Shown: positions 1 to 64,000 of the stretch, piece after piece | Position numbering within the stretch: the stretch's first letter is position 1 | Layout: each line of letters opens with the position of its first letter | Source of the DNA: Nitrospira sp. | GTDB taxonomy: Bacteria > Nitrospirota > Nitrospiria > Nitrospirales > Nitrospiraceae | DNA: 64,000 nucleotides | Direction: 5' to 3' | Assembly: GCA_030123565.1 (NCBI GenBank) | Contig: CP126122.1 | Location: 372,001-436,000, forward strand | The notes under the pieces: generated by a model | The model's database searches: none | Seen by the model: the letters and a program-made list of their open reading frames with translations, nothing else | What the model was told of the DNA's origin: nothing | Program-made: the position numbers and the translations under genes

Positions 1-714
1 GAGAGCATCGAGACCGCCGCGGAGGACTTCTTCACCTCCTATCCCCAGGCCGCGCGAGAATTGGGCAGGGGGATACCGGTATGGTTGGTGATCGGCTCCG
101 AACGGGGCTTTTGCGGAGATTACAACGAACGTCTGGTGGCGGGCGTGGAAGAGCATCTCCGTCGGCGTTCACAGCGCCATCCGCTCCTGATTATTATCGG
201 ACAGAAGCTCAGCGCGAAATTGGAACACGATCGGCGCGTCGCGGGGTCTCTGCGCGGTCCGACTGTTGCTGAGGAGGTTCCTGCCGCCTTGATCAACCTG
301 ATGGACAAGCTGAGAGCGTTGCAGGCAAGCCAGAAACCAGGAGTTCGATTGGAATTCACGATCGCTCACCAAAGTCCCGCCTCCGAAGGAGACCAGATCC
401 ACATGCATGAGCCGATGAAGCGCCCCGGACACCGTCCGGCCCGTTTTGCATACCCGTCTCTTTTGAACCTCGATCCTCTTGCGTTTGCGACGGATCTCAT
501 CGACCAGCACTTGTTCAGCCTCTTACACGAAGTGTTCTATAGCTCATTGATGGCGGAGAACCTGCGCCGCTTTCGACATATGGACCAGGCCATCCAACGG
601 TTGGAGAAAGACATGGCCGACCTTGTCCTCACACGTAACTCCTTGCGGCAGGAGGAAATCACCGAAGAAATCGAGATCATCCTGCTGAGCGCGGAGGCGC
701 TGAGGCAGCCGTGA
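1..714 (+). CDS. atpG: N-ATPase-type F1 gamma subunit, 3' part
   Basis: The reading frame is open from base 1, so the start lies outside the window; 237 residues are visible. The segment GSERGFCGDYNERL matches the conserved motif of ATP synthase gamma subunits, and the C-terminal helix (RNSLRQEEITEEIEIILLSA) is typical of the variant gamma of the alternative N-ATPase. Gamma is the central rotor stalk coupling ion flow to the catalytic hexamer. In N-ATPase operons atpG is normally the last gene, which fits the absence of further atp genes downstream. The stop codon (712-714) is immediately followed by transposase remnants, so insertion happened at the operon end without damaging the gene. Assignment to the N-type rather than the housekeeping enzyme is an inference from the C-terminal wording. 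Confidence 0.85.
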   Translation, partial: ESIETAAEDFFTSYPQAARELGRGIPVWLVIGSERGFCGDYNERLVAGVEEHLRRRSQRHPLLIIIGQKLSAKLEHDRRVAGSLRGPTVAEEVPAALINLMDKLRALQASQKPGVRLEFTIAHQSPASEGDQIHMHEPMKRPGHRPARFAYPSLLNLDPLAFATDLIDQHLFSLLHEVFYSSLMAENLRRFRHMDQAIQRLEKDMADLVLTRNSLRQEEITEEIEIILLSAEALRQP

Positions 715-1689
715 CGCGCGCGGCTGCTCTTGACCCTGGCAACGGGCAACGCCGCTGGTGCGGTGGCCGCAGAGTTTCGCACGCGCCCCTCCACGGTGAG
801 TAAATTGAAAACCCAAATCAGCCCAGGGGCTCGTCGGCTTGCAGGATGCTGCCCGTCTCGGCCAGTCGGTGATCTATGGCCCATCGACGGAGACCCGATT
901 CTGGCGATGTTGGATGAGGCGCCCCCGGCTGGTTATGTCCGCTGGAACGACCGGCTGTTGGCGAAGGCCCTGGGCATGGTCAGCCGGCATCACATTTGGC
1001 GCGTGTTGCGCGCGCATGGGATCAGCCTGGACCGCCGTCGCTCCTGGTGCCTCAGCACGGATCCGACATTTGCGCGGAAGGCGGTCGACATTGTGCGCCT
1101 GTATCTGAACTCGCCGGAGTACGCCCTTGTACTGTGCGTCGATGAGAAGCCAGCCATCTGGAGCAGGCGCAAGGTTGGCTGAAACTGCTCACCGGCAAGG
1201 CCCTCACCGGTTTCAACCATGCGGACATGCGCCATGGGACGACTATCCTCTTTGCCGCCTTAGAAGTTGCCACCCGCCTAGTCCGGCGGGTCACTACCGA
1301 CGACGGGTCGAGTTTCTGGACTTCATGAATCGCGTCGTCACGGCGTATCCGGGTAAAGAACTCCACGTGATCGTGGACAATTTCCATACACACAAGCCGA
1401 AACAGGACCGCTGGCTGGCCCGGCATCCGCAGGTACCCTTCCACTTCACGCCGACCACGCCTCCTGGCTCAATCAGGTGGAAGGTCTGTTCAGCATCTTG
1501 AAGCGGGCGGCCCTCAAGGGCGCCCGCTTCCGGCCGGTCCAGGACGTGCGGAACCGGATCGATGCCCTCGTGGCGAATACGGCGTGCCGAATCAATACCT
1601 CCAATGGTTGTCTTTTTTTGCGCTTGTGCGACGCGGCGGCTTATCAGGCCACGCTTCTCTTCCTTGTCGGGAGAAGTGCTGGTCATTGA
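715..1689 (+). pseudogene. IS630-family transposase remnant, several frameshifts
   Basis: Pieces of one IS630-type transposase are spread over different frames. An N-terminal helix-turn-helix piece (TGNAAGAVAAEFRTRPSTVS) is followed by DEAPPAGYVRWNDRLLAKAL, then VLCVDEKPAI carrying the first catalytic Asp near 1140, then VEFLDFMNRVVTAYPGKELH with VIVDNFHTHKP, and finally ASWLNQVEGLFSIL near 1459-1500, where the catalytic Glu region sits. Frame changes occur around 830, 895, 1160 and 1460, and the first residues expected for the family are missing, so it cannot make an active enzyme. The homology begins directly after the atpG stop. No clear terminal inverted repeats were found; the limits given are the limits of recognisable coding similarity. 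Confidence 0.8.
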
Positions 1690-1796
1690 CCGCAGCCTTC
1701 GATAGGGGCGCCCCTTTTTCCTGTCCGCGACGTGTTTAAACCAGAGCGGACGCAATCGATACGCAATAGTGGCCTAGGCACCAGATAGATGTCAGT

Positions 1797-2940
<1,144 letters not shown>

Positions 2941-3087
2941 AGTTGCTGACCCTCTTGCGACTCGAACTATTCTTTGCTCATAACCGCGTCATTGCTCTGA
3001 TTGACGACATGCCCCGACGGACAATCAATTTTTACGGACCGAAGAAAAATAGCAGGGGAGGATGGTAGCGGGATGGAACTCATGCTC

Positions 3088-3412
3088 CTACTTCGCCGAT
3101 GCGAACGCTTCCCTCCGCTGCTGGATGTGCTTCCTGACCCGACCGGGGAGTGCCTGTTCGGCAAGGCGTAGTTCATAGGTCTTCTGCAGATTCATCCAGA
3201 ATTCAGCCGTGGTGTCGAAGAATGTTGCCAAGCGTACGGCAGTATCCCCTGTGATACCACGTTGGCCTTTGATAATCGCCGTGATCGGGTTCGCCGCCAC
3301 ATTGATGGCTTTGGGTAAGCATATGGGTGTTGATGGGCCGCTCAGACGGTTTCATGAACTCTTCGAACAGGATTTCTCCTGGATGAATCGGCCGCATTCC
3401 GTTCTTAATCAT
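3088..3412 (-). pseudogene. higA: HigA-type antitoxin, frameshifted
   Basis: Reading from ATG 3412, preceded by an AAGGAGAG ribosome site, the protein begins MIKNGMRPIHPGEILFEEFM, the hallmark N-terminus of HigA/VapI antitoxins. After about 37 residues the frame changes near 3303-3312. The helix-turn-helix then continues in another frame as INVAANPITAIIKGQRGITG and TAEFWMNLQKTYELRLAE to the stop at 3088. A one-base loss explains the pattern. The gene would repress its own operon and neutralise HigB. It starts 13 bases after the end of the higB remnant, the usual toxin-first order of higBA loci. Since the toxin gene is also broken, the pair looks like a dead locus. Confidence 0.8.
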
Positions 3413-3425
3413 CAGAGTCTCTCCT

Positions 3426-3701
3426 TCAGTGATAATCTGTGATTTCGACCTCATAGAGGCCATCAGCCCTCCAGATGAAACAAATACGCCACTGGTCGTT
3501 GATTCGGATACTGTGCTGTCCGGCTCGATCTCCTTTGAGTTTCTCCATGCGGTTTCCTGCGGGAAACAGTAAGTCCTTCAGATCTGTCACATTGTCGAGC
3601 CTCGTCAGTTTCTTTCAGTAACCTTTTTGATGCTGGAGTACTCCTTCACTTTCTCCCGAAAAGAAGCGTTGGGTCTTCTTGTCTCGAAACTCTCGTATCA
3701 C
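3426..3701 (-). pseudogene. higB: HigB-type toxin (RelE fold), frameshifted
   Basis: A possible GTG start at 3701-3699 gives VIREFRDKKTQRFF, the typical HigB opening. The following part is in another frame (FREKVKEYSSIKKVTER), and the C-terminal half is in a third (KLTRLDNVTDLKDLLFPAGN, then HSIRINDQWRICFIW and DGLYEVEITDYH) ending at 3426. The last block is the conserved core of HigB mRNA interferases. At least two single-base changes separate the frames, one of them near the AGAAACTG segment around 3610, so no full toxin can be made. The position just upstream of the higA remnant supports the call. Confidence 0.75.
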
Positions 3702-3849
3702 GAGTTAGCTGCCATCACGGAATATGATTTACGTAATGCATTAAATCCTAGCCTGCCAACAACTGGTTCGTAACAACGAGATGCTGCCAGCGCCTGTCTT
3801 TGTATCCAATTGACACTGCGAGGAAAATTGAGACGGCCGTCGTCTTGGT

Positions 3850-4974
3850 TCAACTCTGTGACGCCAGTTTCGGGACCAAATAGCCGGCTTGGCTGAATCC
3901 CATCAACGCGACGAGCCCCCACGGAACTTCCCAGATCGTCCCGTCGAGGATGCTCTTCGAGAGGAACAGCACGAGCAGCAAGACCGTCCAGAACAGCATC
4001 TGCGCCTTGGCGAGCGAGAGCTCCGGCGCCTGCCCCGCGGGAAACACGCGGACGAGGTCTCCCAAGGCCAGGGTGTGGTGAGTTGCCGCCACACCGGCAT
4101 TGATGGCTGTTTGTTGCTTTTTCTCGTCTTGGAAAAAGGCGATTCCGCCCGTCGTAAGCGAGGCCCCCATGAGGGCGAGAAGGGAGGTCGGAACGGTTGG
4201 GATCTCGAGTTTGATGAACCCATAGCCGAGCACCACGCTCCCGACAGCCACCGTCCAGCAGGCGATTTGCGTTTGGGCGAGGGACAGGTGGCCGTCCACG
4301 CCGGTCAGGAGCAGGAGGGGGTTCCCTCCCATCCGCCGCGAGAGCAGGATCACGATGAGAATCGCCGATCCCACAACGAGCGCCGTCCAACCGATGGCGG
4401 CCACGATGTTCCCGACATTGACCTCCTGCTCGCCGACGGCGACCTGTTCATTCGCGCCTTCTCCCCACGAGACCACGGGCATCACCCGCAGCATGGCCTT
4501 ATAGTCGAAGTCGATGTGGCTGATGTCAAAGAGCAGGAGTGTCCCGGACCGTCGAACCGACTGGCCGTCCACGACCTCGATCCATTCCTGGCTCGGCGCG
4601 ACAAGACCAGGCTCTTCGCGCCTGGCTTCATCCACCGCTTTCTTGGTGACTGCATGGCTGCGCAGCAGTCGGAGTCGAGGATGTTGGTTGGACGGGATGT
4701 CGGGTGTCACATAGACGCGAATCGAGTGCGACTTCAGCTGACCGTCCGGCATGTAGACTCTGGTCGTGGGCCCGCTTGTTCTCATTGCAGGAGGTGGTCC
4801 GGCTGGTGAAGCCGAAGCCGGAGTTGTCGCCTGGTGCGCCGTGCTAGTGGAAGGCGAACTCGACGGAGCCGGCGGAGTTTGCTCGACGGCAAGCACAGGG
4901 GAGGCGGTCAGTCCGATGATGAGACAAGAACCTATTCCCAGGAAGGTATCTCTCAGAATGTTGGGGTTGGTCAC
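3850..4974 (-). CDS. Exported membrane protein of unknown function
   Basis: The chosen start is GTG 4974, because an AGGAGG ribosome site lies six bases upstream; the open frame extends further but without such a signal. The 374-residue product has a signal sequence (LGIGSCLIIGLTASPVLA), a Ser/Thr/Pro-rich stretch, an extracytoplasmic domain of about 130 residues, and then transmembrane segments near the middle and end. Two C-terminal units resemble each other: each begins LSLA(Q/K)(T/A)Q, continues with a WTV helix and ends P.(S/G)L(L/V)ALMG. This suggests an internal duplication. No enzyme motif is visible and I do not recognise a named family. The IS5-family element inserted 105 bp upstream of the start probably altered its promoter. 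Confidence 0.65.
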   Translation of the reverse strand: MTNPNILRDTFLGIGSCLIIGLTASPVLAVEQTPPAPSSSPSTSTAHQATTPASASPAGPPPAMRTSGPTTRVYMPDGQLKSHSIRVYVTPDIPSNQHPRLRLLRSHAVTKKAVDEARREEPGLVAPSQEWIEVVDGQSVRRSGTLLLFDISHIDFDYKAMLRVMPVVSWGEGANEQVAVGEQEVNVGNIVAAIGWTALVVGSAILIVILLSRRMGGNPLLLLTGVDGHLSLAQTQIACWTVAVGSVVLGYGFIKLEIPTVPTSLLALMGASLTTGGIAFFQDEKKQQTAINAGVAATHHTLALGDLVRVFPAGQAPELSLAKAQMLFWTVLLLVLFLSKSILDGTIWEVPWGLVALMGFSQAGYLVPKLASQS

Positions 4975-5078
4975 CGGACCTCCTTTAAGCAAACGGTTAC
5001 ATTGGCTAGGAAGCAACTGACATGCCAGCTGCTGCAGGGAGAGCTGCCCAGCAGCCCGCATCACAACCATTCGCTTTA

Positions 5079-6027
5079 GAGCTTATCCGTAAATAATATG
5101 GTACACTGCCTCCCATCTCGACTCGGACGAATGGGGGAGATCAACGATGGCGAAACGTGTGACGCACAGCAGGGCGGCAGCATGGGAAGTGTCGGACGCG
5201 TTTTGGCAACGGGTCGAACCCTTGATCCCCGCGCGCCGGCGTGCGAGGGCCAAGCCCTACGTGCGCAAACCCGGGGGTGGGCGCAAACCCAAGGAGGCGC
5301 GCCTGGTGTTCGAGGGCATCGTCTACGTGTTGCGCACGGGCTGTCAGTGGAAGGCGTTGCCGACCGAGCGCTTTGGGAGCGCGAGCGCCATTCACAAGCG
5401 CTTTCTCGAGTGGCAGAACGCCGGCCTGTTCGCAGCCCTCTGGCAGGCCGGGCTGGCGGAGTATGACGACGTGGAAGGCATCGCGTGGCGCTGGCAGAGT
5501 ATCGACGGGGCCATGATGAAAGCGCCGCTGGCTCAGGAAGCGGTCGGGCCGAACCCGACGGATCGGGGAAAAAAATGGAAGCAAGCGCCACCTGCTGGTG
5601 GACGATCGTGGCGTCCCGCTGTCGATCATCGTGACCGCGGCAAACCGGCATGATGTGAGCCAGCTGGCCGTCGTCCTTGACGCCATCGTAGTGCCGCGTC
5701 CCTCGCCGCCTGAGCGACGCAGCCAGCACTTGTGTGCCGATGCAGGCTACACCGGCATTCCGGCACGTGTCACCATTGAAGAGCATGGCTACATCGCCCA
5801 TGTCAAAGGGCGCGGGCAGGAAGCCGAGGAGCAGCGGCGGCATCCGACGAAGCGAGCCAGGAGGTGGATTGTGGAGGTCGCGCATAGCTGGTTCAATCGC
5901 TTTCGCAAGCTGCTCGTGCGGTATGAGAAACTCGAACGCAGTTTCCTCGGCCTCACCCATCTTGCCGCGGCGATCATCACGTTCAGAAAAATCCCGTTGG
6001 CGATAAATGTAATTTACGGATAAGCTC
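5079..6027 (+). mobile_element. IS5-family (IS427-like) insertion sequence with TTA target duplication
   Basis: The two ends are inverted repeats: GAGCTTATCCGTAAAT at 5079-5094 matches the reverse complement of 6012-6027. Both sides are flanked by the trinucleotide TTA (5076-5078 and 6028-6030), the TNA-type target duplication expected for this group. The 949-bp element contains a single transposase split over two overlapping frames. The intact repeats and target duplication indicate a recent or still mobile copy, in contrast to the decayed IS630 nearby. It sits between the divergently oriented upstream sides of a membrane-protein gene and the end of a lipase operon. Confidence 0.9.
5147..6023 (+). 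CDS. IS5-family transposase in two frames (A7 shift)
   Basis: ATG 5147 follows GGGGGAGA. The first frame encodes the DUF4096-like helix-turn-helix region (VFEGIVYVLRTGCQWKALP) and the start of the DDE domain (WQSIDGAMMKAPLA, first catalytic Asp). At the A7 run 5569-5575 the reading must move by +1 to give NGSKRHLLVDDRGVPLSIIV, followed by LCADAGYTG (second Asp) and VEVAHSWFNRFRKLLVRYEK (catalytic Glu region), ending at 6023. Split transposase frames at an A-run are known in the IS427 subgroup, so this may be programmed slippage rather than damage. All three catalytic positions are present, so the fused protein could be active. A sequencing error in A7 is the alternative. Confidence 0.8.
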
Positions 6028-6190
6028 TTAGTTGAGAAACCGTCGATCTGTTTCTCCTTCAACAGGCAAGGAACGGCGGTGCTTATCGAGGTGGGCGTAT
6101 CCGGACCGATACGGGACCGAATCCGGTCGGATACAGGAGTGTTCCGGTCCTTGGAGGCGGCGAATCCTGTGTTCGAAGGGCAGCATAGTG

Positions 6191-6964
6191 CTACGGTTCC
6201 CCCAGCAGGTCTTGCACCGCCGGTTCGATCGCTTCGGCCCATAACTCATACCCATGGGGGCTGAGGTGCAGAAAGTCCGGCATCAGTTCTTTTGAAATCG
6301 TGCCGTCTGGATTCATGAACCGGTCGCCGATGTCCAGGTAGCGGACCATTCGACCGTCAGCGATGGATCGCACGATGGCATCGCCGGCGGTGGCCCTCAT
6401 TCGCTGCGGATTGTCCGGCCGCTCGCCTGCCGGGAAGATGGCCAGTAGAAGAATTTTGCTCTCGGGGACCTTCTCCCGAAGTTTGTGTACGACAGCCACG
6501 ACACCGGCGGCTATTTCTTGTGCCGTTTCGCCGCTGGAGGCGTTGTTGGTTCCGATCAAGAGGACGATGGCCTTGGGACGAATCCGCTCGAAGTGCCCCT
6601 GTTCGATTCGCCAGAGCACATGTTGAGCGCGGTCGGCATCCATTCCAAAATTGGCGGCACGGCGTCGAGCGTAATATCTGTCCCAGACCTGTTTCCCGGC
6701 TTCTTTCCATCCCTGCGTGATGGAGTCGCCCAGGAAGAGGAGGTCGATATTGCCGCGTCGAACGACCTCGTTCAATTCAGCGAGGCGCTCCAGCCGCCAG
6801 TCTCCATTGCCATAGGCTTCCGGCATGGTGAACCTTGAGGGGATCGTGCCCGAATGTTCGGCGGTGCGGTCGTCGTCGATGTGAGGCTCGTTGGTGCAGG
6901 CGCCGAGGATGAGCAGGCCTATGAGCAGAACAGGGAAGGACTTGCCGATCGAGGGTACTGTCAT
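6191..6964 (-). CDS. SGNH/GDSL-family lipoprotein hydrolase
   Basis: This 257-residue protein starts with a lipoprotein signal (LLIGLLILGAC, Cys23). SGNH hydrolase blocks are in order: LLFLGDSITQGW with the nucleophile Ser81, LLIGTNN with Asn140 (block III), and DFLHLSPHGY with Asp230 and His233 completing the triad. The arrangement resembles the acetylhydrolase-like branch (PAF-AH gamma-like). It probably hydrolyses or transfers acyl or acetyl esters outside the cytoplasm, tethered to a membrane. Its ATG overlaps the stop of the upstream gene by four bases, so the two are translationally coupled. Together with the MBOAT acyltransferase this points to modification of a surface glycan; the actual substrate cannot be read from the sequence. 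Confidence 0.85.
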   Translation of the reverse strand: MTVPSIGKSFPVLLIGLLILGACTNEPHIDDDRTAEHSGTIPSRFTMPEAYGNGDWRLERLAELNEVVRRGNIDLLFLGDSITQGWKEAGKQVWDRYYARRRAANFGMDADRAQHVLWRIEQGHFERIRPKAIVLLIGTNNASSGETAQEIAAGVVAVVHKLREKVPESKILLLAIFPAGERPDNPQRMRATAGDAIVRSIADGRMVRYLDIGDRFMNPDGTISKELMPDFLHLSPHGYELWAEAIEPAVQDLLGEP

Positions 6965-8067
6965 GGCCTAGCGGAAGGGTGGCCCGCCGTCACGATCTTA
7001 TACTCCTCTGGTCGGGGAAGCGAGCGCATGGCGCTCATCATGTGGCCGAGCAGCCTGGTCGTATGTTCGGTCCGTCCCTGCGTGGTCAGGTGGTATAGGT
7101 TGCCCGTAAATCGCCCCCTGGCATATTGAAAGTCGGAAGGGTTTCCGAGCATCGAGACTCCCATTCCCCGGAGTCGTTTCGTGATCACGTTCACAGAGTG
7201 CGAGACTGGCGGTGCATTGAAGTCGAGGAGGCCCTCCATGACCGGCGGCCATGCGACATAGAGGTCGATGCCTCGCGTTCGGCAACGAACGGCGAAGTCC
7301 TGCAGCACCTGCCAGAAATACGGCGACTCCACGAAGTCGGGACCCAATACATAGGGGTCGCCACCCGGCTGTGCTTGAGGTTCCGGGCTTCTGAATATGG
7401 CGTCGCCGTGAGGATCGCTGTTGAGAAACAGATACATCCCGTCCGGTCGATAGTTTTTTTGAGCCCATGCGGTGTGTACACGACTCAAAATCTGCTCGGG
7501 GCTCTTGAGCCGTCTCTGGCGGACGATCTCCAACTGCTCACCCAGACCTTGGGTCATGACGCCGACCAGAATCCGTTGCGGCCGGATGGAAAACATGAAC
7601 CGCAACTTCTCTTTCAGGTTCAACTGCCGGAAATAGTCCGGGTTCCACGCCATGGTCTGATCGGTAAACCAACTATTGTACGCGGTCGTCGAACTATACT
7701 GCTCGTACTCAAGGGGCAAGACCACGATGTCGCCCGGCTTCACGTAGGGCTCGATCTCGTTCAAGATGTATTCGACCGGCCGGCCGAGGTGGAGGCCCAT
7801 ATTGATCGTCGGGATCCCGAGCGCCGCTTCGATTCGGCTGGAATCTATTCCAAAAAGAGCGCTGGAGCCGGCCGTGAGGAGGATTTTCCTTTTCCTCCGG
7901 TTCTGTTCCAGCAGGTCACGCTTGACGATTTGGGTCTCATACATCCAATACTCCGCAGAGACCAGCGCCCCGAGCTGATAGTAGAACGCCCCGGCATACA
8001 GAAGGGAAAGAAGGGCCAGTGTGAGCGCGGTCATTCCCAAATAGGCGATCGGTGAGGATGTCTTCAT
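6961..8067 (-). CDS. Membrane-anchored protein, AlgX/DltD-like partner of an acyltransferase
   Basis: A 368-residue protein with one N-terminal transmembrane helix (about residues 8-30) and a large extracytoplasmic domain. The segment ILLTAGSSALFGIDSSRIE resembles the serine block of SGNH-like proteins that accompany MBOAT acyltransferases (DltD, AlgJ and AlgX class), and INMGLHLGRPVEYILNEI fits the next conserved part. A clear catalytic Asp-His pair near the C-terminus is not obvious. It lies six bases downstream of the MBOAT gene and overlaps the next lipase gene by ATGA, so the three form one operon. The expected role is accepting or transferring the acyl group exported by the MBOAT protein; this is inferred from context. 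Confidence 0.6.
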   Translation of the reverse strand: MKTSSPIAYLGMTALTLALLSLLYAGAFYYQLGALVSAEYWMYETQIVKRDLLEQNRRKRKILLTAGSSALFGIDSSRIEAALGIPTINMGLHLGRPVEYILNEIEPYVKPGDIVVLPLEYEQYSSTTAYNSWFTDQTMAWNPDYFRQLNLKEKLRFMFSIRPQRILVGVMTQGLGEQLEIVRQRRLKSPEQILSRVHTAWAQKNYRPDGMYLFLNSDPHGDAIFRSPEPQAQPGGDPYVLGPDFVESPYFWQVLQDFAVRCRTRGIDLYVAWPPVMEGLLDFNAPPVSHSVNVITKRLRGMGVSMLGNPSDFQYARGRFTGNLYHLTTQGRTEHTTRLLGHMMSAMRSLPRPEEYKIVTAGHPSARP

Positions 8068-8073
8068 GGGCGA

Positions 8074-9630
8074 TCAAAAATTCTGGTAGATGAATCCCCC
8101 GGGGTGCGATGTCATGGATGCGAGCAACGTGAGAAACAGGAGCACTCCGACGAACAGGGCCCTTCTCGGGGCAAACAGGGTTTCTGGCCTATGCGTCGCC
8201 GCATCCGTCCATTCGAATGTATTGGGCAGCCTGAGTGCGATGACACCGGCTGCGATCAGCCAGAACATCTGGAGCACCGGCTCTGAACAGAGCACGGTGA
8301 CCGGATAGATGGTCCATTTGTCGAAGGAGAGGGCGATCCTCGTCTGTTCGGGAAGGAAAAATTCCGCGAAAGACTGAAACCGCGGCGCCGCCTTCTCCAG
8401 GTTATGCAACGCACTGCGGATGCCTTCCGCCCACAAGCCGTTCAAGCCGAACAGGGAGGCCGAAATCCTTGCGGCCGCCGAGAGGCTGTCCGACCGGAAC
8501 CACACCCAAGCGAACGAGACGGAGCCGAAGGTGAGGAGCCATCCGAAAGGCTGGGGGCAATGGACGCCGAGCCTTCGCCAGCCATGGTTGATCATGAGAT
8601 ACAGACCATGCAGAGCCCCCCAGATCACGAATGTCCAGCCGGCTCCATGCCAGAGTCCGCAGAGCACCATGGTGACCATCACGTTGAGCTGTTGCCGCAA
8701 CAGACCTTTTTTGTTGCCGCCCAGCGGAATGTACAGATAGTCACGGAGGAAACGTGACAGGGTTATGTGCCATCGTTTCCAGAAGTCGATGATGTCGGTT
8801 GCCTTGTAGGGTGAGTTGAAATTCTGAGGCAGGGTCATGCCGAACATCCGAGCGGTCCCGAGCGCCATGTCTGTATAGCCGGAAAAGTCGAAATACAGTT
8901 GAAAACTATAGGCCAGGACCCCGCCCCAGGCTTCGACCAAGCCCAGTTCTCTGCCCAACGAGCCGGCGGCGAAGATTGGATCGGCATAGCCTGCCAAGGT
9001 GTCCGCCAGTACGATTTTCTTGAACAAACCGATCGCGAACTGGGTGATGCCTTCAGCCATCGACCCGGGCGAACAGGAGCGCCTCAGGCCTGCGATCTGA
9101 GGCACGAACTCTCCGTGCCGAACGATCGGGCCGGCCAGGAGTTTCGGAAAGAACGAGCAGAATACACAGTACTGCATGAAGTTGAACGTCTTGACCTGTC
9201 CTCGGTACACGTCGACCAGGTAGGCGATTTGTTGAAAGGTGAGGAATGAAATGCCGAGCGGGAGGTAGTCGGTGGCCGATGGAACGGCGGACTGCATGAC
9301 GGCACCGATGTTGTCCAAGAAGAACGCGGAGTACTTGAAATATCCGAGCACCGCGAGATTCGTCACCACTCCCGCCGCCAGCAGGGCCTTGCGCGAAGGG
9401 TCCGTTGCCGAAGCCCGTCGGTGGAGAACCCACCCGATACAGAAGTTGAGCGCGATCGAGAGCAGGAGCAGTTCAACGTCCGACAACGTTCGCAGGCCGG
9501 CGAACAACAGTGACGCTCCGATGAGCCAGGCCTGCGCCAGGAGAACATGACCGGTTTTATTGAGCAGAATGTGGAGGGTGAGCGCGAGGGGCAGAAAGAT
9601 GACGATGAAATCGAGCGACTGTAGCGACAT
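8074..9630 (-). CDS. MBOAT-family O-acyltransferase (AlgI/DltB-like)
   Basis: I start at ATG 9630 (MSLQSLDFIVIFLPLAL), which opens directly with a membrane helix; an upstream ATG at 9666 is possible but adds a polar 12-residue tail. The 518-residue protein has about a dozen hydrophobic helices. It carries MBOAT signatures: FPKLLAGPIVRH, FQLYFDFSGYTDMALG, NFNSPYKATDIIDFWKRWHI, and the catalytic His in LCGLWHGAGWTF. Such enzymes move acyl groups, usually acetyl, across the inner membrane onto polysaccharides such as alginate or teichoic acids. It is the first gene of a three-gene operon with an anchored SGNH-like protein and a lipoprotein hydrolase. Confidence 0.9.
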   Translation of the reverse strand: MSLQSLDFIVIFLPLALTLHILLNKTGHVLLAQAWLIGASLLFAGLRTLSDVELLLLSIALNFCIGWVLHRRASATDPSRKALLAAGVVTNLAVLGYFKYSAFFLDNIGAVMQSAVPSATDYLPLGISFLTFQQIAYLVDVYRGQVKTFNFMQYCVFCSFFPKLLAGPIVRHGEFVPQIAGLRRSCSPGSMAEGITQFAIGLFKKIVLADTLAGYADPIFAAGSLGRELGLVEAWGGVLAYSFQLYFDFSGYTDMALGTARMFGMTLPQNFNSPYKATDIIDFWKRWHITLSRFLRDYLYIPLGGNKKGLLRQQLNVMVTMVLCGLWHGAGWTFVIWGALHGLYLMINHGWRRLGVHCPQPFGWLLTFGSVSFAWVWFRSDSLSAAARISASLFGLNGLWAEGIRSALHNLEKAAPRFQSFAEFFLPEQTRIALSFDKWTIYPVTVLCSEPVLQMFWLIAAGVIALRLPNTFEWTDAATHRPETLFAPRRALFVGVLLFLTLLASMTSHPGGFIYQNF

Positions 9631-10229
9631 GGTGTTAGTGGAAGCCGACCGGAGGTTGGCCTCCATCCGCCCTCTGCCTGAGAAATGTGATCAACGGAAC
9701 GGTGTCAGGACAGGAAGAACCTTGACTAACCGCCATGCGGTCTTTGTGCATCGCAGTGCTGTCGGTCCTGTTCGAGGAAGGGAAGGTCGGAGTTGAACAA
9801 CAAGGCGAAGCAAGGTCTCGACCGTCGTCCATGGGTTGCAGCAGCTCGCCTTTCTTCTGCACCGTTCCATGGTGACAGAGCCCGTTCCTTACACGCAGCT
9901 ACGCCATTTTACTTAGCAAGAGTTGTTCCAGGACTTGTCGAAGAGGCGATAAAAACCTTCCTCTATCGAGCGGTCGCACTCGACAAGCCATGGTCCATGC
10001 GAAGGGCATCGCACGGACCTCTCAATTTCGAAATTCCTCAAGGGCTTGTACGAGATTCGTTCGGTGAGGTACCGCCATGACCGAGGATCGGTGGAAGGAC
10101 TGGTCTCGTCGTTGACCGGTCTTATGACTGTCGAACGATGCGACTGAGTGATATCGCACATCGAGCACTGTGTTCAACCGCTCATGCGCTCCGAGGCGCC
10201 AAACTGGTGGTGGGTGGCAGCGATGCCGT
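9631..10229. other. Intergenic stretch without a supported gene
   Basis: About 600 bases separate the start of the acyltransferase operon from the end of the cytochrome operon, both on the minus strand. Short open frames exist (for example 9793-10080 plus and 9913-10161 minus), but none shows a ribosome site combined with a recognisable protein pattern. An 8-base inverted repeat (CTTGTCGA at 9934, TCGACAAG at 9980) is the only symmetry noticed. The promoter of the acyltransferase operon should lie in the upper-middle part. Confidence 0.5.
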
Positions 10230-11690
10230 TCAGAGTGTCTTCAAATACTCGACCAACGCCTCCTTCTCTTTCTGCTGCAACTCTGTGCCGTAGGTGTGTC
10301 CCTGGTTGCCGCTGCCACGCTGACTCACGTCGTAACGCGTGCCGATACGCTCGGCCTCCAGCCCCGACGTGACGAATCCGACCTTGGACTGGTCATACAG
10401 GTCGTAGCCCCGATAGAACACTTTGGGACGCTTCTCGACCGATTCGAGCAGGTCCTGGATCGTCGGGACCGAGCCGTTGTGCAGGTAGGGCGCTCGGAGC
10501 CAGATGCCGTCCAGAAAGGCCGCGATGTACCCGCTGGGATTCTCTTCCACCAAGCCCTTTCGCTCGATGCCCATGGCCCTGACCACCCTGTTCGCCTCGA
10601 CAGCCGCCTGCTTGCTCCAGCTGTCGAGCCGCCCTCGATCCGTGCCCACCTCTTCCACCGGAATGCGCGTGCCGGTTCGTTCGCTCGAGTGACAGTGCGC
10701 GCAGGTCTTCTCGAACAGGGGTTTTCCCGCTGCGGCTTTCTGTTGGTCGATCGGAAACGGATAGCGGGGTGCCGGGTAGGAGCCGAGATAGTCCTCGAAC
10801 CAGGTGATGTGCCGCAAAAACTCTTCCTTGTCGTGCGGTGCCGCGCCGAGGACGCCCAATGCCGAGTCGATGATCACCGAATGGGCGTCATGGCTGTCGC
10901 CGGCGAGATTCATCAAATGCCCCTTCTCCGGCTTGTATTTGTTGAGATTCCAGAGCGACGGCATATCGGTCGGTCCGATGCTGTCGTCCATCGGAAACTT
11001 GATCATGAAATACTTCGTCAGGTTCATCGCATCGTCGCGGCCGCGGCCCCATTCGGGAAAGTCCTTCCTATAGATCCAGGCGAACTGTTGTTCGCGTTCC
11101 AGCAAGCGCTTCTTCGTGATCGGGATGAGGATGAACCGGTAGATCATCCGGTCGAGCACCGAGAGGTCGGCCGATAGATTGATCTCGGCCATCATATTGT
11201 CTGGGTTGAAGCGAGGGTCCTTCGCGCAGTCGATCATGAAGCGAAAGAACGCCTCGAGATTCAGGGTGTGATTGGGCCCCGTCGGCACGAAGGTCGGGTT
11301 TTCGCCCGGCTTGGACCGATAGCTGGCCGTGTGACAGGAGGCGCAGGTATTGGCGACGCGGGGAAAGCCGATAGTCCGTTTTGTGAAGCCGATGGGCATC
11401 TCCTGTCCCTGTTCCCAGAGGATGCCCAATGAGGCGTAGCCGCCGGGGCCGGGCAGTTTCTCCGGGAACATGCGCGGCAGTACGTACCAGATCCAGTAGG
11501 GGACACCGGCGTCATACTCGGCGCCGATCGAGCCGTACTTGAAACGCATGTGCGGGTCCGCCGTGATCCAGGCCGGTTGGGGCTCTTCGCGAAAGAATTT
11601 GTACCAGCCCAGGACGACCGTCGCGCCGGCCGACAGGAGCAGGATGAAGAGGATCGTTTTGACGGTTCGCCGCCCACGTGTTTCTTTCAT
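10230..11690 (-). CDS. Exported c-type cytochrome with two CxxCH motifs
   Basis: I use ATG 11690 (MKETRGRRTVKTILF) because it places basic residues directly before the membrane helix. The 486-residue protein is anchored or exported by the N-terminal helix and has two haem-binding motifs, CASCH (about 116-120) and CAHCH (about 330-334). The C-terminal segment GIWLRAPYLHNGSVPTIQDL and the following FYRGYDLYDQ are also found in its operon neighbour, showing the two are paralogues. This wording occurs in the broad class of dihaem cytochromes that includes peroxidase-like and RoxA-like proteins. Function is not known; electron transfer or oxidation in the periplasm is the general expectation. It is the last gene of a five-gene operon. 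Confidence 0.8.
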   Translation of the reverse strand: MKETRGRRTVKTILFILLLSAGATVVLGWYKFFREEPQPAWITADPHMRFKYGSIGAEYDAGVPYWIWYVLPRMFPEKLPGPGGYASLGILWEQGQEMPIGFTKRTIGFPRVANTCASCHTASYRSKPGENPTFVPTGPNHTLNLEAFFRFMIDCAKDPRFNPDNMMAEINLSADLSVLDRMIYRFILIPITKKRLLEREQQFAWIYRKDFPEWGRGRDDAMNLTKYFMIKFPMDDSIGPTDMPSLWNLNKYKPEKGHLMNLAGDSHDAHSVIIDSALGVLGAAPHDKEEFLRHITWFEDYLGSYPAPRYPFPIDQQKAAAGKPLFEKTCAHCHSSERTGTRIPVEEVGTDRGRLDSWSKQAAVEANRVVRAMGIERKGLVEENPSGYIAAFLDGIWLRAPYLHNGSVPTIQDLLESVEKRPKVFYRGYDLYDQSKVGFVTSGLEAERIGTRYDVSQRGSGNQGHTYGTELQQKEKEALVEYLKTL

Positions 11691-11731
11691 CGATATGTGT
11701 GTCTCTCCGAACGACGTACGGCCCGTCATTC

Positions 11732-13261
11732 CTAGAAGGTCTTGAGATACTCGACCAGCGCTGCCTTGTCTTCCGCCGGCAATTCGGTTCCGTACGGTTT
11801 GCCTTCGTGCCCGCTATTGGAGTTGCCGGGGATGGCTGTATCGAACTTGAAGTAGCGCCGGCTGTTCTCTTTATCGACGGTCGAGACAAAGCCGACCTTG
11901 GTTTGATCGTACACGTCATAACCCCGGTAAAATGTAGGGGGTCGACGTGAGCTCGGTTCGAGGAGATCCCACAACGTCGGCACTGAGCCGTTGTGCAGAT
12001 AGGGAGCGCGCAGCCACAGTCCGTCCAGCGGCATATTGGCGTAGCCGAACGTCTTGCGGAAGTGCGAGAACCGTTCGTCGGCATCATCCGTTCCGGCGTA
12101 TAAAAGATTCTGATTCACGGCGAGATCATAGGTGTAGGAGTCCAATCGATGCCGATCCGTGTTGATCCGGTCGATCGGCGTGACCTTGCCGATTTCTTGG
12201 CCGTCAAAATTTCGCCCGTTCAACCCATGGCAACCGGCACAGTAGCCGGTGTAGATCGCGGCGCCCTTCGCTGCGAGTTTCGCATCGACGGGATAGGGAT
12301 AGAGGGGCGGGGTATGCGCGAGGAGCCAATCTTCGGTGCGGCGGATCCTTCCGCGATCGAGCGTCGGGGGAGTGGCGCCGGTCCCGAACGCCGCGCTGCG
12401 ATTGCGCTCCTCGACCTTCGTGTTGTTGCCGTCCCAGTGCAACTGCATCTGCTTGTCCTTGCGGGGGCCTTGTAACCAGATCGATGGAAAATCGGTGACC
12501 CCGGTCAATTCGGACGACGGAGCCTTGTCCATGGGAAAGTTGAACAGCGCCTTGGCGGATCCGAAGGTATCGACCCGTCCCGGCCCCCAATCCGGTCGCT
12601 GCAACATGGATGAGAACCGGTTCTCCAACATCAACAGCCGGTCCCGCATCATATAAATCGCCAACGGGTAGATCAGATAACGGTCCAGCGCCTTCAGGTG
12701 CGTGCCGGAGAGTCGGTGTACTTCGGGAATGAGGTGCTCCGGAGAGAACTTGGCATCCTTGGCACAAGCGAACAGGAACTTCTCGAAGGCCATCAGGTCA
12801 ACGGTATTGGCCGGCATGCCGGTGATGATCCTGGGCTTGCCGTCCGGCTGGTCGCGCACCGTGCCGGTATGGCAGACGGCACAATTCAAGAACACTCGAT
12901 CCAATCCCATGTGGCGGCGCTTCGACATCCCGATTGGAAGATCGTTGTCCCCTTCATAGAGGAATCCCAACGCCTTGAATTCCTGGCCGGGGAAATCCTT
13001 TCCCCCCGGCAATGTGTCCTCACAAACCCGGGGCATGGCTTTCCATATCCAATAGGGGAACCCGGACGCGCGCTCCCCGCCGGTCGAACCATATTTGAAG
13101 TGAGCTTCGGCGTCGGCATAGTCGACCGGGACATCGGCGCCGAACCTTGCCGCCAACAAGCCACACGATCCCCCCGCCATGATCAGAAAGGGCAGCAGGA
13201 CCATCCAGCAGGTTTTATTCACGACCTTCAAAGAATCTGTCTCGGCAGGGTGACCGCTCAT
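11732..13261 (-). CDS. Exported c-type cytochrome with two CxxCH motifs, paralogue of the next gene
   Basis: ATG 13261 follows GAGAGGAA at good spacing. The 509-residue protein has an N-terminal hydrophobic helix (about 19-37) and haem motifs CAVCH (127-131) and CAGCH (341-345). It shares with the downstream paralogue an HFKYGSTGGE-like segment, a YWIW motif near residue 70, GLWLRAPYLHNGSVPTL and FYRGYDVYDQTKVGFV, and ends with the same VEYLKTF-type helix. The two probably arose by tandem duplication. A dihaem periplasmic redox protein is the safe call; a catalytic activity (peroxidase- or oxygenase-like) cannot be assigned because the distal haem ligands are not recognisable by eye. Confidence 0.8.
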   Translation of the reverse strand: MSGHPAETDSLKVVNKTCWMVLLPFLIMAGGSCGLLAARFGADVPVDYADAEAHFKYGSTGGERASGFPYWIWKAMPRVCEDTLPGGKDFPGQEFKALGFLYEGDNDLPIGMSKRRHMGLDRVFLNCAVCHTGTVRDQPDGKPRIITGMPANTVDLMAFEKFLFACAKDAKFSPEHLIPEVHRLSGTHLKALDRYLIYPLAIYMMRDRLLMLENRFSSMLQRPDWGPGRVDTFGSAKALFNFPMDKAPSSELTGVTDFPSIWLQGPRKDKQMQLHWDGNNTKVEERNRSAAFGTGATPPTLDRGRIRRTEDWLLAHTPPLYPYPVDAKLAAKGAAIYTGYCAGCHGLNGRNFDGQEIGKVTPIDRINTDRHRLDSYTYDLAVNQNLLYAGTDDADERFSHFRKTFGYANMPLDGLWLRAPYLHNGSVPTLWDLLEPSSRRPPTFYRGYDVYDQTKVGFVSTVDKENSRRYFKFDTAIPGNSNSGHEGKPYGTELPAEDKAALVEYLKTF

Positions 13262-13284
13262 GTGAGATGTTCCTCTCCGTTGAC

Positions 13285-15747
13285 CTATTTCTCCACGGCA
13301 TGACCGTCAGACCTGTTGGGATGACTGCTCCGGTTCGTACCCGACGCTGCCGCAACCGCTGGCGCAGAAGGCGGCATGCACTCCCGCAAGTTGTCGTAGC
13401 CTTTTGCCGCGAGGCCTTCCAGCCGCGGCGTCTCACCTTGTGATTTCAACCACTCGGCGCTGTAGGACTTCATCGATGCGAGATCGGCATGGTCGGCCCA
13501 TTGCTCAGGAGAGAGATTCAACCGCTGCAACTCCGTGATCGGCGGCATGGGCGCTTCCTGTCGCCTGGAAGGAGGCAGCCCCCACATCTCCAATCGGAAC
13601 AGGATGCGTTCGGCGCAGTGGTGGACCTGTTCCTTGATTTGCTGCGGAGAGCCATGGAGAAAATTCGGCGGGAAGGACAGGTCTTCGTGGTGGCATTGGG
13701 CGCAGTATCGATGGAAGGCCTTGAAGACCGGTGGAAGCGTCTCGTCGCGAACGGCTTCGTCACGATCGTGCAAGGCCTTCTCCGTGGTCGAGACCGGATC
13801 GGGCATGTGGTGAGCATCTTCGCAACACCACGAGAGGGACGGCATTTTGAGCTGTTCGAACAAGGCCTTCAGCGTGCTTGCTCGCCGAAATGGTTTGCCT
13901 GTGAACACATCGGATTCACCGGCCAGCGTCGCTCGTTCCATCGAATCGATCGCCCGCTCGATCGGAACATAATCCTCCAACACGGCCATGGTGGCGGTGC
14001 CCGTGAGCAGAGCGGTTTGACCGGGAAGCCGTGGTTCTTTCCCAGCGACACCGACCTGAAAGCTGATGTCTTTGATCGCGTGACCATCGGCCAGTCGAAC
14101 GTGGAGACCAGGCCCCTTCTGCCTCACGTCGATCAGCCCACGGTGCCGACGGCCGTTGGAAGTCAACGTTCCGCCGGCCACCTTCAGATCGACCAGCTCG
14201 TCTTCATGATCGGTCGACAGTCGATCGATCGTCCCGCCCACGACGGTTCCGGCTTTGAGATACAGGACTCCCTCCATCGAGAACCCAGGTCCTTCGTCGT
14301 CGGTCCGCTGCTCGGGCCGCCGACATCGAAAGGTGACCCGATCTGTCGTCCCGCCACGTTCCCTGACATTTGCCTCGCAGCTGCTCTGATAACGGCGGAG
14401 GTGAACACCGGAGCGTAGGGCCTGCCGGAACAGGTAGGTATCCAGCCGTGCTACATCCACGTCCGCCAGAAAACGCGAGAGGCCAGACAAGAACCGGTCC
14501 ACGGCACCGTCGTCTCCATGGGATACGGACCAGACCGCCAGCGGTTCCCTCGCAAGGCTGGGCTCGAAGATAGAGCGGATCATTGTCCGTTCCCGGTTGT
14601 TGCCATACCCATGAGACGGGACGGGCGGTTCACCGACCAGGGATGACTTCATCTGTACGTAGTCCAGCGGATTTCTGTTCAAGAGGTCCGGGTTTGGAAT
14701 CTTGAGACCCTTCGGCCACCGTTCCTTCCAGTAAGTTGCGAAGCGCTGAACGAATCGGTGTCGGGAAGGGGACAGTGGGTGAAGGGTCGGTCGTGATCCG
14801 CTCAGGCGGGATTGCAGGAGAAAACGAAACACGTCCGCTCGGCATTGAATCGAGTCGCGCGGTGTCCCGGCCTGTTCGCAGCCATCCTGCCAAAGCAATT
14901 GATAGACGGAGAATTCATTCGCCCGGTCCGTGGCGTCATCGATGGCATTGGGGACATCGATGCCTTGGCGGAGTGGAAATCGATAGAACTCCGTCCGCTG
15001 TTGTTCGAGGAGCGCGGCGATGTTTGGATTCGCATTGGTTTCTTCCCACAAGGGCCGTGAAAAGATCGGGGCCTGGTTCTGATGACAGGTGGTGCACAAT
15101 GCGCGGTTCGCATAGGAGACTTTCGGGATTTGCCCCGGACCATAGTCCCGCACCACTTGAAATTCGAACCGGCCGGCCGCTTCGTTGTAACTGATGACCT
15201 CAAGGATGGCAGCCTTTTCCTGATAACCGAGGAACAGGCGGTCTTTGAGCAGCATGCCTGAAAAACCGGCGCGCATCGGAGGCTCGCCGTCAACCCCGAC
15301 GACCGCTCGCGGAAATGTGAAATGTTCCGGTTTGGCCGCATTCCTCTGCAGCGAACGGTTCAACGGGATCAAGACCCGCTTGAGGGGAGAGCGGTGGTCA
15401 ACGGACTCCAGTTCTTTCTCGATTCTCTCCAGCAGCGCCGTAAAGGGGAAGGGCACGTCATACACCTTCTCGCGCCCTTGCATGGTGGTGACCAGATAGT
15501 CAAAGAGCGATCGTCCCACCGGCGGGACATCGGGTCCCGGCAGTGCGGGATCCACCACCCACTTGGGTCCTCCTGTTTCAGCCGGGGCTGTGTGATACTC
15601 CGCCCCGGCCGCCGGCAATGGGCCTCGTTCGCTGTGCTCACGATCACATGAAGTCAGAGCCGCGGCCATGATTAGACCGATGAAGAGGAACCTCCACAAC
15701 GGCAGATCCTTCTCGCCACAACCGTCGCCATGCCGTGGTCCTTCCAC
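13285..15747 (-). CDS. Large lipoprotein with two CxxCH haem motifs
   Basis: The open frame begins at GTG 15747; a TTG at 15699 behind GAGAAGGA is an alternative start just before the signal sequence. The lipobox is AALTSC (Cys34), predicting a lipidated, membrane-bound protein. Haem motifs are CTTCH (218-222, in ANRALCTTCHQNQAP) and CAQCH near residue 680 in RYCAQCHHED. The long central part has no motif known to me and contains several Cys outside CxxCH. The C-terminal part after the second motif resembles the end domains of cytochromes that bind haem in a short terminal module. It lies between a small lipoprotein and two related dihaem cytochromes, all within 40 bases of each other. Confidence 0.7.
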   Translation of the reverse strand: MEGPRHGDGCGEKDLPLWRFLFIGLIMAAALTSCDREHSERGPLPAAGAEYHTAPAETGGPKWVVDPALPGPDVPPVGRSLFDYLVTTMQGREKVYDVPFPFTALLERIEKELESVDHRSPLKRVLIPLNRSLQRNAAKPEHFTFPRAVVGVDGEPPMRAGFSGMLLKDRLFLGYQEKAAILEVISYNEAAGRFEFQVVRDYGPGQIPKVSYANRALCTTCHQNQAPIFSRPLWEETNANPNIAALLEQQRTEFYRFPLRQGIDVPNAIDDATDRANEFSVYQLLWQDGCEQAGTPRDSIQCRADVFRFLLQSRLSGSRPTLHPLSPSRHRFVQRFATYWKERWPKGLKIPNPDLLNRNPLDYVQMKSSLVGEPPVPSHGYGNNRERTMIRSIFEPSLAREPLAVWSVSHGDDGAVDRFLSGLSRFLADVDVARLDTYLFRQALRSGVHLRRYQSSCEANVRERGGTTDRVTFRCRRPEQRTDDEGPGFSMEGVLYLKAGTVVGGTIDRLSTDHEDELVDLKVAGGTLTSNGRRHRGLIDVRQKGPGLHVRLADGHAIKDISFQVGVAGKEPRLPGQTALLTGTATMAVLEDYVPIERAIDSMERATLAGESDVFTGKPFRRASTLKALFEQLKMPSLSWCCEDAHHMPDPVSTTEKALHDRDEAVRDETLPPVFKAFHRYCAQCHHEDLSFPPNFLHGSPQQIKEQVHHCAERILFRLEMWGLPPSRRQEAPMPPITELQRLNLSPEQWADHADLASMKSYSAEWLKSQGETPRLEGLAAKGYDNLRECMPPSAPAVAAASGTNRSSHPNRSDGHAVEK

Positions 15748-15756
15748 AATAGCCCG

Positions 15757-16611
15757 TCACTTCACCATCGCCGTCATCCGCTGTGAACCCACCCAGCAAT
15801 CCTCCTGCGCGTGGCCGGCGGTTTGAAATGCTCCCGCCTCTGTCTCGGCGATGGCCGGGTTGTAGAGGGTGAAATTCAACAGGAAGACCTTCTTCATGTA
15901 GGCGCGGCCGAGGTAGAACCCCGGTCTGACCATGCGAATCTCATCGCGGATCTCAAACCCGTCCCGCCCCGCCAGGACATCAGGCTTTTCCCGATATCCC
16001 GGGAGGTCGTCGGTAAAGGCGTAGTCGATGATGATCGATTCCCGCCTCCCGTCCAGCAGGCTCTGTCCGCAATATAACTTGGCCGGAAAGAGCAACCAGG
16101 TGTCTTTCCCGTCCACGTCGAGTTTCTGTATGGTCTGGGTATCCGGTCCTACCAAGGGCTTCAGGACGGCCAGATCATTGATTCTGTTCCGCAACAGCCG
16201 TTGAGACCGATAGAACACCTTCCCTTTCCACACCGCTTCGGCCACATGCTCGAGCTTGGCGGTTTTCAGGTCGACGACCAGCCCCTTCAGACCACCGCCG
16301 ACGATTTCGGCCAACCTTGCGCGGCCGCTGCCGCCTTTGGGAAAGAAGGCTTGGCCGTTATAGGGGCCGTCTGGAATCGGTCCCGCGGTCAAACGCGCAT
16401 AGATTTGATCCACCTGTTCCTGCGTCGCGGCCTCGAGATTGTCCGGCGTGATCTTCATCAATTCGGCAGGGGTGAAGGGAAGCTCGTGCTCGAGGCGAGC
16501 GAAGTCGATGGCGACGTTGCCGAACCTCACCGCCGGTGGTTCACGCTCGCAGGCGGTCAGCAGCGCAAGGAGCAACGTGGAATAGACAAGGGCGTCAGGG
16601 CGTCGCATCAT
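15757..16611 (-). CDS. Lipoprotein of unknown function in the cytochrome operon
   Basis: This 284-residue product starts MMRRPDALVYSTLLLALLTAC, a clear lipoprotein signal with the lipidated Cys at 21. The mature part has no CxxCH motif and only a few Cys. A Gly-rich segment (GGSGRARLAEIVGGGLKG) and a hydrophilic, mixed alpha/beta composition are visible, but no family is recognised. It lies nine bases upstream of the large two-haem lipoprotein and 36 bases after the preceding cytochrome, so it is part of the operon. It may be a structural or assembly partner of the cytochromes; that role is only inferred from position. Confidence 0.65.
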   Translation of the reverse strand: MMRRPDALVYSTLLLALLTACEREPPAVRFGNVAIDFARLEHELPFTPAELMKITPDNLEAATQEQVDQIYARLTAGPIPDGPYNGQAFFPKGGSGRARLAEIVGGGLKGLVVDLKTAKLEHVAEAVWKGKVFYRSQRLLRNRINDLAVLKPLVGPDTQTIQKLDVDGKDTWLLFPAKLYCGQSLLDGRRESIIIDYAFTDDLPGYREKPDVLAGRDGFEIRDEIRMVRPGFYLGRAYMKKVFLLNFTLYNPAIAETEAGAFQTAGHAQEDCWVGSQRMTAMVK

Positions 16612-16647
16612 GGTGTCTCTCCCTCGGTTGAACGACCGGTCCGCTCG

Positions 16648-19086
16648 TTACAACGTTGCCAGAAACGCGGTCAGGGCCTGCTTGTCCCTGTCCGACAGGT
16701 CTTCGCCGAAACGATGCCCCTCGTCTTCGCGCAACATCAAACTGTTGCTGTACAGCTCGCGCAATTCGGCGCCGACCAGCAGGAGACTTTTCGGATCGTT
16801 CATGAGCTCCTTGGCCTTCTCGCGAATCGTGGCCGCCGCGGTCTTTCCCGCCTCCGGGCCATAACGAGCGACATATTTCGCCTCCAGTTTCCCGAAGTCC
16901 GTCTTCGAGAGGACCAGATCGTCGGCGAATTCTTTATGGCGAAAATTGCCGATGCGCGAGGAGGGAGTCCCCTTGGGAAACACGATGGTCGCATTCAGAT
17001 AGCGCTCGACGTTCCCGTCCGACAATTTGGGGAACAGTCTGATGACGACGTCCCGGTTGAACATGGTGATCTTCGGGACTCGCTTGCCGGGATTGAGCAG
17101 ATCCGCCACGGAAGCCTTGAACAGCCTGTACCGGCCCTCCACGCTCGGGTCGAACGGCCAACAGGCGGGTGGATCGGCCAACGGGACAACACGCTTCTCG
17201 TCCGCATAGGGCGGGTTGTAATGTTCATCGTCCGGCCCGCCGCAGAGTTCGGGGCCGATGGCATTGTTATGCATGAACGGTGCATGGGCCCAGAGGCTAA
17301 GGAGTGAGATATTGCGATAATAGCCGCGCCCCCCGTCCGAGGGTTCCTTGATGTTCGGGTCCGGCGGCTTGGCGCGCAATGTCTCAGACCCATATTCCTC
17401 CCAAATGTGCCCGGCCATGTGGTTGGAATGCAGCGCACGCGCTCGATGCGTGCCCACCTCCGTCACCGGCGTCAATTTGTCGTTCCCCAGCCAATCGATC
17501 CGAATGCCCTGGTCTTGCGGGTCCTTGGACGACTCGCGAAAATCACGCGATTCGAACGGTTCCGACTGGGAGGAATGGCAGCGCGCGCAGTTCTTCGCAA
17601 AGATCGCTTTACCTCGATCGACGGAACCGGCGCCGAATTCCTTGTCCAATTGCTCCACCAGGTCGCGGGCGTCTTTCAACCCTCTGGCCTTATACAGATC
17701 GGAAGGGCGGCCCGAGGCCAGGAAGTCGAAGATGTTGCCGAGTCGGTCTTCGATCGCACGGAATTGCGGACAGTCGCGGCGCGCTTGGCCGATGTCGAAG
17801 GGAGTCTGCCCGAATCCCCGTTGCGCCGGATCCAGTTGCCGCATATCGGTGAGGTGGTTCACCCAGGATTCTTCCGAGCAGCTTCCGATGTTGAAATAGA
17901 CGCGCTGGATCGCTTCGAAGGCCCCGATGCTGTCTTCTCCGCCTTTCAAGATCTGATTGACCACTTCCTCCTTTTTCCCTCGTTGCCAACATTTGCCGTC
18001 ACGGCCCGGTTCGCACCAGCATTCCCGCTCATGGCTGCCGGCAAGACATTGGTTGGTCTTCCGCCATTTGATGATGACATTGGGATGCTTGGGGCGTTTC
18101 GCCAGATTGATCAGCGCGTTGATCGTGCCGGGATTGTTGATCTGATCGTTGGGAATCGCGGAGGTATCGACGGTGCCGGGCCTCGCATGGGCATAGACCT
18201 GATACTCGATCGACCGGGGGTCCATGCCGGACCCGAGAATTTGCGAGAAGCGTGAGTACTGATTCCCGACCGTTCCCGAGAGGTTTTCCGACTTCGGATG
18301 CGCGGGATTCTTGGGCGGATTCAGAGGGTTGAAGGCGATGTGACATGACCCGCAGGAAATGCCGACCAGAAAGGGAGGTTCGATCGAGCCGTCCGTGATT
18401 CTGCTGCGGGCCGGTTGCGTGGAGTCGGCCGGTTTCCTGCGTTCGTTATAGCCGGACCAGGTTCCCGCCCGCCCCTTGTTGACGGTGAGCCACTGCTCCT
18501 TGTTGAACCTCGGATTGGGAAATTTTCTGACTCCCATCGCGCCGGTGGAAGTGCCGAACCGTAGATCGCAAGCCGACTGCCGCTGATCCTTGGGGCTATG
18601 GGGGTCGTCAGCAACAAGTATGGCGTCCCTGAATCCACAGGCAGGATCTTGGTAGCCTTCCTTCCCGACATAACTCAGCAAGACGTCATCGCCCGGGCAG
18701 TAATCGAACCCATACGTATCTTCTTCGCTCTTTGCGGGACAATTGGGATCGCCCGGTTTGCAACATTCGGGATCGTTGATCAGCCCCCACCGGTTGAAGC
18801 GCTGTTCCCGACTCTTCGTGTTCAGTACGCGGTACCAATCGATCATTACTCCGATCCGCTGTGGATAGACGTACGTGAAGAAGCGCTCGTTTCCCGCCGT
18901 AGCCTTAAACCAGATTTCCGCTCCCGCCCGCTCGGAGTCGTTGAGATTGCCTCCGCCGTAACGAAAGTCGGGGGCAGGCTCTTCCTTCACGACCAGCGCC
19001 GGTGGGCCGGTGGTATCCTTTCCATTCACGACGGCCACCAGGCCGACATACAGCATGAGGCTCACGGCAACCATGAGAGGCTTCAT
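16648..19086 (-). CDS. Large exported cytochrome with two CxxCH motifs and Cys-rich insertions
   Basis: I start at ATG 19086 (MKPLMVAVSLMLYVGLVAVV), the only start that begins directly with a signal peptide; GGGGG lies about eight bases upstream. The 812-residue protein has haem motifs CGSCH (245-249) and CARCH (500-504). Extra Cys occur in pairs in two insertions (PECCKPGDPNC and ECWCEPGRDGKCW), suggesting disulphides. After the second haem, NISLLSLWAHAPFMHNNAIG resembles the LRAPYLHNGS segment of the two smaller cytochromes of the operon, tying it to the same dihaem class. Size and layout are reminiscent of large dihaem oxygenase- or peroxidase-like proteins, but I cannot confirm this. It is the first gene of the operon. 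Confidence 0.75.
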   Translation of the reverse strand: MKPLMVAVSLMLYVGLVAVVNGKDTTGPPALVVKEEPAPDFRYGGGNLNDSERAGAEIWFKATAGNERFFTYVYPQRIGVMIDWYRVLNTKSREQRFNRWGLINDPECCKPGDPNCPAKSEEDTYGFDYCPGDDVLLSYVGKEGYQDPACGFRDAILVADDPHSPKDQRQSACDLRFGTSTGAMGVRKFPNPRFNKEQWLTVNKGRAGTWSGYNERRKPADSTQPARSRITDGSIEPPFLVGISCGSCHIAFNPLNPPKNPAHPKSENLSGTVGNQYSRFSQILGSGMDPRSIEYQVYAHARPGTVDTSAIPNDQINNPGTINALINLAKRPKHPNVIIKWRKTNQCLAGSHERECWCEPGRDGKCWQRGKKEEVVNQILKGGEDSIGAFEAIQRVYFNIGSCSEESWVNHLTDMRQLDPAQRGFGQTPFDIGQARRDCPQFRAIEDRLGNIFDFLASGRPSDLYKARGLKDARDLVEQLDKEFGAGSVDRGKAIFAKNCARCHSSQSEPFESRDFRESSKDPQDQGIRIDWLGNDKLTPVTEVGTHRARALHSNHMAGHIWEEYGSETLRAKPPDPNIKEPSDGGRGYYRNISLLSLWAHAPFMHNNAIGPELCGGPDDEHYNPPYADEKRVVPLADPPACWPFDPSVEGRYRLFKASVADLLNPGKRVPKITMFNRDVVIRLFPKLSDGNVERYLNATIVFPKGTPSSRIGNFRHKEFADDLVLSKTDFGKLEAKYVARYGPEAGKTAAATIREKAKELMNDPKSLLLVGAELRELYSNSLMLREDEGHRFGEDLSDRDKQALTAFLATL

Positions 19087-19534
19087 GGCCATCCCCCTTC
19101 TTCGAAGATCACCCTGCTGGGTTCGCACGACACCTGCTCCTCCCATCGGCAGAAACTGCTTCCTCCCTCATACAAGAGAAGGATCATCTGCCGTCGGCTT
19201 GAAACGAAGCGTTCATTCTCTGTCGGCAATGAAGAACGGCCATGTCGAGGGCAACGTCCATCCGTTTCTCAGTTTGATTTAAGCAAGCACTCTGCCTGGG
19301 CGACGGGCCGAGTATTTTCCATACTATTTCAAGGAGATGGAGGGGGGATGTCGAAGGAAGGATCACAGCGAATCTGTATCCAACAGGATAATGGTGTATC
19401 CAACAAGATAACGGCATTCTCATCATCCACGACAGACATAGTCGGGATGTTTCATGCCGGATTGTTCCAGAATGAGACAGCTGAAGGGACTCTACGCCTC
19501 CGAAGGCTGTCCCTTGGCGGAAGGAACAGAGAAC
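19087..19534. other. Intergenic stretch with an imperfect 20-bp direct repeat
   Basis: About 450 bases hold the upstream region of the cytochrome operon. Two near-identical 17-base words stand 20 bases apart (starting at 19375 and 19395; core TGTATCCAACA.GATAA), which could be a regulator site or chance duplication. A plus-strand open frame at 19348-19557 has a strong GGAGG-like leader but an unconvincing composition and runs into the HPt gene, so it is not called. Confidence 0.4.
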
Positions 19535-19864
19535 CTACCGTTTGTAGACGACGGTGACTCGGGCGAGAAAATTCTGCAACTCTTTGTGGTGACTCTGTAA
19601 CGCGATGAAGTCTCCGGCCAGCGCGGCCTGTTCAAGCTGGTGGCCGATGGCGCTGATGCGTTGGAAGCCATACCCACCGCCGTCGCCTTTCATGCGGTGG
19701 CCCAGCAGGCGAATGGTCTTGAAATCGCGTTGCTGCAGACAGGAGGCAATGGTCACGAGGTCTCTTCGCCGGTTGTCGAGGAAGCCCGGCACGATCGCTT
19801 CAAGGTCCGGATCGATCTGTACGACGACCTTGTCCTGGCTGGCCTCCGGTTGCGCCGGTATCAT
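19535..19864 (-). CDS. Histidine phosphotransfer (HPt) protein
   Basis: A 109-residue, mostly helical protein. The segment [17 protein letters not shown] contains the HPt signature HxxKG.(S/G), with the phosphorylatable His56. HPt proteins shuttle phosphoryl groups between receiver domains of hybrid kinases and final response regulators. The start codon overlaps the stop of the hybrid kinase by four bases (19861-19864), so the two are co-translated. This makes it the obvious partner for that kinase's C-terminal receivers. The output is likely one of the two upstream response regulators. Confidence 0.85.
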
Positions 19865-21627
19865 TGGGATCGCCTTTCATAGGCCGAAAGCAACTCCAGG
19901 AGCGTGGTTTTCTTCAGCGGTTTGGTCATGTGGGCGTTGCAGCCCGCCTCAAAAATCCTGGTCGATTCCTCCTTGAGCGCCAGCGCGGTCAGGGCGACGA
20001 TTTGGACCGCCGGCAGACTCTGTTCCTGCTCCCATTTCCTGATGGTTTTCGTGGCGGTCTGGCCGTCCATGACCGGCATCTGCATATCCATGAGGATGAG
20101 GTCATAGTGGCCGTTCTGAAACTTGGCGACGCCGATCTGGCCGTTATCGGCGAGGTCCAGCCGGTGGGGTGTGTCCTTGAGATAGGACTGGATCAAGATC
20201 TGGTTGTCCTGTGAATCTTCGACCAGGAGGATTCGCAAGGAGCGGCCTTTGGACGGGGCTGTTGAGGACGTCCCTTGAGCCGCAGTCGAGAACCCACTCT
20301 TGCTTCGGCCCAGGGCGATACTGATGGTCTGCTGGAGATCGGAACGCCGGATCGGCTTGACCAAGTAGCCGCCCAGGCCGAGGTCGTAGGTCTTGGCGAT
20401 ATCGTCGGCCCATCGGTCGGAGGCCAGCATGATGATCGTGAGGCCGCTGAGTCGGGAATCGGCATGGATGCGTTCGATGACCTCGAACCCGTCCATTCCA
20501 GGCATCCGGCAATCCAGCAAGAGCAGGCCGAAGGGGGTCCCTGATTTTCTGGCGTCCTCCAGTGCCTCCATCGCCTGTTCACCGCTGTCGGCTTCCACGA
20601 CAGAGGCGCCCCAGCCGTAGAGTGTTTCGCGTAAGATCAGCCGGTTGGTCGGATAATCGTCCACGACCAGACAGCGGAGCCCGGTCAAGTTCATGGTGAC
20701 GGGGACTTTCGATGACGACGGGGTCGACTGAACCCCCAACCGGACGACACAGTGAAAGGTGCTGCCCTCGCCGACCGTGCTTTCGACCCAGATCCGGCCG
20801 TCCATGAGCTTTGCCAGTTGCTGGGAAATCGCCAGACCCAGACCTGTGCCTCCATACCGTCTGGCGATCGTGCTGTGGGCCTGGGTGAAGGTATCGAAGA
20901 TGGCCTGCAACTTGTCTTGCGGCACGCCGATCCCCGTATCTGCAATCGAGAATCGAATCACGCCCGGTTCCCGCCGCTCGGGATCGTTGGTGACCGTCAT
21001 GACGACGGATCCCTTGTCCGTGAATTTGATCGCATTCCCCAGCAGGTTCAGCAGGATTTGATACAGTCGGTTGGGATCGCCGATCAGGTGGCAGGGCACC
21101 TCGTTCGAGAGGTGGCAGACCAGTTCCAGACCCTTTTCATTGGCCCGCAGCGCCAACATTTCGCTGGCCTTGTCGAGCAGTTCGGAGAGGTCGAAGTCGA
21201 TCGCATCCAGGTCCAGGCGGCCCGATTCGACTTTGGAGAGGTCGAGAATGTCGTTGATCAGGCTCAGCAGGCTGGCTCCGGCGCGACGAAAGATGCGCAG
21301 GTACTTCCGCTGTTCGGGGGTGAGCGTGGTCTCCCACAACAGGTCGGCCATGCCGATGATGGCATTCATCGGGGTCCGGATCTCATGGCTCATGCTGGCC
21401 AGGAATTCACTCTTGGCGCGGTTGGCCACATCGGCGGCATCCTTCGCGTTCTGTAGTTCTTCGACCCGGCGTTTGAGTTCGTTCGAGACGCGGTCGAGCG
21501 CCCGTTCGGCTCGTCGGCGGGCGAGTTGTTCGCGCTGTAACGCCGTGGGTGGACGGGGAGTGGTGCGTGGGTTGCCTGTGGAGGGAGCGGCCGAGGGTCG
21601 TCGAGGTTGCGCGGTGCGTTTCGCCAT
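19861..21627 (-). CDS. Cytoplasmic hybrid histidine kinase with two receiver domains
   Basis: The start at ATG 21627 ([13 protein letters not shown]) is chosen because the longer open frame upstream is Arg/Pro-rich non-coding in character. The 588-residue protein has a short basic N-terminus, a coiled coil (about 30-70), a HisKA domain with His81 in [12 protein letters not shown], and a HATPase domain with [12 protein letters not shown] and [10 protein letters not shown]. Two receivers follow, with phosphoacceptor Asp in [12 protein letters not shown] and [13 protein letters not shown]. There is no transmembrane helix or sensor domain, so input must come from another protein. The neighbouring HPt and two response regulators complete a multistep phosphorelay. 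Confidence 0.9.
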
Positions 21628-21715
21628 GTCCTGGTCCGGTCGGCCCCAGTCCCTCGTGACGGTCCGCGACAGGGTTGCGCGGCATGCGGGAGGACGTCGC
21701 GACGGCGGGCGGGAA

Positions 21716-22720
21716 TCAGTCCTTGTGAGTGTGGTGCACGAGCGAGAGGACTCCGGCCTGTTTGGCGCGATTGCGCCCCTCTTGCTTCGCTTGGTAGAGC
21801 GCTTGGTCGGCGGCCCGAATGAGATCGGTGGGCGCGGCGACGCGACTGGGCACGGTGCTCGCAAAACCGAGACTGATGGTGACGGGATCGCCGTTGGGAT
21901 GTTTGATTTCCGCCTCGCAGACTTTCCGTCTGAGCGTATCGGCGACCTGTCCGGCGCCTTCCACCGTGGTTCCCGGCAGCACGATGACGAACTCGTCGCC
22001 GCCGTAACGGGCGACCAAGTCGCCGGGACGATTCACATGGCTCGAAATGAGCTGGGCGACCTGGCGGAGACATTCGTCCCCGGCCTGGTGGCCGTGGCTG
22101 TCGTTGTAGGTTTTGAAGAAATCGATGTCGAGCATGATCAGCGACAACGGCGTGGCCTCGCGCGCCGCCCGCCGCCATTCCTGGTCGAGGAAATCGTCGA
22201 ATTGCCGCCGGTTGGTGATCCCGGTCAAGCCGTCGAGGCAGGAGAGGCGCAACAACATCTGATTGGCTTCCTGCAGCTGGCGCATGACTTCCAGCAGTTC
22301 CTGCTCGCGTGCGCGGCGGCGCTCGATTTCATGGACGAGGCGGAGTACGCAACGGACACGCGTGAGGAGTTCTATCTTGCTGACGGGCTTGGCGACATAG
22401 TCGATCGCGCCGGCGGCGAAGGCGAGCTGCAGATCCACCGGATCCGTCTTGACCGTGACCATGATGATGGGGATGTCGCGATACCGTTCGACGGCCTTGA
22501 TTTGCCGGCAGGCTTCGATGCCGCTGGTGGCGGGCATGACGATATCCATTAAGATCAAATCCACCCGGCCGGTCGTCTGCTTGCCGCCGTCGAGCCCCAG
22601 CACGCGAAACGCCGCGGCGGCGGATTCCGCGACGAAGGTTTCTTCGTAGCCGGCATTGGCGAGGATGGATTGAATCAGCAGGCGATCGTCCGCCGAATCA
22701 TCGACGATCAGGATTCCCAT
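21716..22720 (-). CDS. Response regulator diguanylate cyclase (REC-GGDEF)
   Basis: A 334-residue, PleD-like protein. The N-terminal receiver has the acidic pair in ILIVDDS, the phosphoacceptor Asp59 in LILMDIVMP and the conserved Lys in YVAKPVS. After a coiled linker the GGDEF domain shows the intact active-site motif GGDEF at 240-244 and an RPGD inhibitory I-site at 231-234, so it should make cyclic di-GMP and be product-inhibited. It lies 45 bases downstream of another receiver protein and 88 bases before the hybrid kinase. It is therefore the likely final output of this phosphorelay, changing adhesion or motility through c-di-GMP. Confidence 0.92.
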
Positions 22721-22765
22721 GGTGCAGTGTCTCCCTGAAAGTGAGCCGTAGGGGGATGCTAGCAG

Positions 22766-23413
22766 CTAGTCGGTGTAAACACCAGGGTAAAGCTTTTTGA
22801 TGCAGGGGGTGCAGAGGCCGTGGCTGAATTCGGCTTCCGAATGTTGCTGGAGATACTCCTCCAATTGCTGCCAGAAGCCTTGATCGTTCCGAATCTTTTT
22901 GCAGGAGGCGCAGATCGGCACGAGGCCTTTCAGGACCTTCACCTCGCGCAGGGCCCGCTGCAGTTCTTCGTTGCTGCGGCGCAGTTCCTGTTCGCGGGCC
23001 TTGCGGCAATCCATTTCCTTCTTCAGGGTAAGCGCGGAGTTCACGCGGGCGTGGAGTTCCACGCTGTTGACCGGTTTCGTGATGAAGTCCATGGCGCCAG
23101 CCGAAAAGGCCGCTTGCAGGTTGTCCAGATCGGTCTTGGCGGTGATGACGATGACAGGGATGTCCCGTAAGAAGTCCCGGCTCTTGATATGCCGCGTGGC
23201 GGCGACTCCGTCCGTGTCCGGCATAAGGAAATCCATCAGGATCAAGTCGATGGGATGGGGTTGATCGGCCGGTGGTGGATGGTCGATGCCGAGGTGACCG
23301 TAGGCCGCGGCGGCCGAGTCCGCGAGGAGAAGATCCTGATGCCCCGCCTTATTCAGGATCATCCGCAGCAGCAACTGTTGGTCCAGGGAGTCGTCAACGA
23401 TCAAGATGCTCAT
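22766..23413 (-). CDS. Response regulator with a C-terminal four-Cys tail
   Basis: Residues 1-130 form a receiver domain (ILIVDDS, Asp61 in LILMDFLMP, Lys in FITKPVN). A coiled coil follows (about 132-160), ending in a 45-residue tail with PICASCKKIRNDQGFW and FSHGLCTPC, that is Cys168, Cys171, Cys201 and Cys204. This tail is common at the end of receiver and PAS proteins and probably binds a metal or senses redox state. No DNA-binding or enzyme domain is present, so it likely acts through protein contacts. It is the first gene of the phosphorelay cluster. Confidence 0.85.
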   Translation of the reverse strand: MSILIVDDSLDQQLLLRMILNKAGHQDLLLADSAAAAYGHLGIDHPPPADQPHPIDLILMDFLMPDTDGVAATRHIKSRDFLRDIPVIVITAKTDLDNLQAAFSAGAMDFITKPVNSVELHARVNSALTLKKEMDCRKAREQELRRSNEELQRALREVKVLKGLVPICASCKKIRNDQGFWQQLEEYLQQHSEAEFSHGLCTPCIKKLYPGVYTD

Positions 23414-23572
23414 GCAGCGACCTCATTCGGCTGACGGCGTGAGGCAAGGCCGAGATAGGCGGATGGAACAGGCCGGAAGATGAATATCCCTTCGAGCCAT
23501 CCGGCCGGTGCAGTCCGGCAGGACCTGTATCGGCGGAATCGATGGAGAGGTTAAGCAGAGCGACGGGTGGGA

Positions 23573-24022
23573 TTAACGTTGAAGCGCTGCCTTGACCAGG
23601 TCGCTCACGACTTTCCCGTCCACGGATTGGCCGGCCAGACGGGCCATGACGGCTTTCATGACCTGGCCCATGTCTTTGAGGGACGATGCGCCGGATTCTT
23701 TGATTACGGCTTCTACGATACGAACAACCTCATCGGTGGAGAGGGCGGTAGGGAGATAGCCTTCGATGATGACGATCTCTTGCCGCTCCTTCGCCGCGAG
23801 GTCCTGCCGGTTGCCCTTTTCAAACTGTTCAGCCGCTTCCTTACGTTGCTTGATGAGGGTGGTCATGATCCGGCTCATCGCGGCATCGTCCAAGTCCTGC
23901 TTCAGCTCGACTTCCTTGTTCAGGACGGCGGCTTTGATCATGCGGATGACGTCCATGCGCAGTTGGTCCCTGGACTTCATGGCCGATTTCAGATCTTCGC
24001 TCAAACGGTCACGTAGCGACAT
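23573..24022 (-). CDS. GatB/YqeY domain protein
   Basis: The family start MSLRDRLSEDLKSAMKSRD is at ATG 24022; the open frame extends further upstream without similarity. The 149-residue protein is the usual size of YqeY proteins, with the central IKAAVLNKEVE and the C-terminal MGQVMKAVMARLAGQSVDGK motifs. This domain is related to the tail of the GatB subunit of tRNA-dependent amidotransferases and is thought to contact tRNA; the exact role of the stand-alone protein is unsettled. It is followed by 160 bases before the response-regulator gene and appears to be monocistronic. Confidence 0.88.
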   Translation of the reverse strand: MSLRDRLSEDLKSAMKSRDQLRMDVIRMIKAAVLNKEVELKQDLDDAAMSRIMTTLIKQRKEAAEQFEKGNRQDLAAKERQEIVIIEGYLPTALSTDEVVRIVEAVIKESGASSLKDMGQVMKAVMARLAGQSVDGKVVSDLVKAALQR

Positions 24023-24225
24023 CGGATTCCTTCCGAAAGGGGACTCTTGCGCAGAATAGCGTTTTTGCCGGAAGCAGTCAACGTGCAACGGGCGCGGCGT
24101 TTCCTCTGTGAGAGGAAACCGGATGGTTCCTGCGGCACGTTTTCGAGTTGAGAGTCGCAGAAGAGTATCCCATAATGCCCGCCAGTGGTGCCGGAGGTGC
24201 TGAATTCATCGAAGGGAGGAACGGC

Positions 24226-24435
24226 ATGAATCATACAAGCGGCAGCGTAGGAGGAGTACGGCTTGGCGGGATTGTCTGCGGCCTGATCGTCACCGTGATG
24301 TTGATCACGGGCTGCTCGAGTGACAAACCCAAACCGATGGCGCAGCCGTCGTCGGAACAGGTGAAGGGAAGTGCCGACCGCGCCTTCGACAAGCTCAAAC
24401 AGGAAGAGCGAGATCACAAGCCGGCAGGGATGTAG
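24226..24435 (+). CDS. Small lipoprotein
   Basis: ATG 24226 is preceded by AAGGGAGG at good spacing. The 69-residue product has a signal with lipobox VMLITGC followed by SSDKPKPM, then a short charged tail ending in KQEERDHKPAGM. Nothing but the lipidation signal is recognisable. It is transcribed away from the yqeY-like gene and converges with the MFS transporter, whose end is 26 bases away. Small lipoproteins of this type often have structural roles in the envelope; no function can be assigned here. Confidence 0.65.
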   Translation: MNHTSGSVGGVRLGGIVCGLIVTVMLITGCSSDKPKPMAQPSSEQVKGSADRAFDKLKQEERDHKPAGM

Positions 24436-24460
24436 CGGGTCGGCGTGGCCGGTCGATTCC

Positions 24461-25891
24461 TTAGGGAACCGCGCGGGGACTTCTCCAGGGCAACAAGGCC
24501 GTGAGCGGTTTGATCAGCGGGAGTTCCCACACGAGCTGTCGACGGGGCGGGGGGACGATGCGCCGCGGTTCGCCGAACGTCCCCAGCAGGCTCAGCACAA
24601 TCAGCAATCGAAGCATTCCGGACAGGCAGAACACCAGCGGCAGGTTCGAGGCGGGCGTCAGCTCCCACAGGCCGAGCGAGAGCCGGGCTGGCATGACCAC
24701 GGCGAGCCAGCTCCCGGTCAGGGCTCCGATTCCCCAACCGATGGCGTTCACGGCATTGGCCAACGCTACCCCCCTCGTTCTCTCTTCAGGCCGGACCGCA
24801 TCGAACACATAGTTTTGCAGGCTCAACGACAGCCCTGCCCAGACCACTCCGCCGAAGAAATTGACGATCATGAGATACAAGTGCTGTTCACTGACGATAT
24901 AGGCCATGGGTAACAGGGGGACGGTCAGGCCTGTCACGGTCAAGATGGTCTTGTTTCCATACCGATCTCCAAGCTGCCCCCACGGCTGTAACGTGGCGAA
25001 CTGGCCCAGGAGACTCGCAGCCATCCATCCGGCATACTGCAGATAGCTCCAATGCAGATCTCGTAACAGGTAGACCACAAAGAAGGGGCCCGAGATGAGC
25101 ACGGCGAAATGCATCAGGCTCGAAAACAGCAGAAAATAGCGAAAGTCTGACGTGGCGGTTTTGCTGAGAAAATGCCGGAAGCCGTTCGGGGCGTCGATTC
25201 GGTGAATCGGCACCAATTTGGAGATTCTGGTTTGACAGCCGGTGGCTCCCACCCGTGCGGCTGCGGCACCCAGGAAAACGACCGCGAATCCGAGCCAACT
25301 GATCCCCCACTGTTGTCCGACCGTCAGGATCGCTCCCGCCGTTCCCAGAGCCACAAAACTCGTCAAGGCGGTGATCCGAGCCCGTTGAGCGAAATAGGCG
25401 CCTCGGTTGTCGGCATCCACCAGATCGACCAGCAGGCTATTCCAGACCGGGGTTGTGGCATGTCCACAGGCGAAGTACAACATCGCGCATCCGATCAAGA
25501 GCCAGGGGCCATGGCCAGGCATGAATAGAGGAAGGGCGAGGAGCGGGAGCCAGCAGAGGGCTTGGGCCCAGCCGCCGGTAATGATGAGGCGATCCGGCAT
25601 GCGAAGGTGCTGGAGCAGCTTCACAGACGACAATTGGGCCACCATTCCGGTCAATTGGGGTAACGCGGAGAGGATGCCGATGTGGAAGGGTGAGGCCTGC
25701 AGGAGCAGGGCAAAGGCTGAGAAATAATTCTCCCCGCCGCCCTGCGCGGCTGCTTGAAAGGCCGCGTCACGGAGGCCGTATTGCCGGCTCAAGGCCTTGG
25801 CGTCTTCTTCAAGGGGAGTGCCGGTGCCGCTCGAGGATTCAATTTCACCGGGAGTGAGGGGATTTTCCTGGTGGGCCTGTGGCTGGTTCAT
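24461..25891 (-). CDS. Major facilitator superfamily transporter
   Basis: The start is taken at ATG 25891 (MNQPQAHQENPLTPGE); the longer frame upstream overlaps the divergent promoter region. The 476-residue protein has twelve hydrophobic segments in two groups. The loop LGDRYGNKTILTVTGL matches the cytoplasmic loop motif (GxxxDRxGxR/K) of MFS carriers in the second half. The N-terminal 45 residues are polar and cytoplasmic. The substrate cannot be predicted, and neighbouring genes give no hint. The related group includes uncharacterised MFS proteins often annotated only as transporters. Confidence 0.85.
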   Translation of the reverse strand: MNQPQAHQENPLTPGEIESSSGTGTPLEEDAKALSRQYGLRDAAFQAAAQGGGENYFSAFALLLQASPFHIGILSALPQLTGMVAQLSSVKLLQHLRMPDRLIITGGWAQALCWLPLLALPLFMPGHGPWLLIGCAMLYFACGHATTPVWNSLLVDLVDADNRGAYFAQRARITALTSFVALGTAGAILTVGQQWGISWLGFAVVFLGAAAARVGATGCQTRISKLVPIHRIDAPNGFRHFLSKTATSDFRYFLLFSSLMHFAVLISGPFFVVYLLRDLHWSYLQYAGWMAASLLGQFATLQPWGQLGDRYGNKTILTVTGLTVPLLPMAYIVSEQHLYLMIVNFFGGVVWAGLSLSLQNYVFDAVRPEERTRGVALANAVNAIGWGIGALTGSWLAVVMPARLSLGLWELTPASNLPLVFCLSGMLRLLIVLSLLGTFGEPRRIVPPPRRQLVWELPLIKPLTALLPWRSPRAVP

Positions 25892-26026
25892 GAAACCACG
25901 TGAGGAACAGGGCCTAGAGTCTGCATGGGCGTCGTTCGGATTATACCAGAGCAGGGCCTTTCCCCGTGTCTTTCGATGAAACGGCACCCCGTTGACCCCT
26001 TTGTCGACAGTGAGTACGATAATCCC

Positions 26027-26722
26027 ATGGACCCTATGATATCAGGATCAGGTTCGAGCCGGTCAGCCGGTGGTGGCGGCAGGAGATCGGTCCGGGGGCT
26101 GGCCGCTGTACTGTGTGTGGCGGCGGGGCTGGGGTTGCCGTACGGCCTTGCGGAAGGCCGCGATCTGCTGGTGCCGAAGGAGCAGGAGACGACTGAATTT
26201 GAGCCGACCGAAACGCCCTCCCTCGATGTGCAGCAGAAAGGCGTTCCGCAGTCGCTCTTCACCTGGATCAAGATGGCGCGTGGCTACGATGTGGAATGGG
26301 ACACGTTTGGGCGAAAGGGCTGGTATACGCAGGATCCTCGCCTAAAGCCTATCGCGCCTGGTACGACGGTCTTCACTCCCGACACGCCGGCGGTCTATAT
26401 CGTGTTTGAGGTGGCTCCGCTTGAAGATCCGGCGCAGTTTGCCGCACAGGTCTTCCACGTGGGCGCGGACGGGAAGACCGATGAAAGCCCGCTTGTGTAT
26501 GATCGGTTGGAAGTGCCGGGCCATGAGCGATATGGGTTCTTAGAGTTGAAAAAGCCGTCGGATCAGTGGCCGCAAGGGAAATACGTCGTCAAGATCTATA
26601 TTACCTCGCTGGGGCAGCAACCCTTTCATGCCGTCAATCAAGTCGGGACGATGCGGTTCAGCATCACGGACCAACCGACTCCTGCTGCGTCGCCTGATTT
26701 CCCGGGCTCCATGACCCGTTGA
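26027..26722 (+). CDS. Exported protein of unknown function
   Basis: The gene can start at ATG 26027 or 26036; both lead into a Gly/Ser-rich stretch followed by a signal sequence (LAAVLCVAAGLGLPYGLAEG). The mature part of about 180 residues has an immunoglobulin-like beta pattern (TPAVYIVFEVAP, RYGFLELKKPSDQWPQGKYV, VVKIYI), a form seen in periplasmic adhesion or binding modules. No Cys-based or catalytic motif is evident. It is divergent from the MFS gene, with about 135 bases shared for promoters. I do not recognise the family. Confidence 0.6.
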   Translation: MDPMISGSGSSRSAGGGGRRSVRGLAAVLCVAAGLGLPYGLAEGRDLLVPKEQETTEFEPTETPSLDVQQKGVPQSLFTWIKMARGYDVEWDTFGRKGWYTQDPRLKPIAPGTTVFTPDTPAVYIVFEVAPLEDPAQFAAQVFHVGADGKTDESPLVYDRLEVPGHERYGFLELKKPSDQWPQGKYVVKIYITSLGQQPFHAVNQVGTMRFSITDQPTPAASPDFPGSMTR

Positions 26723-26816
26723 AAATGTCCCTCTGCCTGGTCTAACGTGCTCGCACCGTTCGCTCCGGTCAAACGGGCGAGACGGTGGTCGGTCGAATTT
26801 ACCCTGGAGCAGATGC

Positions 26817-27092
26817 ATGAAGGAAACCGATGCGGAGAAATTGGCGCTGCTGTACGAGCGTTTTCGCGATGTCTGTCTGGTCGAGAAGGAAGTCTGGACG
26901 GAAATCTATATGCCGCGCACGTTCAAGGAGGGCACCGCCGTCCGGACGAACGTGCAAGACCGGTATGATGTCGTGATCGATGACCAGGCGGTGGAAGACG
27001 CGTTGGAGGCGAATATCCCTCTCGGGAAAGCCGCATTGGGTGCGGCCATCCAGGAGTATCGGGATCACATCAGTTTTGTGAAAAAGACCTGA
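26817..27092 (+). CDS. Small soluble protein of unknown function
   Basis: A 91-residue acidic protein beginning MKETDAEKLALLYERFRDV and ending with DHISFVKKT. No signal peptide, Cys or metal motif is visible. It lies 94 bases after the exported protein gene in the same direction and could share its transcript. The composition (regular charged helices, ordinary codon use) supports a real gene, but no family is known to me. It converges with the glutathione peroxidase gene. Confidence 0.55.
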   Translation: MKETDAEKLALLYERFRDVCLVEKEVWTEIYMPRTFKEGTAVRTNVQDRYDVVIDDQAVEDALEANIPLGKAALGAAIQEYRDHISFVKKT

Positions 27093-27137
27093 CAGGATGC
27101 TGAAAAAGCCCGCCACTTGCTACATGCAGGACAGCCG

Positions 27138-27758
27138 TCAGTTCTTCGCGAGAAATCGCTCCACGTCTCGCACCACTTCGTCTGCCAGCGGTTTCGTCCG
27201 GTGATGATAGCGGGCCACGACGTTGCCGGAGCGGTCCACCAAATACTTCTGAAAGTTCCATTCGACCTCGCCAGGAAACGGACTCTGTTCGGTGAGATAC
27301 TGATAGAGCGGGTGCTTGTCGCCGCCTTTCACGCTGATCTTGCTGAAGAGCGGGAACCCGACACTGTATTTCGTCAGGCAAAATCCCTTGATCTCCTCGT
27401 TGGTTCCCGGTTCTTGCTGGCCGAAATTGTTGGCCGGGAAGGCCAGGACCTCAAATCCCTTGTCCCTGTAAGTCTCGTACATCTTTTCAAGATCGGCGTA
27501 TTGCGGGGTATTGCCGCAGAAGCTGGCGGTATTCACCAGCATGATCACCTTCCCCTTGAATTGGCTCAAGGAGACCGGTTTGCCGTCGATGTCGTCCATC
27601 GTGAAATCATAGACAGTCGAAGCTTTGGCAGCCATACGGATCGCTCCTTGTTCCACCGCACCGGCCCAATCAAGCCCCAGAAGGGCGCCGAGCCCGAAAC
27701 CCATCATGAGCCCGACTGCGAGGACCCTCCATAAATCGGTTGCTCCAGAGCGCGGCAT
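27138..27758 (-). CDS. Exported glutathione peroxidase family protein
   Basis: The 206-residue protein has an N-terminal hydrophobic helix (about 11-32) that places the enzyme outside the cytoplasm or in the membrane. The peroxidatic Cys81 is in VNTASFCGNTPQY, the Gln lies in NNFGQQEPGT and the Trp/Asn pair in EVEWNFQKYLVDRSG. A Cys in IKGFCLTKYSVGFP fits the resolving Cys of thioredoxin-dependent members. The usual FPCNQF Cys is replaced (FPANNF). It should reduce hydrogen or lipid peroxides using a dithiol reductant. It lies 15 bases downstream of htpX, so envelope stress protection is a plausible shared theme. Confidence 0.9.
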   Translation of the reverse strand: MPRSGATDLWRVLAVGLMMGFGLGALLGLDWAGAVEQGAIRMAAKASTVYDFTMDDIDGKPVSLSQFKGKVIMLVNTASFCGNTPQYADLEKMYETYRDKGFEVLAFPANNFGQQEPGTNEEIKGFCLTKYSVGFPLFSKISVKGGDKHPLYQYLTEQSPFPGEVEWNFQKYLVDRSGNVVARYHHRTKPLADEVVRDVERFLAKN

Positions 27759-27773
27759 GTGAAGACTCCTTGG

Positions 27774-28691
27774 TTAGAGGCGCTGCAAGGCCGCGACCCG
27801 TTCCTCGATCGGCGGATGGGTCGCCAGTAGATGCATGAAGCCGGACGTGTTGCCGGAAATCTTCATGGTGGCGAGGGCATCCTGGGTCGAATATTCGAAC
27901 CGGGCGCGATTCACCCACCGGTCGATCGCCTGCAGGGCATTGATCATCGACTCCTTGCCGTACACCTTCGCCGAGAAGGCGTCCGCGGCATACTCCCGGC
28001 GGCGCGAATGCCAGCTGACAACCAGCATGGCCAGCACCGACAGGACGACCTGCAAGAAGATATAGACGACGAAGCCCAGGATCGGATTGCCGCTCTGGCC
28101 CTCTTCGCGGTCGCCGCCTTGTGGTTGCGCCACCATCTGGTACACGAAGTTGCTGATGTAGTAGACGAACGTATTCATCAAGCCGGCCAGTACCGTGGTG
28201 GAAAACATGTCGCCGTTGAAGACATGGCCCATTTCGTGGGCGAGCACCGCCTTGACCTCGTCCTCGCGCAGGTTGGCCAGCAGCCCGGTCGACACCGCGA
28301 CCATGGCGTTGTTCTTGCTCGGACCTGTGGCGAAGGCGTTGGGGTCCGGCGATTCGTACACCCAGACTTCCGGCATCATAATGTGGAGGCGCTGGGCGAT
28401 CTCCTGCACGGAGCCATAGATGACCTGTTCGGCGTGCGTGCGCGGCTGCGTAATCTGGGTGCAGTCCAGCATGGCGCGGGCCATCTGTTTGGAGAACAGC
28501 AAGCTGATGAAGGCACCGCCGAATCCGATGACCAGCGACCAGACCAGCAGTTCCTGGTTGAAGGCCCCCCGGACATCGATGCCGAAGGCCGGCAGGACCA
28601 CGTTGATCAGAATCCTGACCGTGATCGACAGCGTCAGATAGATGAGAAGATTCGAAATGAGCAGCAACCCGATACCCTTCAACCACTTCAT
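27774..28691 (-). CDS. htpX: Zinc metalloprotease HtpX homologue
   Basis: The start is ATG 28691 (MKWLKGIGLLLISNLLIYLT); the longer frame has no family similarity upstream. The 305-residue protein has two N-terminal helices, the zinc-binding site HEMGH at 152-156 within VLAHEMGHVFNG, the third ligand region RREYAADAFSAK, and two further helices between them. This order is the M48B HtpX family, inner-membrane proteases that degrade misfolded membrane proteins under envelope stress. The C-terminal HLLATHPPIEERVAALQRL is the family ending. It is divergent from the cupredoxin gene. Confidence 0.94.
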   Translation of the reverse strand: MKWLKGIGLLLISNLLIYLTLSITVRILINVVLPAFGIDVRGAFNQELLVWSLVIGFGGAFISLLFSKQMARAMLDCTQITQPRTHAEQVIYGSVQEIAQRLHIMMPEVWVYESPDPNAFATGPSKNNAMVAVSTGLLANLREDEVKAVLAHEMGHVFNGDMFSTTVLAGLMNTFVYYISNFVYQMVAQPQGGDREEGQSGNPILGFVVYIFLQVVLSVLAMLVVSWHSRRREYAADAFSAKVYGKESMINALQAIDRWVNRARFEYSTQDALATMKISGNTSGFMHLLATHPPIEERVAALQRL

Positions 28692-28927
28692 GTATTCCTC
28701 CTTGGAGGCCCGTCTTCCATGCTCGTCACCCGCTTCGGATGAGAAACGGACCTGGGATGCATTATACCGAATCTTAAACGGACTTGGTGAGCGATCAGCC
28801 CGGCAACAGACGGTCCGATATACGAGCAGATAAGATAATACCATTTCTCCATCGGTCAAGGTGCCGGGCAAGACCGGCGGGGGGCGGGCGTTGACCGCCT
28901 CCGTACCCTTCTGTTAGAAAATGCGCT

Positions 28928-29374
28928 ATGAGAACCGGGGTGTCTCCTTGTCGCGTGAGTATGCTGACGGTTGTACTGTTGTGGAGCGTCGCCGCTCCTA
29001 CGCTCGCGACTGCGGCCGATCAAGCGCCGCAAGTTCCTCCGTTGGCTGTGCCGGTCGACCAGCTGGACGGCATTCAGCGCGCCACCGTGATCCTGGACAG
29101 TTACTCCTATACGCCGAACCATTTGATCGTCCAGTCCGGAAAGACAGTCGAGTTGCTCCTTACGAGCATCACCACCCTGACTCCGCATAATTTCGTCTTG
29201 AAGAATGAGGCCGCGGGGGTGTCGATCGAACGCGACGTGAGGGCGGGACGAACCGTCACGGTGCAGTTCACGCCGACGAAGCCCGGTACCTACACGTTCT
29301 ACTGTGACAAGAAACTGCTGTTTCTGCCCAGCCACCGGGAAAAGGGCATGGAAGGCACGTTGGAAGTCAGATAA
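28928..29374 (+). CDS. Exported cupredoxin-fold protein
   Basis: A 148-residue protein with a signal peptide ending near residue 30 (APTLATAADQ). The copper ligands of a plastocyanin/azurin-like site are in order: His87 in TLTPHNFVL, Cys126 in TYTFYCDKK, His136 in LPSHREKG and Met141 in GMEG. It likely carries one copper ion and transfers electrons in the periplasm, or shuttles copper. The stop TAA (29372-29374) is followed at once by an AGGAGG ribosome site for the squalene/phytoene synthase gene, so they seem co-transcribed, although the two functions are unrelated. Confidence 0.85.
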   Translation: MRTGVSPCRVSMLTVVLLWSVAAPTLATAADQAPQVPPLAVPVDQLDGIQRATVILDSYSYTPNHLIVQSGKTVELLLTSITTLTPHNFVLKNEAAGVSIERDVRAGRTVTVQFTPTKPGTYTFYCDKKLLFLPSHREKGMEGTLEVR

Positions 29375-29386
29375 GCAGGAGGCTCC

Positions 29387-30427
29387 ACGTCTATCGACGC
29401 TGCAAGACATGAACTGCTTCACGGTATCCTCAAGCAGGTTTCCCGCTCGTTTTACCTGACCCTCAACGTGCTGCCGGCGGATGTGCGCGACCAGATGGGA
29501 TTGGCCTATCTCTTTGCGCGCGCCGCCGACACCATCGCCGATACCGATCTGCTGGACCGCGAGCAGCGGCTCGGTTACCTTCGACAGTTTCGGGCGCAGT
29601 TTACCGACGGCCCTGTGCAGCGGAAGGATGTGGAGGCTCTCCAAACCGGGCTGATTCCCCATCAATCAGACTCCGCGGAGCTGGTGCTGCTGCAACGGCT
29701 GGAGGACTGTCTGTCGCTCTACGACGAGTTCGAACCCGGCGATCGAGAACGGATTCGTTGGCTGATGGGGGTATTGCCGGACGGGATGGAGATGGATCTC
29801 ACGCATTTTCAAGGCGGGTCGGCGCAGAATCCGACGGCCTTTCAGACATCGGACGAACTGGATCGCTACACCTATTATGTCGCCGGTTGTGTCGGAGAGT
29901 TCTGGACCCGGATGGTCTGTGCCCATCGTCCGGCGATGGCGCGGTGGGATGTGACGAAGATGTCCGCCGTCGGCGTGCGATTCGGCAAGGGCTTACAGCT
30001 CACGAACATCGTGAAAGACATCGCCCGGGATCTCCATCGTGGCCGCTGCTACGTGCCGGAATCGCTCCTTCGTGAAGCAGGACTCACGCCAGTCGACTTG
30101 TTGAATCCGGAGAGCTTGCCGAAGTTCAGGCCGGTCTTGAATCAGCTGATCAAACAGGCGGTGGAACATTTAGATCAAGGTTGGATCTACACGATGGCGA
30201 TCCCGCGGTTGGAAATTCGCCAGCGCTTGGCCTGCATGTGGCCGATCCTGCTGGCCGGCGAAACGCTCAAGCGCGTGGCGGCCGCGTCCGATCTCCTCGA
30301 TCCCTCCGTCAATGTCAAGGCGCCGCGCGGCGTCGTCTATCGCGTCCTGGCCTTGACCACCTTCACAGGCGCCTGCGGCTACGTCGGTACCGCCTACTGG
30401 GGGCGTCTGCGGAAGCAGATAATCTAG
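29387..30427 (+). CDS. Squalene/phytoene synthase family protein (apparent ACG start)
   Basis: The frame contains the N-terminal block KQVSRSFYLTLNVLPADVRD, the first aspartate-rich site RAADTIADT and the second site TNIVKDIARDL. These bind the diphosphates of two prenyl substrates through magnesium. The conserved SRSF part lies upstream of the first standard start (GTG 29468), so translation must begin earlier. The only suitable place is ACG at 29387, four bases after AGGAGG (29377-29382), giving M-SIDAARHELLHGIL. Head-to-head condensation would make squalene for hopanoids or a carotenoid precursor. The C-terminus has a hydrophobic anchor. Which product is formed is undecided. Confidence 0.82.
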   Translation, partial: TSIDAARHELLHGILKQVSRSFYLTLNVLPADVRDQMGLAYLFARAADTIADTDLLDREQRLGYLRQFRAQFTDGPVQRKDVEALQTGLIPHQSDSAELVLLQRLEDCLSLYDEFEPGDRERIRWLMGVLPDGMEMDLTHFQGGSAQNPTAFQTSDELDRYTYYVAGCVGEFWTRMVCAHRPAMARWDVTKMSAVGVRFGKGLQLTNIVKDIARDLHRGRCYVPESLLREAGLTPVDLLNPESLPKFRPVLNQLIKQAVEHLDQGWIYTMAIPRLEIRQRLACMWPILLAGETLKRVAAASDLLDPSVNVKAPRGVVYRVLALTTFTGACGYVGTAYWGRLRKQII

Positions 30428-30446
30428 ACAGCTTCTTGGTTGCTCA

Positions 30447-31508
30447 ATGAGTAGACAATGCATTTATCCAGGTCCACATAGCGACAAATTCTCGTCCGAG
30501 CATTATCTGCCGGAGGCGATTGGGCGCTTTTCAGGTATGGAACTGTTAGACGATCGTGTCTGCAGAGCCTGTAATACGGAACTGGGTAAGCGGATAGAAA
30601 CCCAGTTTGCTCGTGCTGGTTCCACAGTCTTCTTTCGGTGGCTCATCGGGGTTCAAGGAAAGAATGGCTTGCCTCCCAATCCCTTCTACAGGCGAGCTGC
30701 TGGTGTGGATCCCATAGTAATGATCGGAAGAGCTCCGGGTTGGCAGTATGATTTGCTTTGGGAGATTGAGGCTGGAAGTGAAGACGCCTTTCCACTCCGA
30801 CAAATAGTGTTCGAGCACTCTTTGACTGGTCACCACCCCGTACCTCTGTTAGATCGCATGCGGGGTAACCCAGAAGTGCTTAATCAGCATCTTCGGGAGC
30901 TTGGGATTGAAAGTGCCAAACCAATCCACGTAATTGCTTTGCCGGATGAGATCCCATGGGTTGAAGATCTTGTCCGATCGTTGGGATTTGAGCTTCCAGG
31001 GAACTGGAAAATGACGGAATTTCCTCCGCAACAGATACAGCTTGTTGTGAATGTCAATGTTACGGCTGCATATTTCCGAGCTGTCGCCAAGATAGTCTTT
31101 CACTACATGCTCAAGATGTTTCCTGAATTTACAGGTCATGAGCGGGAGTTTGACGAAATCAAAACTTTCATTTGGGATGGCGGAGAGATTTCTCGCTTTG
31201 TACAGCAGCGCAGAGACCAATTTGTGACAAATTTCCGGATGGGTATGGGGCCTACCAAGTGGATGCATGTCCTCGCAGTGGAAAAAGGTGGTGGGAGTAT
31301 TACCGGCTACGCGCAATTCTTCCTTGGCCCACGCGCGCTATCCCTTCCCTATGCAGTCAAAATTGGGCGTGACCCGTCCCCAATATTGACTAGGCCCCGT
31401 CGGAGGTCTCACATGTATGTAATCCAGGCAGCAAACCCTATGCAGGTGCCCGAGGGTGTTATGGAAGATGCAACTCCTATTAATCATGTCTGGATCCCGT
31501 ATTTTTGA
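30447..31508 (+). CDS. Orphan protein with an N-terminal HNH-like zinc motif
   Basis: A 353-residue protein. The N-terminus has Cys5, then EHYLPEAIGRF with His19 and RVCRACNTELG with Cys39, Cys42 and Asn43. This matches the order of HNH_5-type endonuclease modules (CxxC, EHxxP, CxxCN), except that the second Cys of the first pair is Pro8. The remaining 300 residues show no known domain. The gene is visibly less GC-rich than its neighbours and has codons such as TTA, ATA and AAT more often, suggesting recent transfer. No methylase or other defence gene lies beside it. It may be a nuclease-like accessory protein; the activity is uncertain because of the missing Cys. Confidence 0.6.
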   Translation: MSRQCIYPGPHSDKFSSEHYLPEAIGRFSGMELLDDRVCRACNTELGKRIETQFARAGSTVFFRWLIGVQGKNGLPPNPFYRRAAGVDPIVMIGRAPGWQYDLLWEIEAGSEDAFPLRQIVFEHSLTGHHPVPLLDRMRGNPEVLNQHLRELGIESAKPIHVIALPDEIPWVEDLVRSLGFELPGNWKMTEFPPQQIQLVVNVNVTAAYFRAVAKIVFHYMLKMFPEFTGHEREFDEIKTFIWDGGEISRFVQQRRDQFVTNFRMGMGPTKWMHVLAVEKGGGSITGYAQFFLGPRALSLPYAVKIGRDPSPILTRPRRRSHMYVIQAANPMQVPEGVMEDATPINHVWIPYF

Positions 31509-31770
31509 TGGCGCAGCGTGAGACTTACACGCAGAGTCAGTGACCGCACTTGCCCATCATATGTACCTGCCCAAGGAGCGAGGGAGTCGGAGCGGTTGGT
31601 GGTTGGGGAGAAAATGAAAGGATTCCCCCTTTTCAGGCTCCTCCCTGTGCCGAGGTAGGGGCAAGTGCCATACTGCGCGCATCGACCGAGCACCGCCCTT
31701 AATTTATGCCAAATGAATTCTTGTGTGCGCGGTCTGCGAGCACGGGCGATTGACCCTTACCACGGCGCTC

Positions 31771-32067
31771 CTATTTTTTTTGCGGCTCCAACAGCTTCTC
31801 CCCCTTCTTGAACACCGCATAGATCGCCTGTGACGGGCAGGCGTCCAAACAGAGGCGGCAGCTTTCGAGGCAACGTGAGGGGTCGAACTTGTACGGCGGG
31901 GTCGAGAGCCAGGCGCTGGTCGGGCAAATGGGAACGCAAATGGCTTGATGGGTGCACCGGTCGGGATGGCGCACCAAGTGATCGCGAATGACCATCATGG
32001 GCTTCACTCCTTCGAAGAGACCTTGCGAGAAGATCTCGAACATATTTTTTTGCGGGAGACTGCTCAC
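31771..32067 (-). CDS. Ferredoxin-like protein with one incomplete cluster motif
   Basis: I start at GTG 32067, five bases after AAGGAG and overlapping the previous stop as GTGA. The 98-residue protein has Cys38, Cys44 and Cys48 in RCTHQAICVPICP, and Cys66, Cys70, Cys73 and Cys77 in RCLESCRLCLDACP. The second set fits a 4Fe-4S site. In the first, the Cys normally three residues after the first is Gln, so it should hold a 3Fe-4S cluster or none. It probably works as an electron carrier for a redox enzyme. It is the last of four genes coding for iron-sulfur and Cys-rich proteins. Confidence 0.8.
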   Translation of the reverse strand: MSSLPQKNMFEIFSQGLFEGVKPMMVIRDHLVRHPDRCTHQAICVPICPTSAWLSTPPYKFDPSRCLESCRLCLDACPSQAIYAVFKKGEKLLEPQKK

Positions 32068-32477
32068 GTCCACTCCTTGACCAGCTCTTTGAGCCGCTCT
32101 TTCAATTCCGGGATCTGCTCCATGTTGTTCCGAATCGCGCCGAGAATGTTTTCCAGGCGCGCGGAGCGTTGCGCCTCTTTGTCTTTCTTGAGCAGGTAAT
32201 CATACCCGACATAGGCGTCCCTGTGCCTGGATTCCAGATGGTTACGGCCTGCCTGCAGGGCCTCGTTCAATTCATGCGGCTCTGCCGCCAGCGGCGGGGC
32301 CACGACAAATGAGCCGTCCGTACAGACCAGGACCGCAGCCCCGGCCTTGCTCTTGAGCGGGGTGACGGCTTCCACCGTTTTCCCGATGAGCTGCTTCCAG
32401 TTGTGGAGTAGACCGGGAAAGGCTTTCATGTAAGCCACCTTTTCCATGTTGGCCTTCCATTTCTCGTCGGCTGGCAT
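32064..32477 (-). CDS. Uncharacterised protein in the iron-sulfur operon
   Basis: ATG 32477 begins a 137-residue protein, MPADEKWKANMEKVAYMKAF. A beta-rich middle part (AAVLVCTDGSFVVAPPLA) is followed by long charged helices (KKDKEAQRSARLENILGAI). It has a single Cys, so it is not an iron-sulfur protein itself. It overlaps the ferredoxin gene by four bases and is 36 bases from the 2Fe-2S protein, so it is in the same operon and may be a partner or chaperone of one of them. No family is recognised. Confidence 0.6.
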   Translation of the reverse strand: MPADEKWKANMEKVAYMKAFPGLLHNWKQLIGKTVEAVTPLKSKAGAAVLVCTDGSFVVAPPLAAEPHELNEALQAGRNHLESRHRDAYVGYDYLLKKDKEAQRSARLENILGAIRNNMEQIPELKERLKELVKEWT

Positions 32478-32513
32478 AGAGACCTCGCGATACGTCGGGA
32501 GATGTGAAGGGGC

Positions 32514-32864
32514 TCAGGCTTTCAATGGAGAGAGGAGCGGAGGCGTGGATTGACCGGGCATTAGGAGTCGTTCGACCGGTTCTCCCTTCATGATGTGGCG
32601 CTCCATGATTTCCTTCACGTCTGTCTCGGAAGTGACGCGATACCAGACGCCTTCGGGATAGACGACCACGCTCGGTCCCTGCGCGCAATAGTCCAGACAA
32701 CCGGCTTTGTTGGCGCGGACGATCCCTTTCAGATTGAGTCGTTTCGCCTCTTGCTTGAAGCAGGCGTGCAGCGCTTCGGAACCGAGTTTGGAGCAGCTGC
32801 CGCGCGGGTCATCCTGTTCCCGTTTGTTGGTGCAGACGAAAATGTGTCGCTGGTAACCGGTCAC
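32514..32864 (-). CDS. Thioredoxin-like [2Fe-2S] ferredoxin
   Basis: A 116-residue protein with Cys11 (IFVCTNKR), Cys24 (RGSCSKLG), Cys56 and Cys60 (KAGCLDYCAQGP), the spacing of Shethna-type 2Fe-2S ferredoxins with a thioredoxin fold. These are related to the NuoE and hydrogenase small electron-entry subunits. It would carry one electron at low potential. The C-terminal 25 residues (ERLLMPGQSTPPLLSPL) are an extension. Its partner is unknown; the operon has no oxidoreductase catalytic subunit. Confidence 0.88.
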   Translation of the reverse strand: MTGYQRHIFVCTNKREQDDPRGSCSKLGSEALHACFKQEAKRLNLKGIVRANKAGCLDYCAQGPSVVVYPEGVWYRVTSETDVKEIMERHIMKGEPVERLLMPGQSTPPLLSPLKA

Positions 32865-32900
32865 GCAATAGGTTCCTAGATCGTCGTCGGTCGTGAGTGT

Positions 32901-33269
32901 TTAAGCATGGGCATGAAACTGCTCGATCAAGTGTTTGACCTCCGCCTGGTTGAGGAGCGGTGAGCCGGCGGCCTGCGTCTTCGCGAGGGCGGCGATTTCC
33001 TGCAACCGCAGCTGGGCGCGTTGTTTTGCTTCCGGTTCCGACAGGGCGGAGGCCTCTCCCTTGGCGAGCTTGTCGAATTCCATTCGGATATCGCGAAAAT
33101 CGCGTTGCAGATTCTTCATCATCGAACAGGATTCGCAATACCACTTCGGACTTTGATCCGAGGAGGGCGAGAGCCGGTCATAGGTACGTCCGAAAAAGTC
33201 TTTGCCCAGAGACAGTTTCATCAAGGTCGTCCCAGTGGCATTGCAAGCGTTGCAGGATCCGGCATCCAT
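32901..33269 (-). CDS. Small protein with two CxxC pairs, probable zinc ribbon
   Basis: A 122-residue protein with Cys6 and Cys9 ([10 protein letters not shown]) and a second pair in [13 protein letters not shown] about 40 residues later, the layout of a zinc ribbon. A long helical region follows, possibly a coiled coil, ending [10 protein letters not shown]. It is the first gene of the four-gene cluster and 36 bases before the 2Fe-2S ferredoxin. A metal-binding regulatory or assembly role is possible. I do not know the family. Confidence 0.6.
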
Positions 33270-33444
33270 GCGCGAGGTGCTCCTCTAAACTGAATGGTCG
33301 CGAGCTCGCTGATCGATAGACCGCGAATCTTACCGCACTGTTCTTTGTTGTCGCAAGGTGGTCCGTGGGGCAGGCAGGCCACCGCCGTCTTCCATGTATA
33401 ATGTGGGTGTCCGGGTGAACCGGTCGGAGTGGAAGGAGGGGGCC

Positions 33445-34548
33445 ATGCGCATCGGTGTCCCGAAAGAAATCAAGGATCATGAGTATCGGGTGGGGCTGAC
33501 GCCGGACGGCGTCCGCCGGTTGCGGCAAGCAGGGCATCAGGTCTGGCTGGAGCCCTCGGCGGGGCAAGGCAGCGGCTTTTCGGACGAGGCCTATCGTCAA
33601 GCCGGCGCCCAGGTGGCTCGCTCCAAAGAAGAGGTTTTTCGGCAGGCCGAACTGATCGTCAAGGTCAAGGAACCGCAATTGTCCGAGTGCGCGCTCTTTC
33701 GACCGGGGCAGGTGCTCTTCACCTACTTGCACCTGGCATCGTTGCCGGATTTGACCAAGGCGTTGCTGGCCTCGAACATCACGGCCGTCGCCTACGAAAC
33801 AGTCGAAGCCAGAGACGGCAGTCTGCCGATGTTGCGGCCGATGAGCGAGATCGCCGGCCGGTTGGCTGTGCAGGTGGGGGCGCAGTACCTGAGCGTGGTC
33901 CAAGGAGGGCGAGGCCTGTTGCTGGCCGGTGTTCCCGGTGTCCCGCCCGGTCATGTCGTGGTGTTGGGAGCGGGAGTCGTAGGGACGTCCGCCGTCAGGA
34001 TTGCCGTCGGCATGGGGGCGCGGGTCACGGTAATCAACCTGGATCTCGACCGCTTGCGATTGCTCGACGATCTCTACGGCGGACGTATTGCGACCTGTGC
34101 GGCGACGGAATCGGCGATCGAACGCGCCGTGGTGGAGGCCGACCTTGTGATCGGAGCGGTACTGGTGCCGGGAGCGCGGGCCCCGAAAGTCGTGTCGCGC
34201 AGCGTGCTGGCGCGCATGAAACCGGGCTCCGTGATCGTGGACGTCGCGGTGGATCAGGGTGGCTGCTGTGAAACGACCAGGCCGACGACCCACTCGGATC
34301 CCGTGTATGTCGTGGACGGAGTGCTCCATTACTGTGTGCCGAATATGCCCGGCATCGTTCCCCATACGTCCACCCTGGCATTGACCAACGCGACCCTCCC
34401 ATATATCGTTCGCCTGGCATCGGACGGGCTCGAGCGCGCCATTCGATCCGACCTCGGCCTTGCCAAGGGTGTGAACGTGATGAACGGCCAGGTAACGTGC
34501 CAAGGGGTGGCCGACGCACATGGCTTGCGTTTTACCCCCATCTTGTAA
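33445..34548 (+). CDS. ald: Alanine dehydrogenase
   Basis: ATG 33445 is preceded by GGAAGGAGG. The 367-residue protein, near the usual 370, begins [20 protein letters not shown], the family signature with the substrate-binding Arg. It contains KVKEPQ with the pyruvate-binding Lys, the catalytic His in LFTYLHLA, the NAD-binding [18 protein letters not shown], and [20 protein letters not shown] near the active site. It interconverts alanine and pyruvate plus ammonia with NAD. It is a single gene, divergent from the iron-sulfur operon and followed by tRNA-Pro. Confidence 0.95.
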
Positions 34549-34582
34549 GACAATCCGAACCTCGTTTTCGTTTCTGCCCGGT

Positions 34583-35075
<493 letters not shown>

Positions 35076-35363
35076 ATGACTGAGGCAGGCGAACTGGTGC
35101 GCGCAAAAATTCTTGTCAGTGGCCATGTGCAGGGGGTCGGTTATCGCGCCTTTACCCGCCGGGTGGCGACATCGCGCGGACTGACCGGTGGCGTGGAGAA
35201 TCTCGATAGCGGGCAGGTTGCATTGGAGGTCGAGGGGAGCAGGGATGCACTCGAGGAGCTTCTGGTAGACCTCAAGAGGGGACCGGTCGGGGCGCGTGTC
35301 ACGCAGGTACAGGTGGAGTGGAGTCCCGCCACGGGCCGGTATCACGACTTTACGATTTGGTAG
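35076..35363 (+). CDS. acyP: Acylphosphatase
   Basis: A 95-residue protein, the usual size. [20 protein letters not shown] is the acylphosphatase signature with the phosphate-binding Arg, and [15 protein letters not shown] carries the catalytic Asn. It hydrolyses acyl phosphates such as 1,3-bisphosphoglycerate in the cytoplasm. It lies 15 bases upstream of the sigma factor gene and is probably co-transcribed with it, although no functional link is evident. Confidence 0.93.
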
Positions 35364-35377
35364 CAGGTCACGACGTT

Positions 35378-36376
35378 ATGGCTCGACGCGCAACAGTTCG
35401 GCAGAATGATCCGGTGAATCCGCCCGTCTCGATTCGTCATCCGCGCGCCGCCCGCAGTGAAGAAGACGAGGATGCGGAGCCGCAAGCAGGCTCCGAGGCG
35501 GAAGAAATCGGAGGGGAGCATCGTCCGGAGCAATCGGAACGGTCGGAAGGCCTCGACACGATCAAGAGTTACTTGCGTGAGGTGCGCCGGTCGACCCTCT
35601 TGAATTTCAAACAGGAACAGTCTTTGGGCAAGCGGGTCATGGCCGGCGATGAGGCGGCCCGCCAGCAGATGATCGAATCCAATCTTCGTTTGGTCATCAG
35701 CATCGGGAAGCGCTACATGAACCGCGGATTCCCCTTTGCCGATATCGTCGAAGAAGGCAATCTCGGCTTGATCAAAGCCGTGGAGAAGTTCAATTACAAA
35801 CGCGGGTTCCGCTTCAGTACCTACGCCTCCTGGTGGATCAGACAGTTCATCGAGCGAGCCATCATCAACCAGGGCAAACTGGTTCGATTGCCGGTTCACG
35901 TCGTGGAGCGGTTGAATCGCTACCTGGGTAAAGTCGAGCAGCTGGTGCATGAGTTGGGGCGGGAACCTCGGGTGGACGAGGTGGCGGCCAAGCTGAAGAC
36001 CAGCGAAGCGGAAGTCGAGGACCTGAAGCAATTGGTCCGGACCACCTGCTCGCTCGACAGTCCCATCAGCGATCGGCAAGATACGTTTTTGCGGGACGTG
36101 ATCGAAGACCCCCTCTGCCTCTCTCCGGCGGAAACCACCGAAGGAGTCATGAGACGGGCGGAACTCATGGCCTGGGTGAAGGAGTTGCCGGAAAAGGAAC
36201 ACACGGTGGTGTTGGCGCGGTTTGGACTTGACGGAGCCGAGGCGCGAACGTTAGAAGAGATCGGTCGCGAGATGGGGCTGACCCGCGAGCGGGTTCGCCA
36301 GATCGAGACGGCCGCGCTGGTCAGGCTCCGCAGGATCATTGAACGGAAAACCATGAAGCGGGCGGATCTCCTATGA
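35378..36376 (+). CDS. Sigma-70 family RNA polymerase sigma factor (RpoS/RpoD-like, group 2)
   Basis: ATG 35378 gives 332 residues. After an acidic N-terminus ([14 protein letters not shown]) come region 1.2 ([16 protein letters not shown]), region 2 with [20 protein letters not shown] and the -10 recognition helix [17 protein letters not shown], region 3 ([15 protein letters not shown]), and region 4 with [20 protein letters not shown], the -35 recognition helix. Region 1.1 and the large insertion of the primary sigma are missing. It is therefore an alternative, RpoS-like sigma, presumably for stress or stationary phase. It is followed 24 bases later by apt. Confidence 0.9.
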
Positions 36377-36400
36377 GAACCTCCCGCTCCGATCGCACCC

Positions 36401-36916
36401 ATGAACTACAAGGCCCTCATCCGAGAAGTCCCAGACTTTCCTAAGCCCGGCATTCTGTTCTACGACATCACCACCCTCCTGAAAGACGCACAAGCCTTCC
36501 GTACGATCGCCGATGAGCTGACCACCAGGTACCAGGGGCAGCGTATCGCCAAGGTCATCGGCATCGAATCGCGGGGCTTTATCATGGGCGGGACATTGGC
36601 CGCTCGCCTCGGCGCCGGGTTCGTCCCGGTGCGAAAGCCAGGCAAACTCCCGGCCGATATTTTCGAGGTCAAATATAACCTTGAGTACGGGTCCAATGCC
36701 CTGGCGATCCATCGGGATGCGGTGGCGATCGGGGAACGGGTCCTCATCGTGGATGACCTGTTGGCCACGGGGGGGACTGCGGCGGCGACGGTCCACCTCG
36801 TCCGCCAACTCGGCGGGGAAATAGCCGGGTTGGATTTCCTGGTCGAGTTGAAAGGCCTGAAGGGGCGCGACCGACTGGCCGGCTATGACGTGCATTCGAT
36901 GATCGTCTATCCATGA
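36401..36916 (+). CDS. apt: Adenine phosphoribosyltransferase
   Basis: A 171-residue protein with the Apt N-terminus ([20 protein letters not shown]), the hood segment [22 protein letters not shown], and the PRPP-binding loop [14 protein letters not shown]. It salvages adenine by transfer onto PRPP, giving AMP. Length is normal for the family. The stop is followed within four bases by a perfect 16-base palindrome. It is probably in the acyP-sigma-apt transcript. Confidence 0.95.
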
Positions 36917-36919
36917 AGC

Positions 36920-36935
36920 CCCCAAGATCTTGGGG
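36920..36935 (+). terminator. Palindrome after apt, possible terminator stem
   Basis: CCCCAAGATCTTGGGG is a perfect 16-base palindrome immediately after the apt stop codon. In RNA it would form a short hairpin. There is no T-rich tail (AGCTAAGTACTT follows), so rho-independent termination is doubtful; it could instead stabilise the mRNA end. Confidence 0.3.
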
Positions 36936-37022
36936 AGCTAAGTACTTGTCAAACGATGTGTAGCGTGATATATCAGCCGAACTTTTTCGCCTTGCACTCA
37001 TCACGAAAGGTCATGAGACTCT

Positions 37023-37598
37023 ATGGCGACGAAAGTCCATGCGAAGAAAAAAACACCAACGACGAAAGCGAAAGCCGCCGCTCCTGAAAAACCCGCTGTG
37101 AAAGAGCGCCCGGCGCCGGTACCCACTATGGCTGAAAAAGACGAAGACAGTGTCGCCGCGCGTGTTGTGGCGGCCCTCACGCTCAAGGAAACTCCCAAGG
37201 AACGCGAAGAGCGCCAGCGCCGGCGGGAAGTCTTGCAGCGGATGTTGCTCGGCAAGCGCCAGGAAATCATTCGGGAAATCGAAGGCAACCTCGGGCAATC
37301 GCTGACCGAAGACCAGCAGCGCCGGCTGGAATCGGCCCGGGACGTGGGGGATCAAGCCCTCATGGACCTGGAGCGCGAGCTCGGCATCTCGTTGATGGAG
37401 ATGCGGAACCGGAAGCGCCAGGCGATCGACGAAGCCTTGACGCGGCTGAACGAGGGCACCTACGGGATTTGCGCGGAATGCGGCATCGAGGTCAGCGAGA
37501 AACGGCTGGAGGCGGTGCCGTTCGCCAAGCTCTGTGTCCAATGCCAGTCCCGGCAAGAACTGCTTGAGAAGATCGAGAAGGAGGAGGATCGCGACTAG
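37023..37598 (+). CDS. DksA/TraR-family zinc finger protein
   Basis: A 191-residue protein with a Lys/Ala/Pro-rich basic N-terminus of about 35 residues (KVHAKKKTPTTKAKAAAPE), a long coiled coil (about 60-140), and a C4 zinc finger GICAECG and LCVQCQS near the end. DksA proteins enter the RNA polymerase secondary channel and work with ppGpp. The coiled-coil tip acidic residues typical of DksA (D..DxA) read RDVGDQALMD here, so an active tip is possible. The basic N-terminal tail is an unusual addition. Confidence 0.88.
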   Translation: MATKVHAKKKTPTTKAKAAAPEKPAVKERPAPVPTMAEKDEDSVAARVVAALTLKETPKEREERQRRREVLQRMLLGKRQEIIREIEGNLGQSLTEDQQRRLESARDVGDQALMDLERELGISLMEMRNRKRQAIDEALTRLNEGTYGICAECGIEVSEKRLEAVPFAKLCVQCQSRQELLEKIEKEEDRD

Positions 37599-37713
37599 CC
37601 CTCTCGTGGCTGCCGCATCCGTTCTCCGGTTCACGTGTTCCTGCTGCACGGTCGATGCACCGTGACAGACCATCTTGCCGCCGGTCTGACCTTCCTGCTC
37701 CCTCTCTGTGCCT

Positions 37714-38412
37714 ATGAACCACGACGCTCCGAAGGCAGTCGTCTTACTCAGCGGCGGGTTGGATTCCACCGTGACTGCCGCAATAGCCAAGCAGGATGGG
37801 TTTCAGCTCTATTGCCTGACAGTGTCTTACAGGCAACGCCATCTGGTCGAAGTCGAGCGGGCGCGGGCAGTGGCTGGAGTGCTAGGCGCCGCGGGCCATG
37901 TCGTGTTGGAGGTGAACCTGAGGGCCTTGGGCAGGTCGGCCCTTACGGATGATGTGGAGGTTCCCAAGGATCGCACAGAAGAGGAACGGGCCGGTGCGAT
38001 TCCCGTCACCTATGTGCCGGCGCGCAATACGATTTTCTTGTCGCTGGCCCTCGCCTATGCGGAAACGCTCGATGCGCAGACGATCTATTTCGGGGCCAAT
38101 GTCCTGGACTATTCCGGCTATCCTGATTGCAGGCCTGAGTTTATTCGCGCGTTCGAGACGGTCGCCCGCCTGGGGACCAAGATGGGCGTCGCAGGCCGTG
38201 CGATCGAGGTGCGCGCACCGCTGCTGATGCAGTCGAAGGCCGAGATCGTGCGGCGAGGCCGGGACCTCCGGGTTCCCTTCGAGCTGACGCACAGTTGTTA
38301 TGATCCCGGAGCCGGACATGTCGCCTGCGGCCGGTGCGACAGTTGCCGGATCAGGCGGGAAGGGTTCCGGCAGGCGGGAGTTGTGGATCCTGTCCCCTAT
38401 GCGATACCCTAG
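37714..38412 (+). CDS. queC: 7-cyano-7-deazaguanine synthase
   Basis: I use ATG 37714 (MNHDAPKAVVLLSGGLDST) rather than GTG two codons earlier. The 232-residue protein has the PP-loop SGGLDST, PARNTIFLSLALAYAE, the substrate region GANVLDYSGYPDCRPEFI, and the zinc site in CYDPGAGHVACGRCDSC. QueC makes preQ0, the precursor of queuosine in tRNA and of some DNA modifications. No other queuosine gene is in the window. A small membrane protein and a cytochrome follow in the same direction. Confidence 0.95.
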   Translation: MNHDAPKAVVLLSGGLDSTVTAAIAKQDGFQLYCLTVSYRQRHLVEVERARAVAGVLGAAGHVVLEVNLRALGRSALTDDVEVPKDRTEEERAGAIPVTYVPARNTIFLSLALAYAETLDAQTIYFGANVLDYSGYPDCRPEFIRAFETVARLGTKMGVAGRAIEVRAPLLMQSKAEIVRRGRDLRVPFELTHSCYDPGAGHVACGRCDSCRIRREGFRQAGVVDPVPYAIP

Positions 38413-38509
38413 CAACGAAGTCGTGGGAATCTGTCGGTCTGATGATCGAGAGATTCGAATGGAAGGCATCGACACATCGTCGAAACAACACATCAACGGA
38501 TAACGAGTC

Positions 38510-38686
38510 ATGACACCTGAAGAGTTCTTCATGTATCTGATCATCGCCCTGGTGATCGTGACCCCGATCGGCGCGCGCCTCTATCGGCGTTTGACGTTGA
38601 ATCGCACGACGCAGATGCTGCGCGAGCAATTGAACCAATCACAGGGAAGTCGATCGACGACCACCCCGCCGGAGCCGCCACGATGA
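38510..38686 (+). CDS. 58-residue single-helix membrane protein
   Basis: ATG 38510 opens a short frame: MTPEEFFMYLIIALVIVTPI, a membrane helix, then a positively charged cytoplasmic part (ARLYRRLTLNRTTQML) and a Ser/Pro-rich end. Its stop overlaps the start of the cytochrome gene by ATGA (38683-38686), indicating translational coupling. Such small one-helix proteins often accompany cytochromes as assembly or anchoring factors, but this one has no recognised family. Confidence 0.7.
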   Translation: MTPEEFFMYLIIALVIVTPIGARLYRRLTLNRTTQMLREQLNQSQGSRSTTTPPEPPR

Positions 38687-39105
38687 GAGGGCCGACGGGG
38701 GGTGGGTTCCGGATGGATGCGTGGTTCCTCGGCATCGGTCTGGGGATGGTGGTCGCGGCGTTGGCGGCCTGTGAGTCCAATGCCACGAATCAGGACGGGG
38801 CCAAGCCTGCCGGAGGTTCCACGCCGGCGGATGTGCAGCTGGGCGAGGCGAAGTTCAACGCCAACTGCGCCGCTTGCCATGGGGTCCGTGCAGTCGGAAC
38901 GAAGCAGGGCCCGCCCTTGGTCCATAAGATTTACGAACCGAATCATCATGCCGATGTCGTTTTTCAGCGGGCGGCGGCGAACGGTGTGCGTGCTCACCAT
39001 TGGGAGTTCGGCAACATGCCGAAGATCGAAGGAGTGACGGCCGAGGATGTCGATCACATCATTCGATATGTGCGATGGTTGCAACGAGAGGCCGGGATTT
39101 ATTAG
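38683..39105 (+). CDS. Mono-haem cytochrome c lipoprotein
   Basis: A 140-residue protein with an N-terminal signal whose lipobox is VVAALAAC (Cys about 30). The haem site CAACH lies in FNANCAACHGVRAV, and the axial Met is probably in FGNMPKIEGV, followed by the C-terminal helix VDHIIRYVRWLQREAG. This is a class I cytochrome c, membrane-tethered and facing the periplasm, for small electron transfers. It overlaps the small membrane protein gene and lies in the direction of queC, likely one transcript. Confidence 0.9.
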   Translation: MRGPTGGGFRMDAWFLGIGLGMVVAALAACESNATNQDGAKPAGGSTPADVQLGEAKFNANCAACHGVRAVGTKQGPPLVHKIYEPNHHADVVFQRAAANGVRAHHWEFGNMPKIEGVTAEDVDHIIRYVRWLQREAGIY

Positions 39106-39289
39106 CGTCGCGGCCTCCTCCTGTCCCCCTCGGTCCCCTTCCGGGATCGTCATTTTTCCGTTCCAGCGCCCTTGTTTGACAACACGATCATGCGGTTCGT
39201 AAGGTACTCGCATGGCTTGACGAGGCCGTCGGCACGCCCAACAGACGGGGGCGTAACCTGTCGGCCCGACCTAATCGGAGGAGGAACCT

Positions 39290-40126
39290 ATGAGACAGGG
39301 AGCCTGGTCCATGGTGAGGGTCATGGGGGCCGTGGGGACCTTGCTGTTCACGTCGGGCTGTGTGGCGATCGAGGCCGGTCATGAGGGGGTCTTGATCGAA
39401 CAACCCTTCTTCTTCGGCCATGGCGGAGTGGACCCTGTGCCGTCGAAGACCGGTCGTGTCTGGGTCGCGCCGACCACGAAGGTACAGGAAGTGGATATCA
39501 GGCCCGTGCAGTACTCGGAGCACTTCGACATCATTTCGGCAGAAAACGCTCCGGTGTCGTTCGACGCGTTCATGATCGCCAACGTCATCGAAGGCCGCTC
39601 GCCGGAGATCATCGGCCGCTACGGTCCCAACTGGTATCAGAACAACGTGAAGGAAGCCTTCCGCACCTTCGTGCGGGAGGAAGTGCAAAAGTATCCGCTC
39701 TTCCAGTTGACGACCGACCCGACGACCAGAACGAAGTTGCAGGACGCGATCGCGCGCGAGGTACAGACCAAACTCATCGACAAGCAAAACCTGCCGGTCC
39801 GGCTCAATCGCGTCGTCGTCGGCAGTATTCTCCCGCCGAAGGGGGTGGTGGAGCAGACGACCCAAACCATCGTGCAGGAACAGCGGAAGATCACGATGGT
39901 CGAGTTTCAAAAGGCGGAAGAAGCGCGTGAAAAGGCTGAGAAGCAGCGCGGCATTGCGGATCGCGCCTATCGTGAATCGTTGGGGTTGACGGCGCCGGAA
40001 TTCGTCGACCTGCGTCGCATCGAAGTGCAGAAGGAAATCGTGCAGCACTCGCCGTCGGCCTTGACCGTCATCATGGGGCTGGAACGCTTCGGCATCAATC
40101 TGCCGCCCCTCGGAACCGATCGGTAA
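39290..40126 (+). CDS. SPFH/prohibitin-domain lipoprotein
   Basis: AGGAGGAACC just precedes ATG 39290. The N-terminus MVRVMGAVGTLLFTSGC is a lipoprotein signal (Cys about 24), followed by an SPFH-type domain (AGHEGVLIEQPFFFGHGG, VDIRPVQYSEHFDIISAE, FVREEVQKYPLFQL) and a helical region with KAEEAREKAEKQRGIADRAY. Prohibitin-like proteins form ring scaffolds; most use a transmembrane helix, so a lipid anchor is unusual. About 278 residues. The membrane it inserts in and its partners are unknown. No NfeD-type or protease gene accompanies it. Confidence 0.8.
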   Translation: MRQGAWSMVRVMGAVGTLLFTSGCVAIEAGHEGVLIEQPFFFGHGGVDPVPSKTGRVWVAPTTKVQEVDIRPVQYSEHFDIISAENAPVSFDAFMIANVIEGRSPEIIGRYGPNWYQNNVKEAFRTFVREEVQKYPLFQLTTDPTTRTKLQDAIAREVQTKLIDKQNLPVRLNRVVVGSILPPKGVVEQTTQTIVQEQRKITMVEFQKAEEAREKAEKQRGIADRAYRESLGLTAPEFVDLRRIEVQKEIVQHSPSALTVIMGLERFGINLPPLGTDR

Positions 40127-40198
40127 GAGTCGCGCGGAGAAGCGGTCACGTGTAGCGAGAAGGGGAGACCGGGTGAGGCCGGGATCTTGCCCCGCCGA

Positions 40199-40930
40199 TC
40201 ATTTGACGACCCAGACGCGATAGGTTTTCGTGTTGAGGGGCTTGGCCACCTTCAGGGTTCCGACCTCACCGGGATTCATCACGTCGTCACCGATCGCGGT
40301 TTTCCGGGCGGGATAGCGGGAACTCCGCAGCAACGTGCCCTGCTCGTCGTAGAAGTCCACCATCACATCGGCTGCCTCTCGGAGACTGCCCTGATAGGCC
40401 GTTCCGAGCCAATCGAGACGTTTGAGCGCTTGGTAGACGATGACGATGGTGCCGTCCTGGTCTTCCCGCGCGCTGAGAATCTTCAACGCTCGATTCTGAT
40501 CCAATCCCGGGTCCCCTCCGCCCGTCGTTTGGGCCAGGAGCACCCGTTCCACCTCATCCGGGTGGAAGATCGCCTTCACCTTGCAGTACACCGTGCGGCC
40601 CTTTTCGCTCTGTTGCAGGATCTGCTGGTCGCTGACATGTTTCGTGGCCAGGGTGTGGACCAGATTGCGGAATAATTTGGAATCGACGATCGAGGCGGTC
40701 TGTTCACGCACTGCCGCCGAGGTGCTGACGGCTTGATGAAGGGCTTCCATGCAGGCGATCTGTTTGGCTTCGGCCGCGGTTTCCGGATCGTGGTAGGTGT
40801 ACCGATAGTCGCCGGTGATGTCGACACGGGGGCTTTCCGCAAGGGCTCGCGCCGGTGTGACGAGCGTGAGGCCTGGTACGACGAGCAGGAGCAGGGCGCC
40901 CGCTCCTGAGAGGGACAGCAGCGCGGTCAT
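40199..40930 (-). CDS. Exported protein of unknown function
   Basis: ATG 40930 lies six bases after AGGTGG; GTG 40939 is an alternative. A signal peptide (LLLLVVPGLTLVTPARALA) precedes about 210 residues. The segment ETAAEAKQIACMEALHQAV, with a regularly spaced charged helix and an early Cys, resembles the opening of LPP20/FlgT-like periplasmic proteins, followed by a beta-rich half (RDQDGTIVIVYQ-like strands, TYRVWVVK at the end). No catalytic motif is seen. It is convergent with the SPFH gene and divergent from malQ. Confidence 0.6.
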   Translation of the reverse strand: MTALLSLSGAGALLLLVVPGLTLVTPARALAESPRVDITGDYRYTYHDPETAAEAKQIACMEALHQAVSTSAAVREQTASIVDSKLFRNLVHTLATKHVSDQQILQQSEKGRTVYCKVKAIFHPDEVERVLLAQTTGGGDPGLDQNRALKILSAREDQDGTIVIVYQALKRLDWLGTAYQGSLREAADVMVDFYDEQGTLLRSSRYPARKTAIGDDVMNPGEVGTLKVAKPLNTKTYRVWVVK

Positions 40931-41149
40931 ATGAGCCACCTACCTTTCTGCAGCCGGTTCCAGATCGGCTCTGAATTCGGCCTTGGAGCGACGACGCTCG
41001 GTTCATGCTACCACGCGATCTGATCGACGGCAATGCGGTCCAATCCGGCAAGGGAGCCTGCTGCGCGGTGCTCGAGTGAAGGTCATGAGGGAAACCCTTG
41101 GACGCCTTGACTTGATTGGGGTCTTCACTCACACTCTCGAACTGCACCT

Positions 41150-43414
41150 ATGTACGAAGGCACCGAGCAAGACCTGCTTCGCCTCCTCGCCTCGCGGGCT
41201 GGAATTTCTCCTGAGTACCACGACATCGCGGGTACCCTTCACGTCACCAGCGACGAGACCAGGAGGTCCATCCTCTCCGCGATGGGGTTTCAGGTGGAAT
41301 CGCGCGAGACTCTTACCCAAGAATTGACCGCCTGGGACGAGGCGCCTTGGCAACAACCCTGTGATCCGATTCTCATCCTCCAGCAGGGGCATGAAAGCGC
41401 GCGGTGGTCGCTGCGACTGCCGCTGGACGAGGGAGAAGAACAACACCTGGTGGTGGCCTGGAAAGTGATCGATGAGCAGGGGACGGTCGTACATCGCGAG
41501 GAAGCGGGTCCGCACCTGGTCCCGCAAGAGGTACGGTATCCGGCGGGACGCCGCACGGTGCGTTTGGAACTGCCTCTGATTCCCGACCTGGCGCTCGGCT
41601 ACTATGATGTGTCGGTCATGACCAAGGGAAGCAAGGTCGAGACGAAGGGCTCGCTCCGTCTCGTCGTCGCCCCTCCGCATTGTTATGTTCCCGAAGGCCT
41701 GGCGCAGGGCGAGCGGGTCTGGGGGGTGGCGGTGCAGCTGTATGCGCTGCGCTCCGGCACGAATTGGGGTGTCGGCGACTTTTCCGATTTGTCCCGCTTG
41801 GTCGAATGGGCCGGCAAGGAGTTGGGGGCCGGGATCATCGGCCTGAATCCGCTACATGCCCTTAAAAACTCTCGTCCTCATCACCTCAGTCCCTATTCGC
41901 CGACCAGCCGGCTGTTTTTGAATGATCTCTACATCGATCTCGATCGATTGCCTGAGTATCGCATCTCGCCGGATGCTCAGCGGCTGCGGAACAGTCCTGA
42001 GTTTCAGAAGGAATTGGAGAAGGTCCGCCTGGCCGACCGTGTGGATTCCGAGTCCGTGGTGAAGGCGAAGCGGACGATGCTGGACTTGGCCTACCGGCAG
42101 TTCTTGAAAGACAACTATACGGGAACGGAACCCTCGCTTCAGCCGACCAGCGCGCGCGGCTGGCTGTTGGAGCGGTTTATCCGCGACGAGGGAGAATCGC
42201 TGGAGCGGTTCGCCCTGTTTCAAGTCCTGGAAGAGGAGCGACGTTTGGTCGAGCAGCCTCCCACGCTCTGGCCTGAGTGGCCAGCCCAGTATCGGACTCC
42301 GGGCTCGCCCGCTCTGCGGGAATTCGCCAAACGACATCGCAAGCGGGTCCGGTTCTTTCAGTATCTGCAGTGGGTGGCGGCGGATCAGTTGAAGGAGGCC
42401 AAGACCCGTGCGGCTCAGGTGCGGATGGCGGTCGGATTGTATCCGGACTTGGCCTTGGGCAGCGATCGCAACGGCGCCGAGGCCTGGATGCTGCAGGATG
42501 TGTTGGCGTTGAACGCCGACTGCGGTGCCCCGCCGGACGCATTTGCTCCGCAGGGCCAGAACTGGGGATTCGCTCCATTCCATCCGCTTCGCCTCAAGGC
42601 GACGGGCTATCGTTCCTATATCGAACTGCTGCGAAAGACGCTTCGTCAGGGCGGCGCGATTCGCATCGACCATGTCATGATGTTGTTCCGGTTGTTTTGG
42701 GTGCCGCGCGGCTCGACCGCTGCGGCGGGAGCCTACGTGCACTATCCCGCGGAGGACTTGCTGCGCATTCTGGCCTTGGAAAGTACCCGCGCCAGGACGC
42801 TGGTGATCGGAGAGGATTTGGGCACGGTGCCGGATTACGTGCGGGAGCAACTGGCGCGCTATCGGATACTGTCCTATCGCGTGTTCTACTTCGAGCGGAA
42901 TTGGAATGACGGGTCGTTCCAGCCGCCGCCGGCCTATCCGGACCAATCGCTGGCGGTCGTGACCACCCATGATCTTCCGACCCTCTCCGGCTACTGGACG
43001 GGTGAAGATATCCGGTTACGGGCGGGGCTCGGCATGTATGCGAGCGAACAGGCCGTGCAACAGGCGTTGGAGGAGCGGTTGCGGGATAAGGGCCATATGC
43101 TTGCCGCCCTGAAGCAGATGGATCTCTTGCCCCCGGGCCTGAGCGACCAGCCGGAGCAGGTTGCGGTGATGACGCCGGAACTGTGCCGAGCGATCCATGT
43201 GTACCTTGCCGCCTCGCGGGCCTGGATCGTGATGGCCAACCTTGACGACGTGATCGGTGAAGTGACACAAATGAACCTGCCCGGTACCGTGGATGCCTAT
43301 CCGAATTGGTCTCGGAAGCTGTCGCTGTCGCTGGAGGAGCTTCAAGGGGATGAACGTGTGCAATCGCTCGCCGCGGCCCTACGCACCCTCCGTCCCCCTG
43401 CCGCAACCTCCTAG
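41150..43414 (+). CDS. malQ: 4-alpha-glucanotransferase (amylomaltase)
   Basis: A 754-residue protein of family GH77 with an extra N-terminal beta domain (about 1-180). The catalytic nucleophile is the Asp in GGAIRIDHVMMLFRLFW, the acid/base Glu is in VIGEDLGTVPDYV and the stabilising Asp in VTTHDLPTLSGYW. Substrate loops LSPYSPTSRLFLNDLYID and the PPDAFAPQGQNWGFAPFHP segment are conserved. The enzyme rearranges maltodextrins and acts in glycogen or maltose turnover in the cytoplasm. It stands alone in this direction, 31 bases before a kinase gene. Confidence 0.96.
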   Translation: MYEGTEQDLLRLLASRAGISPEYHDIAGTLHVTSDETRRSILSAMGFQVESRETLTQELTAWDEAPWQQPCDPILILQQGHESARWSLRLPLDEGEEQHLVVAWKVIDEQGTVVHREEAGPHLVPQEVRYPAGRRTVRLELPLIPDLALGYYDVSVMTKGSKVETKGSLRLVVAPPHCYVPEGLAQGERVWGVAVQLYALRSGTNWGVGDFSDLSRLVEWAGKELGAGIIGLNPLHALKNSRPHHLSPYSPTSRLFLNDLYIDLDRLPEYRISPDAQRLRNSPEFQKELEKVRLADRVDSESVVKAKRTMLDLAYRQFLKDNYTGTEPSLQPTSARGWLLERFIRDEGESLERFALFQVLEEERRLVEQPPTLWPEWPAQYRTPGSPALREFAKRHRKRVRFFQYLQWVAADQLKEAKTRAAQVRMAVGLYPDLALGSDRNGAEAWMLQDVLALNADCGAPPDAFAPQGQNWGFAPFHPLRLKATGYRSYIELLRKTLRQGGAIRIDHVMMLFRLFWVPRGSTAAAGAYVHYPAEDLLRILALESTRARTLVIGEDLGTVPDYVREQLARYRILSYRVFYFERNWNDGSFQPPPAYPDQSLAVVTTHDLPTLSGYWTGEDIRLRAGLGMYASEQAVQQALEERLRDKGHMLAALKQMDLLPPGLSDQPEQVAVMTPELCRAIHVYLAASRAWIVMANLDDVIGEVTQMNLPGTVDAYPNWSRKLSLSLEELQGDERVQSLAAALRTLRPPAATS

Positions 43415-43444
43415 GCGGTGGCCGCCGCGCGGCGTGGGATCGCG

Positions 43445-44599
43445 ATGAAGAGCCGAAATCAGGTCGTTCTCGCCATTGCCGCCTGTCTGTTTCTCATCGT
43501 CATGGTCATGGAGTGGATGTTCCCGCTCAATGTCGTGGGGGCATTCGGCTTCGTGTTGCCCATTCTGCTGGTGGCGACCGTTCGCGATCGGCGACTCATG
43601 TTCTTCACCCTGGCGCTTTGTATCGTGGTGACTTTCATCGGCCTCTTCCAACCGGGGCGGAAGAAGGAACGATTCACCACGGTTGTGTTCAACCGCACGA
43701 TGGTGGTCTGTGTCTTGGCGGGAGTGGCCTATATCGGTGTCACGTGGGAAGAGAGGAAAGCCCGCGAAGAAGCCGCCAGAGCCGCCCTGGCGGCGCAAAC
43801 CGAACATCTCCTACGGGCCAATACGCAACTCGTGGAGATGAAGGACAGGCTGGCGAGATCCGAACGGCTGGCGGCGGTGGGGCAGTTGGTGGCGTCCGTG
43901 GCGCATGAAGTCGGAACCCCCTTGCATTCGATCGCCTGGCACGTGGAAGCGCTGGCGGAAGAGCCCAGCATCACAGCCGAGATGAAAAAACGAATCGGTA
44001 TCATCGATGAACAGTTGAATCGGGTGGTGCGCATCATTCAAGATCTCTTGTCCTCGACCAGACAACGGAAGCCGGAACCCACGTGGTATCCTGCGGAGCG
44101 GTTGATCGAGCCGGTCGTGGCCTTGATGGAAGCGGCCTACCATGCCAAGGGTGTCACGCTCCACACAGACGTGGCGCATCCTGTGCCGCTCGCCTGGGCG
44201 GATGCCGAGAAAATCCATCAAGTGCTGGTCAACCTCCTGACCAATGCGCTGGCCGCAACGGGAGCGGGAGGACAGGTGAAGGTCGTCCTGGCGACGCGCC
44301 CGGCGTCGGCCGACGAGAGAGACAACGCCGCCTGCACGGGCCGTTCCGATCTCGACACCATGGTCACGCTCGCGGTGAGCGATACGGGCTGCGGGATGCC
44401 GCAGGAAGATTTGGAGCGGGCAGTCCAGCCGTTTTTTACGACCAAGGCCGTCGGCAAGGGAACGGGCTTGGGTCTGTTTCTAAGCCGCGAGGTGGTGGTG
44501 GCCCACGGCGGTCGTTTGACGCTGGAGAGCGAAGTGGGAAAGGGCACGACCGTCACCGTGGCCCTTCCCGGTTTGCAACCGGATTCAGTCGCCAGTTAG
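43445..44599 (+). CDS. Membrane-bound two-component sensor kinase
   Basis: ATG 43445 (MKSRNQVVLAIAAC) is preferred over GTG 43418, since it begins directly before a helix. The 384-residue protein has three to four N-terminal membrane helices (to about residue 100), a coiled coil, HisKA with the His in SVAHEVGTPLHSIAW, and HATPase with NLLTNALAA, SDTGCGMPQ and GTGLGLFLSREVV. There is no large periplasmic sensor, so it may sense a membrane condition. It is 11 bases upstream of an NtrC-type regulator, its evident partner. Confidence 0.92.
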   Translation: MKSRNQVVLAIAACLFLIVMVMEWMFPLNVVGAFGFVLPILLVATVRDRRLMFFTLALCIVVTFIGLFQPGRKKERFTTVVFNRTMVVCVLAGVAYIGVTWEERKAREEAARAALAAQTEHLLRANTQLVEMKDRLARSERLAAVGQLVASVAHEVGTPLHSIAWHVEALAEEPSITAEMKKRIGIIDEQLNRVVRIIQDLLSSTRQRKPEPTWYPAERLIEPVVALMEAAYHAKGVTLHTDVAHPVPLAWADAEKIHQVLVNLLTNALAATGAGGQVKVVLATRPASADERDNAACTGRSDLDTMVTLAVSDTGCGMPQEDLERAVQPFFTTKAVGKGTGLGLFLSREVVVAHGGRLTLESEVGKGTTVTVALPGLQPDSVAS

Positions 44600-44610
44600 G
44601 AGAACCCCCG

Positions 44611-46005
44611 ATGAGTCAGGCGAAATTATTCGTAGTCGATGACGACGAGGTCGCGCGCACGCTTCTGGCGGAGGCGCTGGTGAAGGAGGGGTACGATGTC
44701 GAGGTGTTTTCCAACGGTCAGGCTGCCGTTGAACGGGGCAAACAAACCCCCGCCGACGTGGTCTTGACCGACATCCGCATGGAACAGGGCGACGGGTTCA
44801 TGTTGCTGAAGGAGTTCAAGCGGTTCAGCCCGGAGACGTCGATCGTGTTGCTGACGGCATTCGGCTCGTTGGAGGGCGCGATCGAGGCGATCAAGCTGGG
44901 GGCCTATGACTATCTTGCTAAGCCGTTCAAGAAGGAAGAAATCCGCCTCGTGGTGCAACGCAGCTTGGAACATTGTCGGCTGGTCCGGGAGAATGCCCGG
45001 TTCCGTGATGATGCGCGCTCGCGCGAGCCCTGGTCTCAACTGGTCGGCAGCAGCCCGGCGATGTTGGAGGTCTATAAGCTGGTGGCTCGGGTCTCCGAAG
45101 GGCGGAGCACGGTGCTGATCGAAGGCGAGAGCGGAACCGGGAAAGAGTTGATTGCGCGGGCCGTGCATTCGAACAGTCCTCGAAGGGAGAAACCCTTCAT
45201 TCCAGTCAACTGCGGTGCCTTGCCCCATCACCTGCTCGAATCGGAAATGTTCGGGTATGACAAGGGCGCCTTTACGGGAGCCGTGGGGGCAAAGGCGGGG
45301 CTGTTTGAAGCGGCCCATGGCGGGACCCTGTTCCTGGATGAGATCGGTGATCTCGGGCCGGCACTCCAGGTCAAATTGCTGCGGGTGATGCAGGAACAGG
45401 AGGTGCGCCGTGTCGGCAGCACCTCGTCGGTGAAGGTCGATGTCCGTATCATTGCCGCGACGAATCGTGACCTGGCCACCCTCGTGAAGGAGGGAAAGTT
45501 TCGCGACGACCTGTACTACCGCCTCAATGTGGTGCGTATCGCCTTGCCCTCGCTGGCCGAGCGGCGGGAAGACATTCCGATGTTGGCGCAGCATTTCTTG
45601 CAGAAATACGCCAAACAGTCGTTGCACGTGAAGGGGTTTCACTCGGATACGATGGCGGTGCTCAAACGGTACCACTGGCCGGGGAACGTGCGCGAGTTGG
45701 AAAATGCCGTGGAACGGGCTGTGTCTCTCAGCCATGGCCCGCTGCTGCTGCCGGAGGATCTTCCTGAGACCATCCGAGCCGAACCGCAGCCGGCTGAAGC
45801 GCCGAAGGGGGATCACGCCGAGGCGGGGCAGGAGGCGCTCCTGACCCTGGATGAGGTCGAGAAACGGCATCTCACGCTGGTGCTCAAGGAAATGCGGGGC
45901 AACAAGGTCAAGGCCGCGAAGATTCTCGGGATCGATCGGCGCACGCTCTATCGCATGGCGGAGCGGTTCGGACTGAACCTTGGCGATGAAACGGAAGAAA
46001 AATAG
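44611..46005 (+). CDS. NtrC-family sigma-54-dependent response regulator
   Basis: ATG 44611 follows GGAGAACC. The 464-residue protein has a receiver domain (FVVDDDE, Asp in VVLTDIRMEQGDG, Lys in LAKPFKK) and an AAA+ domain with Walker A GESGTGKE, the sigma-54 contact loop KGAFTGA, Walker B GTLFLDEIGD and the R-finger region. The C-terminal Fis-type helix-turn-helix is NKVKAAKILGIDRRTLYRM. It activates sigma-54 promoters after phosphorylation by the upstream kinase. It converges with a small lipoprotein gene nine bases away. Confidence 0.95.
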   Translation: MSQAKLFVVDDDEVARTLLAEALVKEGYDVEVFSNGQAAVERGKQTPADVVLTDIRMEQGDGFMLLKEFKRFSPETSIVLLTAFGSLEGAIEAIKLGAYDYLAKPFKKEEIRLVVQRSLEHCRLVRENARFRDDARSREPWSQLVGSSPAMLEVYKLVARVSEGRSTVLIEGESGTGKELIARAVHSNSPRREKPFIPVNCGALPHHLLESEMFGYDKGAFTGAVGAKAGLFEAAHGGTLFLDEIGDLGPALQVKLLRVMQEQEVRRVGSTSSVKVDVRIIAATNRDLATLVKEGKFRDDLYYRLNVVRIALPSLAERREDIPMLAQHFLQKYAKQSLHVKGFHSDTMAVLKRYHWPGNVRELENAVERAVSLSHGPLLLPEDLPETIRAEPQPAEAPKGDHAEAGQEALLTLDEVEKRHLTLVLKEMRGNKVKAAKILGIDRRTLYRMAERFGLNLGDETEEK

Positions 46006-46013
46006 CAGGCGGA

Positions 46014-46460
46014 TTACAACAGTCGCAGCGCGTTCTTGATCAGGCGAATCTCGTTCGCGGCACTCTGCGGCAAGGGCGTTTCTGCCTCTTCCCACCAGTC
46101 GAAGAGTCCATCCTTCCCGCGATGAAAGACCTGGAGCCTCAACCTGGTGGTGCGGTCGTCTTGCGGGACCATCCGAGCTTCCACCCGGCTCTTCCCCACG
46201 CCGAACCGCCAATGCAGGAGGCTGTTCCAAGGGCTTCTGATTTCCTGCCTCATGCCGGTCGTCAGGTTGCCGGCCTCGTCTTGATCGACCCTGTAGCCCC
46301 CCTCCGTCAAGACATCCGTCACGGCCTTGCCGACCAGGTCGGCTGAGGCGGGGAGTGTCACCTCGACCACATCCGGTTCAAGGGAGGGAGGGGTTCCCGC
46401 GCAGCCGAAGACTGTTGCGATCAATGCCAGGGCGACGATGCTCGCTGCTGCGGATCTCAC
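46014..46460 (-). CDS. Lipoprotein of unknown function
   Basis: A 148-residue protein with lipobox TVFGC (Cys about 20). The mature part has a repeated strand-helix layout (LVGKAVTDVLTEGGYRVDQD, SRVEARMVPQDDRTTRLRLQ) that resembles small BamC-like or DUF799-like periplasmic folds, but the family is not certain. Its start overlaps the stop of the Lrp-ligand-domain gene by ATGA, so they are co-translated. Confidence 0.65.
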   Translation of the reverse strand: MRSAAASIVALALIATVFGCAGTPPSLEPDVVEVTLPASADLVGKAVTDVLTEGGYRVDQDEAGNLTTGMRQEIRSPWNSLLHWRFGVGKSRVEARMVPQDDRTTRLRLQVFHRGKDGLFDWWEEAETPLPQSAANEIRLIKNALRLL

Positions 46461-46711
46461 TTAGGCTTCCCTTCCTGAAGGCGGTAGACCATGTGGGTGT
46501 CCGTCTGGTCGACGCCTGGGATGGCATGAATCTTTGCGAGCACCAGCTGGGTCAATGCGTCCTGGTGGGGGATTTCGACGATGGTGAAGATATCCGGCTT
46601 GCCCCAGCAAGGGTCGATTTGTTTGATCTCCTTGATGTTTGCCAAGGCTTTCACCACATCGGCGGTCTGGCCGGGATGGACATTGATCAGCACATAGGCT
46701 CGGTCCGGCAT
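46457..46711 (-). CDS. Stand-alone Lrp/AsnC ligand-binding domain (RAM) protein
   Basis: An 84-residue protein consisting only of the ligand-binding fold of Lrp/AsnC regulators: AYVLINVHPGQTADVVKALA, VDQTDTHMVYRL and a conserved Gly-rich turn. There is no helix-turn-helix. Such domains form ring-like oligomers and bind amino acids or act as regulatory partners. The connection with the lipoprotein downstream by a four-base overlap is odd, as one is cytoplasmic and the other exported. Confidence 0.85.
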   Translation of the reverse strand: MPDRAYVLINVHPGQTADVVKALANIKEIKQIDPCWGKPDIFTIVEIPHQDALTQLVLAKIHAIPGVDQTDTHMVYRLQEGKPK

Positions 46712-46844
46712 GCAGGGGATCTCCCATGTTGTGGGGTGCGGGATAACGGCACGTCTGTCCGCCTTTCGAAACCTAGCGGATTGATCCGGATGAAGTCAAC
46801 AGAACGGACGGTACTCCGTGCGCGGCAGGGCCTGTCTCGTCCCG

Positions 46845-48317
46845 TCATTTTGGTGCGACGATGACTTCCACCGCATAGGTGTCGCCGACTGTCGTGAGGT
46901 CGGCCTCCAACCCGCGAGGATTTCCGATTCGTCCGTCCGGATCGTAGATGAAGCACAACAGAGTTTTTCCGTTCGGACGCGCGGAGTAATGGACCGCGTC
47001 CAACTTCACCTGCTCGGCGAGGTCTTTCGTGGTCAATCCCGGGCGGGTCTGTTTGACGACAACGGCCGTTCTGTCCCAATCGAGGAGGTAGGTGGTCCGT
47101 CGAGCGCCGTCGGCATAGTCCGGGCTCCATTCCTCTGTTCCGACTTCGTCGAATTGCAGGCGGAGGAGCGCATAGAACAGGTCCTGTAGGTCATACTCGT
47201 CGTTGATCTCCAACGTCGGACGGTATTCTTTCCGCAAGCGGAGTTGCCGGGCTACCAAATGGAATCGTGTACAGATTTTTCTGAGGAGGTCGCGCGTTGC
47301 ATCCTCCGTTCCGGCCGGAGGCTGAGTAACTGACGCAACAGGCGGTTCGATCCTCGAAGGTGGACGGTCACACTCTTTGGTCGCCATAGGAGAAATCTCC
47401 GGTGCGGGAAGGGTGGTGGATGGTTCCGCGGCTAGAGCAGGTCGTTCCTGCGCAAGGTCGGGGACCAGCGGCAGCGGTCGAAGGGGCAAGGGTGCGGGTG
47501 GAACGAACCCAGCGGCCTCCCCGTCGCTCGGCTGGTTCTCCTTCGGCGGGGCGGCTGCCGGGTCTGATGGGGCAGGCTGTTTCACTGCTTGCAGGATGGG
47601 TAGGATGGTCTCTTGCGGAATGACTGTTCGAAGCGACGGGGTTTCAGCAAGCGGGGCCGTGGCGGAGGCTGCTTCGGTCTGCCTGTTGTCAGGTCCCGGC
47701 GATGACGGTGGATCCGGTCGGCGAGGCATCGACGTGTCGCGAATCGGTTGTGGTGGAGGGGCGACGGTGGCCTGCGTGGGAGGCAGAGCGACCGGTACCG
47801 GCGTGGCTGGCGGAGGGACCGGTGGAATTGGCTGGTTGAGGGGGGGCGTCGTGGTTGGGACCGTGGGGGGAGTTTCCCGAACGGTCTCTACAGGAGCCGA
47901 ATCTGAAGCAGGTTGTGGGGGCACTGTTGTCGAAGGGGGCCCTATGTTCAACGGTTTAGGCGTTCCAGGTGAGGCGGGTTTGAGGCCTAAGAGGTCGGCC
48001 TTCTGGTGCTCCAGTGCGGCGATCAGTTCTTTCAAGAGCGCGGTGCTCTGTGCGGACTCCGTACGGGTGCCGATACGCAACTTGTGGTTCTTGTGGGTTT
48101 GGTATTCCGGCGACTTTTCGCCGAAGAGCCGTCGAATGGTCTCGCGCAAAGACAGTTCGGTTCTGGCGCGGACCGCCTCACCGTAGGGAAATCCATCACG
48201 GCTCAGGTCGTCGATGTGGGTGCTCAGTTCACGCAGCTTCGCGATGCCGCGCGTGAGTTCTTCTAGGGCATTCGGTTTTGCGCGATTGCGTGGTTCGCTG
48301 GTTTTGATTTTTGCCAT
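46845..48317 (-). CDS. Proline-rich protein with degenerate DpnII/MboI-like nuclease domain
   Basis: A 490-residue protein in three parts. Residues 1-100 are helical (ALEELTRGIAKLRELSTH, TELSLRETIRRLFGEKSPEY). Residues 110-335 form a Pro/Ala/Thr-rich linker. The C-terminal part from about 346 (TRFHLVARQLRLRKEYRPT, DEYDLQDLFYALLRLQFD, FIYDPDGRIGNPRGLEADL) matches my recollection of the PD-(D/E)XK fold of the DpnII/MboI type. In active relatives DFLL and (I/V)EVK carry the catalytic Asp and Glu. Here the positions are Thr409 (TYLLDWD) and Val420 (VVVK422), so the site looks dead. It may have kept only DNA binding. The long linker is unusual and the role is unknown. Confidence 0.6.
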   Translation of the reverse strand: MAKIKTSEPRNRAKPNALEELTRGIAKLRELSTHIDDLSRDGFPYGEAVRARTELSLRETIRRLFGEKSPEYQTHKNHKLRIGTRTESAQSTALLKELIAALEHQKADLLGLKPASPGTPKPLNIGPPSTTVPPQPASDSAPVETVRETPPTVPTTTPPLNQPIPPVPPPATPVPVALPPTQATVAPPPQPIRDTSMPRRPDPPSSPGPDNRQTEAASATAPLAETPSLRTVIPQETILPILQAVKQPAPSDPAAAPPKENQPSDGEAAGFVPPAPLPLRPLPLVPDLAQERPALAAEPSTTLPAPEISPMATKECDRPPSRIEPPVASVTQPPAGTEDATRDLLRKICTRFHLVARQLRLRKEYRPTLEINDEYDLQDLFYALLRLQFDEVGTEEWSPDYADGARRTTYLLDWDRTAVVVKQTRPGLTTKDLAEQVKLDAVHYSARPNGKTLLCFIYDPDGRIGNPRGLEADLTTVGDTYAVEVIVAPK

Positions 48318-48351
48318 CGGTGCCGTGCCTTTGCAGAAACAGGTCTATTCG

Positions 48352-48846
48352 TCAGTCGACCCACTCGACCTCCGTCTTGCCGGACGAAGTCGTTTTCTTC
48401 GTATCTGCCGCGGCGGGTGGGCCTGCCAGGACTTGCCGCACGAGGGTCAGGAGGGCCTCGCTGGTAAAGGGCTTTTGCAAAAACGGGAGCCCGCCCCGTG
48501 CGAGGCCGCGACTGTGTAATTCAGGACCGGGACTGCCGGACATGAGAATGATCCGGATCTCCCGCTTTTTCTCCAACAGTCGCTCGACCATATCGAGGCC
48601 GTTCACCCGAGGATAGGGATTTTTCTCGACGGAGAGTTGAAAGCCGGGCGGAGGGAGGAAGATATCGGTCAGGATGAGATGTACGGGGTCGGGATGTTCC
48701 TCATAGAGCTTGAGGGCTTCGGAACTTCCCGGCGCTTGGAGGACCGTATAGCCGGCCTCCCGCAACGGTTTCGTACAGAGGAGAAGGGTGGTGGGATCGT
48801 CGTCGACGATCAAAATGGTCGCGGCCTGTCGTGAACTGCTGGTCAT
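48352..48846 (-). CDS. Stand-alone response regulator receiver protein
   Basis: ATG 48846 follows GGAGGAG. The 164-residue protein is one receiver domain: TILIVDDDPTT with the acidic pair, phosphoacceptor Asp in HLILTDIFLPPPGF, and conserved Lys in PFLQKPFTSEAL. An insertion of about ten residues after the Asp (FQLSVEKNPYPRVNG) is not usual for receivers. A charged Thr/Ser/Lys tail closes it. No output domain is present, so it works through protein contacts or as phosphate sink. It is 34 bases upstream of the Pro-rich nuclease-fold gene and could be co-transcribed with it. Confidence 0.88.
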   Translation of the reverse strand: MTSSSRQAATILIVDDDPTTLLLCTKPLREAGYTVLQAPGSSEALKLYEEHPDPVHLILTDIFLPPPGFQLSVEKNPYPRVNGLDMVERLLEKKREIRIILMSGSPGPELHSRGLARGGLPFLQKPFTSEALLTLVRQVLAGPPAAADTKKTTSSGKTEVEWVD

Positions 48847-48912
48847 GGGGGGGCTCCTCCGTGCCGGCTGCTGCGGCACGTATGATGATGGTGACCTGTG
48901 AGGTACGCGCAT

Positions 48913-49761
48913 TTAGAACGGATGAGGGCGTTCCTTGAGGCGCTCATACTCACGTTGCTCACAGCTGCCTTGTTTGGGCCTGACTTGTTCCGGCACATCC
49001 GCGAAACGCAGCGCGCAATAACGCTGAGCCTGTCGATGTCGATCGAGGTCTTGCTGTTCCTCCAACTGTTGAAGACGGGCCGTGAGGTCGATGGCCGGAA
49101 GGTCCTTCTCCGACGGTTTGTCCGGTTGTGGGACATTCGATGTGTCTTCGCTGGATCGTGGATGCGGGCCGTTCAATCGCCAACGTGTGAGGACATCGTC
49201 TTGATTGAACACGATGGTCAATCCGAATTGGGAGTAGTCCCAGACCAGTTCACCCCTGTCCGGATGCGCCAGGATGGAACGGGGAAGCCCGTACCGATTC
49301 CACACTTCATCGCGCAACATTCCCACTCGCGGCGTCAGATTTCGGATCGCATGGATTTGCGCGAGAATCGGAGACATGTCCGTTTGTCTCCCGGGGCCTG
49401 CCCGTTTCGTGAGTGTTTCCAGCGCTGTTCGAGGGGCGCGCAACAGTCGCCATACCGTGACGAGTCCTGTCGGGCAGTCGGGAGGATGGGGATCTTCGAA
49501 AACCATTTGTGTGTCCAGCGGGAATCCGGCGATTTCCTGGGCTCGCGTGAAATTTTTGACTTCCTGGACGGCGGCCACGTAGGCACGTTGCCGTCCGTCT
49601 TCCATGGTGGGAGCGCAGGAAGCTCGCCCGGTGAAGAAGATATCGTCGCCGAAGTGAAACGAGGCTTGTTCCGTCCAGAATGGGCGATTCTCAGCGGCTG
49701 TAGCCGTCGAAGCGACGAGAAGGATCACGGTGAGAAGCGCAATCATGATGGGCTGGACCAT
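48913..49761 (-). CDS. Exported protein with BamE/SmpA-like segment
   Basis: I start at ATG 49761 (MVQPIMIALLTVILLVAST), where a signal peptide begins; the longer frame upstream is Pro/Ser-rich without signal. The 282-residue product has a first domain with RQRAYVAAVQEVKNFTRAQ, then GMLRDEVWNRYGLPRSILAH and RGELVWDYSQFGLTIVF, which look like the GxxxxxVxxxxGxP and WxY wording of BamE/SmpA-type domains. A Gln/Arg-rich tail with two Cys closes it. The function may be in the outer-membrane or periplasmic space; it is not established. Confidence 0.6.
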   Translation of the reverse strand: MVQPIMIALLTVILLVASTATAAENRPFWTEQASFHFGDDIFFTGRASCAPTMEDGRQRAYVAAVQEVKNFTRAQEIAGFPLDTQMVFEDPHPPDCPTGLVTVWRLLRAPRTALETLTKRAGPGRQTDMSPILAQIHAIRNLTPRVGMLRDEVWNRYGLPRSILAHPDRGELVWDYSQFGLTIVFNQDDVLTRWRLNGPHPRSSEDTSNVPQPDKPSEKDLPAIDLTARLQQLEEQQDLDRHRQAQRYCALRFADVPEQVRPKQGSCEQREYERLKERPHPF

Positions 49762-49933
49762 AGGGGTGCCTGAGGAACGGTGTGGTCTGTGGGCACTCTT
49801 CGCAGTATAACGCGCAGCCGGATAAAATCGACAAAAGAGCGATTTTGCGCTCAAGGACGATGAGGTCGAGAACGTGGTCGCCGGAGGGAAAACGTCGGCT
49901 CGTGGGTCGTCGGACAGGCGAAATGGAGACGAG

Positions 49934-50623
49934 TCAGTAATTTGTGGAGGTGGTTGAACTCTGGCTGCCGGACGCAGGGGGGTGGGCCTGGGTTTTGGGA
50001 GAACCCACTTCACTCGTCATGAGGCCGGACCCCGGAGGACAGACGTTTTCCGGGGCAACGGCGCCCGGGTTGCGCATGCCCCAGGCTGTGGCGAGGGCGT
50101 GACAAGTGAGGAGGCTGATGCCTTCTTCGATATTCCCGAAGCGTTCGGTGGACTGGGCCTTGCCGCTCCATTCGATTTCACCGGTATTAACGTCGACGGC
50201 GCGGAGCGCGATCGTGGCCGAATAGACTTTCTGGCTTTGCGGAAAACCTGTGCTCCAATTCAAGGCTTCCCACGATCCCACTTCGGCATTGGTAAAGACG
50301 ACCAACCGCGCCCCCACCAGTTTGGCCATCCGCAGCACGTCCGTTTCAATATATTGATAGCCTGTAAGGCTCACCTTTTGGTCGGCCGCGGCCTGCAGCA
50401 CCTTGGTTTGGTCTACGACGAGAATCCCCTTCTTGAGCAGCCAGGTGCTGGCGCTCTGGATTGTATCGGGGCGTCCGCCCCAGACGACCGCCCTGGTGTA
50501 GGGCGACGGCAGTTTGGCATGGAAACCGTCCGTAATCGGAGTTTCCACGAACGCGTAGCCTCGACAGCCGCTCGTCGCCAGCAGGAGGGTGCACAGAACT
50601 ATGACAGGATTCACCGATTTCAT
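49934..50623 (-). CDS. Lipoprotein, possible curli CsgG-like fold
   Basis: A 229-residue protein with lipobox LLATSGC (Cys 20). The mature part contains STWLLKKGILVVDQTKVLQA, an alpha/beta segment KLVGARLVVFTNAEV and ATIALRAVDVNTGEIEWSG. These phrases (a helix with a GADxVVxG-like strand, then RxVDVxTGEI) are typical of CsgG/DUF799-like lipoproteins that bind nucleotide-like folds at the outer membrane. The C-terminus is Ser/Thr/Pro-rich. It is not a full CsgG and has no curli genes nearby. Confidence 0.6.
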   Translation of the reverse strand: MKSVNPVIVLCTLLLATSGCRGYAFVETPITDGFHAKLPSPYTRAVVWGGRPDTIQSASTWLLKKGILVVDQTKVLQAAADQKVSLTGYQYIETDVLRMAKLVGARLVVFTNAEVGSWEALNWSTGFPQSQKVYSATIALRAVDVNTGEIEWSGKAQSTERFGNIEEGISLLTCHALATAWGMRNPGAVAPENVCPPGSGLMTSEVGSPKTQAHPPASGSQSSTTSTNY

Positions 50624-51066
50624 CAGTCTCTTAGCTATAGAATTTTCCTGGAACCGTCAACGTGAAACTTTCTTTCATCAACAACGGCAGGTGGTCTTAC
50701 GCGTGGAATGATGCCTGTATCGACGGTCGGCATTATACATGAACGGCTCACCATGGTGCGGACGAAGTTGTCGGCAGCGTCGGGGGCGTCTGACGCTTGT
50801 CTCTGCGTTCGTGCGCCCTCCATCCATCGGTAACAGAGCCGCCGGAGACTCACAAGATCTCGATGTTGAGTGACAATGGGGTAACGTCTTGATTCTCATG
50901 GACGAGGTTGGCGGAGCGAGGTCAATCCCCCCGCTTCGCGCCAAGCAGCGATGGAAAGAACTGTGCAATCAGAACATTTTGCGCTGAGCCGGAAGACCTA
51001 AGGGTGGTCGTGCAGAAGGACGAAGTGCCCGTAAGATCGGGGCGGAACCCAGGTTGCGGGCGAGGG
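50624..51066. other. Intergenic stretch, nothing recognised
   Basis: About 440 bases between the end of the RND operon and the start of a lipoprotein gene, all on the minus strand. The composition is mixed and there is no open frame with a ribosome site and protein-like pattern. The promoter of the lipoprotein gene should be near 50630-50700. No hairpin with a T-run was seen after the outer-membrane gene. Confidence 0.5.
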
Positions 51067-52656
51067 TCAACGAACGGCGGGCTTGGTCAGATCATTATTC
51101 ACCCAGTTATTCGGTGCATTGACATCGATACCGCCTGCCGCCGGCGGCTTATCGAGATTCGTATATTGAAACGTTCCGAACGGTTGGATCTGCTCGTCCG
51201 TCGGCAATTGATTGCGGTTCCAGCCCCCGCCGAGGGCCCGGATGAGTGCCACCGAGGATCTCAGCAGTTCGGCCTTGATCTGCACGGAATCGATGCGCGC
51301 GATGAGCGTGGCGACCTGCGCGTAGATGAGTTCAAGGCTGGAAGCCAAGCCACCCTGATATAGTTCCATGGTGAGATCTTGTGTTTTCTGTGTCGCTCCG
51401 ACGGCCGCGTCTTGCCGGTTGGCCGCGACGGTCAATCGGTTGGTCAGGCTCAAATTGTTCTCGACTTCGCGAAAAGCATTCAACACCGCCGAACGGTAGC
51501 GGTCTTCCGTCTCGCGATAGGCCGACCAGGACTGCTGCAATTGGGCGCGGCGATAGCCGGCCTGGAAGAGCGGCAGCGACACCGCGGAGCCATAGGACCA
51601 GAAACTGTTCGCGAGCTTGATGAGATTGAAGCCGTTATCTTCGAACCCGCCTCCGAGGTTGAACGACACATTGGGGAAAAAGGCGGCGCGGGCGATGCCG
51701 ATCGCGCGGTTGGCCTGCGCCATTCGGCGCTCCATCCCCGCGATGTCGGGCCGACGCTCCAGCAAGGTGGACGGGATGGTCTGTGGAATCGTGAAATTCT
51801 CCACCCGCAGGACATCGACCGGGTCGATCTTGAAACTGGCCGGCGCCATGTTGAGCAGGATGGCGATCGCTTGTTCCGTCACTTGGCGCTGTCCTTGAAT
51901 CTGAGCGTACTTGGTCTCGGTGCTGAACAGCAGCGATTCGACCCGCGCGACGTCCAGGGCCGATGCGATCGCGCCGGCGAACTGCGCGTTCACGAGTTTC
52001 AACGAATTTCTGTAGAGGTCGATCGATTGGGCGTAGATCGCGCTTTGGGCGTCGTATCCGCGCAGTGTGAAATAATTCGCCGCGACTTCCGCCTGCAGGC
52101 TGAGGCGGGCGAGGCCCCAGTCGGCGGCGCGTTCTTCGGCGCGATAGAGTTCCACGCGCGTGGTATTGCGAAGCTGCGACCAGAAATCAGGCTCCCAGGA
52201 CGCGAGCCCCCCGCCGTACACGGTCGTCCCGAACTCCGAAATATTGGGGGGACGAAAGAGTTTATCGACGGATTGCTTGTTGTCCGAAGCGCCGATCTCC
52301 AGGCCGATCCGAGGAAGGTACTGCGAGCGGGCCCTCATCATCACATCGCGGGCCTGGACGAACCGTTCGGCGGCGGCCTGCAAATCCGGATTGGCCGCCA
52401 TGGCTTGCTCCTCAAGCCTGTTCAGGACCGGATCGTTAAATTCTTTCCACCAGTCCAGGCGCAATTCACCGTCCGACGGCTTCGCCTCGACGAAAGGGCT
52501 CGATCCATGCCATGAGACGGGGACGACGTATTGCGGCGGATCATACGTCGGCGCCAGATCGGCGGCAGGAAACGTGTTGCAAGCTGACAAGCTGAGCGCC
52601 AGCAAGAGCATGCCGCTGCTCCGCGCGCAAGCCGGAAGGATGCAGGCCATGGTCAC
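51067..52656 (-). CDS. RND efflux outer-membrane lipoprotein (TolC/NodT-like)
   Basis: GTG 52656 overlaps the adaptor stop by one base; ATG 52650 is also possible. Lipobox LALSLSAC precedes the mature protein. The 529 residues contain two repeats of the OEP fold (NPDLQAAAERFVQARDVMMR, ATLIARIDSVQIKAELLRS) and the NodT-like wording ERRPDIAGMERRMAQANRAIG and FWSYGSAVSLPLFQAG. It forms the exit duct of a tripartite pump with the adaptor and permease genes upstream. A C-terminal 50-residue tail is polar and Asn/Pro-rich. Confidence 0.93.
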   Translation of the reverse strand: MTMACILPACARSSGMLLLALSLSACNTFPAADLAPTYDPPQYVVPVSWHGSSPFVEAKPSDGELRLDWWKEFNDPVLNRLEEQAMAANPDLQAAAERFVQARDVMMRARSQYLPRIGLEIGASDNKQSVDKLFRPPNISEFGTTVYGGGLASWEPDFWSQLRNTTRVELYRAEERAADWGLARLSLQAEVAANYFTLRGYDAQSAIYAQSIDLYRNSLKLVNAQFAGAIASALDVARVESLLFSTETKYAQIQGQRQVTEQAIAILLNMAPASFKIDPVDVLRVENFTIPQTIPSTLLERRPDIAGMERRMAQANRAIGIARAAFFPNVSFNLGGGFEDNGFNLIKLANSFWSYGSAVSLPLFQAGYRRAQLQQSWSAYRETEDRYRSAVLNAFREVENNLSLTNRLTVAANRQDAAVGATQKTQDLTMELYQGGLASSLELIYAQVATLIARIDSVQIKAELLRSSVALIRALGGGWNRNQLPTDEQIQPFGTFQYTNLDKPPAAGGIDVNAPNNWVNNDLTKPAVR

Positions 52657-53885
52657 TATGACGCTTCCTTTGATGCTTCCTTTAAAGGCTCGTTTGGCGC
52701 TTCTTTTGAGTCGGCTGGTCCTTTATTGACAAGATCATAACCGGGCGCCGGCGTCACGACGCGCACCTTGTCGCCTTCGAGCAACGCGGCGCTCGGGTTG
52801 TTCACGATGCGGTCGCTCGTGGAAATCCCTTCTGCCACTTCGACGGCGTTGTCCATGAGTTTGCTCACGGTGATCGGTTGTAAGTGTATTCGGTCGTCAT
52901 CCGTCACCATGGCCACTTGCGTGCCGTGCTCCTGGAACACCAACGCGGTGGACGGAATCATGAAGACTTGCCTATCGACCGGCGCCGTCAGGTGGACCTG
53001 GGCATAAGAGCCGGGCCAGAGCGCTCGGTCTTCATTCTCGATCGTAAACACCGTCACCGCGGTACGCGTGCCCACATCGAATCCTCGGGCGACGGTCAGG
53101 AATTGCGCGTTGAAATGACGATTGGGCAATTGCGGCACAGTCACGTCGGCCGTCAGGCCCGGCTGGAGGAAAGGCCCGAACGTCTCCGGCACGCTGACGA
53201 AGAGGCGCAGCATATGGACGTCGGCCACCGTAAAGAGGTTGGTGATCGCATTCGGGGTGCTGATATTGCCTTCTTTACTGACCAAGTCGCCGACGTTGAT
53301 GGTGCGCTGGGTCACCACGCCGTCGAAGGGCGCGACGATCGTTTTGAACCGAATGAACGCTTCGATGTTCCTGACCTTTTGTTCCGCCGCCTTGACCTTC
53401 GCCGCTTCGGCTTTCAGGTTTTGTTCCTGCACCGTGATCGACTGCTCGGAGACCGCATGATTCGGGCGCAACGCGATCCAACGCTTCGCGGTCACTTCGG
53501 CCAACTTATACCTGGCGCGCTCCGTGTCCAGATCCGCCTTGGCCTGCGCATATTCGGCGTCGAGATCAGGCGCATTGATTTCGGCGAGGATGTCGCCTTT
53601 CTTGACCTGGTCTCCGTAGTCCTTGTACCACATCTTCACATAGCCCGTGACGCGCGCGTACATCGGCGCCTCGTACCAGCCCACAATGTTGCCGGGAAGC
53701 GTAATGGTCTCGGTCGATGCCCCAGGCTTTGGATTGACGACGGCCACGGTGGGGATAGCGTCTTCGTGCGTCTTCTCGCGCAGCAGAGCGGCGTCGCTCC
53801 TGCTCTCATACACCCGATAGCCGATATAGAACACACACAAGAGGATCGCTGAAAAGGCAATGCCTCGTCCACCGAATGTCTTCAT
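52656..53885 (-). CDS. RND efflux periplasmic adaptor (membrane fusion protein)
   Basis: ATG 53885 overlaps the permease stop by four bases (ATGA). The 409-residue protein has an N-terminal signal anchor (AFSAILLCVFYIGYRVY), the biotinyl-like hairpin VTGYVKMWYKDYGDQVKKGD and INAPDLDAEYAQA, coiled-coil arms (about 110-165), and the beta-barrel part FKTIVAPFDGVVTQRTINVG. It links the inner-membrane permease to the outer-membrane channel. The last 40 residues are a Lys/Glu/Ala/Ser extension (SKEAPNEPLKEASKEAS). Confidence 0.93.
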   Translation of the reverse strand: MKTFGGRGIAFSAILLCVFYIGYRVYESRSDAALLREKTHEDAIPTVAVVNPKPGASTETITLPGNIVGWYEAPMYARVTGYVKMWYKDYGDQVKKGDILAEINAPDLDAEYAQAKADLDTERARYKLAEVTAKRWIALRPNHAVSEQSITVQEQNLKAEAAKVKAAEQKVRNIEAFIRFKTIVAPFDGVVTQRTINVGDLVSKEGNISTPNAITNLFTVADVHMLRLFVSVPETFGPFLQPGLTADVTVPQLPNRHFNAQFLTVARGFDVGTRTAVTVFTIENEDRALWPGSYAQVHLTAPVDRQVFMIPSTALVFQEHGTQVAMVTDDDRIHLQPITVSKLMDNAVEVAEGISTSDRIVNNPSAALLEGDKVRVVTPAPGYDLVNKGPADSKEAPNEPLKEASKEAS

Positions 53886-55603
53886 GATGAGGTCTGTCCC
53901 TTTTGCCGATCCGTTCGCCGGGTGTAGAGGATAGCATACACGCAGGGTACAAAAAACAGGGTGAAGAGGGTGGCAACGAGCAGGCCGCCGATGACGGCGC
54001 GGCCCAGCGGCGCATTCTGGGAATAGCCCGTCGCCATGGGGACCATCCCCATGATCATGGCCGAGGCCGTCATGAGCACCGGACGTAAACGGGTCTTCCC
54101 GGCTTCGATCGCGGCCAAGATCGCGTCGCCGTGTTCTTGGAGCCGCTCGCGCGCATAGGACACGACGAGGATCGAATTGGCGGTTCCCGTGCCCATGGTC
54201 ATGATGGCGCCGGTCAGCGCGGGCTCCGACAGACGCGTATGGGTCAGGAACAGGGCCCACGCGATGCCCGCCAAGGCGCCTGGCAAGGCCGTAATGATGA
54301 TAAACGGATCGAGCCAGGATTGGAAGTTGACGACGATCAACAGATAGACCAGCACGACCGCGGCGAGCAGTCCGAAGATCAGCTCGGCATACGCCTCGTA
54401 CATTAGGGAGGCCTGGCCATGGATTTCGAGCTCCGCGCTGCGGGGCTTCTCGTGCTCCATGCTCTTGGCGACCTTCTGGACATCCGCCAGCACCCCCCCG
54501 AGGTCGCGCCCTTCGGCGGAGACATAGATGTCGAACAGCGGCATGATGTTCGCGTGGGTGATCACGCCAGGCGTGCCCTCCGCTGAAATGTCGGCTACAT
54601 TGCCGAGCAATTGCACACCATGATGACCGTTCGAAGAGTCGCTCGCGGTATCGACCGGGACGGTTTTGAGGCTATTGACACTGTTGATCTGTGCCTGCGG
54701 CGTATAGACATTGATCAGGTATGACATGCCGGTACTGGGGTCGAGCCAATAGATCTGGTCGACCTGTTGGCTTCCGGCCGTCGTCATGAGCAGATTGTCG
54801 GCCATGTCCTTCAGGGTCGCATTGACACCGAGTCCGAACGTGCGGTTGCCTTCGACCATGAGGGTCGGCGTGCGCATCGTCTGCTGGATGACGACGTCTA
54901 CGGCGCCGGGGATTTCACGGAACTTGCCCACCAATTTGCGGGCGAATTCGTAGTTGGGGTACATGTCCGGGCCGTTGATCTGCACGTCGATCGGTGCAGG
55001 CGCGCCGAAGTTGAGAATTTTTGCGGTCAGGTCGGACGGCTGGAACGTGAATTCGGTTCCCGGATAGCGTTCCTTCAAGCCCTTGCGGAGGATGCTGCGG
55101 TAGTCCCACACCGGCGACTTTTCGTCATTCAAGAGGATCGTCAGGTCACAATCTTGGGATCCAATGGTCGGCGTCGGGATGAAGGCGAGGTTGTGCGGTC
55201 CGACCGGCAGGCCGCAATTACTGACGATGTTTTCGACATGACCGGGCAGCAATTCCTCGATGCTGTTAGAAACCAGCGTGGCAATGCGTCCTGACACCTC
55301 GATGCGTGTCCCGAGGGGCGCCCGCATATGCATCTGAATGACCCCCGACCTGATCTCGGGGAAATAATCGCGCCCGAGGAAGAAGAAGAGGGACAGGGAG
55401 CTCAGCGCCATGACCAGAGCGATCGTGACGAAGGTGTTGCGATGAGCGATCACCTGTTCAAGCAGCGCGCCGTAGCCTTCGCGAAACCGATCGAAGCGGC
55501 GCTCGAACCCCTTCTGAAAGCGGACGAAGGGGTTCCGCGAGGAGGCCGCGTCGGGCTGTCCGTGCTGGTCATGCTGCTGCGACATGTGGTGCCTCGTTGT
55601 CAT
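53882..55603 (-). CDS. RND permease, C-terminal half
   Basis: This 573-residue product equals the second half of an AcrB-type permease: TM helix 7 (IALVMALSSLSLFFFLGRDY), the periplasmic loop with the second porter part, and helices 8-12 ending FFVPCVYAILYTRR. Two starts are possible, ATG 55603 and ATG 55585 (MSQQHDQH). It overlaps the N-terminal-half gene by 35 bases in another frame. Where AcrB has the essential Lys940 the sequence reads TANSILV, a change known in some pump subgroups. Alone it cannot transport; it must assemble with one of the two N-halves. Confidence 0.85.
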   Translation of the reverse strand: MTTRHHMSQQHDQHGQPDAASSRNPFVRFQKGFERRFDRFREGYGALLEQVIAHRNTFVTIALVMALSSLSLFFFLGRDYFPEIRSGVIQMHMRAPLGTRIEVSGRIATLVSNSIEELLPGHVENIVSNCGLPVGPHNLAFIPTPTIGSQDCDLTILLNDEKSPVWDYRSILRKGLKERYPGTEFTFQPSDLTAKILNFGAPAPIDVQINGPDMYPNYEFARKLVGKFREIPGAVDVVIQQTMRTPTLMVEGNRTFGLGVNATLKDMADNLLMTTAGSQQVDQIYWLDPSTGMSYLINVYTPQAQINSVNSLKTVPVDTASDSSNGHHGVQLLGNVADISAEGTPGVITHANIMPLFDIYVSAEGRDLGGVLADVQKVAKSMEHEKPRSAELEIHGQASLMYEAYAELIFGLLAAVVLVYLLIVVNFQSWLDPFIIITALPGALAGIAWALFLTHTRLSEPALTGAIMTMGTGTANSILVVSYARERLQEHGDAILAAIEAGKTRLRPVLMTASAMIMGMVPMATGYSQNAPLGRAVIGGLLVATLFTLFFVPCVYAILYTRRTDRQKGQTSS

Positions 55604-57086
55604 GGTGACTCGTCATCATATATTTTGCCATGGTCGGCACCAGGGTGCGCGACAGGATGAAGGAGGCGAGCATCGCGATGATGACCGCCTCCGCCATGGG
55701 TTTGAACAGGTAACCGGCGACGCCGCCGAGTTGGAAGAGCGGGAGCCAGACGATCGCGATGCACAGGGTGGCGACGAGCGTCGGGACGACGATCTGATTG
55801 GCGGCGTCGATGATGGCCTGCTCCAGCGGCTTGCCCATTTCGATGTGGCGGTCGATATTCTCGATCATGACGGTGGCATCGTCGACCAGGATGCCGACGG
55901 CCAACGCCAACCCGCCCAAGGTCATGACGTTGATGGTCTCGCCGAGCCAATGCAGGCCGATGATGGCGGTCAGAATGGACAGCGGGATCGAGGTCCAGAC
56001 GATGACCGTGGCCCGCCAGGAGCCGAGCAGCAGCAGGACGATGAGGCCGACCAGCGCGCCGGCGATCGCCATTTCATGCACGACGTCCGAGATCGAATCC
56101 TTCACGAAGGTCGAGGCGTCGTCGAGGAGCCGGATCTTCACGCCCGCCGGAGAGATTTGCTCGGCGCGTGGGATCATCTTCTTGATCCCCTCCACCACGG
56201 ACATGGTCGAGGCTTCCGTGCTCTTCATCACGACGATGATGACGGTCTGTTTGCCCTTCACCATCACCGCGTTCTGCTGCACCCGGCCCATGAGTTGCAC
56301 CGTGGCGACGTCGCGCAAGTAGACGAACGCGTTGCCTTCCCGCTTGATCGGGATCCCGTCGAAATGCTCGATCTGCAGTGGTGAGGCATTCGTCAGGACG
56401 ATCCAGTCGGTCGGCTTGACCTTGATGTCGCCGGACGGCAGTATGAGGTATTGCCGTCTGAGCACTTTGTGAATGTCCGCCGGAGTCAAGTGACGAGCGA
56501 GCAATTTCTGCTGATCGAGGTTGACCATGACCTGCATGGCCTGGCCGCCGTATGGTTGCGGCAAGATCGCGCCGTTGACGGTCACGAGCAGGGGGCGGAT
56601 GCGCATGTAGGCGAGGTTAAAGAGTTCCCCGGGCGTCATATTGTCGGAGCTGAGTTCGAGCATGGCCACCGGAATGGAGGATGGCGCGAGACGCATGACC
56701 ATGGGCGGGGAAATATCGGGCGGCAGCGCCTTGACGACGTTTTGCGCGATGCCGACGATATCCGCTTCGGCCCGGCCCACGTCGACCCCGTCCTGGAGAA
56801 AAATATTGGTGATGCTGCTGCCGTAGTAGGAGTGACTATGGATGTATTTGATGCCTTCCACCGTCGAGGTCAGGAACCGTTCGAACAGATAGGTGATGCG
56901 CCCTTCCACCTGCTGCGGCAGCATGCCGGAGTAGCCCCAGACCACAGCGGTGACGGGAATCGTGATATTCGGAAAGACGTCGGTCGGCATGTGGGACACC
57001 GTCAGGCTCCCCATCGCCACGATGAGGATGGACATGACGACGAAGGTGTACGGCCGACGCAGGGCGATGAGAACAATCTGGTTCAT
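55569..57086 (-). CDS. RND permease, N-terminal half (copy B)
   Basis: ATG 57086 starts MNQIVLIALRRPYTFVVMSI, the usual RND opening with TM1. The 505 residues run through the first porter and docking domains, TM2-6 with the proton-relay Asp pair in VGILVDDATVMIENIDRH, and stop at VAAA shortly after TM6, exactly at the border of the two halves of a normal permease. The partner C-half begins in an overlapping frame. The 1468 bases 55619-57086 are colinear with 57614-59081 without gaps (offset 1995). The protein is most different from copy A in residues 132-247. Confidence 0.85.
   Translation of the reverse strand: MNQIVLIALRRPYTFVVMSILIVAMGSLTVSHMPTDVFPNITIPVTAVVWGYSGMLPQQVEGRITYLFERFLTSTVEGIKYIHSHSYYGSSITNIFLQDGVDVGRAEADIVGIAQNVVKALPPDISPPMVMRLAPSSIPVAMLELSSDNMTPGELFNLAYMRIRPLLVTVNGAILPQPYGGQAMQVMVNLDQQKLLARHLTPADIHKVLRRQYLILPSGDIKVKPTDWIVLTNASPLQIEHFDGIPIKREGNAFVYLRDVATVQLMGRVQQNAVMVKGKQTVIIVVMKSTEASTMSVVEGIKKMIPRAEQISPAGVKIRLLDDASTFVKDSISDVVHEMAIAGALVGLIVLLLLGSWRATVIVWTSIPLSILTAIIGLHWLGETINVMTLGGLALAVGILVDDATVMIENIDRHIEMGKPLEQAIIDAANQIVVPTLVATLCIAIVWLPLFQLGGVAGYLFKPMAEAVIIAMLASFILSRTLVPTMAKYMMTSHHDNEAPHVAAA
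55619..57086 (-). repeat. Long direct repeat, copy B of the RND N-half (partner 57614-59081)
   Basis: Both copies are 1468 bases and align without gaps at an offset of 1995. About 560 bases at the 3' side (TM2-6) and 150 bases near 56690-56850 are almost identical, while the section 56344-56690 has many differences, including non-synonymous ones. The pattern suggests gene conversion with local divergence. Confidence 0.85.
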
Positions 57087-57509
57087 ACGCGAAGTCCGGC
57101 CCAATGACATAGCAAAACGCTTACCCGCTATGTGTAGTTCCTCTATATCCAGTGCGGAATAGAGGGGGATGCAGGATTTATCAGCGGCGCAGCCTGAATT
57201 GAAGGGTTTTTTGAACAGGAAGGCAGGAAAAACTCTGGCCCTTGTGCATGTACGCACTGAATCTATGGTGCGGAATCTCACACTTTCGAAGACGCGTGGA
57301 TAATGCAGATGGATCGAGGTCCGGACGATGACCGTGGGTTTCCTATGAACCGAGCAGCAACAACACGATGAGGCCCCCGAAAACCCCCGGCTTGTGATGC
57401 AAGATCCCATTCGGCCAGAGCGCGGAGCGGTGCAGGCTTGTCGCCACGACGCCGATGTCCGGACGGTCATAGACAGAAGCTCCTCTTCCTGCCGCACCAG
57501 GCCCTGGGC
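57087..57509 (-). pseudogene. Spacer with a decayed RND permease fragment
   Basis: The bases 57311-57374 are still similar to 55985-56047 inside the N-half gene, including GGATCGAGGTCC and CCGAGCAGCA. They correspond to the TM segment around LIVLLLLGS of the permease, now with stops and an altered middle. The surroundings show no functional frame. This indicates that another permease copy existed here and has almost gone. The remainder of the 420-base spacer holds nothing recognisable. Confidence 0.6.
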
Positions 57510-59081
57510 TTAAACCGGCGACTTCTCATTTTTCAAGAGGCCCGGGAGCTCACCATCCAGCTCGTCACTGTGCGAGCCGACCGTCGCGGCTGCGACATGG
57601 TGACTCGTCATCATATATTTCGCCATGGTCGGCACCAGGGTGCGCGACAGGATGAAGGAGGCGAGCATCGCGATGATGACCGCCTCCGCCATGGGTTTGA
57701 ACAGGTAACCGGCGACGCCGCCGAGTTGGAAGAGCGGGAGCCAGACGATCGCGATGCACAGGGTGGCGACGAGCGTCGGGACGACGATCTGATTGGCGGC
57801 GTCGATGATGGCCTGCTCCAGCGGCTTGCCCATTTCGATGTGGCGGTCGATATTCTCGATCATGACGGTGGCATCGTCGACCAGGATGCCGACGGCCAAC
57901 GCCAACCCGCCCAAGGTCATGACGTTGATGGTCTCGCCGAGCCAATGCAGGCCGATGATGGCGGTCAGGATGGACAGCGGGATCGAGGTCCAGACGATGA
58001 CCGTGGCCCGCCAGGAGCCGAGCAGCAGCAGGACGATGAGGCCGACCAGTGCGCCGGCGGTCGCCATTTCATGCACGACGTCCGAGATCGAATCCTTCAC
58101 GAAGGTCGAGGCGTCGTCGAGGAGCCGGATCTTCACGCCCGCCGGAGAGATTTGCTCGGCGCGTGGGATCATCTTCTTGATCCCGTCGACCACGTCGAGG
58201 GTCGAGGCTTCCGTGCTCTTCATCGCGACGATGATGACGGTCTGTTTGCCCTTCACCAGCACGGCGTTCTGCTGCACCCGGCCCATGAGTTGCACCGTGG
58301 CGACGTCGCGCAGATAGACGAACGCGTTGCCTTCCCGCTTGATCGGGATATCGTTGAAATGCTTAATATCCAATGGTGACGCGTTCGTCAGGACAATCCA
58401 GTCGGTCGACTTGATCTTGATGTCGCCGGACGGCAGGACGAGGTATTGCTTCATGAGGATATCGTGAATGTCCAACGGGGTCAGGTGGCGGGCGAGCAAT
58501 TTCTGCTGATCGAGGTTGACCATGACCTGCATGTCCTGGCCCCCATAGGGGTGCGGCAGGACGATTCCCGGCACCGTCACGAGCAGGGGGCGGATGCGCA
58601 TATAGGCCAGATTGTAGAGCTCCGCGGGCGTCATGTGCTCGGAGCTGATTTGGAGCATGGCCACCGGGATGGAGGACGGCGCGAGACGCATGACCATGGG
58701 CGGGGAAATATCGGGCGGCAGCGCCTTGACGACGTTTTGCGCGATGCCGACGATATCCGCTTCGGCCCGGCCCACGTCGACCCCGTCCTGGAGAAAAATA
58801 TTGGTGATGCTGCTGCCGTAGTAGGAGTGACTATGGATGTACTTGATGCCTTCCACTGTCGAGGTCAGGAAGCGTTCGAACAGATAGGTGATGCGCCCTT
58901 CCACCTGCTGCGGCAGCAGGCCGGAGTAGATCCAGACCACGGAGGTGACGGGAATCGTGATATTCGGGAAGACATCGGTCGGCATGTGGGACACCGTCAG
59001 GCTCCCCATCACCACGATGAGAATGGACATGACGACGAAGGTGTACGGTCTTCGGAGGGCGATGAGGACGATCTCGTTCAT
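57510..59081 (-). CDS. RND permease, N-terminal half (copy A)
   Basis: ATG 59081 starts MNEIVLIALRRPYTFVVMSI. The 523-residue product is like copy B through TM6 and retains the Asp pair in GILVDDATVMIENIDR. Then it runs on for 26 other residues, ending LLKNEKSPV. This tail resembles LLNDEKSPV inside the C-half protein, and bases 57514-57540 match 55110-55136 with few differences. So copy A once was followed by a C-half that was lost by internal deletion. It is the first gene of the operon. It could pair with the remaining C-half and offer a second substrate specificity, or be a degenerating copy. Confidence 0.8.
   Translation of the reverse strand: MNEIVLIALRRPYTFVVMSILIVVMGSLTVSHMPTDVFPNITIPVTSVVWIYSGLLPQQVEGRITYLFERFLTSTVEGIKYIHSHSYYGSSITNIFLQDGVDVGRAEADIVGIAQNVVKALPPDISPPMVMRLAPSSIPVAMLQISSEHMTPAELYNLAYMRIRPLLVTVPGIVLPHPYGGQDMQVMVNLDQQKLLARHLTPLDIHDILMKQYLVLPSGDIKIKSTDWIVLTNASPLDIKHFNDIPIKREGNAFVYLRDVATVQLMGRVQQNAVLVKGKQTVIIVAMKSTEASTLDVVDGIKKMIPRAEQISPAGVKIRLLDDASTFVKDSISDVVHEMATAGALVGLIVLLLLGSWRATVIVWTSIPLSILTAIIGLHWLGETINVMTLGGLALAVGILVDDATVMIENIDRHIEMGKPLEQAIIDAANQIVVPTLVATLCIAIVWLPLFQLGGVAGYLFKPMAEAVIIAMLASFILSRTLVPTMAKYMMTSHHVAAATVGSHSDELDGELPGLLKNEKSPV
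57614..59081 (-). repeat. Long direct repeat, copy A of the RND N-half (partner 55619-57086)
   Basis: This is the second member of the pair described for copy B. The divergent part lies at about 58339-58685. Such a long near-identical pair is also a place where assemblies may collapse or misjoin, so its existence should be checked on long reads. Confidence 0.85.
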
Positions 59082-59589
59082 GCGCGAAGTCTACCATGAG
59101 AGGTTAATTGCTCTGTCATCGGGACACCGCCTGCTTGCACATCCTCTTTTATTTTCTGTGATCGAAATATCAGTCTCGGGCCATGGCACTCCTTAAAAGA
59201 TGTAGCAAAGTTCTTGCCGTTTGTCGTACGCACTCTACACATCTATTCGCCGGCTGGCAACGGCAGAATGTGCGTAATTTATCGGCATGATATGGCCGGC
59301 GGTTCCGGCTTCTGTTTCGACCAACACAGCAAGAAGATGCGGATTGTTCATTTGTGCGATGAGCGGACTGTGCGAAATCTCACGATCTGCCGGATGTGCC
59401 GACGCTGCGATCGGGAGAACAGGCAAAGAAAACTCTTTAGAAATACTGACGGTTGGACCGGATTTCTAGAGGCCATCGAATGAATGCTCCAATTGGTATT
59501 GATCTTGCTGTTAACCGAGGCCAGCAGGTGGGCTTCATCGAGAATCGGTTGTACTCGCAAGACAATAGGGGCAGGAAAAAAGGAGCACC
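59082..59589. other. Intergenic stretch between divergent RND and modA genes
   Basis: About 510 bases, less GC-rich than average. It must hold the promoters of the RND operon (left) and of the modA-like gene (right). Several short frames exist in all phases but none has a protein-like pattern. GGGGCAGGAAAAAAGGAG at the right end includes the ribosome site of the next gene. Confidence 0.5.
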
Positions 59590-60420
59590 ATGACGGGAAT
59601 TCGGACATTCGGTATGGCGGTGGCCATTATCGGTGGACTCGCAGGCGTCGTTGGGACCGCGGAACCTGTTCAGGCTGAAACCCTGACCGTTGGGGCGGCC
59701 CATAGTTTGAAGGGAGCCTTCCAGGACATCGTGCCGATGTTCGAGAAGGAATATGGCGTGACGGTGGAGATCCTGTACGGTCCGTCGCAAACGTTGCGCC
59801 GTCAAATCGAACAGGGCGCTCCCATCGACGTGTTTCTTCCCGGGGCATTTGAGGAAGTCGAGAAATTGCAGAAGAAAGGATTAACGATCAATGGAGGGCC
59901 TCGGGTCTTTGCGCAGACCTCCCTCGTCCTCATCATGGCAACGTCTGCCTCGGCGACATCCGTCTCCTTTCACGATGGATTGCCGAATCTGGCGACCCGC
60001 ATCGCCCTCGTCGATCCGAAGACCTCGGCATTGGGAGGAATTACAGCCAGGTTGCTCGCCAAGATGGGTCCCGCCTCGAAAGACAGTGCTCGCGTTCTCT
60101 ATGCCGAGCACAGTGATGATGTCGTGAATATGGTGAGTACGGGAAGGGCCGACGTGGGCATCGTCTACCGCGTGGATGCCATCAAGAACGGGCAGGTGCG
60201 CATCATCGATGAAACCCCGGCCGGAAGGCATACACCGGTTCAATTCGGGCAAGCGGTCGTGTGGACTTGTCGGGACGAAGTCCGCCATGTTGCGGAAGAG
60301 TTTTTCAAGTTCATCGCGAGTCCCCGCATACAAAAACTCATGCTCAAATATGGATTTGATCCCGTGTCATCGAATTCCGTGTCATCCGGAGATCTCGCGC
60401 TCAAGCTCATGCATGAGTGA
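59590..60420 (+). CDS. modA: Molybdate ABC transporter substrate-binding protein-like (ModA)
   Basis: AAAAAAGGAG precedes ATG 59590. The 276-residue protein has a signal peptide to about residue 29 and then ETLTVGAAHSLKGAFQDIVP, the ModA opening, VEILYGPSQTLRRQIEQGAP, IDVFLPGAFEEVEKL, and the later VNMVSTGRADVGIVYRVDA. It binds molybdate or tungstate in the periplasm. ModB and ModC are not next to it, so it must use a transporter encoded elsewhere or act as a sensor. Molybdenum supply matters to nitrite-oxidising bacteria, whose nitrite oxidoreductase is a molybdoenzyme; the link is an inference. Confidence 0.88.
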   Translation: MTGIRTFGMAVAIIGGLAGVVGTAEPVQAETLTVGAAHSLKGAFQDIVPMFEKEYGVTVEILYGPSQTLRRQIEQGAPIDVFLPGAFEEVEKLQKKGLTINGGPRVFAQTSLVLIMATSASATSVSFHDGLPNLATRIALVDPKTSALGGITARLLAKMGPASKDSARVLYAEHSDDVVNMVSTGRADVGIVYRVDAIKNGQVRIIDETPAGRHTPVQFGQAVVWTCRDEVRHVAEEFFKFIASPRIQKLMLKYGFDPVSSNSVSSGDLALKLMHE

Positions 60421-60502
60421 GTGAATTCGGACTCGTCGCGCCGTGCGGGTCGATCCGACGAACATCGACTCGCCATCCTCGAAAGACCGGATCAGGCTCG
60501 AT

Positions 60503-61135
60503 ATGTACAGAATTCTTATCGTCGAGGATCACCCGCTCTTTCGGAGTGCGATCAAACAACTCCTCACGAAGGCTCTCGGCAAAGTCGCGGTCAGTGAGGC
60601 CGGTGACGCGCAGGAGGCTCTGCATCTCGTCCTCAACCAAGCCCTGGACATGGCCATTCTCGACATCAATCTTCCGGGACGAAGCGGGACGGATTTGCTT
60701 GTGGACCTCAAGCGGGCGAGCGCCGGCTTGAGGGTCCTGGTCCTCAGCATGTTCCCGGAGGAACAGTACGCCGTGCGCGTGTTCAAGGCGGGGGCGAACG
60801 GATATCTCAGGAAGAATGTCGATCCCGGAGAGGTGGTTCGGGCCGTCAAAAAGATTCTCGCCGGAGAAGAATATGTGAGCGAGTCCGTCGCCCAACAGCT
60901 GGCATTGGAGGCCCGGTCGGACGTGTTGAAGCTCCCTCACGAAACGCTCTCGGGTCGGGAATACCAGGTGTTCCATCTCTTGGTGGCCGGCAAGGGAGTC
61001 ACCGAAATCGCGGAATCGCTCAAGCTCAATGTGACGACCGTCAGCACATACCGGTCCCGTATTTTGGAGAAAACCAACGTCAAGACGAACGCCGATCTCG
61101 TTCGCTATGCCATTCATCACAGCCTCGTTCAGTGA
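60503..61135 (+). CDS. LuxR/NarL-family response regulator
   Basis: ATG 60503 (MYRILIVEDHPLFRSAIKQL) gives 210 residues. The receiver has the acidic pair, Asp54 in MAILDINLPG, and Lys in GYLRKNVDPGEV. The C-terminal helix-turn-helix is LSGREYQVFHLLVAGKGVTE and LKLNVTTVSTYRSRILEKTN, typical of the NarL type. It binds DNA upon phosphorylation. Its last seven bases overlap the end of the convergent kinase gene, its likely partner. Confidence 0.92.
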   Translation: MYRILIVEDHPLFRSAIKQLLTKALGKVAVSEAGDAQEALHLVLNQALDMAILDINLPGRSGTDLLVDLKRASAGLRVLVLSMFPEEQYAVRVFKAGANGYLRKNVDPGEVVRAVKKILAGEEYVSESVAQQLALEARSDVLKLPHETLSGREYQVFHLLVAGKGVTEIAESLKLNVTTVSTYRSRILEKTNVKTNADLVRYAIHHSLVQ

Positions 61136-62244
61136 TCCCGGGAGATCGCCAGGGGAGAAGCCGATCCCAGAATCGGCACCGTGACGGAAAGCGTCGTGCC
61201 TTTGCCGGACGTCCCGCTGATGTTGACCGAGCCCCCGAAGGGTCGCACCCGTTCTTTCATCCCCAGCAGGCCAAGTGAGCTCGGACTGTCTATCGCTTCC
61301 GCCGTGATACCCTTGCCGTCATCCCACATCTCCAAGACCAGATCATCCGCGCCTCGCTTGAGCGCCACGTGTATCCGGCTCGCCTGAGCGTGGCGCGCGA
61401 CATTCGTTAATCCCTCCTGCAGCACACGAAAGACGGCCAGCGCGCGGTCGGTATCGACGCTCGTGGGGTCGACCACGTCTATCGCGGTTGTCGCCTTGAG
61501 TCCTGCCCGTTCTGTAAACTCCCGTATCTCCCATTCAACGGCCGCGCTCAGTCCCACGGTATCCAGCAGAGGCGGTCGAAGTTGTTTGGAGATTCGTTGG
61601 ACGATGTGGGTGAGTTCATCGATGCCCGACGTAATGCCTTCAGCCCGATGACGAAGGGCCTCCTGGTTTGCATTCAATTCCATCGACAAGGTCGCGACTT
61701 CCATTCGAATGAACATCAACATCTGCCCCAAGACGTCGTGAACTTCGCGTGAGATATGGGCTCGTTCGTCTTCACGGATCGTCGTCATGCGCTCGGCCAG
61801 CCCCTGCAGCTGACGATGGGCGATCTCCAAATCTTTTTGAGTGCGCTGTCGTTGGCGGACCTCGTGCTCCAACACTTCGTTCTGACGCGCGAGACGTCTC
61901 TGCGTCTGCTGTTGCCGCCACACAAGCCCTATGCTGGCCAACGAGGCACCGACGAAAAAGATCAGGCGCATGTGGTCGGATGGATCGTCGATGCCGAACG
62001 TCCCGATGGGGTACAAGAAAAAGTAGTCGGCTCCCATGATTCCGATCGCCATTGCCAGCAAGCCGGGGCCGGGCCCCCCATACCAACTCGCCACCATCAC
62101 CGACCACAACAGCACGAGAAGCGTCGCCTTGCTGCTGAGGGTGAACAATTGGTGGGTTGCGAACAAGGCCACGGCCACGATGATGAGCGCGAAACCGTAT
62201 CGCAAAATCGGCCATGCCTTCGTATGGACGCGGAGAGTCAACAT
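61129..62244 (-). CDS. HisKA_3 sensor histidine kinase with DUF4118-like membrane domain
   Basis: ATG 62244 (MLTLRVHTKAWPILRYG) is the best start; upstream the frame enters a decayed Kelch gene on the other strand. The 371-residue protein has four membrane helices (to about 108) like the DUF4118 module of KdpD-type kinases, a coiled coil, and a HisKA_3 domain with His169 in ISREVHDVLGQM. The HATPase part follows with NVARHAQASRIHV, DDGKGITAEA and GLLGMKERVRPFGG. Such kinases phosphorylate NarL-type regulators, which fits the neighbour exactly. Confidence 0.92.
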   Translation of the reverse strand: MLTLRVHTKAWPILRYGFALIIVAVALFATHQLFTLSSKATLLVLLWSVMVASWYGGPGPGLLAMAIGIMGADYFFLYPIGTFGIDDPSDHMRLIFFVGASLASIGLVWRQQQTQRRLARQNEVLEHEVRQRQRTQKDLEIAHRQLQGLAERMTTIREDERAHISREVHDVLGQMLMFIRMEVATLSMELNANQEALRHRAEGITSGIDELTHIVQRISKQLRPPLLDTVGLSAAVEWEIREFTERAGLKATTAIDVVDPTSVDTDRALAVFRVLQEGLTNVARHAQASRIHVALKRGADDLVLEMWDDGKGITAEAIDSPSSLGLLGMKERVRPFGGSVNISGTSGKGTTLSVTVPILGSASPLAISRDH

Positions 62245-62264
62245 GCTTGACGATATGACGAGGG

Positions 62265-62591
62265 CATCGTCATCGTGGAACACCAGGGCCGCCGGCAAGT
62301 TCTTCGTGTTCGGCGGACTCGGGCCAGGGTGGATACCGCAAGGCCTTGTGTATGAGTATGACCAGGCGACGGACAAGTGGACGAAGAAAAAAACCGATGA
62401 CGTTGCCGGCGCACCATGTCGCTTTCACTGAACTCAATGGCAAGTTCCATGCGTTCGGCGGGTTTGTTCCGCCCGCGTCGGGACCGCCTGCATGGGTGCC
62501 GATCAATAACGCATGGGAGTATGCCCCAACGACGGATCAGTGGCGAGCACTCGCCTCGATGCCGTCGAAACGTGATTTTCATTCAGGATAG
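62265..62591 (+). pseudogene. Kelch-repeat protein fragment, frameshifted
   Basis: Two frames carry consecutive Kelch repeats: GKFFVFGGLGPGWIPQGLVY followed by EYDQATDKWT, then after the A7 run at 62387-62393 the +1 frame with AHHVAFTELNGKFHAFGGFV and NAWEYAPTTDQWRALASMPS, stopping at 62591. Only about 110 residues remain of a propeller that normally has five to seven repeats, so the gene is truncated at both ends besides the frameshift. Confidence 0.75.
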
Positions 62592-62993
62592 AGCATTCTT
62601 GCTCGTTGCGCACCGTGCGGAATCCGAACTACACTTCGAAATTCGACCGGCCACCTGAAATCCAACCTGGAGTGCTTTCCTAATCCGGTTGGTTTTGAAC
62701 ACCCTTCCATGCAATCTCGGAAATTTTTTATGGCCCTTTCAAGGCGGACCAACACTTGCTTATTAGTTCTGTGCTCCGTCGATAAGGGCGGTAACTTTCC
62801 GAGCAACCTGCGGCTCCAATGTTCTTGTCGGAGCAAGGGATGGCCTTATGCTACAACCAGCAACTATCGGCCATCTTATTCTCCAAGTAGTGAGAAGGAA
62901 GCCTCAGTGTATCTTGGAAAGCGTCACGCAACAGTTACAGTACTGGCCTTAGCGGGATGGCTAACGGATTCCTGCGGATGGAAGAATTCCCAC
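62592..62993. other. Spacer with possible 5' extension of the next gene
   Basis: About 400 bases, lower in GC. No separate gene is seen. The next gene could start earlier, at GTG 62907, behind AGAAGGAAG; this would add VYLGKRHATVTVLALAGWLT and a DSC lipobox-like end. Confidence 0.4.
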
Positions 62994-63311
62994 ATGACGA
63001 ATTCTGCCAGAAAAATTTCTGATGAAGGGATCGATAGCCTTATCGCGAGCCAGGCGCTGAACGAACTATTTCAGCAAGAGCGACAATCCCGAGAAGACCG
63101 CGTCTCAATATGGTTGGTCAGCCTCGGGATGGTCATCGCCTTCCTCATTCTGGTCTTGTTCATGATTCAGATTGTATTTTCCCGGCCGAATAACACACAT
63201 CCAACTGAAAGCGCTTGGTACCGTCATGCTTTGCCCCCCGTTAAAATTCATAGCCGGGATAGATCTGGTCCGTTCTTTCACCGACCTGCCACACCGCCCT
63301 CGAACAGGTAA
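62994..63311 (+). CDS. Small membrane protein of unknown function
   Basis: ATG 62994 (MTNSARKISDEGIDSLIAS) follows GGAAG. The 105-residue protein has an acidic amphipathic helix (ALNELFQQERQSREDRVS), one membrane helix (IWLVSLGMVIAFLILVLFMI) and a Pro/His/Arg-rich tail that may be read-through into decayed DNA. A longer version starting at GTG 62907 would have a lipoprotein-like signal. No family is recognised. It lies in a region of decaying genes, so it may itself be a remnant. Confidence 0.4.
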   Translation: MTNSARKISDEGIDSLIASQALNELFQQERQSREDRVSIWLVSLGMVIAFLILVLFMIQIVFSRPNNTHPTESAWYRHALPPVKIHSRDRSGPFFHRPATPPSNR

Positions 63312-63417
63312 TCCCGTGCTGAACTGGCCCCCAACGCTGGATAGTGTTCAGTACGCAAGAGCAAAAAAGCAAGAAGAAGCAAGAAGGGTCAGGTCTTGCA
63401 ATCGAACATTCGTCAGG

Positions 63418-63504
63418 GTACATTCGTACCGCCGCGGCCGTCGAAGAGATGAACGCGACCGTCGGTCAAGTAGCGCAGAATTCCGGGAAAGCGGCCGGCT
63501 TAGC
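63418..63504 (+). pseudogene. Fragment of a methyl-accepting chemotaxis protein
   Basis: The translated piece AAAVEEMNATVGQVAQNSGK is the typical helical signalling-domain text of chemoreceptors (AVEEMNATVxEVAxNA). Only about 29 codons are preserved and neither the hairpin tip nor the sensor domain is present nearby. It abuts the end of the convergent gene at 63512. Confidence 0.6.
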
Positions 63505-63511
63505 ACGGGGT

Positions 63512-64000
63512 TCATTTTTTGGCGGGGTACGGCTCGATGGTCTCCCGAATCTTGACCCATTTCTCCCATCCGTAACTTCTGGCCGTGTTCTTGATCGCTT
63601 CCTGAGCGGCGGCAATGGTCCTGTTCATATTTTCTCGGTTCACGGTGGGCTGGTATCGAACGACGATCTGGAGTGTCTCGGGATCCACTAGAATAATGTC
63701 GAGCGAATAGGGCTGGTCGGGACTCGCTTCTCGTCTGAGGCCGGCGCGCATGGTGACTGCCAGCCATTCGCCTTCCGTCGGTATGTACAGCGTCTGGCCT
63801 GGCCGGCTGGGTGTCGGTTGCGCGTTGCTCGTCACACTTTCCTCTCTCTCAATTCTCTCAATCTGGCATTCTCTGTTCCGACAGGCCTTTGCCTGCGCTT
63901 CCCGATTCTCCAGGCACGCGACCTTATCGTCCGCGCTGATGGCATTCCCGAAGCATTTTCTCGCCTCCGCATCAGCTGCGTTGAGACAATCTGTACAAGG
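63512..64000 (-). CDS. Partial protein with Cys-rich N-terminal part, unknown function
   Basis: The frame is open to the right edge, so the start is outside the window. At least 162 residues are visible. The first visible part has regularly spaced Cys (CTDCLNAADAEARKCFG, DKVACLENREAQAKACRNRE), about every 10-15 residues, like Cys-rich repeats. Following it are RPGQTLYIPTEGEWLAVTMR and PETLQIVVRYQPTV, a beta-rich domain, and a helical end. A GTG at 63835 could begin a shorter form of 107 residues. The family is not known to me. Confidence 0.55.
   Translation of the reverse strand, partial: PCTDCLNAADAEARKCFGNAISADDKVACLENREAQAKACRNRECQIERIEREESVTSNAQPTPSRPGQTLYIPTEGEWLAVTMRAGLRREASPDQPYSLDIILVDPETLQIVVRYQPTVNRENMNRTIAAAQEAIKNTARSYGWEKWVKIRETIEPYPAKK

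What the first reader, a model, noticed from the sequence alone, without database searches (positions are those of the whole stretch)
10230..19086. Five-gene operon of four two-haem cytochromes and a lipoprotein with no known catalytic partner
Seen: genes separated by only 9-41 bases, each cytochrome having two CxxCH motifs, three sharing a variant of LRAPYLHNGSVPT near the C-terminus. Two are lipoproteins, so a membrane-bound complex is possible. No quinone, molybdenum or multicopper subunit is encoded. Inference: a periplasmic redox or oxygenase/peroxidase-like system, maybe using organic substrates or peroxides; the class resembles RoxA/MauG-type dihaem proteins from memory only.
Basis: partly seen in the sequence, partly recalled or inferred. 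Interest (0 to 1): 0.62.

Follow-up and report, generated by a model that had tools for sequence, protein, structure and literature searches.

The report
RoxA-like dihaem oxygenase operon, Nitrospira
A nitrite-oxidiser genome carries a conserved five-gene operon of four two-haem proteins and a lipid-binding-like lipoprotein that most likely adds oxygen to fatty or other oily molecules, or processes the peroxides so formed, outside the inner membrane; related enzymes do this in rubber-degrading bacteria and Pseudomonas, but this gene set itself seems undescribed.

Summary
The operon is real. Five minus-strand genes (A 16648-19086, B 15757-16611, C 13285-15747, D 11732-13261, E 10230-11729) lie 2-36 bases apart. 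A, C, D and E have two CxxCH each; B is a lipoprotein. The order A-B-C-D-E is conserved in other Nitrospira and in Burkholderiales, Rhodocyclaceae, Pseudomonas fluorescens and a gammaproteobacterium, so it is one unit. D and E belong to the RoxA-like dihaem family (PF21419, NF040606 over cut-off). A is a distant relative by profile comparison. C is an unrelated dihaem protein with an optional barrel domain. B is modelled as a calycin-like (lipid-binding-type) barrel. Relatives of D, E and A sit beside patatin phospholipases, catalase-family proteins, animal haem peroxidases and old-yellow enzymes. In 299 sampled Pseudomonadota genomes, 11 of 32 RoxA-like loci have a catalase-family neighbour, against 0 of 32 control windows. 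In a sister Nitrospira genus, D and E were replaced by DyP-like and catalase-family genes, leaving a scar of E. D keeps the active-site Trp and Phe of RoxA and of the Pseudomonas oleate 10S-dioxygenase; E lacks both. Best reading: a periplasmic lipid or isoprenoid oxygenase plus hydroperoxide-processing system. Substrate and chemistry are inferred. New variant of a known kind.

The parts
16648..19086 (-). Gene A, 812 aa, secreted two-haem protein; CGSCH at residues 245-249, CARCH at 500-504; degenerate MauG motif PFMHNNAIGP at 603; C-terminal GH791 (candidate second ligand of haem 2). Distant RoxA-like protein.
   Evidence: homology to D/E by hhalign; H791 invariant in 19 sequences
15757..16611 (-). 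Gene B, 284 aa lipoprotein (LLTAC lipobox), no Pfam or NCBIfam family; modelled calycin-like beta-barrel with conserved WKGKVF and DEIRMxxPGxYLGRxY motifs
13285..15747 (-). Gene C, 820 aa two-haem lipoprotein (ALTSC lipobox, GTG start); CTTCH 218-222, CAQCH 682-686; invariant M734 is a candidate Met ligand; unrelated in sequence to D, E or A
13960..14418 (-). Optional 8-stranded barrel inserted in C (about residues 444-596), absent from C of the sister genus; best PDB match 2q03 (Z 9.9), then [4+2] cyclases, dirigent proteins and allene oxide cyclase (Z 5.9)
11732..13261 (-). Gene D, 509 aa, N-terminally anchored RoxA-like dihaem protein; CAVCH 127-131, CAGCH 341-345, PYLHNGSVP, W276 (RoxA W302) and F292 (RoxA F317), H485
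10230..11729 (-). Gene E, 499 aa, N-terminally anchored RoxA-like dihaem protein; CASCH 129-133, CAHCH 343-347, PYLHNGSVP; RoxA W302 and F317 positions are Leu and Leu
18340..18354 (-). haem-binding motif 1 of A (CGSCH)
   Evidence: invariant in 19 sequences
17575..17589 (-). haem-binding motif 2 of A (CARCH)
   Evidence: C500, C503, H504 invariant
15082..15096 (-). haem-binding motif 1 of C (CTTCH)
   Evidence: C218, C221, H222 invariant
13690..13704 (-). haem-binding motif 2 of C (CAQCH)
   Evidence: C682, C685, H686 invariant
12869..12883 (-). haem-binding motif 1 of D (CAVCH)
   Evidence: invariant positions
12227..12241 (-). haem-binding motif 2 of D (CAGCH)
   Evidence: invariant positions
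11331..11345 (-). haem-binding motif 1 of E (CASCH)
   Evidence: invariant positions
10689..10703 (-). haem-binding motif 2 of E (CAHCH)
   Evidence: invariant positions

Best explanation
A horizontally spread, periplasm-facing oxygenase and hydroperoxide-processing module for hydrophobic unsaturated substrates (fatty acids or other lipids/isoprenoids). Shown here: one conserved five-gene unit; A, D and E are RoxA-superfamily dihaem proteins with a conserved C-terminal His that would make the second haem a six-coordinate electron-transfer haem; D and E are old paralogues that travel together. Inferred: the N-terminal haem of D (His131, with W276 and F292 as in RoxA and the Pseudomonas oleate 10S-dioxygenase) binds O2 and dioxygenates the substrate's double bond. 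E, which lacks W and F, handles the resulting hydroperoxide or relays electrons, as PA2078 (7,10-diol synthase) does for PA2077. A acts on a further step. Lipoprotein B, a calycin-like barrel, binds or delivers the hydrophobic substrate at the membrane. Lipoprotein C, a new dihaem type with probable His/Met haem 2, passes electrons or processes product.
For: D/E in PF21419 and NF040606 over cut-off; RoxA 4b2n is the top PDB hit (E 9e-24). A related to D/E by profile comparison. RoxA W302/F317 are kept in D and absent from E; in PMC4496055 the Trp position separates PA2077 (dioxygenase, W+F) from PA2078 (hydroperoxide diol synthase, S+F). A-B-C-D-E order conserved across phyla; E clade supported 100/97 and D clade 81/85, including rhizobial copies. 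Neighbours of relatives: OYE, GMC oxidoreductase and patatin in Rhizobium plasmids; catalase and patatin in pNGR234a; catalase plus animal haem peroxidase in Paracoccus, and a catalase-peroxidase fusion in R. phaseoli; animal haem peroxidase and OYE with two D/E-like genes (L097). In an unselected Pseudomonadota sample, catalase-family neighbours in 11 of 32 loci against 0 of 32 controls, Fisher p 3.5e-4. Own genome: third RoxA-like gene, then a sensor kinase and a FadL/TodX gene. D/E slot replaced by a DyP-like and a catalase-family gene, leaving a scar of E. B model matches 4mve (Z 10.1) and, weakly, fatty-acid and retinoid-binding barrels.
Against: No substrate, product or electron partner is shown. 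D and E are shorter (about 500 aa) than RoxA or PA2077 (about 630-670 aa) and lie far below the RoxA/B/C equivalog cut-offs. F292 is Leu in rhizobial D copies, and some E copies have Trp. The lipid-related neighbours occur with relatives, not in this operon. The B model is of medium confidence (pLDDT 69.6) and its lipid-binding matches are weak (Z 4.4-5). Why a chemolithoautotroph would oxygenate lipids is unknown.
Confidence: 0.45

Rival explanations
1. Hydrogen-peroxide or organic-hydroperoxide detoxification: the dihaem proteins are periplasmic peroxidases that reduce peroxides with electrons from the respiratory chain through C, protecting the outer membrane, without making a specific product.
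For: NF040606 is named di-heme cytochrome c peroxidase; catalase-family and DyP-type genes replace or accompany the relatives.
Against: No match to the canonical PF03150 CCP/MauG family; W302/F317 signature in D resembles oxygenases; a lipid-type barrel lipoprotein, and patatin and FadL neighbours of relatives, are unexpected for H2O2 removal.
Confidence: 0.22
2. MauG/MbnH-like protein maturation: one or more dihaem enzymes oxidise residues of a partner protein encoded alongside (for example lipoprotein B, with invariant W128 and several invariant Tyr) to make a cofactor or metal site.
For: A lipoprotein next to dihaem enzymes recalls MbnH/MbnP (own knowledge); B has invariant W128, Y71, Y197, Y206, Y233 and Y238; NGSVP motif shared with MauG.
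Against: E scores 16.5 bits against 362.85 for the MbnH family and B matches no family; B is modelled as a calycin-like barrel in which the Trp sits in a WKGKVF motif; rhizobial D-E-A operons have no B.
Confidence: 0.1
3. Periplasmic electron-transfer relay: the four cytochromes form a wire between the inner membrane and an outer acceptor or donor, with no catalysis of their own.
For: Eight haems in one operon with lipoproteins and anchored proteins; C has an invariant Met consistent with a His/Met electron-transfer haem.
Against: Three of four belong or relate to a catalytic dihaem family; catalase-family and DyP-type genes took the D/E slot, which would not replace a wire; no porin or quinol dehydrogenase is adjacent.
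Confidence: 0.13
4. Degradation of a specific exogenous hydrophobic polymer or terpenoid, as with RoxA and rubber, for carbon or detoxification.
For: RoxA homology and conserved W/F in D; FadL/TodX gene beside the third RoxA-like gene.
Against: No RoxA/RoxB/RoxC equivalog score; nitrite oxidisers are not known polymer degraders (established knowledge); RoxC proteins tested lack rubber activity (PMC10837239).
Confidence: 0.1

Closest known systems
Pseudomonas aeruginosa oleate-diol synthase operon PA2077/PA2078 (10S-DOX and 7,10-DS; FadCcp subfamily)
   Same: Two adjacent RoxA-like dihaem paralogues, exported; one partner (D, PA2077) keeps the Trp and Phe of RoxA and the other (E, PA2078) lacks the Trp.
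Rubber oxygenases RoxA, RoxB and the RoxC group (PDB 4b2n)
   Same: PF21419 segment, two CxxCH, PYxHNGSVP motif, C-terminal His ligand. Most RoxC are lipoproteins of unknown function (PMC10837239).
   Different: Scores 58-84 bits against equivalog cut-offs of 900-1000; shorter; anchored rather than secreted or lipidated; several dihaem proteins in one operon.
Rhizobium/Sinorhizobium plasmid operon OYE - D' - small membrane protein - E' - A' - GMC oxidoreductase - (patatin)
   Same: Orthologous D, E and A trio in one operon.
   Different: No B or C; has flavoenzymes and sometimes a phospholipase; uncharacterised.
MbnH/MbnP and MauG dihaem enzymes
   Same: Dihaem architecture and NGSVP-type motif; in MbnH/MbnP a lipoprotein partner (own knowledge).
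   Different: Family scores far below cut-off; B matches no family; PF03150 is not matched.
Catalase-related fatty-acid hydroperoxide enzymes (coral cAOS/cHPL-LOX fusions, PMC5617202)
   Same: The catalase-family genes beside RoxA-like genes, and the catalase-peroxidase fusion in R. phaseoli, parallel the catalase-oxygenase pairing.
   Different: Not present in this operon; only in the sister-genus variant and in relatives; activity untested.

Membership tests
RoxA-like cytochrome c (PF21419) | score over gathering cut-off 26.7 | tested here: met
   D 60.6 and E 63.1 bits. A is 11.1 and C has no match, so only D and E meet it.
[quoted passage not shown]
   D 191.1, E 162.1; A 24.8 fails.
RoxA, RoxB, RoxC equivalogs (NF050033, NF050034, NF051462) | score over 900-1000 | tested here: not met
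   Best 84.4 bits.
RoxA superfamily | C-terminal His as second ligand of haem 2 and MauG-motif His | tested here: met
   Positions H485 and H423 of D are His in all D/E rows; in A, H791 is invariant but the MauG His is lost in three of the four rhizobial copies.
RoxA superfamily | W302 and F317 of the oxygenase active site | tested here: met
   D: W276 and F292; E: Leu and Leu, so met by D only.
FadCcp (PA2077/PA2078) | two adjacent dihaem paralogues acting on unsaturated fatty acids | tested here: inconclusive
Canonical bacterial cytochrome c peroxidase/MauG (PF03150) | Pfam match | tested here: not met
   No PF03150 match for A, C, D or E at E up to 10.
MbnH/MbnP | TIGR04039 cut-off 362.85 for MbnH; family match for the MbnP lipoprotein | tested here: not met
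   E 16.5 bits; B has no Pfam or NCBIfam match.
Calycin / fatty-acid-binding barrels (B) | calycin-like beta-barrel fold | tested here: inconclusive
   AlphaFold model pLDDT 69.6; 4mve Z 10.1 over 139 residues (rmsd 3.2); FABP/CRABP Z 4.4-4.9.
Allene-oxide-cyclase-type barrels (insert of C) | 8-stranded barrel fold | tested here: inconclusive
   2q03 Z 9.9 over 115 residues, PloI4 cyclase 8.9, AOC 4h69 5.9; a shared fold shows no function.
Rubber or fatty-acid dioxygenase activity | O2-dependent cleavage or hydroperoxide formation | not testable with these tools
   Needs enzymology.

The most novel reading that the evidence does not exclude
A dedicated multi-enzyme oxylipin-type pathway, assembled from three RoxA-superfamily haem enzymes, a lipid-carrier lipoprotein and a previously undescribed dihaem protein class (C) carrying an allene-oxide-cyclase-like barrel, working in the periplasm of a nitrifier that grows on nitrite.
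Probability: 0.15. Interest if true: 0.8.

Novelty: new variant of a known kind. Interest (0 to 1): 0.56.

Why it matters
RoxA-branch dihaem enzymes with known substrates are few (rubber, oleate, oleate hydroperoxide), while PF21419 genes turned up in 27 of 299 sampled Pseudomonadota genomes and the RoxC group has no known function. The neighbourhood evidence gives the wider family a testable substrate class, lipid and hydroperoxide chemistry. The operon supplies a five-gene unit, with an orthologous copy in a genome labelled Pseudomonas fluorescens, in which to test it. It would also mean that some Nitrospira and several proteobacteria share an oxidative lipid chemistry.

Tried and rejected
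C as another RoxA-like protein: rejected as unsupported, profile-profile 15.6% against D/E and 4.3% against A. Single-sequence search of A against the PDB gave only generic cytochrome c hits; the profile was needed. B against Pfam, NCBIfam and PDB sequences: nothing. No sigma-70 promoter or intrinsic terminator above the shuffled expectation near the operon. Plasmid searches with B and C: no match. One sequence in the D/E tree (L068_E) was mistranslated, with 14 stops and a very long branch; it was disregarded when reading clade supports. A direct comparison with PA2077/PA2078 or whole RoxA was not possible because their sequences were not in hand. Sensor genes upstream (19535-23413) were considered as regulators but are not conserved beside the operon outside the genus. 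Literature searches found no description of this operon; only open-licence papers were searched. Foldseek gave no match under E 0.001 for B or C.
Full report
OBSERVATION. Five minus-strand genes, here A (16648-19086), B (15757-16611), C (13285-15747), D (11732-13261) and E (10230-11729), are separated by 36, 9, 23 and 2 bases. A, C, D and E have two CxxCH each and B has none; the shuffled expectation is at most 0.0055 per protein. D and E contain LRAPYLHNGSVPT exactly, A only LWAHAPFMHNNAIGP, and C nothing similar. B and C have lipoboxes; D and E have an N-terminal hydrophobic anchor followed by conserved residues. The genome is a Nitrospira: its nearest matches among named genome records are Nitrospira MAGs, and it has one contig of 4.62 Mb.

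CONSERVED UNIT. The order A-B-C-D-E recurs in other Nitrospira and in Burkholderiales (L018), Pseudomonas fluorescens PS862 (L019), Rhodocyclaceae (L021) and a gammaproteobacterium (L023); identities there are 56-58% for A and 34-39% for C, the least conserved. In the own family 26 of 175 genomes have a relative of A, so the module is patchy and probably mobile (inference). Among 13 fetched family loci, seven have D and E, five have three other genes in that slot, and one has only A and B. The replacing genes are a 436-aa unknown, a DyP-like peroxidase (TIGR01413 82 bits, below its cut-off of 100.5; PF20628 20.3 bits against 20) and a catalase-family protein. In L011 and L012 a fragment of about 50 residues of E remains directly behind them, so D and E were replaced in place.

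FAMILIES. D and E are over the cut-offs of PF21419 (RoxA-like) and NF040606, and the D/E profile finds RoxA 4b2n first in the PDB (E 9e-24). They are far under the RoxA, RoxB and RoxC equivalog cut-offs. PF03150 (canonical CCP/MauG) is not matched. A aligns to D/E over haem 2 and the MauG motif with 98.5% probability, E 3e-15, and keeps the C-terminal GH (H791 invariant in 19 sequences). C is not detectably related. Its only invariant His are those of CxxCH, and M734 is an invariant Met, suggesting a His/Met haem 2 (inference). A tree puts E copies of Nitrospira, Proteobacteria and Rhizobium in one clade (100/97) and D copies in another (81/85), so the pair is old (one mistranslated row disregarded).

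ACTIVE SITE. The HMM alignment to 4b2n places RoxA W302 and F317 on D W276 and F292. W is kept in all eight D rows, and F in all but the rhizobial ones; window E has Leu at both. PMC4496055 reports that PA2077 (oleate 10S-dioxygenase) keeps both residues and PA2078 (hydroperoxide diol synthase) has Ser for the Trp; W302 is described there as the inter-haem bridge and F317 as essential for RoxA. By analogy D would be the O2-activating partner and E a hydroperoxide-using or accessory partner. This is inference.

B AND C STRUCTURES. The B model (pLDDT 69.6, pTM 0.71) is a beta-barrel whose best PDB match is 4mve (Z 10.1, 139 residues, rmsd 3.2), with fatty-acid, retinoid and bile-acid binding proteins at Z 4.4-4.9. 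The C model (pLDDT 68.9) shows a separate eight-stranded barrel at 444-596 whose best match is 2q03 (Z 9.9), then PloI4 cyclase (8.9), dirigent proteins and allene oxide cyclase (5.9). That domain is absent from C in the sister genus, so it is not essential to the unit. The haem-bearing parts of C were barely tested by the fold search.

NEIGHBOURHOODS. Rhizobium and Sinorhizobium plasmids carry OYE - D' - 143-aa membrane protein - E' - A' - GMC oxidoreductase, with a patatin-like phospholipase next in pRL11. pNGR234a has RoxA-like - catalase - unknown - dihaem CCP - patatin. Paracoccus yeei has RoxA-like - catalase - animal haem peroxidase, and Rhizobium phaseoli a catalase/animal-haem-peroxidase fusion directly before a RoxA-like gene. 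G099 of the own family has A', GMC, an animal haem peroxidase and a D homologue. L097 has two D/E-like genes around an animal haem peroxidase and an OYE. In the window's own genome the third RoxA-like gene is followed by a sensor kinase and a FadL/TodX gene. As a control against picking examples, PF21419 was searched in 299 Pseudomonadota genomes (27 positive). For 32 fetched stretches holding these loci and 32 windows from the same genomes, two genes on each side were scanned: PF00199 catalase was in 11 of 129 neighbours and is not among the families listed for 128 control genes. By phmmer the catalase-family protein was found in 11 of 32 loci against 0 of 32, Fisher p = 3.5e-4. Relatedness among genomes is not corrected for. 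Catalase-related haem proteins are known to rearrange fatty-acid hydroperoxides in corals (PMC5617202).

INTERPRETATION. The pattern - lipase, oxygenase (RoxA-like or cyclooxygenase-like), catalase-family or DyP-type haem protein, OYE, FadL - fits oxygenation of unsaturated lipids and processing of their hydroperoxides. The best reading is that A-E is a periplasmic, membrane-associated version of this chemistry with its own carrier lipoprotein. The family placements and gene orders were measured here; substrate, direction and each protein's step are inferred. Rivals are peroxide detoxification, an electron relay, MauG/MbnH-like maturation of B, and polymer degradation; their tests are listed.

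NOVELTY. The enzyme family is known. The five-gene unit, the A and C protein types, the B lipoprotein and the D/E-for-peroxidase swap were not found described in the library searched, so this is rated a new variant of a known kind.

Noticed in passing
L011:9570-9716 and L012:18425-18577: A relic of about 50 residues of gene E lies right behind the three genes (unknown, DyP-like, catalase-family) that took the D/E slot in a sister Nitrospira genus: a gene-replacement scar.
   Followed up: partly
L086:8813-10600 and L086:4587-8706: The window's genome has a third, more distant RoxA-like gene (595 aa) followed by a GAF/histidine-kinase-like gene and a FadL/TodX outer-membrane transporter gene.
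   Followed up: partly
L045:4100-8597: Rhizobium phaseoli plasmid encodes a catalase plus animal-haem-peroxidase fusion directly upstream of a RoxA-like dihaem gene.
   Followed up: partly
L080:6443-13852 and L079:6631-12896: A divergent A paralogue sits beside a galactose-oxidase-like kelch protein and a GMC oxidoreductase in a sister-genus Nitrospira genome.
   Followed up: partly
L103:6288-9977: A RoxA-like gene in a Pseudomonadota genome is adjacent to a DyP-type peroxidase and a relative of the 436-aa unknown, the same genes that replace D/E in Nitrospira.
   Followed up: no
window 6191-9666: Downstream MBOAT acyltransferase and GDSL-type genes on the same strand look like a polysaccharide O-acetylation cluster; not part of the conserved unit.
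   Followed up: no
window 19535-23413: A two-component group (Hpt-like protein, hybrid kinase, GGDEF response regulator, response regulator) lies upstream on the same strand; conserved only within the genus.
   Followed up: no

Follow-up and report, generated by a model that had tools for sequence, protein, structure and literature searches.

The 490-residue protein encoded on the minus strand at 46845..48317 of the window (the whole 64,000-nucleotide stretch of Nitrospira sp. contig CP126122.1 which was analyzed) ends in a DpnII-MboI-type PD-(D/E)XK nuclease domain in which both catalytic acidic residues are replaced. Since the cutting residues were lost while most of the remaining fold is under strong selection, the protein probably has a new, non-cutting job, and we regard it as highly probable that the gene is a dead and domesticated nuclease gene. 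No publication on this gene was found in the literature searched. Open reading frame analysis placed the gene on the minus strand, the plus-strand frame being interrupted by stops, with the following features:

46845..48317, minus strand: whole gene, 490 aa, with helical domain, Pro-rich linker and catalytically degenerate DpnII-MboI-type PD-(D/E)XK domain
47964..48317, minus strand: N-terminal helical domain, residues 1-118 (AlphaFold2 helices within 17-109), with a disordered Lys/Arg-containing tail at 1-16
47289..47963, minus strand: Pro/Ala/Thr-rich linker, residues 119-343, predicted disordered from composition and low pLDDT
46848..47288, minus strand: PF18742 DpnII-MboI domain, residues 344-490, from the Pfam match and AlphaFold2 topology H-H-E-E-E-H-E-H-E
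47091..47093, minus strand: codon 409, Thr at the catalytic Asp position, by comparison with active relatives and 125 family copies
47058..47060, minus strand: codon 420, Val at the catalytic Glu position of E-X-K, by the same comparison
47052..47054, minus strand: codon 422, catalytic-position Lys, kept (Lys in 117 of 125 copies)

The initial annotation had proposed a DpnII/MboI-like fold, and this identification was confirmed. Residues 344-490 matched the Pfam family PF18742 (DpnII-MboI) from end to end (model positions 2-150 of 150; E = 3.2e-50; 170 bits, the cut-off being 27). An AlphaFold2 model built with 41 sequences contained two confident parts, a four-helix N-terminal domain (residues 17-109) and an alpha/beta C-terminal domain (336-490), with a disordered stretch between them. 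The predicted elements of the C-terminal domain (helix 374-388, strands 393-397, 407-412 and 417-423, helix 430-445, strand 452-458) follow the order of the PD-(D/E)XK core, and most blocks have pLDDT above 90. VIA-align matched this domain to the CdiA-CT nuclease toxin (Z 8.4), BstYI (8.2), BamHI (7.7) and BglII (7.4); scores of 7.4-8.4 for a predicted model are only moderate, yet they come from the expected fold. When the C-domain profile was searched against the PDB a single chain was returned at E ≤ 0.001, EcbAgaN (PDB 23wq, E = 5e-5). Foldseek searches with both domain models, covering the families listed there, found no PDB entry at E ≤ 0.001, a single-sequence PDB search gave one chance-level match (E = 1.5), and no NCBIfam match was obtained for the window protein.

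The triad of an active DpnII-MboI-type nuclease, Asp plus Glu-X-Lys, is present in the active relatives as R-x-D-F-L-L...E-x-K. The window protein reads RTTYLL...AVVVKQTR, with T409 and V420 at the acidic positions and K422 retained. We counted 125 family-type domains collected from family searches, leaving out the active-type copies L002 and L003, the more distant PF18742 proteins L106, L107 and L136, and fragments in G224, G183, G347 and G314. None of these 125 orthologous or paralogous copies had an intact triad: ten kept the Asp only, two the Glu only and 113 neither, so the earlier suggestion of a catalytically dead restriction fold with replaced Asp and Glu is supported beyond the window. 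At position 409 the Asp was substituted by T, S, A, M, G, R, V or Y. Other residues were retained in nearly all copies (K422 in 117, Q436 in 121, D440 in 124, and H353, D373 and D376 in all 125), and the reading frame was open in all 125 full-length domain copies. Near-invariant positions were defined on 13 active relatives (62 positions, being 64 printed minus two gap columns); 37 of these were kept at 80% or more in the family and four, R393, D409, E420 and G434, fell below 20%. As these four include both catalytic acids, the loss is concentrated on the metal-binding acids and is not spread evenly over the domain. With both acids gone, the window protein probably does not cleave.

The possibility that these homologues never had the acidic residues could be excluded, since close relatives carry D-E-K intact and early-branching family members keep one acid. 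A 97-row tree (quick method, root not inferred) separated 14 intact proteins, 13 identified by pattern and L226 by eye from its intact triad, from all family-type rows by a branch with SH-aLRT 98, and the rows keeping one acid sit near this branch. In the same tree the nearest named relatives assign the genome of the window to Nitrospira. Because intact forms are spread over Pseudomonadota, Bacteroidota and others, and because half-kept triads occur, activity was probably the ancestral state.

The domain is widespread in the genus and the family. It was found in 28 of 29 genus genomes, one of which (G024) holds an active-type copy only, and the N-domain of the dead gene was found in 27 of 29. 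Among family genomes 127 of 147 carry the domain, or 98 of 109 good genomes when G183, which holds a remnant only, is included in the 98; in a phylum sample the figure was 78 of 295 genomes, nearly all from Nitrospiraceae. The 11 good genomes without the domain have a median size of 2.3 Mb against 3.9 Mb for the 98 with it (Mann-Whitney p = 2e-6, kinship uncorrected), and in the 1.7 Mb genome G183 a decaying copy was observed, a gene remnant with an internal stop beside the lipoprotein gene (L273, 2647-2868). The gene is thus dispensable, as judged from the smaller size of genomes without it and from the remnant in G183.

Where the gene is present its folded parts are conserved. Against seven genus orthologues dN/dS was 0.051-0.100 for the C-domain, which indicates that the dead domain is maintained, and 0.043-0.175 for the N-domain; the linker gave 0.41-0.98 on an unsure alignment. 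With eight more distant orthologues dS of the C-domain was saturated in five, and the other three gave dN/dS of 0.136-0.205.

A disordered linker of 225 residues had been described from the sequence, and both its composition (61 P, 28 A and 24 T) and its low confidence in the AlphaFold2 model agree with this. The linker is poorly conserved (15-34% identity). A conserved short linker motif suspected by reading is not claimed, the pattern being found in 16 of 65 linkers and absent from the window protein.

The N-terminal domain had been described as helical and as resembling DpnII-associated helices. The first part stands in the AlphaFold2 model (helices 17-40, 46-65, 70-74 and 85-109) and the second is supported indirectly. 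Its profile matched the N-domains of active relatives weakly in hhalign (probability 41, E = 3e-4), and a G086 protein of the PF09509/TIGR02391 (Ymh) type has an N-domain 32% identical to that of the window protein (E = 9e-13). In that protein (L143, 1077-1901) the same N-domain is fused to the Ymh domain, so the helical domain is common to different effector domains. The PADLOC model PDC-S35 was matched by the G086 protein and by two of four scanned active REases (L219, L223), and seven of 23 family N-domains matched it weakly (E ≤ 0.1); when the N-domain profile was searched against the PDB, the best match (E = 0.1) was not significant. According to Anantharaman et al. 2013 (PMC3710099), the DpnII/MboI-NTD is a helical domain of about 100 aa homologous to the N-termini of DpnII and MboI and found in fusions. 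Our N-domain data appear to agree with that description when compared through the active REase and Ymh-type N-domains. The basic N-terminal tail was rejected as evidence, since a median of 5 K/R in 17 residues (63 core rows) is not clearly unlike some active relatives.

The gene lies in a conserved neighbourhood, with the following genes in the window:

41150..43414, plus strand: 4-alpha-glucanotransferase MalQ, conserved neighbour (18 of 18 neighbourhoods)
43418..44599, plus strand: histidine kinase, convergent conserved neighbour (17 of 18)
44083..46005, plus strand: NtrC-type sigma-54 response regulator, convergent conserved neighbour (17 of 18); coordinates are those of the longest ORF and the true start is probably further in
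46014..46460, minus strand: predicted lipoprotein with lipobox-like VFGC, third gene of the row (16 of 18)
46457..46711, minus strand: stand-alone Lrp/AsnC ligand-binding (RAM) domain protein, 84 aa (PF01037, E = 2.5e-11), conserved downstream partner
48352..48912, minus strand: lone receiver-domain protein (PF00072), upstream, not a conserved neighbour

In 18 chosen family neighbourhoods the gene order was malQ, histidine kinase, NtrC regulator, then the convergent lipoprotein, RAM-domain and dead-nuclease genes, matched in 18, 17, 17, 16, 17 and 18 cases, respectively. The lipoprotein gene product had no Pfam match. In 119 of 125 copies the next gene downstream, on the same strand and 20-178 nt from the domain end, is the RAM-domain gene; the six exceptions were in G252, G308, G310 and G320 and the second copies of G317 and G322. 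These second copies (L238, L242) keep D409, have lost E420 and have no RAM-domain gene. The RAM-domain and lipoprotein genes persist at five loci lacking the dead-nuclease gene (L274-L278, in G103, G086, G315, G305 and G179), and the partnership is therefore at most one-way. The lone receiver protein noted upstream in the initial annotation is real, but as a conserved partner it was rejected, since a receiver was found in only 5 of 18 neighbourhoods (of seven matching ORFs, two are the NtrC-type regulator next door). It is the Lrp/AsnC-domain gene that is conserved as a partner.

Solo helical-REase PF18742 proteins (for example in E. coli IncX4 NZ_CP119125.1, and L219 and L223) are among the closest known counterparts of the window protein, having the same domain end to end, a helical N-domain likewise placed ahead of the REase fold, and 51-52% identity over the domain to genus copies. 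They differ in that D-E-K is intact and the proteins are about 250-290 aa without a long linker, whereas the window protein has lost the acids and carries the linker. Those examined are carried by plasmids, sit in ICE-like stretches or adjoin an integrase, while the window gene is at a fixed chromosomal locus. The window C-domain also matched PADLOC Aga_Helical-REase, a short-Argonaute partner (E = 1.2e-18). EcbAgaN keeps its catalytic residues (RIDLYL...IIEVK), unlike the window protein, and among the neighbours scanned none had an Argonaute-type domain. The DpnII/MboI type II restriction-modification system is different again: a PF04556 enzyme was not found in the window's own genome, and no methyltransferase was seen among the neighbouring proteins scanned (41153-52656, main ORFs only). 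With the DpnII/MboI-NTD fusions described in PMC3710099 and with PADLOC PDC-S35 the apparent likeness is in the N-domain; here the partner is a dead REase over a long linker.

We give about even chances to a history in which domestication of a defence-type nuclease, early in the family, produced a protein that no longer cuts and that probably binds nucleic acid in a regulatory or scaffold role. The location of the active relatives supports this history: all those examined were on plasmids, within an ICE-like stretch (Klebsiella record), or beside an integrase or tyrosine recombinase. In Candidatus Nitrospira defluvii (FP929003.1) the dead gene and an active-type copy occur together, the active-type copy near a tyrosine recombinase recognised by eye. 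A solo two-domain nuclease, with a helical N-domain and a DpnII-MboI PD-(D/E)XK domain, would have entered Nitrospiraceae early, become fixed beside the malQ/two-component locus and acquired a long disordered linker between its two domains. Metal-dependent cleavage would then have been lost, with the fold, the Lys/Gln/Asp pocket residues and the conserved surface motifs kept. The REase-fold domain would bind nucleic acid or a partner but not cut, the basic helical domain would serve oligomerisation or contact with a second partner, and the linker would let both domains reach apart. The protein would thus be regulatory or architectural and would probably work with the RAM-domain protein encoded downstream. 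A binding role of the REase-fold domain is plausible at somewhat less than even chances, and the overall acidity of the C-domain (pI 5.7, like the active relatives) was counted against it. Of the individual roles, DNA binding or an architectural function ranks as most likely, followed by a protein scaffold. The protein may be a DNA-binding sensor, as the initial annotation suggested.

As a scaffold, the pseudo-nuclease domain would bind no nucleic acid, its partners being proteins alone, such as the RAM-domain protein or the lipoprotein. The long linker, the conserved three-gene row and the acidic C-domain all fit such a role, while the conservation of the former nuclease pocket residues K422 and Q436, though possibly structural, speaks against it; we consider pure protein binding unlikely.

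The initial annotation had also suggested an inhibitor of related nucleases, that is, a dominant-negative or immunity factor pairing with active relatives brought in by plasmids or phages. The domain is about 51% identical to an active genus copy over its whole length, and active-type copies are in circulation on plasmids (a match was present in 207 plasmid records, a few of which were read for intact residues). Against this, the window's own genome contained no second PF18742 domain, and an active-type copy was found in only 2 of 29 genus genomes (G001, G024), compared with 27 of 29 for the dead N-domain. This rarity of active copies disfavours a general inhibitor role, and a fixed single-locus gene under strong purifying selection does not appear to follow the pattern of arms-race immunity. 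We therefore think inhibition improbable.

It is equally doubtful that the protein is still an enzyme in which E374, D376, D379 or D440 took over metal binding. Restriction enzymes exist whose Glu migrated to a neighbouring helix, D373, D376, D379 and D440 are almost invariant, and the ten copies with D409 lack E420. However, the same acids are invariant in the active relatives and so are not a new acquisition, and D409 is replaced in 115 of 125 copies. We give a similarly low rating to a split ligand-responsive DNA-binding regulator, in which the dead restriction fold would act with the separately encoded RAM-domain protein in an Lrp-like manner, the domesticated nuclease replacing the helix-turn-helix and the linker leading to an oligomerising helical domain. 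A slowly dying gene without function, to which the losses in small genomes and the G183 remnant might point, is very improbable and already contradicted by dN/dS of 0.05-0.10 and by the open frames of all 125 full-length domain copies.

Returning to the domesticated, non-cutting protein, it offers a clear example of how a mobile defence nuclease became resident in the chromosome of Nitrospira-type bacteria. To our knowledge few restriction-type pseudo-enzymes have been documented that are inherited vertically throughout a bacterial family. The graded steps are visible, with one catalytic acid in early branches, neither in the main branch and most else held by selection, and the use of a dead restriction fold becomes a directly testable question.

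Some further observations were made on the PF18742 records. In G001 (L144, 5771-6598 and 8948-10117) an intact D-E-K copy and a tyrosine-recombinase-like gene are separated by about 2.3 kb, and a nucleotide-sensor-like gene lies between them; the recombinase-like and sensor-like genes were recognised by eye, and the region is probably a defence island. A plasmid PF18742 protein (L147, 5644-6441) carries the annotation 'malate dehydrogenase' in several plasmid records from E. coli, Klebsiella and Pantoea, apparently a naming error that has been propagated. The contigs of L181, L187 and L223 are labelled Phycisphaerales or Nitrosospira and are probably mislabelled or misbinned; L181 and L187 group with Nitrospira.
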